From positions 4,976,590-5,008,879 of the forward strand of contig CP070782.1 in assembly GCA_020346325.1 (NCBI GenBank): DNA of 32,290 nt. Reading direction: 5' to 3'. Shown in pieces: positions 1 through 32,290 of this stretch (the first letter of the stretch is position 1; the number at the start of each line of letters is the position of its first letter). Below the pieces are notes generated by a model, which was not told where the DNA came from, ran no database searches, and saw only the letters and a list, made by a program, of their open reading frames with translations. This DNA comes from Phycisphaerales bacterium. GTDB taxonomy: Bacteria > Planctomycetota > Phycisphaerae > Sedimentisphaerales > Anaerobacaceae. Position numbers and translations under genes: made by a program.

Positions 1-367
1 AACGGTGGTGTCGGCTGATCTGCGTTTCCCACAGCCCCTGGAGACCGATGACGACATGTTCCTTGAAAGGTCTGACGAAATCGAACGTCCGCTCCAGTTC
101 GGCGAGTTCGTAGCCGCCAAAGGGATCGAGGACCATCGACAGACTGACCAGCTCGCCGTCGAGCGCGTCCACGTCCTCTCGCAAGCCGGACCAGTCCTGA
201 CAGCCGAAAAGCGGATAGCAGCCCATCGCATCGCGATGCGACGAACCGGGAATACTCCTCTCCAGCACCCACCCTCCGCATCGGGGCAGTTCGCGCGGCC
301 TGCCAAACTCTGCCAGAGCCTCAGCATAGCTGGGGTGGGCATGACCCGTAACCATTTCTAGTTTCAT
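1..367 (-). CDS. FemAB/GNAT-like protein, N-terminal part (cut by left edge)
   Basis: Reading leftwards from the ATG at 365-367, an open frame of 122 codons runs off the left edge with no stop, so only the N-terminus is visible. The protein has a Tyr-Pro-Leu-Phe motif, then an Asp-Trp-Ser-Gly-Leu segment and a Leu-Val-Ser-Leu...Asp-Pro-Phe-Gly-Gly segment (residues about 50-85). From memory these resemble the N-terminal half of FemAB-like/GNAT-fold proteins found in exopolysaccharide and exosortase loci, which transfer acyl or aminoacyl groups. The catalytic part lies outside the window, so the substrate cannot be guessed. A second ATG at 353-355 is possible: AAGGA lies about 11 nt before it and only 1 nt before the upstream ATG. 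The gene starts 69 bp after the flippase stop on the same strand, so it is probably the third gene of one leftward operon. The overlapping plus-strand frame at 5-361 is a shadow. Confidence 0.55.
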   Translation of the reverse strand, partial: MKLEMVTGHAHPSYAEALAEFGRPRELPRCGGWVLERSIPGSSHRDAMGCYPLFGCQDWSGLREDVDALDGELVSLSMVLDPFGGYELAELERTFDFVRPFKEHVVIGLQGLWETQISRHHR

Positions 368-436
368 CCTTAACAGGTTCTTCACTCCCGCACCACCCGT
401 CCCGATGCCGGCACGGGAATCCTTGGCCCGGCACTT

Positions 437-2008
437 TCAGGCCCCTTTGCGAACCAAACGTTGAACGCCGGCGAGGGGCTTGATTCTGGCGATCACCTGG
501 GCCAAGTCATCTCGGTCTCGGGGCGCCAGGCAGAAACGCAGCAGGACAGCGCCATAGCAAAGTCCTCCCAGGAGACTGCACAGTCCCAGCTTGGACCAAC
601 TGTCCAGTTCCACCGCCAGCTTCAGAGTCGTCCAGACAACGGCGCCGGCCGCGGCCGGGGCCAGACCGGGGGACAATGTTTGTCGTATCCACGCGTCGAA
701 CTTCACATCGGCCAACTTCAGGCCCAGCGGCCAAGTGAGAACAACGGTAGAAATACTACCCACCGCCAAGGCCGCATAGGCTGGACCGATGGCGCCCCAT
801 CCCGCCACGCCGACCAGATACAGGGCCACGCCAATCGTCATCAGTTGGCCGATCGAATTTCGAATACCCACCGGCCGAATGTTCCCAGTCGCATGGGCCA
901 CCCCCCACACCATGGAAGCCCCCAAAGAAATGGGCAGGCCGGCAAGGGTTAACACCATAATAAAGCCCGCGGCGGCCAACTGACTGCCCACATACAACTG
1001 CATGATCTCCGTCGCATAGATCAGCGCCGGAACGGACACCGCCAGCGTCACCCACAGGCTGATGCGCCCGCCGCGCAGATAGAGGTTTCGAATGCGATCC
1101 TTGGCCCCCAGGGCATGCATACCCGTGACCACCGGATAGAGTGGGGCCGTCGCCACATAGGTCCACTGGTCGATCTGACGCCGTCCCAAAGAGCCAAAAT
1201 GAAAGAGGGACACATCCATGGGTGTCGCCAGCTCGTTGAGGATCAGCGGCATAGCCGTCTGCCGCAGACGATGGGCCACCACGGCCAGAAAATTCCAGCC
1301 CCCAAACGATATCAGCTCTCGTGTCAACTCCCAGCGAATCTCGCTGACGCGGAACTTCAGGGCCGGGATCAACCGGCGCGACCAGATCATCAGAACGACC
1401 TGCGTGAGAAGCTCGCCCACCACGTTGGCAACGATCACCCAGAGAACGCGCGTGCTGACACCCAGCAGGAGGACAAAGAGCAGCACCAGGCGCACCACGT
1501 CACAACTGATCCGGATCGCATTCTGGAGGACAAACTTCTGACGTACGTAGAGACCGACACAGAACGGGGCCAGTGGCGGTCGAATGGCCACTGAGAACAC
1601 CAACAGCGCCACCATGACCCGGGCATCGCTCTCGTTGCCGGCCGGAATGGACAGGATCCTGTCCACATGCCAGGCCAACAGCCACCCCCCGGCCAGCAGC
1701 AGCACCGCCGTACCCAACAGTGGCACGAACATCGTTGACGTGATCTGGGTCACACGCCGCTGATCGCCCTGTGCGTACGCCTCCAGAATATAACGCCCCA
1801 GACCGGACGTCAGAATCGACGTCAAGGTGGGCATCAGCAAGATCACCGTCGTCAAGACCGGCCATAGGCTGAACGCTTCGGGACCGATGCGCCGCACCAG
1901 ATGCTGGTTCAACCAGAACAGCACCGAGACGTTGATCACCTTGGTCGCAACGGAACTGGCCGAGTTGATCAGGAGCAGCCTTTTGCTGATTTCGAATTGA
2001 GAACTCAT
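437..2008 (-). CDS. Wzx-like polysaccharide flippase (MOP superfamily)
   Basis: This 523-residue protein is almost entirely hydrophobic helices, with about 12-14 possible membrane segments and only short charged loops. That is the size and shape of O-antigen/exopolysaccharide flippases of the MOP exporter superfamily (Wzx/RfbX type). The N-terminus, with Lys-Arg before the first helix and Asn-Ser-Ala-Ser-Ser inside it, is also typical. The family moves undecaprenyl-linked sugar units across the inner membrane for polymer assembly. The gene lies between an EpsI-like gene and a FemAB-like gene on the same strand, which fits an exopolysaccharide locus. The start at 2008 has no convincing Shine-Dalgarno sequence. 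I find no clear promoter in the 172 bp upstream, so transcription from the promoter at 3119-3148 through epsI is likely. The transported glycan is unknown. Confidence 0.85.
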   Translation of the reverse strand: MSSQFEISKRLLLINSASSVATKVINVSVLFWLNQHLVRRIGPEAFSLWPVLTTVILLMPTLTSILTSGLGRYILEAYAQGDQRRVTQITSTMFVPLLGTAVLLLAGGWLLAWHVDRILSIPAGNESDARVMVALLVFSVAIRPPLAPFCVGLYVRQKFVLQNAIRISCDVVRLVLLFVLLLGVSTRVLWVIVANVVGELLTQVVLMIWSRRLIPALKFRVSEIRWELTRELISFGGWNFLAVVAHRLRQTAMPLILNELATPMDVSLFHFGSLGRRQIDQWTYVATAPLYPVVTGMHALGAKDRIRNLYLRGGRISLWVTLAVSVPALIYATEIMQLYVGSQLAAAGFIMVLTLAGLPISLGASMVWGVAHATGNIRPVGIRNSIGQLMTIGVALYLVGVAGWGAIGPAYAALAVGSISTVVLTWPLGLKLADVKFDAWIRQTLSPGLAPAAAGAVVWTTLKLAVELDSWSKLGLCSLLGGLCYGAVLLRFCLAPRDRDDLAQVIARIKPLAGVQRLVRKGA

Positions 2009-2180
2009 GTCGCGTCAAGCTGAAGTGCCAACCCCCCGAGGTCCACGATCACGTCACGTCAAAGCGTCTCGGCGTAGGTCGAATGGATGGACTCCGTCCT
2101 CGTCGGTCGCGCCGAAAGGCCAGACCTAAATCACTGTTTCAAAATTTCGTTGTGCCACACCCGAGACAAGCGCCTTTCAG

Positions 2181-2984
2181 TTACCTGTTTGGCCCAGCCG
2201 CTCCGCTGGTTGCCGAGGGGTGCGATGGCAAGATCGGCCAACGTACCTGGCCATGTTGATCAGGCAGGATAGCCAGAACCGAATCAGCCAGTTCGCAGGC
2301 CAGAGACCGGGCCGAGTGCTCGAGGACGGAACTTACCTGCACCTGCGCCACGTAGCGCGCCGGGTTGCCTGAAATATTGATCATGCGACCGAACATCCCG
2401 GAGAAGTCCCGCTCGCTGAGGGTGATCTGACCGTTGAGCACATAGAATCCCAGTACGACGATCCGTTGGTACGCCGGCGCCGGCTTGTGAAACCAATGAA
2501 CCAGACATTTGATCTGCCGCCCGGAGCGCGAAACGAACTCCGACCGCGCGGTGTCGTCGTGAATCCAGCCGTGCGCGGGAAAGCACTTCATCGGCTGGTG
2601 CCCTAACACCCCCCCCGGCCGTGACGAGCAATACACCACATAGGCATCCGCCCAAACCCCTTCGCCGATCCTGCTATAGCGCCGACTGACGTAGTCATCG
2701 GCGAAATTGGTCTTCATGTACTCTTGTGTCACGGTAGGGATTTCAAGATCGCGGCCCTGCCAGCCCGCGATGGCTGTAGGTAACTCGCGCAGTGGCACCG
2801 GCAGAGTGATGGCCGGAGGATTCTCCATTTTGGCAGCGCCCAGGCGATAGATTACGCCTGCAATGACCAGCAGCATGACGGCCAGAACCCCCGCCAGCCA
2901 GACCGGCACAGTCCCGCAGCATGGACGAGCACCAAGGGGGCTCCGCAAACAATCGCTTCCAGAATCGCTCTGGCTGCCGTACAT
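2181..2984 (-). CDS. epsI: EpsI family exosortase-associated protein
   Basis: This 267-residue protein has a single membrane segment near residues 26-47 and a periplasmic domain of the EpsI/DUF3485 type. Recognisable features are a Gly-Trp-Gln-Gly motif near residue 74, an Asp-Asp-Tyr segment near 96, and the family hallmark His-x-Pro-x-x-Cys-x-Pro-Ala-x-Gly-Trp at 129-140. EpsI domains occur either as the C-terminal part of exosortases or as separate proteins beside them, in loci that sort PEP-CTERM-type proteins and make exopolysaccharide. Here the protein stands alone, with no exosortase gene in the window. A stop codon directly precedes the ATG at 2984, so the frame cannot start earlier. 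No good ribosome binding site is visible. The leader of about 128 nt runs from the promoter at 3119-3148. The tail after residue 230 is Pro/Ser/Ala-rich and probably disordered. Confidence 0.8.
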   Translation of the reverse strand: MYGSQSDSGSDCLRSPLGARPCCGTVPVWLAGVLAVMLLVIAGVIYRLGAAKMENPPAITLPVPLRELPTAIAGWQGRDLEIPTVTQEYMKTNFADDYVSRRYSRIGEGVWADAYVVYCSSRPGGVLGHQPMKCFPAHGWIHDDTARSEFVSRSGRQIKCLVHWFHKPAPAYQRIVVLGFYVLNGQITLSERDFSGMFGRMINISGNPARYVAQVQVSSVLEHSARSLACELADSVLAILPDQHGQVRWPILPSHPSATSGAAGPNR

Positions 2985-3118
2985 CTAAACGTATACCCTA
3001 AAAGTGGTACTCCAAAGTCCACGACTGAACGTCCGACATCCCAATGGATCAAAGAACCGGAAGGACAGCCCCGCCAAGCGCCCATCTGGCCATCCGAGCT
3101 CAGCGGTCAAAGACCTTT

Positions 3119-3148
3119 ATTCTATGTCCCATATCGGCTTACTGTCAA
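3119..3148 (-). promoter_or_regulatory. sigma70-like promoter of the epsI-flippase operon
   Basis: On the minus strand, TTGACA (3143-3148) is followed after 18 bp by TAGAAT (3119-3124). That is a perfect -35 and a 5-of-6 -10 element. Transcription would start near 3112, leaving a leader of about 128 nt before the epsI start at 2984. No other leftward gene lies between, so this is the likely promoter for the operon epsI, flippase, FemAB-like. Confidence 0.6.
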
Positions 3149-3921
3149 CCGGGCTCAAATCAAAAACCCCGAAATGACTTGAATTGGACCCCTGATTTGG
3201 CCCTTCGTTCCGAGGCCAATTACCGGCCGATGATAGGCCTACCGAGGCCGCGTCGTGGCTCCTGTCCCCCCTCCCCTGGCCCGGCGTATTATGAGACCTC
3301 ACGGCGTGCCGCATCCCTGGCCCGCGACGGCCTGGACGATCCCCGCAGATCGGGAATCTTTTCACGAGCGAATCCGAAAAAGAGGCTTGTTCTCACCCCG
3401 CCCATTCGGTAGCATAAAAGTGAAAAAGCACAAGCGCTATCGGGCGCGCCATGGTGCCGCAACGGGCCGCCGGCGCTGATAGCGTGTACTGATCGAAGAA
3501 GGAGGAGGTCTTGTCGTGAGCGGTACGAGTCGCCTGCGCGCGCGCCCTGCAAAGCGCTCGAGCGAAAATGCCACGCTGTCAAATGTCTCCCCTTGCCAAC
3601 GTCCGGGAGAAATGCCAAAATATGCGCCAGAATTTCCTCCGAATTCCGATGTCACTGCTGTGATAGCCGGACAATTCCGCGTCAACGCCCTGCCGACTGA
3701 AAGGTCCGAGAAAGAGGCATCCGCCCCCCTTGATAGTGCCCCCTATACCCGCGTTCCCTTATGGGACTTATCGAGAACCTATTTCGCTGTCGAACGCCCC
3801 ACCACAACGTGTTGCCGTGACAACCGTAGACCGTGCATGCGAAGCTGCGAAAAGCCATTTGCCCTGCATATCCACTCTTTGTACGGTTTAAGCAAAGAAG
3901 AAATTCAGCTAAGATGCAGGA

Positions 3922-3944
3922 CGCATTCAATGCGAGTCTATACT
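3922..3944 (+). promoter_or_regulatory. Palindrome plus -10-like box before the giant secreted protein
   Basis: A perfect inverted repeat CGCATT-C-AATGCG (3922-3934) lies 4 bp upstream of TATACT (3939-3944), a 5-of-6 match to a sigma70 -10 box. No good -35 is present at the expected distance (GCAGGA at 3916-3921). This could mark an activator-dependent promoter whose regulator binds the palindrome over the -35 region. The assignment rests on pattern alone. Confidence 0.25.
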
Positions 3945-4038
3945 CACAGGCGATGCACGTCACGAGTTAATGGGGGTACCCATGGGGCATAAAGGACGTA
4001 CGGCGCAGCATTGCATGGATGGTAGTCCAGGTTGGTCC

Positions 4039-7000
4039 ATGCGTGTATTGACACAGATCGTGACGTTGACGGTTCTCGTCGGCGCCGCAGTACCGGCGGA
4101 GGCGGCCACCTACTATGTCGACGCCGCCCACGGCAATGACGCCAACCCCGGGACCAGCACCGCGCCCTGGAAAACACTCGGACGAGCAAAGATCAATTAC
4201 AGCGGCTCGCCCAAGGTAGCCTATGGCGATACCGTACTGGTGCGCAACGGCAGCTACGGCGGCTTCAGCCTGGACGGTTCCGTCTTCCCGTTGTGGGAAG
4301 GCGACAACGCCGACCCGCTCCCTGAGAGCCAGCAGTGGGTTACCTACAAGGCCGAGCCGGGCCAGACCGAAGTCCATCTCAGCGGCATCTATCTGAACCT
4401 GGGCAACGACCTGCGCGTCGTCGCTCACGTCTTCGACGGCTTCAAAATCATCAGACCGGGCGGCGATGGCATCTACACTCGCGCCGCGATGGGCGTGAAG
4501 CTCAAGAACATGGTCTTCGAGGGCATCACTGATACGGACGTCCTGTACGCCGAGACGAGCGCTCATAACAACATGGAATTCGCCTACCGCAACGCCGAAA
4601 TCCACATCGACAATTGCGACATTTCCTACGGCTACCGCGGCGTCTTCTTCGGGGGCTACAACTGCAACTGGAGCGTGACCAACTGCAACATCCACTCTGT
4701 CGGAACAGATAAAATCATCTGTGGCGGCGGCGTCAACATTCTCATTGAGAATAACCGCATCCACGGAAACTCACTGCTGCCCACCGAGCATCCCGACTGC
4801 ATTCAGTTCTACACGGCGGCGAATCGGTACCCGGGTTCCAGTGCCGACAACGTCACGATTCGGGGCAATCGACTTTACGATCATTCGTCGCAAGGTATCT
4901 GGACGGGCGGATCGATTCTTCGCAACGTGATCTTCGAAAACAACCTGATCTACAACACCGGCAACTACGAGTGGCGCGTGTACGGCGTGTACGGCGGTAT
5001 CATCCGCAACAACACGATCGTCGGTGACGATCTCGGCAACACGGGCATCGTCATCTATGGCGGGACGTTCACGGAGAATGAAGGCACCCTGGACGGCTAC
5101 CCGCGCAACCAGGATATCACCGTCGTGAACAACGTGTTCGCCACTTCCTACTCCGGCGACGCGAGCGTCATGACCTATCACGATCACAACATCTATGTGA
5201 AGCCGTGGAACGGTTCCCCCGGCGACAACGAAGCCCACAGCTACGGCTATGATTCGATCGATGCGGCGGTAGCGGCGCTGTTCCGCGATCCTGCGGCCCG
5301 CGACTATCGTCTCAAGGACGGCGCCCTCGGCGTCGACTTCGGCACGGTTGCCGCCGGCATCTATCCCACCGACCTGCTGGGCAACCCGCGCGAGGGCACA
5401 CCGGATGCGGGCTGTTTCGAAACCGGGACCGGTTCGGCCAATCAGGCCCCTTCTCTGGATCCCATTGCGGATCGGCAGATTGCGGCCGGTCAGACTCTGA
5501 CTTTGGCCATCACCGGAACTGACGCCGATGGTGACAGCCTGAGCTTCTCGGCCTCCGGCCTGCCCAGCGGAGCGACGTTCGCCGATGCCACCTTGGCCTG
5601 GACGCCGACAGACGGACAGGTTGGAACCTACCACCTCGCGTTTGAAGTCACAGACGGACAGTTCTATGACTCGGAGACCATCACGATCACAGTCGAGGGA
5701 TCCGGCGTAGAGGTGAACAACCAGCCCACCCTGGCTGCCATCGGGGACAAGGCAGTGAACGAAAACGTGCTCCTGAGCTTTTCGGTCAGCGCCAGTGACC
5801 CCGACGGCGATCCGATTACGTATTCGACCGGCAGCCTGCCCGGCGGGGCAAGCTTCTCCGACCAGAGTTTCGCCTGGACGCCGACCTACGATCAGTCCAG
5901 CGTCTACCAAGTGACCTTTACCGCCAGCGACGGGAACAGCCAGGCGACTGAGACCATCACGATCACGGTGGCCAATGTCAATCGGGCTCCCGTGCTGACC
6001 GGGGTCGGAGACAAGTCGGTGGATGAGTCGAGCCCGCTGACGTTTGCCGTTGCCGCCGCCGACCCAGATGGGGATGCCCTGACGTACTCCGCCGGCGGAT
6101 TGCCGTCGGGTGCAACGTTCGTGGATGGCGGTTTCAGTTGGACGCCAGCCTCAAACCAGATCGGCGCCTACGATGTCACCTTTGCCGTCAGTGACGGCGA
6201 TCTTCAGGACAGTGAGAGCATCACTCTCTACGTCGTAGGGACCGGCCCCGACACGACCGCGCCGACAGTGACCCGCTGCAATCCGGAGCCGGATGCCATC
6301 CAAGTCGTTACGAACAACCTGATCACTCTGCACGTCACTGACTCAGGCCACGGCGTGGACGCCGGCTCGGTGGTGGTCCAGGTTGATGGCAACATAGTCT
6401 TCCAGGGAGATGTGGATGTGTACACCAGCGAAACCGGCACATGTACCCGTTCCGGCACCTGGGGCGACTACCGCTTCATCTACCAGCAGGATGCTCCATT
6501 CGGTTTCGATCACACTGTGACCGTGACGGTCAGTGCCACCGACCGCGCCGGCAATGTGCTGAATGGGCACTCGCATTCCTTCACGACCGAGATGCGTGCG
6601 TTCGGCGGTAACCAACTCGTCAGCGACGGCACGGGACCGAAAGGGCACCCGGCTACCGTAGCGGATGCGACGGGGAACATCTGGGCCGTCTGGGAAACGG
6701 GCCTGGACGGGGACCGCGACGTCTATGTCGCCATGATGGCGGCCCAGACGAACGACTTCGCCCCGTCGGTGGCACTGGCGACCGGCGCAGGCGATCAGTG
6801 CAATCCGGATATAGCCTTGGCATCAGACGGGCAGCTCTATACCGTCTGGCAAGACAACAGCGGCGGCAACTGGGACATCTATCTGGCCACCTCGTCCGAT
6901 GGCACGACCTGGTCGCGGCCCGAGCTGTTGACCGACTCGGATGACAACCAGACCCAGCCGGCGATCACGATCGACGGTGAGTCGCCCAGCCGCGTCTACG

Positions 7001-8286
7001 TGGCATGGCAGGATGACCGCCATGGCGGTGCAGACGTCTACCTAGCCAGTTCGACCAATGCGTTTACCGAGAGCACCACGCTTCGTCTGACACCCGACGG
7101 CTCGGATCAGCTCGATCCGGATATCGCCGTCGACGGCCTGGATGTGGCCTACGTCGTCTGGACGGATATGAGAAATGGCCAGGCCGACCTCTACGGCGTT
7201 GCTTCCAGCGATTCCGGATGGCTTAACGTACCGATCGTCAGCACGAGCGGCGCCCAGACCAGTCCGGCGCTGGCCGCCGAGCCGAGCACCTCGGTTCTGC
7301 ACCTGTTGTGGGTGGACGATGCCCCGGGGCACCGTGACATCTACTATGCCTCGTGCGATGGCTTGCCAGCCAATCCCCTGGTCGGCACCAGCATCATCGA
7401 CGATACCTCCGGCGCCGACCAGCTCGGGCCGGCGATCGCGTGCGGCGGCAAATTGAACGTCTTCGCCTGTTGGCAGGACCTGCGCCACAGCACCGACACG
7501 GATCTCTTCCTGGCGGAAATCGGTCAGGGCTCCGCCAAGACGAATATCCTGATTGGCGACAACAGCACCAATACGGACCAGGGCGAACCCGCCGTCGGCA
7601 TCGACAGCCACGGCAATCCTTACGTGATCTGGACGGACAGTCGCAGCATGGAGACCGAGATTTACTATGCCGCGACGACGTTCATCAATCCGGTTCCGCT
7701 TGACTCCAAGCTGGTTATCGCCTCCGAGGGTGCCATGATCGGCCCGGATCCGTCTACCATCGACGAGCCGTCGGACGTCTCGCTGATCGTCCCGCCCGGC
7801 GCGTGCCAGAGCGATGTACGTATCACCATCGCGGAGATCCTGAATCCGCAGGCGATGCCCGTCGAGTGTCTGGGCAGCTATGACTTCGGCCCCAGTGGCA
7901 TCGGTTTCGACGAGCCGGTAACGGTCACCATCCCCTACCGCTTCAATGGCGACGGCAACTCGGCCACGCCGTACTGGTACGACTCGCTGACCGGCGCCTT
8001 AAGCACGCAGGGAATCACGGACATTCAGAATATCGTCGTCGCAGCCGACTTAAACGCGCTGCAATTCAAGACGACTCACTTTACGCCGTTTTATCTGATG
8101 GCGGCTGAGGTTGAAACCGCCGATAGCTCCGACAGCGAAAGCAGCGGTGCGTGCTCCGTCTCGCCGACGGGCACCGGCTCTCCGAAGGAACTGCTGGTCC
8201 CCTACGGCCTCATTGCGGTCGTCATGATTGCTCTGAGACGATGGGACCGAGGGAAACGGCGCTGCTTCAGAACGACCCAAGGGTAG
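4039..8286 (+). CDS. Giant secreted beta-helix/Ig/beta-propeller protein with C-terminal sorting signal
   Basis: The ATG at 4039 is chosen because it gives a clean signal peptide (residues 1-23, ending Ala-Glu-Ala-Ala). In-frame ATGs at 3970, 3982 and 4015 would put about 23, 19 or 8 polar residues before it. The product is 1415 residues. Residues 24-460 look like a right-handed parallel beta-helix: many Asn-Asn, Gly-Gly and Asn-x-Ile turns, starting Tyr-Tyr-Val-Asp-x-x-x-Gly-x-Asp, a pectate-lyase-like/DUF1565 hallmark. Three cadherin-like/He_PIG repeats follow (467-735), then another Ig-like domain (738-850). Seven units of the type Trp-x-Asp...Asp-(Val/Ile/Leu)-Tyr make a beta-propeller (854-1215), and a ZU5-like domain comes next (1222-1345). 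The tail is Ser/Asp-rich, then Gly-Ala-Cys (Cys1372), a hydrophobic stretch and Arg-Arg-Trp. It is probably exported and surface-anchored. Glycan binding or lyase activity is possible, but no catalytic residues can be assigned. The gene ends 7 bp before the protease GTG start. Confidence 0.85.
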   Translation: MRVLTQIVTLTVLVGAAVPAEAATYYVDAAHGNDANPGTSTAPWKTLGRAKINYSGSPKVAYGDTVLVRNGSYGGFSLDGSVFPLWEGDNADPLPESQQWVTYKAEPGQTEVHLSGIYLNLGNDLRVVAHVFDGFKIIRPGGDGIYTRAAMGVKLKNMVFEGITDTDVLYAETSAHNNMEFAYRNAEIHIDNCDISYGYRGVFFGGYNCNWSVTNCNIHSVGTDKIICGGGVNILIENNRIHGNSLLPTEHPDCIQFYTAANRYPGSSADNVTIRGNRLYDHSSQGIWTGGSILRNVIFENNLIYNTGNYEWRVYGVYGGIIRNNTIVGDDLGNTGIVIYGGTFTENEGTLDGYPRNQDITVVNNVFATSYSGDASVMTYHDHNIYVKPWNGSPGDNEAHSYGYDSIDAAVAALFRDPAARDYRLKDGALGVDFGTVAAGIYPTDLLGNPREGTPDAGCFETGTGSANQAPSLDPIADRQIAAGQTLTLAITGTDADGDSLSFSASGLPSGATFADATLAWTPTDGQVGTYHLAFEVTDGQFYDSETITITVEGSGVEVNNQPTLAAIGDKAVNENVLLSFSVSASDPDGDPITYSTGSLPGGASFSDQSFAWTPTYDQSSVYQVTFTASDGNSQATETITITVANVNRAPVLTGVGDKSVDESSPLTFAVAAADPDGDALTYSAGGLPSGATFVDGGFSWTPASNQIGAYDVTFAVSDGDLQDSESITLYVVGTGPDTTAPTVTRCNPEPDAIQVVTNNLITLHVTDSGHGVDAGSVVVQVDGNIVFQGDVDVYTSETGTCTRSGTWGDYRFIYQQDAPFGFDHTVTVTVSATDRAGNVLNGHSHSFTTEMRAFGGNQLVSDGTGPKGHPATVADATGNIWAVWETGLDGDRDVYVAMMAAQTNDFAPSVALATGAGDQCNPDIALASDGQLYTVWQDNSGGNWDIYLATSSDGTTWSRPELLTDSDDNQTQPAITIDGESPSRVYVAWQDDRHGGADVYLASSTNAFTESTTLRLTPDGSDQLDPDIAVDGLDVAYVVWTDMRNGQADLYGVASSDSGWLNVPIVSTSGAQTSPALAAEPSTSVLHLLWVDDAPGHRDIYYASCDGLPANPLVGTSIIDDTSGADQLGPAIACGGKLNVFACWQDLRHSTDTDLFLAEIGQGSAKTNILIGDNSTNTDQGEPAVGIDSHGNPYVIWTDSRSMETEIYYAATTFINPVPLDSKLVIASEGAMIGPDPSTIDEPSDVSLIVPPGACQSDVRITIAEILNPQAMPVECLGSYDFGPSGIGFDEPVTVTIPYRFNGDGNSATPYWYDSLTGALSTQGITDIQNIVVAADLNALQFKTTHFTPFYLMAAEVETADSSDSESSGACSVSPTGTGSPKELLVPYGLIAVVMIALRRWDRGKRRCFRTTQG
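5437..6236 (+). repeat. Three tandem cadherin-like/He_PIG repeats within the coding region
   Basis: Three consecutive units of about 88 codons each encode the pattern Pro-x-Leu...Ile/Val-Gly-Asp-Lys, Asp-x-Asp-Gly-Asp-x-Leu/Ile, Leu-Pro-x-Gly-Ala-x-Phe, Trp-Thr-Pro, and a closing Glu-(Thr/Ser)-Ile-Thr strand. They begin near 5437, 5717 and 5977. Such repeats are common calcium-binding spacers in large surface proteins. The protein similarity is clear while the DNA has drifted, so the duplication is old. Confidence 0.8.
8122..8268 (+). other. C-terminal Cys-containing sorting signal (MYXO/JDVT-CTERM-like)
   Basis: The last codons of the giant protein encode a three-part signal. First comes a Ser/Asp/Glu-rich spacer (residues about 1355-1369), then a Gly-Ala-Cys-Ser-Val-Ser-Pro motif with Cys1372 at 8152-8154. 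A hydrophobic segment (about 1385-1399) and an Arg-Arg-Trp-Asp-Arg-Gly-Lys-Arg-Arg basic tail complete it. This matches the layout of signals processed by glutamic intramembrane proteases of the myxosortase group, in which a Cys precedes the helix. It differs from PEP-CTERM (no Pro-Glu-Pro) and from LPXTG. The match to a named family is from memory. The adjacent CPBP protease supports it. Confidence 0.65.
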
Positions 8287-8293
8287 AGTTTTG

Positions 8294-9037
8294 GTGAAAC
8301 TTCAATGCAGTCAATCTGGCCTTGCCGGCTCGGCGTCAATCGCCGAGCCGGCAAGCTCGCTTGTGGCCGCCCAACCAGCACGTCGCTGGTGGTTAGTGAT
8401 CGAGACCGCGCTGGTCACCATCGCGGCACTGGCGGCCATCAAGGTGTTGAATGTCCAGCGGGCCCAGGCCATGCGCTGGGTTCTGATTCCGGGCATCTTG
8501 GTGGGAGCCGCGTTGATCCCCACCTGGATGGCCCGGCGTGAATTCCCACGTATCGGACTGAACCGCAACGACGCGAAACTGGCACTGGCCACGGTTGGCT
8601 GGGTCAGCGCCGTCGTCTTTCCCGTGGTCTTTCTCGGGCTCTGGATACTGACACGCATGGGTCAGCCGCTTCCCTTGCAACCGGCCCTCGCCAGGCAACA
8701 CGACTGGGCTGCGTGGCTGGTCTATCAGTTCCTGTATGTCGCAGTTGGCGAAGAAGTGTTCTTCCGCGGATACGTCCAGGCCAACATGACACGGTTCCTC
8801 GGCCACCGGCGCTGGCAATCTGAGGCAATCCGGCAGGCGCTTGTCCTGTCCCTCTCGGCCGCCTGCTTCGCCGCGGCCCACGTGATCGTTCAAGGCCGAA
8901 TGGTCTCTCTGCTGACCTTCCTGCCCGGCTTGCTCCTCGCCTGGCTGTTTCTGCGAACGCGCTCGCTGCTGGCTCCTATCCTCTTCCACGGACTGGCCAA
9001 CGTCACCTACGGCATCATGGCGCTGACATTAGCCTAG
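8294..9037 (+). CDS. CPBP-family glutamic intramembrane protease (myxosortase-like)
   Basis: This 247-residue membrane protein carries all three CPBP/CAAX (ABI, Rce1-like) motifs, counted from the GTG at 8294. They are Glu153-Glu154-x-x-x-Arg158 inside Gly-Glu-Glu-Val-Phe-Phe-Arg-Gly, Phe192-x-x-x-His196, and His232-x-x-x-Asn236. Several hydrophobic helices surround them. The family cleaves substrates within the membrane using a glutamate-activated water. Members paired with Cys-containing C-terminal signals are known as myxosortases (MrtX, MrtC, MrtJ and MrtS types). Here the gene begins only 7 bp after a protein with exactly such a tail, so it is probably that tail's dedicated processing enzyme and translationally coupled to it. 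A TTG at 8291 is an alternative start. AAGGG (8279-8283) is a weak ribosome binding site. A role in bacteriocin immunity or another substrate is possible but less likely here. Confidence 0.85.
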   Translation: MKLQCSQSGLAGSASIAEPASSLVAAQPARRWWLVIETALVTIAALAAIKVLNVQRAQAMRWVLIPGILVGAALIPTWMARREFPRIGLNRNDAKLALATVGWVSAVVFPVVFLGLWILTRMGQPLPLQPALARQHDWAAWLVYQFLYVAVGEEVFFRGYVQANMTRFLGHRRWQSEAIRQALVLSLSAACFAAAHVIVQGRMVSLLTFLPGLLLAWLFLRTRSLLAPILFHGLANVTYGIMALTLA

Positions 9038-9216
9038 TTCCTCGCGCCCCGATACTTATCAGACCTTGCCAGGCACCGCGGCGACACCGGTCCCATAAAA
9101 CGTAACGTCTGATATTGCCACCTGCCCCCTCAAATCCTCCATAGCAGTTGGACATGTCCGTATCAAGTGAACGCAGGCCCCGGACGATACAGTGGACAAG
9201 GTAAGGGTACGCATGA
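9038..9216. other. Spacer before the type II secretion operon
   Basis: These 179 bp separate the intramembrane protease from gspC. I find no well-spaced sigma70 promoter. A perfect 10-bp palindrome GGACATGTCC lies at 9150-9159. It could be an operator, or chance. It remains open whether gspC has its own promoter or is read through from the two genes upstream. Confidence 0.35.
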
Positions 9217-10116
9217 ATGAGAACGATAGCGATGAACGATAAACAAATGTCGAAGCTCTTCTGGGCGGTCAAAGGAACGCTCGTGGCCGTGCTGTTGTAC
9301 GTTGCCATCGAGGCCGTCATCACGCCCTTCCAGCGTGGCGCCGGGCTGAAGCCTAAGGCGGTTGCCGGCGGCGAACGACCGCTCGTGCAGACCCCGGTTG
9401 AGTCCCAGACCCAAACGCCTCCGGACTACACGGTCATTCTGGACAACGATGTCTTCGGCGGATCGGAGCAACCGGCCGAGACCGAGGCCACTTCCACCCC
9501 GACGGTGGCCGTCCCTACCCTGCCGTCGGCCGAGAAACTCGGGCTCAGGCTGCAGGGCGTGGTCGCCGGCGGCCCTCTGACCTCGCGGGCGATTATCCAG
9601 GATGTCAAGACGAAACAGACCATGCCCTATCGCATCGGTGACAGCGTGGCATCGGCCACGATCGAGTCCATCGAGTCTGATCGTGTGGTCCTGCTGCACC
9701 GCGGGCGAAAGGCCGTGCTTCAGATGCACGTCGTCACCTCGCCGGCCGGCCCGGCCGCCGCCGAGACTCAGGAAAAACCGGCCAGCGTTGCGAAGAAACC
9801 GGCAACCAGCGACCAGCAGCTCCCGCAACCCTCCGCCCGCTTGGGCTACGTGGAGGAAGTCTTTCGCAAGGCGACCATCGAACCGTATGTACAGGACGGT
9901 CAGACGGAAGGACTTAGAATCACCGGACTCGAAGCAACGCCGCTAACCAAGCTATTTGGCTTGAGAAACGGAGATATCGTGCAGAGTGTCAACGGGCAAA
10001 CCCTGAATAGCAAACAGAAAGCATTTCAGGTTCTCAAGAAGGCCCGAACGCAACCCAGGATCGACCTGAAACTGCTGCGCGATAGAGAAACAAAGGAACT
10101 GTCATTTGATCTCTAG
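9217..10116 (+). CDS. gspC: Type II secretion protein GspC
   Basis: This 299-residue protein is a single-pass inner-membrane protein with one N-terminal membrane segment (about residues 10-35). A homology-region domain follows (about 70-175): it opens with the Asn-Asp-Val-Phe-Gly segment typical of GspC/PulC and then carries Leu-Gly-Leu-x-Leu-x-Gly-Val-Val. After a Pro/Ala/Lys linker there is a C-terminal PDZ domain (about 205-299) with Leu-Phe-Gly-Leu-Arg-Asn-Gly-Asp and Ser-Val-Asn-Gly. GspC couples the inner-membrane platform to the secretin and helps recruit substrates. It is the first gene of the operon. ATGs at 9217 and 9232 are both possible. A nine-codon out-of-frame ATG frame at 9213-9242 overlaps both and could dampen initiation. 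The gene overlaps the gspD frame by 11 nt. Confidence 0.93.
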   Translation: MRTIAMNDKQMSKLFWAVKGTLVAVLLYVAIEAVITPFQRGAGLKPKAVAGGERPLVQTPVESQTQTPPDYTVILDNDVFGGSEQPAETEATSTPTVAVPTLPSAEKLGLRLQGVVAGGPLTSRAIIQDVKTKQTMPYRIGDSVASATIESIESDRVVLLHRGRKAVLQMHVVTSPAGPAAAETQEKPASVAKKPATSDQQLPQPSARLGYVEEVFRKATIEPYVQDGQTEGLRITGLEATPLTKLFGLRNGDIVQSVNGQTLNSKQKAFQVLKKARTQPRIDLKLLRDRETKELSFDL

Positions 10117-12451
10117 CAAGACGGAGAACACCTTGAAGACGAGATACAACAATATCCCGGCACGGCTTCGGCGTACGCACCATCTCTCAGTACGCAACGC
10201 CGTGCATCGGCTTGTGCAAATCGTCGCAGTGACGTGTGCTCTGGCCCTCAGCGGCTTCGGGTGCGGAGTCGAAACGAAAGCGGTCGACAGCAGCGACGTC
10301 TGTCCCATTCAACTACAGACGCGGCCCAGCTCGCCCAGCTCCTTCGCCGCAGCGACGGCTGCGGTTCGGCCGCCCGTGAACGCCGCGCGTCCGGAGATGT
10401 TCCAAGGCCAGTACACGAGTTTGCCACTCGGCGTCTCGGCCAATCTGGTCAGCTATGCCGAACCGCTGGCCCAGCCGCCGGCGCCGCGCTTGACACAGAG
10501 CGCAGAGTCACCCGCGCCGACGCCCGTGGCCCAGGAACGGACGCCCATTCCCCAGGAACCGTCCACGCCGGTCGAGTCGCAGCCGCCAGTAACTGCCACG
10601 GCCCAGCCGCCAGTCGTCCCGGCGCCCCATCCCGGACCCCCGGTCGTGATTCCGCCCGAGATGGCCGACGAGTTGGTTCAGATCAATTTCGAAGAGGTGG
10701 ATATCCGGACGGTTCTCAAGACGATCGGCGAAATAACGGGCATCAACTTCATCCTGGCCAAGAACGTCAGCGGGCCCGTGACGGTGATGTCACCGACACC
10801 GATTCCACTGAAGGAACTCTACGGCTTTCTTCAGCAGATTCTCGACGTGCACGGATATGCGACGATAGAAACTGACAACGCGGTAAAGATCGTCCCCAAA
10901 GAAGAGGCCAGCAAACGCAGTCTCCAGGTGCGAATCGGCGCCGACCCGGCGTTCATCCCGAAGAACGACGCCATGGTCACTCAGATCCTTCCGATCAAGT
11001 ACGCGGCGGCCACGGAGATCAGCGAAATCGTTCAATCGCTGTTGCCGGCTGGGGCTCAGATGACGGTGTATCCCAGGACGAAATCCATCATGGTTACCGA
11101 CATCTCGGCCAACATTCACCACATCGCGCAGATCATACAGCAGCTCGACGTGGAAGGCTCGCGTGAGAACGTCGTGCGCTTTCCCCTGCAATACGCTTCG
11201 GCCCAGGTGCTGAGCGAGCAGATTACGCGCATCCTCAGCGAAAACCAGGCTCCTGCACCGCAGGCCGGCCGCTCGCGCAGCGTCCCCTCAGTGGAAAATG
11301 GGCCTCAGGTCCTGCCTGATGAACGAACCAACTCACTGGTGGTCATGGCCGGCGAACAGGACATGGAGACCGTCCGCAGCCTGGTCGCACAACTTGACGT
11401 GGAACGGCCCACCGGCGTGGATAAGGTCCACGTGACGTATCTGAAGAATGCGGACGCCAACGATGTGGCTCCGGCCCTGGAAGCTGCGCTGGCGAGCATG
11501 AAGCTGACCGGTGTCATGGAGGCCGCCCCGCAAATCCAGGTGACCGCTGACGACAGCACCAACTCTCTAATCATCGTGGCGTCGCCGCAGGATTTCGAGA
11601 TGATCTCGGGCATCGTTGAGAAGCTCGACATCGTGCGCGAACAGGTTCTAGTCGAGATGAAATTTGTGGAGGTCACAGAAGAATCACTCACCGAGATCGG
11701 GGTCGACTGGGCCACCCTCGACGAAGCCGTGTCCGACAGTATCCGCGGCTTCGGCATGACCAACCTGGGCCCGCGCGTCGATTTCCTCAATGGCACGCTC
11801 GAAGGGCTTGCGGCGGGTTTCTGGAAAGCCACGGATGACGGCGTCAGCATCGGCGCCATTCTCCAGGCTTTGCAGCGAGACTCGGCCGTGAACATTCTCT
11901 CCACGCCTCACATCGTAACATCGAACCACCGTACCGCCCGGATCGTGGTCGGAGAGAACATCCCCTACGTCGCGCAATCCCGGATCACGGAGGGCTTTGA
12001 CTCACTGAACTCAACGAATATCAAGACCTACGAATACAAAGACGTCGGCATCACCTTGGAGGTGACCCCTCACATCAGCCAGAGCGGCTTGATCCGCCTC
12101 GAGGTCGATAGCGAGTTCACCAAGCTGCTGGAGAGTATCCAGACCGGATCGCTCGATACACCCACCACGGCCAAACGCGAGGCGCAGACGCACGTGACCA
12201 TGCAGAGCGGCGCCACCGTGGTGATCGGCGGGCTGATCCGTGATGATACCAGCCGCATCGAGGACAAGGTACCCTTGTTCGGTGATCTGCCCCTCGTCGG
12301 TGCCCTCTTCAAGATGCAGAAGGACGTCGTGCAGAAAACCAATTTGCTCATCTTCATCACGCCGCACGTGATGACGGATCAGCAGCAACAACAAGAACTG
12401 ACCCGGGCAAAGAAAGAACAGATGCCGGCCTTTCTGAGAGAGGATCGCTGA
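10106..12451 (+). CDS. gspD: Type II secretion outer-membrane secretin GspD
   Basis: The 781-residue product forms the outer-membrane channel. After a signal sequence and a long Pro/Ala/Gln-rich linker (about 60-185) come the N0 domain (about 190-270, with Gln-Ile-Asn-Phe-Glu-x-x-Asp-Ile) and N1-N3 KH-like repeats, each with an Asp-Glu-Arg-Thr-Asn-Ser-Leu or similar strand. The C-terminal secretin barrel has Ser-Thr-Pro-His-Ile, Val-Gly-x-x-Ile-Pro-Tyr, and the closing Val-Pro-x-Phe-Gly-Asp-Leu-Pro-x-Val-Gly motif. The start codon is unusual: TTG at 10106 with AAAGGAA 7 nt upstream, or TTG at 10133 with GGAGA 5 nt upstream. Both are in frame. The hydrophobic N-terminal segment ends Ser-Gly-Phe-Gly-Cys, near but not matching a lipobox, so pilotin-independent lipidation is uncertain. 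The linker before N0 is longer than in enterobacterial GspD. Confidence 0.95.
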   Translation: MISSKTENTLKTRYNNIPARLRRTHHLSVRNAVHRLVQIVAVTCALALSGFGCGVETKAVDSSDVCPIQLQTRPSSPSSFAAATAAVRPPVNAARPEMFQGQYTSLPLGVSANLVSYAEPLAQPPAPRLTQSAESPAPTPVAQERTPIPQEPSTPVESQPPVTATAQPPVVPAPHPGPPVVIPPEMADELVQINFEEVDIRTVLKTIGEITGINFILAKNVSGPVTVMSPTPIPLKELYGFLQQILDVHGYATIETDNAVKIVPKEEASKRSLQVRIGADPAFIPKNDAMVTQILPIKYAAATEISEIVQSLLPAGAQMTVYPRTKSIMVTDISANIHHIAQIIQQLDVEGSRENVVRFPLQYASAQVLSEQITRILSENQAPAPQAGRSRSVPSVENGPQVLPDERTNSLVVMAGEQDMETVRSLVAQLDVERPTGVDKVHVTYLKNADANDVAPALEAALASMKLTGVMEAAPQIQVTADDSTNSLIIVASPQDFEMISGIVEKLDIVREQVLVEMKFVEVTEESLTEIGVDWATLDEAVSDSIRGFGMTNLGPRVDFLNGTLEGLAAGFWKATDDGVSIGAILQALQRDSAVNILSTPHIVTSNHRTARIVVGENIPYVAQSRITEGFDSLNSTNIKTYEYKDVGITLEVTPHISQSGLIRLEVDSEFTKLLESIQTGSLDTPTTAKREAQTHVTMQSGATVVIGGLIRDDTSRIEDKVPLFGDLPLVGALFKMQKDVVQKTNLLIFITPHVMTDQQQQQELTRAKKEQMPAFLREDR

Positions 12452-12508
12452 CCTGGCGGCAATCCGTCCCAGCGTATTCTTGTCGCAGGCGCGCGAGGAG
12501 GTTCATTG

Positions 12509-14110
12509 GTGAACGTAGCTCAAACAAAACGAACAGAAGGTCAGCAACTCTGGAAGATTGCTCCGGAGCAGTTGGATCCGAGCATCGTGCAGAAACTGCC
12601 GCTGGAGTTTCTCAAGAAGCAATGCGCCATTCCGATTGTGTTGGAAGGTGGCCGAACCGCGATCGCGCTGGCAGACCTGTTAAACGTGGAGGCCTATGAC
12701 GCCATCGTCAGTATCCTGGGCCAGCCCTGCCCGCGCGTCCGGTGCCCTGCTCCTGAAATCGAGAGCGCGATCAGTCAATGCTACTACCACGCCAGCGAAC
12801 AGGAAAAGCAATCCGGCGCCGACGAGCGGGCTGCGACCAGCGAGGCCAACGCTGCGGCTACGACGTCTGTACAGACGCACGCCGAGGACCTGCTGAACAT
12901 CGCCAGCAAGGCTCCCGCGATCAAACTGGTCAACAAAATCCTGTTCGAAGCGGTCCACAGCCGAGCCAGTGACATCCATATCGAGCCGTACGAAACCGAA
13001 GTCACGGTCCGCTTCCGCGTCGATGGTGTCCTGCACAACGTTCTGGGCCTTCCGAAACACCAGGCCAGTTCGCTGCTGTCGCGGCTGAAGATCATGGCAA
13101 ATCTCAACATAGCCGAGCATCGCCTCCCGCAGGATGGCCAGAGCCGTGTGCGAATCGGCGACGAACTGGTCGACATTCGCGTCTCCGTAATCCCCACCGC
13201 CGGCGGGGAGCGCGTCGTGCTGCGCTTGCTCGACAAGGGGCGCGGGCAACTCGGGCTCCAGGATATCGGGTTCGGGCCGCAAACTCTGAGTACGTTTCGG
13301 GACCTCATCGGCGTGTCGCACGGGATCATCCTGTTGACCGGTCCCACCGGCAGCGGCAAGACCACGACACTCTATGCGGCTCTGAACGAACTCAACAGCG
13401 AAGAGCGAAACATTCTCACCGTGGAAGATCCGGTCGAATACCAGCTCCCCGGCATTGGCCAGATGCAGATCAAGTCCAAGATCAATCTGACCTTTGCCAA
13501 TTGCCTGCGTCACATTCTCCGACAGGACCCGGACGTGATCATGATCGGGGAAATCCGTGACCGCGAGACGGCCGAAATTGCCATCCAGGCTTCCCTGACC
13601 GGCCATCTCGTGTTGAGCACCTTGCACACGAACGATGCCCCCTCGGCAGTCACGCGACTGACGGAGATGGGGATCGAACCGTATCTGATCTCGTCGTCGG
13701 TGATCGGGGTCATGGCCCAGCGACTCCTGCGAGTCATCTGTCCGGAGTGCAAGCGACCTCATCAGCCGCGAGACCTCAACGCGGTCGAGGCCGAACTGCG
13801 CAAACTTCAAAGCGGCGCTCTTGAGCTCTATCACGGGGCGGGCTGCGAAGCCTGCCTGAACACCGGATACACGGGCCGAACCGCCATTTTCGAACTCCTG
13901 GTCATGGATGATGAAATCAAAGACCTCGTCATCCAACGCCGTGGGGCGCACATCATCAAACAGGCGGCACTGGCCAAAGGGATGACCACCTTGCGTGAGG
14001 ACGGCCTGCGCCGAGTTCTGGCGGGGGTGACCACCCTCGAGGAGGTCTATCGTGTCACCCAGGACAGCGTCAAATCGAATGCGGGGGTAAGCGAACGTGC
14101 CGACTGTTGA
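12509..14110 (+). CDS. gspE: Type II secretion ATPase GspE
   Basis: The GTG at 12509 is preferred, with GAGGAGG (12495-12501) 7 nt upstream. TTG at 12506 is the alternative. The 533-residue protein powers pseudopilus assembly from the cytoplasm. It has an N-terminal MshEN-like domain (about 10-105), a variable Ala/Glu linker, an N2 domain, and the RecA-like core. The core carries Walker A Gly-Pro-Thr-Gly-Ser-Gly-Lys-Thr-Thr (about 278), an Asp box (Val-Glu-Asp-Pro-Val-Glu), Walker B with Asp-Val-Ile-Met-Ile-Gly-Glu-Ile-Arg-Asp (about 342), and a His box Leu-Ser-Thr-Leu-His-Thr-Asn-Asp. The C-terminal CxxC-x31-CxxC zinc knuckle is characteristic of GspE/PilB ATPases and absent from retraction ATPases (PilT). 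It lies 57 nt after gspD and overlaps gspF by 14 nt. Confidence 0.95.
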   Translation: MNVAQTKRTEGQQLWKIAPEQLDPSIVQKLPLEFLKKQCAIPIVLEGGRTAIALADLLNVEAYDAIVSILGQPCPRVRCPAPEIESAISQCYYHASEQEKQSGADERAATSEANAAATTSVQTHAEDLLNIASKAPAIKLVNKILFEAVHSRASDIHIEPYETEVTVRFRVDGVLHNVLGLPKHQASSLLSRLKIMANLNIAEHRLPQDGQSRVRIGDELVDIRVSVIPTAGGERVVLRLLDKGRGQLGLQDIGFGPQTLSTFRDLIGVSHGIILLTGPTGSGKTTTLYAALNELNSEERNILTVEDPVEYQLPGIGQMQIKSKINLTFANCLRHILRQDPDVIMIGEIRDRETAEIAIQASLTGHLVLSTLHTNDAPSAVTRLTEMGIEPYLISSSVIGVMAQRLLRVICPECKRPHQPRDLNAVEAELRKLQSGALELYHGAGCEACLNTGYTGRTAIFELLVMDDEIKDLVIQRRGAHIIKQAALAKGMTTLREDGLRRVLAGVTTLEEVYRVTQDSVKSNAGVSERADC

Positions 14111-15281
14111 ACCACAGATACTGACTGAGACGCCGGGCGCGAGCTCGCAACGGCGATCAGACGACCACCTCGGTGCTGCGAATCAGGCGCCGGGCATGGA
14201 GTTGCTGCGGCGGGTGAACACCCGGGATCTCAGCAGGTTGGCACGTCAGTTGTCCACCTTGCTGCACGCCGGCATGCCCCTGGTACCGGCGTTGTCGGCG
14301 CTCATCGAGCAGATGCAGTGTCCGACGAAGCATCGGGCGGTGCGCTGGGGACAGACGACCAGCCCGTTGGCTCAGATCGTCGAAGGCGTACGGGATGACG
14401 TCAACGCGGGCAGCACCCTGGCGGAGGCCTTCGGCCGACACCCAAGCCTGTTTTCACCGCTGTTCATCAACATGATTGCCGCGGGCGAGGCCAGCGGGAC
14501 GCTCGAAATCGTCCTGGGCCGACTCGCCGACATCCTGGAGAAGCGCGTCCAACTGACCGGCAAGGTCAAATCAGCCGTGGCCTATCCGGTGATGATGGCC
14601 ATCGTCGCAACCGGCGTCGTGGTATTTTTGCTGTCCTTTGTGGTGCCCAGTATCACGGAACTGTTCGTGAAGATGAACCAGGAGCTGCCCTGGCCGACCC
14701 GGTTGCTGATCGGCATCAGTGGCTTCGTTAAAACGTATATCGTTCTTATCCTCGTTATTGTCTGCGGAGCGGTGGCCGGAGCCGTGGCCCTGACCAAAAC
14801 GCATGACGGTCGATCGTGGCTGGATCGCATCAAGCTGCGTCTTCCTCTATTCGGCCCCTTGTTCTTCCGGCTCGAAGTGGCCCGGCTGACTCGCACACTG
14901 GGGACGCTGATGAAGAGCGGCATTCCGGTCATCGCGGCCCTGGAGATCAGCCGGCGCGTCAGCCAGAACAGCGTCATCACCAAGGCCGCCGAAACCATCG
15001 CGGAACTGGTCCACAAAGGCCAGACCATAGCCGACGCGGTGAAGACGACGGGGCTGTTTCCGCCCGTGATCTTCCACGTGATTGCGACCGGGCAAATGAC
15101 CGGCAACATCGAAGACGGGTTGATTGACATCGCTGAGATGTATGACGGTGAAGTCGAAACGACGGTGCGGACCCTGACCTCCCTGTTGGAACCGTTGATC
15201 CTGCTCCTAATGGGCGGCGTCGTGGGTTTCATCGTGCTGGCCATTCTGCTGCCCATATTTGAAATCAACCAAACATTGTAG
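14097..15281 (+). CDS. gspF: Type II secretion inner-membrane platform protein GspF
   Basis: The 394-residue product is a polytopic inner-membrane protein with two T2SSF domains (about 65-190 and 270-390) and three membrane helices: near 165-190, 215-235, and at the extreme C-terminus ending in Leu-Pro-Ile-Phe-Glu-Ile-Asn-Gln. Family hallmarks include Leu-Ser-Thr-Leu-Leu-x-Ala-Gly-Met-Pro-Leu, its counterpart Leu-Gly-Thr-Leu-Met-Lys-Ser-Gly-Ile-Pro-Val, and Ala-Ala-Gly-Glu-Ala-Ser-Gly/Ala-Thr-Gly-Gln-Met-Thr-Gly. GspF works with GspE, L and M to drive pseudopilin assembly. It starts with a GTG whose ribosome binding site lies inside gspE, so the two genes are translationally coupled. Confidence 0.94.
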   Translation: MPTVEPQILTETPGASSQRRSDDHLGAANQAPGMELLRRVNTRDLSRLARQLSTLLHAGMPLVPALSALIEQMQCPTKHRAVRWGQTTSPLAQIVEGVRDDVNAGSTLAEAFGRHPSLFSPLFINMIAAGEASGTLEIVLGRLADILEKRVQLTGKVKSAVAYPVMMAIVATGVVVFLLSFVVPSITELFVKMNQELPWPTRLLIGISGFVKTYIVLILVIVCGAVAGAVALTKTHDGRSWLDRIKLRLPLFGPLFFRLEVARLTRTLGTLMKSGIPVIAALEISRRVSQNSVITKAAETIAELVHKGQTIADAVKTTGLFPPVIFHVIATGQMTGNIEDGLIDIAEMYDGEVETTVRTLTSLLEPLILLLMGGVVGFIVLAILLPIFEINQTL

Positions 15282-15291
15282 GGGACAAGAT

Positions 15292-15741
15292 ATGATGAAG
15301 ACCCAGTATTGTCATGCTACTCGAAGAACAGGCGGTTTCACGCTGATCGAACTGATGATCGTCGTGGTGATTCTGGGCCTGCTGGCCACCATCATCATGC
15401 CGAAGATCCTGGGCCGTCCGGAACAGGCTCGTCGGACCACGGCCAAGGCGGAGATACGAAGCATCCAGCAGGCACTGGCCCTGTTCAAGACCGACACCGG
15501 GCGCTTCCCCACGACCGCCGAGGGCCTGCAGGCTCTCGTCATCGATCCGGGCATCAAGAACTACTGTCGCGACGGATATCTGGAGTCCATCCCGACCGAT
15601 CCGTGGGGCCGCCCGTATATCTACATCTGCCCGGGATTGCACGGTAGCGACTATGATCTTGAATCCTTCGGCAAAGACGGGGAAGACGGCGGAGTAGATG
15701 ATGACGCCGATATCGAGAGCTGGAAGCTCGAGGATGAATAG
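15292..15741 (+). CDS. gspG: Major pseudopilin GspG
   Basis: The ATG at 15292 is chosen because AGGGGA sits 6 nt upstream. It gives a 149-residue prepilin with a short basic leader and the cleavage site Gly15|Phe16-Thr-Leu-Ile-Glu20, followed by a hydrophobic helix. The T2SSG domain shows the Phe-Pro-Thr-Thr-x-Glu-Gly-Leu-Gln-Ala-Leu loop and Asp-Pro-Trp-Gly-x-Pro-Tyr. It ends in an acidic loop with Phe-Gly-x-Asp-Gly and several Asp residues, the calcium site known in GspG. This is the main subunit of the piston. It follows gspF by 10 nt, and no gspH lies between it and gspI. Confidence 0.95.
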   Translation: MMKTQYCHATRRTGGFTLIELMIVVVILGLLATIIMPKILGRPEQARRTTAKAEIRSIQQALALFKTDTGRFPTTAEGLQALVIDPGIKNYCRDGYLESIPTDPWGRPYIYICPGLHGSDYDLESFGKDGEDGGVDDDADIESWKLEDE

Positions 15742-15776
15742 CCAGACGCCGTTCGGTGTAGACAGGTGCGTGGGAA

Positions 15777-16190
15777 ATGAAGGATCGGCGGACGACAACA
15801 CGGTCGGCTTTCACGCTCATTGAAGTCCTCGTGGCACTGGCTGTTGCAGCCATCGGCCTGCTGGGCCTGCTGCGACTCCATCTGATCAGTTTGGCCTCGA
15901 TCGATGCGGCCCAGGCCATGACCCAGGCAGTCTTCATCGCCCAGGAGAAGATGGCCGAGACCTCAGCCGGCGGTTATCCCCAACAGGGAACGAAGACAGG
16001 CACGACCGAACGCAACGGTCAGCGCTTCGCCTGGCGGGTCGAGGTCACCGAGGCCCGAGCCCACAACACCGGCACTTTCACGCTGAAAGGTTTGCGCCTG
16101 GTCCGGGCGTTCGTCACCTGGCAACACGGCCGGGGGCAGAAGAACATCGAGATGACCACGTACATCGCGGATAGTCGAATCCATGAATAG
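15777..16190 (+). CDS. gspI: Minor pseudopilin GspI
   Basis: This 137-residue prepilin has a short Arg/Thr-rich leader and the sequence Ser-Ala11|Phe12-Thr-Leu-Ile-Glu16, then a hydrophobic helix. The residue before the cleavage point is Ala instead of the usual Gly. Some prepilin peptidases tolerate Ala there, so the protein is probably still processed. The C-terminal part matches the GspI fold (Arg-Phe-Ala-Trp-Arg-Val-Glu-Val strand, then a basic strand with Val-Thr-Trp). GspI nucleates the I-J-K tip. It overlaps gspJ by 8 nt. Confidence 0.9.
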   Translation: MKDRRTTTRSAFTLIEVLVALAVAAIGLLGLLRLHLISLASIDAAQAMTQAVFIAQEKMAETSAGGYPQQGTKTGTTERNGQRFAWRVEVTEARAHNTGTFTLKGLRLVRAFVTWQHGRGQKNIEMTTYIADSRIHE

Positions 16191-16932
16191 AAACCGGAAC
16201 AACACGGGCTTCACACTGATCGAGATGCTGATCGCTCTGGCCATGATGGCCATGATCGTATCGATGGTCTATGGGAGCTACGCCGCGACATCACAATCGG
16301 TGGAGGCCTGCGACAGCCGGTTGATGTACTCGGAGCGAGCGTCCCTGGTGCTTCGTCTCATGGCGCGACAGATCCGCTGCGCGTATGCTCCCGCGGCGGA
16401 TCCCAATAGCTACATTTCGGCGGCTGCCGGCAACGACACCCAATCCCAGGCCGACTCCGCGCGGCCCAGCCAGGTCCAAACCGAACGGCTGCGCCCCGTC
16501 TTTCAAGGAGGTGCGCAACACCGACACGGAGAGTTGTTGAGTTTCGCGACCACGACGGGCCTAACCGGCGGACTGGACGGACCGCGGGGCCTGTCTCAGA
16601 TACGATATCGACTCGACTCGATCACCAACACACTCTGGCTCGACTGCGGGCCTCGTATGGATCGACTCAGCCACGCCAGCTTCGTCCAGGAAGGACATCC
16701 CGTACTGGACCACGTGGTCGCGGTGGATGTCGCGTTTCATGACGGTCAACGGTGGTTGACGAAATGGACAGGCACGAAAAGTCGAGAGTTGCCACATGCC
16801 GTACGTATTGACTTGAGTCTCCTCGATGAGGCGGGACGATCATATCACTTCGGCACGACGGTGCGCACCTTTACCCGGGCAGCCGGCACGCTGATGGCCA
16901 CGAACCAGATGAGCAGGGAGCACAAGCGATGA
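16183..16932 (+). CDS. gspJ: Minor pseudopilin GspJ
   Basis: The 249-residue prepilin has the cleavage site Gly9|Phe10-Thr-Leu-Ile-Glu14 and a hydrophobic helix rich in Ala and Met. A larger soluble domain follows, with a Gln-Ile-Arg-Cys-Ala-Tyr segment and an Ile-Arg-Tyr-Arg-Leu-Asp strand. GspJ joins GspI and GspK in the pseudopilus tip. Gene order, the overlap with gspI (8 nt) and with gspK (4 nt, ATGA) confirm the assignment. At about 240 mature residues it is longer than the enterobacterial protein, mainly from a Ser/Gln-rich loop near residues 75-110. Confidence 0.9.
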   Translation: MNRNRNNTGFTLIEMLIALAMMAMIVSMVYGSYAATSQSVEACDSRLMYSERASLVLRLMARQIRCAYAPAADPNSYISAAAGNDTQSQADSARPSQVQTERLRPVFQGGAQHRHGELLSFATTTGLTGGLDGPRGLSQIRYRLDSITNTLWLDCGPRMDRLSHASFVQEGHPVLDHVVAVDVAFHDGQRWLTKWTGTKSRELPHAVRIDLSLLDEAGRSYHFGTTVRTFTRAAGTLMATNQMSREHKR

Positions 16933-17918
16933 GGTTACGTGCTCGCCAACACCGTCGCAACGGATTCGTCCTGGTGGTCGTCCTGGGCCTGGTGCTCCTG
17001 CTGTCGGTCCTGCTGTTCGGGTTCAATCACAAGACCCTCATCCGTCTGGACACGGCCGAAAGCTTCCGGGAATTCGAACAGGCCCTGCACTGCGCCCGAG
17101 CCGGCCTGGGCATTGCCATGGCAGCGATCCGCGATGCCAACGACCTTTCCGACAACCCGCGATTCGCGAAATTGCGAACGGGGCAGGAGACATTCTCCGT
17201 CGGCGATGGAACCTGTTCTGTGACGATCACGGGAGCCGACGGACGCCTGAACGTCAACCGCCTCAAGAGCAGAGGCGGCCGTCTGGACAGGAGACGAATC
17301 GAACAACTGCTGCGGCTGATCGACCTGATCAACCGCGACCGTGTCGGCTCCGAGCACATCGGTTACAGTCTGGTCCCGGCCCTGATCGACTGGATTGACC
17401 AGGACGACGAGATAACGCAACTGCCCTTTGTCAATCGCGATAATCAGGGCGCCGAAAACCGTTACTATGCCACGTTGACGCCGGCCTATCCGTGCCGGAA
17501 TCGGCCGATGGATACGATCGAGGAACTCTACTGGGTCAAGGGGGTCACGCCGGAAGCGTTTGCCATCCTGCGCGATCTGCTGACCACGGTCGGTGAGGGG
17601 CGCATCAACATCAACACGGCACCGAGACTCGTTATCGAGTGCCTGTCGGAACAGATGGATCCGGTTCTGACCCAGGTGATCATCCAGCAGCGGGAGGTCA
17701 AACCGTTTCGGCATGTGGCCGAGCTGAAAGAGGTACCCGGAATGACCGATAATGTCTACGAAACGATCCGGGACACCATTACCACCGGCTCCGACGAACA
17801 GCATTACCGCGTTAGCACGCGTGGGAAGGTTGGCGATCGAATATGTGAGATCGAAGCCCTGTTGCGCCGAAACAGCAAGGCCGGAAATGTCGATATTATC
17901 CAGTACAGAGAGTCATGA
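16929..17918 (+). CDS. gspK: Minor pseudopilin GspK
   Basis: The 329-residue product is the large tip pseudopilin. Its leader ends Gly12|Phe13, and the mature helix lacks the Glu at position 5 found in the other pseudopilins. That absence is the known GspK signature. The soluble part has a helix-hairpin-helix-like alpha domain inserted in the pilin fold, with Asp-x-x-Gly-Arg-Leu-Asn-Val-Asn-x-Leu early, Leu-Ile-Asp-Trp-Ile-Asp, and Gly-Arg-Ile-Asn-Ile-Asn-Thr-Ala-Pro later. These match the T2SSK family. GspK caps the pseudopilus and controls its length. It starts 4 nt inside gspJ. Confidence 0.93.
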   Translation: MRLRARQHRRNGFVLVVVLGLVLLLSVLLFGFNHKTLIRLDTAESFREFEQALHCARAGLGIAMAAIRDANDLSDNPRFAKLRTGQETFSVGDGTCSVTITGADGRLNVNRLKSRGGRLDRRRIEQLLRLIDLINRDRVGSEHIGYSLVPALIDWIDQDDEITQLPFVNRDNQGAENRYYATLTPAYPCRNRPMDTIEELYWVKGVTPEAFAILRDLLTTVGEGRININTAPRLVIECLSEQMDPVLTQVIIQQREVKPFRHVAELKEVPGMTDNVYETIRDTITTGSDEQHYRVSTRGKVGDRICEIEALLRRNSKAGNVDIIQYRES

Positions 17919-17967
17919 TCGCAGATGACCCAGCTCCGGCTTCGGAGGAAGGACAAGAGATAGCATT

Positions 17968-19443
17968 ATGGCAAAGAAGTCTATTGGTATCGATATCGGA
18001 CGATCGCACTTGCGGGCGGTACAAATGGTGCGAACCCCCGAAGGTTTTCGCGTGGAGAAGGCCTTCGGCATGCAGATGCGTCGACGAACGGACTCGCCCG
18101 TCAACGTCCTGCGGGCCCTGACGACCAAGCATGGGTTCGATCGCCGCGCGGAGGTCGCCGTCTGTCTGCCTCACCATGCCATCTTCTTTGCCGACACGGA
18201 AATCGACGGGGCTACGCTAGAGCAGTTTCGCACGGGGGCCACCTCCGGGCTCAAGGATGACTTTCCCATTGCGGCCGAGAAAGCCATGGCGCAGGTCTGT
18301 TCGACACGACCGGCTGGCGACGACCGCCATTGTGTCCTCGTCGCGGCCACGTCCAGCGATCTGCTCGAAGAGGAACTAACCTTGTTGGGTGAAGGGCGAC
18401 TCCAGCCGACCCAGGTCGAGACGCCGATCACGGCCGTGCATGCAGCGGTGGCGTTCAATCATCCCGATTGCCAGCGGGGCACCGCCCTGATCCTGTGTGT
18501 CGAGCAGGCGGTCCTCAATCTGGCCGTGATTCACGATGGCCATCTTCTCATGGTCCGCAACATTCCCATGCTCGTGCCCCGCGACAGCGACCTGGAAACC
18601 ATGGCCTGCCAGGTGACGGAGACGCTTAACCGTGAGATCGAGATCACTTGGCGTAAGCTGTTCGATTCGGAACCGAGCACCGAGCTGCGCGTTTACCTCA
18701 TCGCCGAGTCGAAAGCGGGACGATATCTGGCCGCGGCCATCGAGGGAGACGTCAATTGCCGCGTGACGCTGGTTGATCCGTACGCCAAGGTCGAACGGGC
18801 CGCGAACCTTGAGGCCACGTTCCCGATCTGCGTCGCCGAAGGTTTGGCTCTACACAGGCTGCTGCCACAATCGGCCGGTGCGATCAATTTCCTGGCAGCG
18901 TACGGCAACAGGGGACAATCCCCACGAAACATGCGCAAGGAACTCGTGTTCTGCGCGGGCCTGTTGGCGGTGACGGTCGCCATTTGGATCATCGGCTCGC
19001 TCGTGCAGTTGTCGCGCCTCGAATCGACGTACGCCACGCTCAAAGCAGAAATCGAAGATGTCACGCGGCAGACGTTGCCCGAAGAAAACAACATCGTCAA
19101 CCCCCGCGCCCAGCTCCAGCAGCGGCTCGATGCATTCCGCAGCGACAGCGCCCTGCTGACCTCGTTTCGCCCGGGGCGATTGACACCTCTGGAGATTCTT
19201 CGCCTTCTCAGCATCCATCGCCCTCAAGCCGAGAAGCTGACACTCGACGACCTGTTTGTGGCGGCCGATTCCGTCCGCGTGACAGGCCGCTGTGACTCCT
19301 TTGGCACCCTTCTGGAGTGGCAGTGCATGCTGGAAGAGATCCCGGGATTCGACAACGTCGAGATCCCCAACCCCAATAGAGATGCCGAAACGGGCATGGT
19401 GGACTTCACCCTGTCCCTTTCTTGCGGAAGGACGGTGCAATAG
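17968..19443 (+). CDS. gspL: Type II secretion protein GspL (PilM/PilN-like)
   Basis: The 491-residue protein has an actin-like ASKHA domain (about 1-315) starting Ile-Gly-Ile-Asp-Ile-Gly-Arg-Ser, one membrane helix (about 324-348), and a coiled-coil plus ferredoxin-like periplasmic domain. That is the GspL layout, equivalent to a fusion of the pilus proteins PilM and PilN. GspL docks the ATPase GspE to the membrane and binds GspM. A PilM label from a search tool would reflect the well-kept nucleotide-binding-like N-terminus. The context (between gspK and a GspM-like gene) favours GspL. A purine-rich AAGGAC lies 13 nt before the ATG, a wide spacing. A 49-nt gap separates it from gspK. Confidence 0.87.
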   Translation: MAKKSIGIDIGRSHLRAVQMVRTPEGFRVEKAFGMQMRRRTDSPVNVLRALTTKHGFDRRAEVAVCLPHHAIFFADTEIDGATLEQFRTGATSGLKDDFPIAAEKAMAQVCSTRPAGDDRHCVLVAATSSDLLEEELTLLGEGRLQPTQVETPITAVHAAVAFNHPDCQRGTALILCVEQAVLNLAVIHDGHLLMVRNIPMLVPRDSDLETMACQVTETLNREIEITWRKLFDSEPSTELRVYLIAESKAGRYLAAAIEGDVNCRVTLVDPYAKVERAANLEATFPICVAEGLALHRLLPQSAGAINFLAAYGNRGQSPRNMRKELVFCAGLLAVTVAIWIIGSLVQLSRLESTYATLKAEIEDVTRQTLPEENNIVNPRAQLQQRLDAFRSDSALLTSFRPGRLTPLEILRLLSIHRPQAEKLTLDDLFVAADSVRVTGRCDSFGTLLEWQCMLEEIPGFDNVEIPNPNRDAETGMVDFTLSLSCGRTVQ

Positions 19444-20001
19444 ATGATTCAGTTGACTCGAAGAGAACGACGATTGGGAATCGGCATGATCGTCGTGGGG
19501 GCGGTTTGGAGCCTGTACGGATTCGCGCTTCAGCCGATGCGCGATCGCATCGATACGCTCCAGCGCATCATCCCGGATAAACGGAGTGAACTGCGGGAAG
19601 TGCGTGCCCTCAGCGACAGCTACGCCACCCTCCGCCGGGAAATCGAAGCCGCGCAGGCGCGCATGGCCGCGCAGGATTCCGACTTCCAATTGCTGCGCTT
19701 CCTGGAGTCACTTATCGACCAGCACCAGTTGACTCCTTACGTGGCCACCATGAAAGGAGACACGCTGCCCTCGCAGCCGGGTTACGCGGAAACGGTGGTG
19801 GAGATCGGACTCGAGGGCATCACGCTGAGCCAGTTGGTCCATTTTCTGGAAGCGGTGGAAACCTCGCAGGTCTTGGCGCAGGTCGGGACCCTCCACATTC
19901 GCAAGACCACCGGGGGCAGCGCGCGACTCTACTCCACTATTCAGATCAGCAGTCCGCGGGTCAGTCACAACACAGTCGCTGCCGAACTGGCCCCGCTCTA
20001 G
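19444..20001 (+). CDS. gspM: Type II secretion protein GspM (PilO-like)
   Basis: This 185-residue protein starts directly after the gspL stop, with no spacer. It has a short basic N-terminus (Thr-Arg-Arg-Glu-Arg-Arg-Leu), one membrane helix (about 12-32), a coiled coil (about 33-78), and a small ferredoxin-like domain (about 85-175) with Leu-x-Gly-Ile-Thr-Leu-x-Gln-Leu-Val-x-Phe-Leu. This is the layout of GspM/PilO, which stabilises GspL in the inner-membrane platform. It is the last gsp gene. A GAGACC-GA-GGTCTC inverted repeat (20006-20019) follows the stop but has no T-run, so it is not a clear terminator. Confidence 0.83.
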   Translation: MIQLTRRERRLGIGMIVVGAVWSLYGFALQPMRDRIDTLQRIIPDKRSELREVRALSDSYATLRREIEAAQARMAAQDSDFQLLRFLESLIDQHQLTPYVATMKGDTLPSQPGYAETVVEIGLEGITLSQLVHFLEAVETSQVLAQVGTLHIRKTTGGSARLYSTIQISSPRVSHNTVAAELAPL

Positions 20002-20087
20002 ACCCGAGACCGAGGTCTCCAACGGTGCCGCCCCGTTCAACATCCGCGGCCGCTTCCGCACACACCGGCGCTGCCCGAAAACCAGGC

Positions 20088-20116
20088 TTGTCACGTGATC
20101 CTCGACGTGGTATACA
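20088..20116 (+). promoter_or_regulatory. sigma70-like promoter before the metallopeptidase/ATP-grasp pair
   Basis: TTGTCA (20088-20093) and TATACA (20111-20116) are separated by 17 bp, each a 5-of-6 match to consensus. Transcription would start near 20123, about 30 nt before the ATG at 20155. This makes the pair a unit separate from the secretion operon. Confidence 0.6.
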
Positions 20117-20154
20117 GGAAATGAATCGTATTTAGAGCAATCGCGACCGGACTG

Positions 20155-21180
20155 ATGACGAAGACGCGGAAGACTTACGGTTGGGAAGATCTATCGGACG
20201 AGGATCTGCTGCAGGTGCGCATTCGCGACCTGAAATTGCAGATCCCCGGCTCCTGCATCGAACCCTTTGTGGAACGACTTTACGGGGAATTGGCCGCCAA
20301 GGGGATCACCTGCCATCCCACCTGCTACCTGGCCGATGAGTGGCTCACGCCGGACAAGATCCCGACGATTGGCATCCCTTTCTGCCTGGCCCACCCTCGT
20401 CTGCGACACCTCGAACAGAAGATGATGTACGAAGTCGAAGGCGGTACGGACGATATCTGCATGAAGTTGCTCCGGCACGAATGCGGCCACGCGCTGAATT
20501 ATGCCTACCGGCTCTATCGGCGCACGCGTTGGCGTGAGTTGTTCGGCCCTTTCTCCGCCACCTACTCCGGGTCGTACTACTACCAGCCCTATTCGCGCCG
20601 GTTCGTGGTCCATCTCGAAGACAATTACGCCCAATCGCATCCAGACGAGGATTTCGCCGAGACATTTGCCGTCTGGCTCACGCCTGACAGCCGCTGGCAG
20701 GTCAAGTACAAAAACTGGCCGGTGATACGAAAACTGCAGTATGTCGAGCGCATCATGGAGGGCATCGCTGACACGCCCCCGGTCACGACCTTCAAGGGAC
20801 GCCCCCCTTATTCGGCCGCCCGCATGACATCGACGCTGGCCGCCCACTACGAACGCAAACGCCGGGCTCTGGGCAGTGAGTTCCAAGGCTACTACGACGA
20901 TAGCCTCAGAGAGCTTTTCGTCTCCACTCACGCCAGCAATTCCATGATCAAGGCCTCCCGGCTGCTGCGCTCGCATCGGGCGCGACTGGTCACCAACGTC
21001 ACGCGCTGGACCGGTCACCGAAAATTCGACATCCATCAGCTTCTCAATCGGCTGGCCACGCGCTGCGACGCCCTGGGCCTCTACGCTAATGCTTCGAACG
21101 AGGAGAACCTGATCGGCCTGACATCCATGCTCACCGCCATTGCCAGCAACACCTTAACCGTCAGCAGAAAACGAAGGTGA
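20155..21180 (+). CDS. Putative zinc-binding metallopeptidase
   Basis: The 341-residue product carries a zincin motif His108-Glu109-Cys-Gly-His112-Ala-Leu-Asn. Downstream is an acidic Asp-Glu165-Asp-Phe-Ala-Glu169-Thr-Phe-Ala-Val-Trp-Leu segment, which would supply the third zinc ligand in a gluzincin-like site. The pattern resembles the poorly studied 'putative zinc-binding metallopeptidase' family (Peptidase_Mx type). There is no signal peptide or membrane helix, so it should act in the cytoplasm. The C-terminal third (about 230-341) is helical, basic and unassigned. It overlaps the ATP-grasp gene by 4 nt (GTGA), a sign of co-translation. Its substrate is unknown. Processing of a peptide made or modified by the neighbour ligase is an inference from the pairing alone. 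Confidence 0.75.
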   Translation: MTKTRKTYGWEDLSDEDLLQVRIRDLKLQIPGSCIEPFVERLYGELAAKGITCHPTCYLADEWLTPDKIPTIGIPFCLAHPRLRHLEQKMMYEVEGGTDDICMKLLRHECGHALNYAYRLYRRTRWRELFGPFSATYSGSYYYQPYSRRFVVHLEDNYAQSHPDEDFAETFAVWLTPDSRWQVKYKNWPVIRKLQYVERIMEGIADTPPVTTFKGRPPYSAARMTSTLAAHYERKRRALGSEFQGYYDDSLRELFVSTHASNSMIKASRLLRSHRARLVTNVTRWTGHRKFDIHQLLNRLATRCDALGLYANASNEENLIGLTSMLTAIASNTLTVSRKRR

Positions 21181-21182
21181 TT

Positions 21183-22190
21183 ATGAGCCAGCAACTGAAT
21201 ATCGTCGTGCTGGTCGACCCGGTGACCATCCCCCCCGACGACCCTCATTTTCACAAGCAGCCGGAAAAGCCGATTACGGAGTTCCATGTCTGCGAGGCAC
21301 TGCGTATTCTCGGCCATCGCGTCACGGTGCTGGGGGCTGAATATGATATTGCCGCCGTCGCTCAGGCCCTGACGGAAGAAACTCCCGACCTCGTCTTCAA
21401 CCTGACCGAGCAGTTCTGCGGCGACCGTCGTCTCGATAAGAACATCGCGGCCCTCCTGGAGTTGCTCGACATCCCGTTCACGGGCGCCGGCGCCGTGGGC
21501 CTGATGCTGGCCCGGGACAAAGGACTGTGCAAACAGATCCTGACCCTGCACAAAATCCGTGTTCCCAATTTCATCGCCCTGCCTCCGCGCCGCGCCATCC
21601 GCATTCCGCGCAGGCTGCCGTATCCCATGGTGGTCAAGCCGGCCTTCGAGGACAGTTCGGAAGGCCTGTCCAACGCCTCGGTCGTTTACGACCCCGACGC
21701 GCTCCAGGAACGCGCAGCGTTCATTCACGAGCGGTGGAAGCAGCCGGCGATCGCCGAAGAATACATCGAAGGCCGTGAACTCTACGTCAGCGTGATCGGC
21801 AACCAGCGGCTGACGGTCCTGCCGCCGCGCGAGTGCTGCTTCAACGCCGAGGGGGATCAGGGGCCGGTCATTCTCACCTACCGCTGCAAATGGGACGACG
21901 ACTACCGGGAGAAATGGAAGATCACATTCGGTTTTGCGGAACTCGACGACATGATCCTCAGGAACATTGAGCGCGTCTGCAAGCGCGCCTACCGTGCCTT
22001 GCAACTCCAGGACTATGGCCGCATGGACCTGCGGCTGACCCCCGACAACAGGTTGGTGATCCTCGAGGCCAACCCCAATCCGGACATCGCCTACGGTGAG
22101 GAAGTGGCCGAGGCGGCCGATCGAGTCGGCATCGACTACGAATCTCTCATCGATAAGATCGTCCATCTAGCCCTGAGACGATACGCCTAG
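21183..22190 (+). CDS. ATP-grasp ligase of the D-Ala-D-Ala ligase type
   Basis: The ATG at 21183 is preferred, with GAAGG (21173-21177) 5 nt upstream. GTG at 21177 overlaps the previous stop and is the alternative. The 335-residue protein has a pre-ATP-grasp domain with Asp-Leu-Val-Phe-Asn-Leu-Thr-Glu near residue 70, matching the Ddl-like Val-Phe-Asn motif. The ATP-grasp core includes Val-Val-Lys-Pro-Ala...Asp-Ser-Ser-Glu-Gly, Glu-Glu-Tyr-Ile-Glu-Gly-Arg-Glu, and the metal-binding Arg-Met-Asp-Leu-Arg and Glu-Ala-Asn-Pro-Asn-Pro-Asp segments. Such enzymes join a carboxylate to an amine through an acyl-phosphate. True Ddl enzymes end in Glu-Ile-Asn-Thr-x-Pro-Gly, so this is more likely a peptide or amino-acid ligase of unknown specificity than cell-wall D-Ala-D-Ala ligase. 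Confidence 0.82.
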   Translation: MSQQLNIVVLVDPVTIPPDDPHFHKQPEKPITEFHVCEALRILGHRVTVLGAEYDIAAVAQALTEETPDLVFNLTEQFCGDRRLDKNIAALLELLDIPFTGAGAVGLMLARDKGLCKQILTLHKIRVPNFIALPPRRAIRIPRRLPYPMVVKPAFEDSSEGLSNASVVYDPDALQERAAFIHERWKQPAIAEEYIEGRELYVSVIGNQRLTVLPPRECCFNAEGDQGPVILTYRCKWDDDYREKWKITFGFAELDDMILRNIERVCKRAYRALQLQDYGRMDLRLTPDNRLVILEANPNPDIAYGEEVAEAADRVGIDYESLIDKIVHLALRRYA

Positions 22191-22495
22191 CGCAGCGAGA
22201 GGGCGCCGCGTCAAGAACCCTTTCCACGCCGCAGCGCCGCCGTGTCATCACCCGGGCGCAGACCACAAGCTCGGCGCGTTAAACTGGTGGCCTACACTCG
22301 CACTCGTCCCGCAGCGCAAACCTCCGGCAATGTACTCGCTCGGCACTCCCCTGGCGGAGAGCGCCGCCCCGTTAGCACCCCTCGGAATCGTCCTTTCCCC
22401 TCTGGACGACTCAAACCACTTTCGCTAACGGTACAAACTCGAACGGACGGTCCAAAAATTCGCACAGAGGGACCAAGTTCGAGGACTTCCTGTGA
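22191..22495. other. Intergenic region between convergent genes, no gene seen
   Basis: The ATP-grasp gene reads in from the left and the cold-shock gene from the right. The only structure I see is an imperfect hairpin at 22440-22481, just past the cold-shock stop. An open frame at 22242-22613 overlaps the cold-shock gene in antisense and has no protein-like features. Confidence 0.5.
22440..22481 (-). terminator. Possible imperfect terminator hairpin after the cold-shock gene
   Basis: CGAAC (22440-22444) pairs with GTTCG (22477-22481), and GGTCC (22449-22453) pairs with GGACC (22470-22474), with bulges between. It lies about 14 nt past the cold-shock stop. There is no strong U-run after it in the minus direction, so intrinsic termination would be weak. 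Confidence 0.25.
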
Positions 22496-22702
22496 TCATT
22501 CTGCCGGCCGGACGTCTACCGCTTCCATTCCCTTTCTGCCCTGTGCAGGCTCGTACTCAACAGGTTGCCCGTCTTGGAGCGTCTTGAAGCCGGTGCCGGC
22601 GATGTTCGAGTGATGAACGAACAGGTCTTCGCCGCCATCATCCGGGATGATGAAGCCAAAACCTTTCTTCTCACTGAACCATTTGACAGTCCCCTTTGCC
22701 AC
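22496..22702 (-). CDS. Cold-shock protein, CspA family
   Basis: The 68-residue single cold-shock domain has the RNA-binding motifs RNP1 Lys-Gly-Phe-Gly-Phe-Ile and RNP2 Leu-Phe-Val-His-His, after the standard Gly-Thr-Val-Lys-Trp-Phe start. Full family length is present. These proteins bind single-stranded RNA and act as RNA chaperones in the cold or during growth change. The start is a GTG, with AAGGAG (22711-22716) 8 nt upstream. The His-His and the Gly-Gly-Glu-Asp loop are small variations. Its mRNA has a leader of about 100 nt from a near-consensus promoter, as is usual for cold-shock genes. Confidence 0.95.
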
Positions 22703-22803
22703 TTTGTCTTCTCCTTAGGCCCCGGGTGGGCCTGTCCAGCAAAGTCCCTCATCGGTTATCAGGGGTATGCTCCGAGGGAAGAAGTATACACCATGACAAA
22801 TCG
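22703..22803 (-). promoter_or_regulatory. Cold-shock mRNA leader with hairpin next to the ribosome binding site
   Basis: The predicted leader between the promoter and the GTG is about 100 nt. A GC-rich hairpin GGCCC-ACCCG-GGGCC (minus strand, 22718-22732) sits one nucleotide upstream of the AAGGAG ribosome binding site (22711-22716). Structures in csp leaders often change with temperature, and this placement could let the hairpin affect ribosome access. This is inference from position only. Confidence 0.4.
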
Positions 22804-22809
22804 CGATCT

Positions 22810-22838
22810 ATTTTACCGGTCGTTGAAGAGGCTGTCAA
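22810..22838 (-). promoter_or_regulatory. Near-consensus sigma70 promoter of the cold-shock gene
   Basis: On the minus strand, TTGACA (22833-22838) and TAAAAT (22810-22815) are separated by exactly 17 bp, with 6 of 6 and 5 of 6 consensus matches. The start of transcription would be near 22803. This is one of the two strongest promoters in the window. Confidence 0.72.
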
Positions 22839-22979
22839 AGAAAACGTATCATCACAGGTGAGAGACGGCAGTTGAGACGCCCTCGTTCGACGGAGCGACT
22901 GTCCCGTCATCGGCGGCCCTGGCGGCAGCCTCTCCAGCGACAATATCCGTCAGTGTCACCGAACCGGCCGGATCACCGG

Positions 22980-23198
22980 CTAGGCTTTTGTCTTGAAACA
23001 GTCGTTCCGCCAGCAGCACTCCAGCCAGGGACATTCGCCGTTCGAGCGGCCGTAGCATGGGGTGCAGCCTTCCGCCATCTGGATGGCGTGAATCAATTCA
23101 GCCTTCTTCATCTTTCCCGGCGTGATTCCCATCATCTTGGCCCGTTCCTTAATCTCCGGCATCGTCAACCGTTTCGCCGCTACACTTGCCGAGGTCAT
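22980..23198 (-). CDS. Small SAP-domain, Cys-rich protein
   Basis: This 72-residue protein has a helix-extended loop-helix of the SAP/Rho-N type: Met-Pro-Glu-Ile-Lys-Glu-Arg-Ala-Lys, Gly-Ile-x-Pro-Gly-Lys-Met-Lys-Lys-Ala-Glu-Leu-Ile-His-Ala-Ile-Gln at about 13-41. A C-terminal knot of six cysteines follows, with spacing C-x2-C-x7-C-x4-CC-x4-C. SAP domains usually bind nucleic acid. The cysteines could hold a metal. I recall similar small proteins in deltaproteobacteria but know of no assigned function. The ATG at 23198 has GGAGATGAGGA directly upstream, a convincing ribosome binding site. A GCCGG-ATCA-CCGGC hairpin (22967-22980) touches the stop but lacks a T-run. The longer plus-strand frame across this region is a shadow. 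Confidence 0.78.
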   Translation of the reverse strand: MTSASVAAKRLTMPEIKERAKMMGITPGKMKKAELIHAIQMAEGCTPCYGRSNGECPWLECCWRNDCFKTKA

Positions 23199-23296
23199 TC
23201 CTCATCTCCAAATCCTGCTCTGCTCGAGCTCCATCCTCGTTTCTCATTGGTCCGTCGAATCCCCGCAAAGCATCTGTGCCACAGGGATTTATCGCA

Positions 23297-23325
23297 TTTA
23301 TATCATCGGCCAAATATGGATCCAA
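23297..23325 (-). promoter_or_regulatory. Possible sigma70 promoter of the SAP-domain gene
   Basis: On the minus strand, TTGGAT (23320-23325) and TATAAA (23297-23302) are 17 bp apart. The -10 box is good and the -35 box matches at 4 of 6 positions. It lies about 100 bp before the ATG at 23198. Confidence 0.4.
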
Positions 23326-23506
23326 CCTCAAAAAGACTTCCGCCAAAGACTCATTACGGGGGCAGATTTCCGCCAGCCCGGGCCTCCCACGCCGCCGGGA
23401 TGCACCTTCCCGCGGGCCCCCACCCTCTTCAATATCCTCCTGGGGCCCTTTTCTGCCGCATCGCAGCCTTTATTTTCGGACTTTCCGCCCCCTTCCGACC
23501 GTGTTT

Positions 23507-23687
23507 TCTGTTGCGACAGACCCGACAAACTGCTACATCCTCCTGTAGACAGCTTGGTGTTATCCACTCGCAGGAGACTTCGCTACCGGAGACAAAACGT
23601 GTGTTTTCGCTATTCGGGGTTGATGCCTGCCAGAAGCCCCAGGGCGTGCCCTCCGCGGCAGGCAGCCGGAAGCCGCAACGCGTGCGG
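23507..23687 (+). ncRNA. Candidate structured RNA leader (unassigned)
   Basis: Five perfect stems follow one another. They are TCTGT/ACAGA with a UGCG loop (23507-23520), CTACA/TGTAG (23533-23548), AAAAC/GTTTT (23594-23607), and an 8-bp stem TGCCTGCC/GGCAGGCA (23624-23664). The 8-bp stem encloses an inner AGGGC/GCCCT stem. Last comes CCGCA/TGCGG (23673-23687). They lie upstream of the glycoside hydrolase start at 23825. I recognise no known riboswitch consensus. It could be a regulatory leader, a small RNA on either strand, or chance in GC-rich DNA. Confidence 0.3.
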
Positions 23688-23824
23688 GGAGCGGTCCGGG
23701 ATGACCTCCGAGTGGCCCGATGCAGTTTCACCCGTGCAAACGCGGGAAATCCCGCCGATTGTCATCAGGCCGCCACGGTCGTGCTGTCGATGAATTGGAG
23801 AGCACCTTGTTTGAGGAGATGCTT

Positions 23825-26416
23825 ATGTGCGTACGGCCGGCCCAGGCAGCGCGATTCCCGACCAGCCCGCTTGGTAAGCGAATTGCCGGGCTCTTGGTGT
23901 GGCTGGCGGCACCGCTCGGCGCTTGCAGCATAGCGGTTGGCCAGGAACTGGTGCCGTTCGTGATCCCGGCCCGAATCGATGTCGAGCCGGCGCTCTGGAT
24001 CGGCAAGTACGAACCGATCGCGGCCGACTCGACGCGGCTTCGAGCCGACAGGCATTTCTATCGGGACCGGCGCGTCCGTATCTGGGGGGTGAATCTGTCC
24101 TTCGGAGCTAATTTCCCCACCCACGAGGATGCCTCGTTGGTAGCCGCCCGGCTGGCCGCGGCCGGCGTCAATAGCGTCCGTTGTCACCACATGGACACGT
24201 CCCGCTGGCCGCGCGGCATCTGGAACACTCGCGACGGTCGCACCATCGAACCGGAAGCACTCGACCGGCTCGATTTCTTCATCAAGGAACTGGCCCGGCG
24301 GGGCATCTGGGTCAATATCAACCTGCACGTCGGCCGGGCTCACAGTGAGTACCTGGGTCTGCCTCGGCCAAACAGCGAGTATGACAAGATTGTCGGTATC
24401 TTCACACCGGCTCTGGTCGAGGCCCAGAAGCAGTACGCTAACGAACTGCTGAACCATGTCAATCCCTATCGCCAGGTGCGCTACGCCGATGACCCGGTCG
24501 TCGCCTTCGTCGAGATCACGAATGAAGACAGCTTCTTCATGTGGAACGGCGACGACACCCTGCGTGGGCTCCCGCCGTTCTACGAGAAGATTCTACAAGA
24601 CCGGTTCAATCGCTGGCTGCAACAGCGTTATGGCTCTACGCGAGCCCTGCGTACCGCCTGGTCCAAAGGAACCGCGCCCCTGGGCCCCAACCTGCTGCAA
24701 AACGGCAACTTCGCGGCCGGCAACTCGGACACTCCGCAAAACTGGCATCTGGAACAGCATGCGGGCTGCCAAGCCACCATCGCGCGGCAAAGAAACGGCT
24801 CCCATGGCGCCATCCGGATACGAATCGACAAGGCCGACGAGACGCAATGGCACCTCCAGCTATCTCAAGGCAGCCTGGCCCTGAGACAGGGACAGTATTA
24901 CACCGTCGCCTTCGATGCCTGCAGCGATCGACCACGGACCATCGGTTGCAGCGTGGGCCAAGCCCACGAGCCCTGGTCCAATCTGGGGCTCTCCCGCCGC
25001 GTGGCATTGACGAGCCGGCGGACCCATCACACCTTCGGCTTCGTCGCCTCGGCCGATGAAAGCAACGCCCGCCTCAGCTTCGCCTTCGGCGGCGATGACG
25101 CCGCGGTCGATCTGGCCAACGTCGAACTTCACCGAGGTGGGCAAGTGGCTCTGGCCAGGAGCGAATCGCTCAGCGCCGGTAACATCGCCTTGTTCCAGGA
25201 GAATGAAAGCGAGCCGAGAATCCTCGACCGGATGACCTTCCTGACCGAGACGGAGAAGGCCTATTTCGATGAGATGCGACGTTATATCAAGAGCGACTTG
25301 GGCTGCGACGCCCTGATCACCGGGACCATCGTCTTCGGGCCACTCGGTCTTTACGCCCAGAGTGACATGGACTTCATCGATGCTCATGCCTACTGGCAGC
25401 ATCCGCGTTTTCCAGGTCGGCCCTGGGACCAGGGCAACTGGATCGTCGAGCAAAAGCCCATGACCGACTACCCCGAAGAAGCGACGCTGTTTCGCCTCGT
25501 CGCCGAACGCCTGGCGGGCAAGCCCTTCACCGTCAGCGAATACAATCACCCGGCCCCGATGGATGCGCAGGCCGAGTGCGTCCCGATGATGGCCTCGTTT
25601 GCCTCCGCCCAGGATTGGGACGGCCTTTGGTTCTACAGCTACTCCCACAGCGGCGACAGTTGGGACCGGGAGATTCTCAGCAGTTTCTTCGACATCGACA
25701 CCAACCCCGCCAAGTGGGGCTTCATGCGCGCCGGCACCGCTATCTTTCGCGACGGGGCGCTCCCGCCCCTCCGGTCAGGGCGGCCCGTGTTTGTCGCGGA
25801 TGCGTCAAACGACCTGGCTGCACTGGCCCGATTGCACGCACAGCACGACCGGGACATGTTGGCGATTTTGCGGGAAGTGGGCAACCTTACTCGCAGCGAC
25901 ATGCTGAAAGGGATCTACGTCCCGGCGTACGAACGAAGCCACGGCATCACAGGCTCTGAACCATCCGGCACAACACTCACGTGGTCCGCGGACTCGAAAA
26001 ACAGGGGTCTCTATCACGCGACCGGTGGCAAAACCCGGGTCTACACTGGCCATGCGGCCCTGTTCGAAGAGGCAAGCCAAGGAGACGTTCGCATCACTTC
26101 CCCTGAGTTGGTGGCCTTGACTGTCACGCCGCTGGATGACGGCAATCGACTCCTGGTCACAGCCTGCGGGCGCTGCGAGAATACGGCGATGCAATTCTCC
26201 CCGGACCGACGGACCGTGGGGCGCAACTGGGGCGAAGCGCCCGTGCGAATCGAGACGGTGGACGGACGACTCGTTCTGCCTGGCGGCCCGTGGATCTGTC
26301 ACGCCCTGGCGCCGGACGGCAGCACAAAACGACGCGTGCCAATGGACGGCAATGTGCTTAAGCTCTCGCCCGAGTACGAAACCATGTGGTACCTGCTCGA
26401 ACGCCAGGGCCGATAG
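23825..26416 (+). CDS. Secreted clan GH-A glycoside hydrolase with CBM4/9-like insert
   Basis: The ATG at 23825 is chosen for GAGGAG 6 nt upstream and the signal peptide it yields. That peptide ends Pro-Leu-Gly-Ala-Cys, a usable lipobox, so the enzyme may be a lipoprotein. The product has 863 residues. A TIM barrel of clan GH-A type begins near residue 55 (Arg-Ile-Trp-Gly-Val-Asn-Leu-Ser-Phe-Gly). The likely acid/base is Glu234 in Ile-Thr-Asn-Glu-Asp after strand 4, and the likely nucleophile is Glu572 in Val-Ser-Glu-Tyr-Asn. Between them, at about 288-438, sits a beta-sandwich starting Leu-Leu-Gln-Asn-Gly-Asn-Phe, typical of CBM4/9 modules. A C-terminal beta domain (about 680-863) follows. 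The family (GH5-like or a relative) and substrate cannot be fixed by eye. It is the first of three adjacent secreted hydrolase genes. Confidence 0.83.
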   Translation: MCVRPAQAARFPTSPLGKRIAGLLVWLAAPLGACSIAVGQELVPFVIPARIDVEPALWIGKYEPIAADSTRLRADRHFYRDRRVRIWGVNLSFGANFPTHEDASLVAARLAAAGVNSVRCHHMDTSRWPRGIWNTRDGRTIEPEALDRLDFFIKELARRGIWVNINLHVGRAHSEYLGLPRPNSEYDKIVGIFTPALVEAQKQYANELLNHVNPYRQVRYADDPVVAFVEITNEDSFFMWNGDDTLRGLPPFYEKILQDRFNRWLQQRYGSTRALRTAWSKGTAPLGPNLLQNGNFAAGNSDTPQNWHLEQHAGCQATIARQRNGSHGAIRIRIDKADETQWHLQLSQGSLALRQGQYYTVAFDACSDRPRTIGCSVGQAHEPWSNLGLSRRVALTSRRTHHTFGFVASADESNARLSFAFGGDDAAVDLANVELHRGGQVALARSESLSAGNIALFQENESEPRILDRMTFLTETEKAYFDEMRRYIKSDLGCDALITGTIVFGPLGLYAQSDMDFIDAHAYWQHPRFPGRPWDQGNWIVEQKPMTDYPEEATLFRLVAERLAGKPFTVSEYNHPAPMDAQAECVPMMASFASAQDWDGLWFYSYSHSGDSWDREILSSFFDIDTNPAKWGFMRAGTAIFRDGALPPLRSGRPVFVADASNDLAALARLHAQHDRDMLAILREVGNLTRSDMLKGIYVPAYERSHGITGSEPSGTTLTWSADSKNRGLYHATGGKTRVYTGHAALFEEASQGDVRITSPELVALTVTPLDDGNRLLVTACGRCENTAMQFSPDRRTVGRNWGEAPVRIETVDGRLVLPGGPWICHALAPDGSTKRRVPMDGNVLKLSPEYETMWYLLERQGR

Positions 26417-26445
26417 CGAACCAGAAAGCCATCGAAGAGAACGCC

Positions 26446-29400
26446 ATGCAAAGAGGACAACGCGTCAAGATCGAATGGGTTCTTCTGCTGGCTACGCCGT
26501 TCCTGGCGCACCCCCGGCCCACGTTCGCCTTCAATGGACACCGGGTAACCGAAGGGCCTCTCGTCCTTTCCATCGACGAGATCGAGTCGCCGACGCAATT
26601 CGCCACGCCCTCTGTGGTGGCCGCAACCGTTGAAAACACCGCCGATGAGACTCTGTTTATCGAGCTTCGCCTCGGCGATCTGGTCGACGAATGGCATGTT
26701 GTCGGGCCAGATGTCAAGCAGGTCCGAGTCGATCCGGGACGAAGCGTCGGCGCCATGTTCCGCATCGCTGCCAGGCCCGGGACCTGCTCAGCCCTTTACC
26801 CGGCACATATCTACGCAACATTCAACTTCGATGGTCGGACGCTAACCGCTCACGCCGTACGCATCTTCGCATCGAACTTCGAGAAAGCGGCCTTGTCGAG
26901 CACGGCGCCGCCCGACTTGCCGGCGAACGTCGTGCCGCGCAACGGCGCCCTGCCGCTGCGGTCACTCGCAACGCACCGCGTCGCCTGGCAGTATTACGAC
27001 CAGCCTCTGGTCTACATGCCCGTCGGCTGGCGTGGCTCGTCGGCCAAATCAGCCGCCAATTTCTCCGCCGGTCGGGTGACACGGGGATCGACCAAGCAGG
27101 CGCTCGTCATGCATCCGCCCTGGAAGCCCGGAGGCGGAACGATCTTCGCCGAGTACCGCCTCGCGTTGCCGGAAACCAGGCCGATCACGCTGTTGTTCGC
27201 CAATGCGATCCGGGACCACTCGGCCGGCGAGCCGCCCAGTGATGGCGTGACCTTTCGCGTCTGGATCGACAAGAAGGCGGTCTTTGAGCGGCACACCGAC
27301 AGCAAGCAATGGGTCGATGGAACGGTCGATTTGTCCGCGTACGCCGGCCGGCAAGTGCTGCTGCGCCTGGAAAGCCATCCCGGCCCCAAGCGCGACACCA
27401 CTTGCGATTCCTGCTACTGGGGCGAACCGACCATCGTGGCGGGTCGGCTGCCCGACCCCATGCCGGAGGCCGCGAAAGCGCAATTGCGTAACACCGCCCG
27501 AACGCTCGTGACCACCGGCAAAGGGCGCGGCCACGTTTTTCAACTCGACGGTGACCTTCGAGCCGCTGTCATTCCTGGACAGACGGGCATTTCCGATGCG
27601 TTCATCGCCCTCGGAAACGGCCAAGCCTGCGTCGTGTTCGACGGGCTAAGGGTTTCCGTGCTCGGACAAGCCGTAGGCAGCAGGGCGTCGGCCCTGGGTC
27701 GGCGCGGGGACGCCGTGTGGGATGCGGATAACAAGGGATTGACCGTCACGCAACCGCTTCAGCTGGGCGGCACGAAGTTTGACCTCACCATCCGCCTGTG
27801 GCCCGAGCGGGCCGGCGTGCGTGTTAAGGTCGACTGCCCCCAGCGCATCACGGACTTCGCGCTGGGCCCGGCCGACCAGAAAGCCCCCCGCGTCTATTAC
27901 GGCCACGGCTACTGTATCGTCGAGCCCGAAGCGTTTCGTGCCGGCTTTGGCGGACACAACCTCTCAACCAGCCACGTGGGGTTCGATTTCAAAGACGGTT
28001 TGTCGCTCCTCGTCGCGACGGACCACCCGCCGGACTATCTGGAGGTGACGCCGGAAGATCGACTTTACGCGCTGCACACCCACATGGACGCGACGATGAC
28101 ACTGGTGCCCAGCACGGACGGCGCGTTCGACTGTGCCAAGAAGTATCGTCCCCTCTATGACAAGCAAGCGTCACCCGGTTTCGAACGCAAGGCGGGCCGC
28201 TTCGTCTTCGACATCTGGGGCGGTCGCTATGCCGACATCGCCCAAACCATGCAGCAGATGATCGACTACGGCCTGACCGATTCACTGCTCACCGTTCATG
28301 TCTGGCAGCGCTGGGGCTACGACTACCGGCTGCCCGATATTTACCCTCCCGCCCCGGGGCTGGGAACGGTCGAAGACATGCGCCGGATCGCGGCCCTCTG
28401 CGCCGAGCACGACATTCCCTGGGGCCTGCACGACAACTATATCGATTTCTATCCCGACGCCGACGGCTACAGCTACGACCACATTTGCTTCAGCGAGGAC
28501 GGCCAACCGATCAAGGCCTGGCTCAACGAGAGTCGCGACGCGCAGAGCTATCGGTGGCGGCCGGACTGCTTTCTACCGTTTCTGCAACGGAACCTCAGAC
28601 TCATCAAACCCAACCTCAAGCCGACGAGCTATTTCATCGATGTCTTCACGTCGCTAGAATGCTTCGACTTCTTCGACCGGTCTGGGACGTTTCATTCGAT
28701 GCTGGAAACGCGCCGGCACTGGGGCCGAGCCTTCGCCTGGATTCGTGACTTCCTGGGCAACAACGCCCCTATGACCTCCGAAGCGGGCCACGATCAGTTG
28801 ATCGGCTACCTGGACGGCGCCGATTGTCAGCATCTGCGGATCACGCCGGAGGCCGAGAGATTCTGCATCGCGATCGAGTGCCAGGACTGGGAGCGCGCCC
28901 CCTGGTACGATGCGGTTCTGCACGACAAGTTCAGCCTGCACGGCGTGGGCTACTCGGGGCGCTATCAAGGAGGGCGCAGCCGGGCCGAGCACGGCATCGA
29001 GAGCGACGACTATGTCAACGCCGAGATCCTCGAGGGCCATGCGCTGATGATCGATCGCCCGGCCTTCGGATGCGGGGCCATACGAAAGTATTGGCTCGCC
29101 CAGGATTTCGTGCGGAGCATCGCGCTCGACAGCATCGCAGATGTACGATTCAGCGATGGTGACATTCATCGACAAGTCATCGACTGGAACGGCGGCGCCC
29201 GCGTCTATGTCAATCGCGGCTCGACGAATTGGAGGGTTGCTGGCAAGGTTCTGCCACCGTTCGGATACTATGCCAGGAACGGATCGATTGAGTCCAGTAT
29301 CGAACGAATCGATGGCGCGACTGTCGAACAGTCACGCAGCCAGTCACAGTGGTACGTCAACGCGCGTCGTTTCGGCCCTGCCCATCAACTGGCCATCCGG

Positions 29401-30123
29401 CCCGGGATCGTGCGCGCCGAATACCTCGGCAACCGTCGGTTCAAGCTCATCACGAACTGGCAGACCTACCGATCCCCCGCCAAGGATCTGGCGGTGTTCA
29501 TCCACTACACCGGCGAGAAATCCGACCGCTCCGACAAGATCGCCTTCCAGGGCGGCGGGCGATTGCCCCGGCCAACCAGTGAATGGCGAGGCGCCGTCCC
29601 CCTGGGTGACGACTGGATCACGACGATCCCGTCACGTTGCAGTGCCGGCCAATATGAGATCCTGGTGGGTCTCTGGGACCCGGCCACCGGCGCGCGTTAC
29701 AGCCTCCTGGGACAGGACGATGGGACCCTGCGCTTCCGATTGGGCACCTTGGTCGCCGAGGGACGCGGTGGCAGGATCACGAATGTCTCTGTCGTCCCTC
29801 ATGAATCCAGGCCGACACCGGCCGAACTGAACCTGGGCAAGGCCCCCGCCGACTTCGGTCTGGTTCGTACGGACGGAGCTTTTCGCTGTCGGCGCGCCGG
29901 TGACACTGTCGTCGTCACCCCCCTGCCGGAACTTGGAGCATTCTCCGTGGCCTTGAGACCATCCGAACTCGGATTCTCGGCGGACCGACGGGTCCGAACG
30001 GTCCTTGCCGTGGACCGCGCGGGGAAAACCATCCGGCCGGTCGATTTCGAAACCACGGAAAACGGTCTGGAATTCGAAACACGAGGGCGCGAATTTGCGT
30101 ACAATATACGACTGGAGGAGTAA
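26446..30123 (+). CDS. Large secreted glycoside hydrolase-like protein (GH101/DUF5696-like)
   Basis: The ATG at 26446 gives a signal peptide ending Phe-Ala-Phe-Asn. An earlier in-frame ATG at 26386 overlaps the previous gene and would add a polar extension. The 1225-residue protein has an N-terminal Ig-like domain (about 30-145) and an NPCBM/galactose-binding-like domain (about 180-340). A beta-sandwich follows, then a TIM-barrel-like region from about 580. That region carries Asp-Ile-Trp-Gly-Gly-Arg-Tyr, Trp-Gly-Leu-His-Asp-Asn-Tyr, Tyr-Phe-Ile-Asp732-Val-Phe and Thr-Ser-Glu779-Ala-Gly-His-Asp. The Asp and Glu fit the nucleophile and acid/base positions of GH101-like barrels. GH101 enzymes release O-linked disaccharides from mucin-type glycans, but this link is distant and rests on fold pattern. 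C-terminal beta domains follow. It lies 29 nt after the previous gene, so the two are co-transcribed. Confidence 0.75.
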   Translation: MQRGQRVKIEWVLLLATPFLAHPRPTFAFNGHRVTEGPLVLSIDEIESPTQFATPSVVAATVENTADETLFIELRLGDLVDEWHVVGPDVKQVRVDPGRSVGAMFRIAARPGTCSALYPAHIYATFNFDGRTLTAHAVRIFASNFEKAALSSTAPPDLPANVVPRNGALPLRSLATHRVAWQYYDQPLVYMPVGWRGSSAKSAANFSAGRVTRGSTKQALVMHPPWKPGGGTIFAEYRLALPETRPITLLFANAIRDHSAGEPPSDGVTFRVWIDKKAVFERHTDSKQWVDGTVDLSAYAGRQVLLRLESHPGPKRDTTCDSCYWGEPTIVAGRLPDPMPEAAKAQLRNTARTLVTTGKGRGHVFQLDGDLRAAVIPGQTGISDAFIALGNGQACVVFDGLRVSVLGQAVGSRASALGRRGDAVWDADNKGLTVTQPLQLGGTKFDLTIRLWPERAGVRVKVDCPQRITDFALGPADQKAPRVYYGHGYCIVEPEAFRAGFGGHNLSTSHVGFDFKDGLSLLVATDHPPDYLEVTPEDRLYALHTHMDATMTLVPSTDGAFDCAKKYRPLYDKQASPGFERKAGRFVFDIWGGRYADIAQTMQQMIDYGLTDSLLTVHVWQRWGYDYRLPDIYPPAPGLGTVEDMRRIAALCAEHDIPWGLHDNYIDFYPDADGYSYDHICFSEDGQPIKAWLNESRDAQSYRWRPDCFLPFLQRNLRLIKPNLKPTSYFIDVFTSLECFDFFDRSGTFHSMLETRRHWGRAFAWIRDFLGNNAPMTSEAGHDQLIGYLDGADCQHLRITPEAERFCIAIECQDWERAPWYDAVLHDKFSLHGVGYSGRYQGGRSRAEHGIESDDYVNAEILEGHALMIDRPAFGCGAIRKYWLAQDFVRSIALDSIADVRFSDGDIHRQVIDWNGGARVYVNRGSTNWRVAGKVLPPFGYYARNGSIESSIERIDGATVEQSRSQSQWYVNARRFGPAHQLAIRPGIVRAEYLGNRRFKLITNWQTYRSPAKDLAVFIHYTGEKSDRSDKIAFQGGGRLPRPTSEWRGAVPLGDDWITTIPSRCSAGQYEILVGLWDPATGARYSLLGQDDGTLRFRLGTLVAEGRGGRITNVSVVPHESRPTPAELNLGKAPADFGLVRTDGAFRCRRAGDTVVVTPLPELGAFSVALRPSELGFSADRRVRTVLAVDRAGKTIRPVDFETTENGLEFETRGREFAYNIRLEE

Positions 30124-30168
30124 CAATCCTGTATATTGGCCTTTGGCTCCCTTGGAAGAGATTGCTGT

Positions 30169-32290
30169 ATGAGGACCAACCTAATGAAAGCCATTCGCAT
30201 TGTCACCTGTTGTGTTGCCCTGCTGAGCCTGACCGGCACTGGGTCCTCCGCCCAGGCCCAGGAGACACGTAACCCCTTGCTGTTGTGCGACTTCGGACCA
30301 GAGTTCAAGGCGGAAAGCGTTGCCACCAGCGACGCGCAGGCGACGGTGACCGAAGGCGGCGCCCTGCGCGTTCAGACTGGACACGAGGCGCCCTGGCCCG
30401 GCGTGACGCTGAAGGCCCCCGACGGCAAATGGGACCTGTCCCCCTACGAAACCATCGCCATGGAGATCACCAATCGGGGCAAAGAATCGATTGCGGTGAA
30501 CTGCCGTGTGGACAATCCGGGGGCCGACGGGACGAACCATTGTCTCACGGCGAACATCACGCTGGCGCCGGCAGCGAGCGGAACGCTAACGGTGCGCATC
30601 TTCCCCGTTCCGTGGAAGCTCGACAAGCCCTTGGAATTGATCGGCATGCGGGCCGCCCCGACCCACACGGGCAAACTCGACACCTCCAATGTCACTCAAC
30701 TGGTGATCTTCCTGGACCACCCGAAAGCAGACCACATCTTCGAAATCGACAACGTCCGGGCTGCCGGCCAGATCCAGGTCCTCGACGGCTCAACATTCCT
30801 GCCTTTCATCGATGAGTTCGGCCAGTACATCCACAAGGAGTGGCCCGGCAAGACCCACTCCATCGAGGAACTGATCGCCTACGGCCGGGCCGAGAAGCAG
30901 GATCTGGAGACACACCCGGGACCGGAGGATCGGAACCAGTATGGCGGCTGGGCGTCCGGCCCCGAACTCAGAGCCACGGGATTCTTCCGCGTCCAGAAGT
31001 ACAAGGACAAATGGTGGCTCGTCGACCCCAATGGCAGGCTGTTTTGGTCGCACGGCATCGATTGCGTCCGCAGCGGCAACGCTACGCCGATTACGGACCG
31101 CGAAGCGTACTACAAGGACCTGCCCGGCGAGGATTCTCCCTTCGCCCAATTCTACGGCACCGGCAGCTGGGCCCCCCATGGCTACTACAAAGACCACTGT
31201 CCCTACCAGACCTACGACTTCAGTCGCGCCAATCTGCGGCGCAAGTACGGCGAAAGCTTCGAGTCGGCCTTCACCGACATTACTCACCGCCGCTTCAAGA
31301 GTTGGGGCATCAACACCATCGCGAACTGGTCGGACGCCAGCATTTGTGAACAGCGAAAGACGCCCTATGTCGCGACAATCAGTTTCGACGCCACGCCACT
31401 GGAGGGCTCCGAAGGCTACTGGGGCAAGTTCTACGACGTCTTTGATCCGAACTTCCGCAGCCAGCTGCGCGCCCGCATGGAGCGGGAGAAGGGACACAGC
31501 GCCGACGACCCCTGGTGCCTCGGCTACTTCGTCCACAACGAGCTGGCCTGGGGCGACGACACGTCCCTGGCGGTCGCGGCCCTGGTCTCGCCCGCCGAGC
31601 AGCCCGCCAAGAAGGTCTTCATCGACGACCTCAAGGCCAAGTACGAGACGATCGAGAAACTCAACGAAGCCTGGGGAACGAGCTACACCTGGTGGGAGGC
31701 CCTGCTCGCCAACGTCGAGGATTTGAAGGCGAAATATGAGACCATCGAGAAGCTCAACGAAACCTGGGGCACGAGCCACGCCTCGTGGGAGGCCCTGCTT
31801 GCCGACGTCGACGATTTGAAGGCGAAGTACGGGACCATCGAGAAGCTGAATGAAGCCTGGGGAACCAGCCACACCGCATGGGAGGCCGTGCTACAGAGGC
31901 AGGAGGCCCCGGACAAGCAGAAGGCCCGTGCCGACCTCACGGCGTTCTACACCAAGACGGCCGAGACCTATTTCCGCACCGTCCGCGAGGAAGTCAAACG
32001 GGTCGCGCCCAGTCAACTCTACCTGGGTTGCCGCTTCGCCTGGGTCAACGATCTGGCCGCCAAGGCCGCGACGAAGTTCTGTGACGTGGTCAGCTACAAC
32101 CGCTACAAATACAGCGTCGCCGACCTGAAGCTGCCCGACGACATCGACATGCCGCTGATCATCGGCGAATTCCACTTCGGAGCCCTGGACCGCGGCATGT
32201 TCCATACGGGTCTGCGCCGCACTGAGAATCAGCAAGACCGCGCCGACAAATACGCCGCCTACGTGCGCGGGGCCTTAAGTAATCCCTGCA
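30169..32290 (+). CDS. GH50 beta-agarase-like enzyme (cut by right edge)
   Basis: The frame is open from the ATG at 30169 (GGAAGAG 8 nt upstream) to the right edge, 707 codons. The ATG at 30184 also has GAGGA 8 nt upstream. A signal peptide ends Ala-Gln-Ala|Gln, followed by a beta-sandwich carbohydrate-binding-like domain (about 35-205). The catalytic domain starts with Gly-Phe-Phe-Arg-Val...Lys-Trp-Trp-Leu-Val-Asp-Pro-x-Gly-x-Leu-Phe-Trp-Ser-His-Gly-Ile-Asp, typical of GH50 agarase-like proteins. The likely acid/base is Glu458 in Val-His-Asn-Glu-Leu, and the likely nucleophile is Glu667 in Ile-Gly-Glu-Phe-His-Phe-Gly. GH50 enzymes cleave agarose or related galactans. A 31-residue segment is repeated three times between them. 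The C-terminus lies outside the window. The gene follows the preceding hydrolase by 45 nt and probably shares its transcript. Confidence 0.82.
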   Translation, partial: MRTNLMKAIRIVTCCVALLSLTGTGSSAQAQETRNPLLLCDFGPEFKAESVATSDAQATVTEGGALRVQTGHEAPWPGVTLKAPDGKWDLSPYETIAMEITNRGKESIAVNCRVDNPGADGTNHCLTANITLAPAASGTLTVRIFPVPWKLDKPLELIGMRAAPTHTGKLDTSNVTQLVIFLDHPKADHIFEIDNVRAAGQIQVLDGSTFLPFIDEFGQYIHKEWPGKTHSIEELIAYGRAEKQDLETHPGPEDRNQYGGWASGPELRATGFFRVQKYKDKWWLVDPNGRLFWSHGIDCVRSGNATPITDREAYYKDLPGEDSPFAQFYGTGSWAPHGYYKDHCPYQTYDFSRANLRRKYGESFESAFTDITHRRFKSWGINTIANWSDASICEQRKTPYVATISFDATPLEGSEGYWGKFYDVFDPNFRSQLRARMEREKGHSADDPWCLGYFVHNELAWGDDTSLAVAALVSPAEQPAKKVFIDDLKAKYETIEKLNEAWGTSYTWWEALLANVEDLKAKYETIEKLNETWGTSHASWEALLADVDDLKAKYGTIEKLNEAWGTSHTAWEAVLQRQEAPDKQKARADLTAFYTKTAETYFRTVREEVKRVAPSQLYLGCRFAWVNDLAAKAATKFCDVVSYNRYKYSVADLKLPDDIDMPLIIGEFHFGALDRGMFHTGLRRTENQQDRADKYAAYVRGALSNPC
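31627..31905 (+). repeat. Three tandem 93-bp in-frame repeats in the agarase-like gene
   Basis: Units at 31627-31719, 31720-31812 and 31813-31905 each encode 31 residues of the form Asp-Leu-Lys-Ala-Lys-Tyr-x-Thr-Ile-Glu-Lys-Leu-Asn-Glu-x-Trp-Gly-Thr-Ser-x-x-x-Trp-Glu-Ala. By my count units 1 and 2 share 25 of 31 residues and about 76 of 93 bases. Many differences are silent third-position changes, so the copies are kept as protein. Unit 3 diverges at its end. Confidence 0.9.

Follow-up and report, generated by a model that had tools for sequence, protein, structure and literature searches.

The window analysed here, a stretch of 32,290 nucleotides considered as a whole, carries a gene for a large secreted protein whose C-terminal tail bears a cysteine and, almost directly after it, a gene for a putative myxosortase-type CPBP protease (Table 1). 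The initial annotation described this pair but overlooked its setting: the two genes stand at the head of a type II secretion system (T2SS) operon running from gspC to gspM, in which GspC, D, E, F, G, I, J, K, L and M are encoded in that order (Pfam, 9217-20001) and no prepilin peptidase GspO was found among the annotated operon genes. A putative zinc peptidase gene (20155-21180, +) lies directly after gspM, as it does in relatives of the same genus. At the other end of the locus a membrane protein of 523 residues (437-2008, -) has no Pfam or NCBIfam match and by eye resembles a polysaccharide flippase.

Table 1. Features of the cargo, protease and T2SS locus in the window
Feature	Position	Strand	Remark
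Divergent EpsI-family (DUF3485) gene recurring beside the module	2181..2984	-	
Substrate, secreted 1438-aa protein with Cys tail	3970..8286	+	likely true start 4039
C-terminal sorting tail (candidate): Ser-rich spacer, GACSVSP, hydrophobic helix, basic end	8098..8283	+	
Myxosortase-type CPBP glutamic intramembrane protease (predicted)	8291..9037	+	start TTG 8291 or GTG 8294
gspC (T2SSC domain + PDZ)	9217..10116	+	
gspD secretin	10106..12451	+	Pfam
gspE ATPase	12506..14110	+	Pfam
gspF	14097..15281	+	Pfam
gspG major pseudopilin	15259..15741	+	Pfam
gspI	15777..16190	+	Pfam
gspJ	16183..16932	+	Pfam
gspK	16929..17918	+	Pfam
gspL	17968..19443	+	Pfam
gspM	19444..20001	+	Pfam

The length given for the substrate, or cargo, is counted from the ATG at 3970; its likely start is Met24 (MRVLTQIVTLTVLVGAAVPAEA), with a Sec signal judged by eye. 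Pfam recognises in it a beta-helix, repeats of Ig and cadherin-like type and a ZU5-like region, and propeller-like repeats are also present. When loci are compared, the N-terminal part differs from one to the next, and least change is seen in the tail and in the propeller-like and ZU5-like regions; the protein looks like variable heads upon a constant stem. The reading frame ends in SSDSESSGACSVSPTGTGSPKELLVPYGLIAVVMIALRRWDRGKRRCFRTTQG, and the tail reads SSDSESSGACSVSPTGTGSPKELLVPYGLIAVVMIALRRWDRGKRR. The tail had been described from the outset as a Ser-rich spacer, GACSVSP, a helix and a basic end with its cysteine at position 1372, and this description holds when residues are counted from Met24; counted from the ATG at 3970, the same cysteine (codon 8152-8154) is residue 1395. 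In an alignment of 23 tails this cysteine and one proline are invariant, and a Gly-rich run precedes the cysteine in most.

The suggestion that the signal is distinct from the named C-terminal families is borne out by the model searches. The window tail matched none of the NCBIfam CTERM models, JDVT-CTERM (NF033191, cut-off 27 bits) among them, and the MYXO-CTERM, Synerg-CTERM and PEP-CTERM models matched none of the 23 tails at E up to 1. JDVT-CTERM is the closest, with weak matches to 7 of the 23 relatives' tails (best E 5e-4) and scores of 12.8 and 14.9 bits, under the cut-off, for those relatives' tails that were scored; run against the window's own genome it gave nothing above its cut-off and no informative additional tails. 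A single tail was found in that genome at the sensitivity used, the next match having E ~1, and here the proposal of a dedicated one-substrate pair stands. It does not extend to several relatives, which have two or three tails each, mostly without linkage to the protease; the extra tails examined sit on paralogues of the same cargo, encoded elsewhere in those genomes (L103-L110). The tail has thus been seen on one homologous protein family only, that with the propeller and ZU5-like region, and this weakens the claim that it is a sorting signal, let alone a portable one. If it is a sorting signal, it adds to the C-terminal sorting signals of the Planctomycetota a member that current NCBIfam CTERM models overlook.

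The protease gene begins 4-7 bp after the cargo stop codon, the interval of 7 bp first reported applying to the GTG start at 8294 and one of 4 bp to the TTG at 8291. Every residue of the motif set claimed for it could be located (EE154-155-x3-R159, F193-x3-H197, H233-x3-N237), and none of the catalytic residues (Glu, Arg, His and Asn) varies among its relatives. Pfam PF02517 places it within the CPBP family (66.8 bits, cut-off 22.4), and it matches the myxosortase core model Mrt_core (NF040914) at 79.3 bits, below the curated cut-off of 100; four proteins of its own genome match that model, and it scores highest among them, at 81.9 bits. All 16 related proteases tested match all of the myxosortase models. 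A model built with AlphaFold2 from an alignment of the window and related-locus sequences (mean pLDDT 88.4, seven long helices) has the predicted CPBP fold, both clear structural matches being CPBP proteins: SpdC (6u0o, Z 16.6) and Rce1 (4cad, Z 14.8), the next entry lying far lower, at 6.9. Foldseek on its own ranked Rce1 first, non-significantly (E 0.16), and a sequence search of the PDB with the protease profile returned no match, so that the link to this fold comes from the comparison of structures. In a tree of the protease core (125 columns, long branches, weakly resolved and without order in the deep forks) most Planctomycetota proteases fall outside the MrtX-like group (98/91), MrtS and MrtJ, two divergent ones (L096 and L098) stand apart, and a generic CPBP sequence has probably been placed wrongly within the Planctomycetota clade.

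Conservation of the adjacent pair, which had been proposed as a check on the initial reading, is extensive. The protease is matched in 33 of 99 genomes (the window's own and relatives), and named records from the genome collection belong to Phycisphaerae, Sedimentisphaerales and other Planctomycetota. A Cys-tailed gene lies directly upstream of it in 22 of the 26 relatives with a readable upstream side and about 1 kb upstream in one more. The cysteine, present in 23/23 tails, is otherwise scarce in these proteins (0.8% of their bodies), and with the conserved adjacency this makes the pairing more than chance. Protease and tail occur together in 27 of the 99 genomes, the protease without the tail in 6, the tail without the protease in 4 and neither in 62; for the protease and a PDZ-type GspC, a label assigned by the extent of the match into the GspC model, the corresponding counts are 31, 2, 4 and 62. 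Fisher tests give p values of 2e-14 and 5e-19, respectively, both inflated by the kinship of the genomes. The tail model was, moreover, trained on protease-adjacent tails, so that the informative part of the first comparison is the rarity of tails where the protease is absent. Three genomes (G012, G014 and G029) have the protease and a T2SS with no tail detected, and one (G054) has the tail and gspC with no protease detected; many such assemblies are incomplete. In G054 gspC comes straight after the Cys-tailed gene, no protease gene intervening (L111:1647-5598), and another locus has two such genes, one gspC-like and ahead of the Cys-tailed gene, the other a gspC after the protease (L121:6426-10689). 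These co-occurrences are read directly from the sequences, as are the tail itself, the catalytic residues of the protease and the conserved order of the genes. The original assignment to a myxosortase-type system, in which a CPBP protease is paired with a tail of cysteine, transmembrane helix and basic end, agrees with the conserved adjacency and co-occurrence and with matches to Mrt_core, MrtC, MrtP, MrtS, MrtJ and MrtX, all below cut-off, and judged on these grounds the window protease and tail are a new, putative enzyme and signal pair of this type.

What this pair does is most plausibly read by analogy with MrtX and with T2SS work, and on that footing it most likely makes a lipid-anchored T2SS cargo. 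The cargo would pass through the inner membrane via Sec and be held there by its C-terminal helix; a lipid would probably be put on the tail cysteine prior to cleavage, and the myxosortase-type protease would cut at or near that residue. The folded cargo would then cross the outer membrane through the T2SS encoded downstream, with the PDZ-type GspC as its likely receptor, and the lipid would keep it on the cell surface. MrtX cleaves MYXO-CTERM tails, requires their cysteine and works in E. coli, and its substrates use the T2SS; their lipidation is proposed but unproven (PMC11980579). VesB, a substrate of rhombosortase (GlyGly-CTERM), depends for its secretion on the EpsC PDZ domain, by way of an Ig fold (PMC12369372). 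That cargo, sorting protease and T2SS form a linked module of the Planctomycetota yielding surface lipid-anchored cargo is, in our judgement, probable. Against it stand the single protein family on which the tail is seen, the four genomes in which either tail or protease went undetected, and the failure to identify a lipidating enzyme.

In a simpler scheme the protease merely frees the cargo by trimming its tail and the T2SS secretes it fully, with no lipid and no surface anchor. In its favour, the module is without an acyltransferase gene, and TraA lacking its tail is reported to be released by the T2SS (PMC11980579). A plain release site, however, would need no cysteine, and the residue is invariant in all 23 tails; the cleavage of TraA by MrtX requires cysteine residues (PMC11980579). 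This scheme has a small but real chance of being correct. Among 28 informative relatives, 24 have gspC directly downstream of the protease, which raises a different prospect, namely that the protease serves the T2SS itself, in assembly or quality control, and that the Cys-tailed gene just happens to lie next to it; the three genomes in which protease and T2SS were found without a tail might also suggest this. Against this, GspC matches occur also in genomes without the protease, and at three loci where the T2SS genes are not beside the protease (L089, L094 and L098) a Cys-tailed protein still precedes it, a sign that the protease goes with the cargo and not with the secretion machine. A service role of this kind is very unlikely.

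The divergent EpsI-family gene bears on who processes the tail. Most loci whose upstream sequence can be read have it next to the module, and its H129, C134 and C160 are present in 17/17 sequences and H163 in 16/17. An exosortase aided by this neighbour could conceivably process the tail, leaving the CPBP protease some other task, and the window's genome does contain three exosortases. All three lie elsewhere, unlinked to the module, none being beside the EpsI-family gene in the window, and no PEP-CTERM-type model matches the tail; on these two grounds an exosortase was set aside as the processing enzyme. Across genomes, moreover, the tail tracks the protease, and we regard exosortase processing as highly improbable. 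A bolder extension of the lipid-anchored module would make the locus a self-contained surface-display machine, with a variable-headed cargo on a constant stem of propeller, ZU5-like region and Cys tail, its own myxosortase and its own PDZ-type T2SS, in which the EpsI-family protein, drawn from exosortase systems, would supply the C-terminal modification, and would take the T2SS linkage as ancestral to the whole myxosortase family. As a whole this extension is unlikely.

Linkage of myxosortase-type genes to the T2SS is also found outside the Planctomycetota. At 5 of the 10 Burkholderiales loci examined, gspF and gspG flank MrtJ (L251, L252, L253, L255 and L257), a Cys-tailed gene directly adjoining it once; the 2025 myxosortase paper, in the part available, describes just a two-gene MrtJ neighbourhood (PMC11980579). 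At 1 of 10 Synergistales loci a Cys-tailed gene stands directly before gspJ and gspK-type genes, with MrtS divergent (L250:8859-18952), and in a Nitrospira record one follows the T2SS operon, with an Mrt-like protease convergent (L129:9555-20064). With cargo, protease and T2SS in one conserved gene run in the Planctomycetota and similar linkage in three other phyla, the tie between sorting and the T2SS becomes visible in the genome. Myxosortase studies leave open which enzyme modifies the cysteine and how the tag is linked to the T2SS, and the window locus offers a compact gene set with which this tie could be rebuilt and tested.

Among known systems, MrtX and MYXO-CTERM of Myxococcus xanthus share with the window pair the catalytic residues of a CPBP glutamic protease, a tail of cysteine, transmembrane helix and basic end and use of the T2SS, which is established for the MrtX substrates and predicted for the window cargo. 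They differ in a GCGC-type motif and dozens of substrates, whereas the tail here is G-rich (GGC-S-x-S-P) with a conserved proline at the start of the helix, and the window protease reaches 38 bits against the MrtX cut-off of 180. MrtJ and JDVT-CTERM likewise form a two-gene pair of enzyme and substrate with an invariant cysteine, and in half of the loci examined MrtJ is in a T2SS operon, but within it, whereas the window pair heads the operon; the window protease scores 54 bits (cut-off 75) and falls in another part of the tree, and no tail scored exceeds 14.9 bits, where JDVT-CTERM demands 27. MrtS of Synerg-CTERM systems is a related CPBP protease, a Cys-tailed gene standing directly before T2SS genes in the one locus already cited, yet the window protease reaches 61 of 130 bits and belongs to a separate clade. 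The best-scoring NCBIfam subfamilies are MrtC and MrtP (83 and 80 bits), far under their cut-offs of 195 and 250, and MrtZ gives 49 against 325. Rhombosortase, for its part, is an unrelated rhomboid serine protease whose GlyGly-CTERM signal is defined by Gly and Ser and not by an invariant cysteine; it nevertheless shares with the window locus a tripartite tail and, as seen with VesB and predicted here, export through the T2SS, where the GspC PDZ domain is needed for one Ig-fold cargo.
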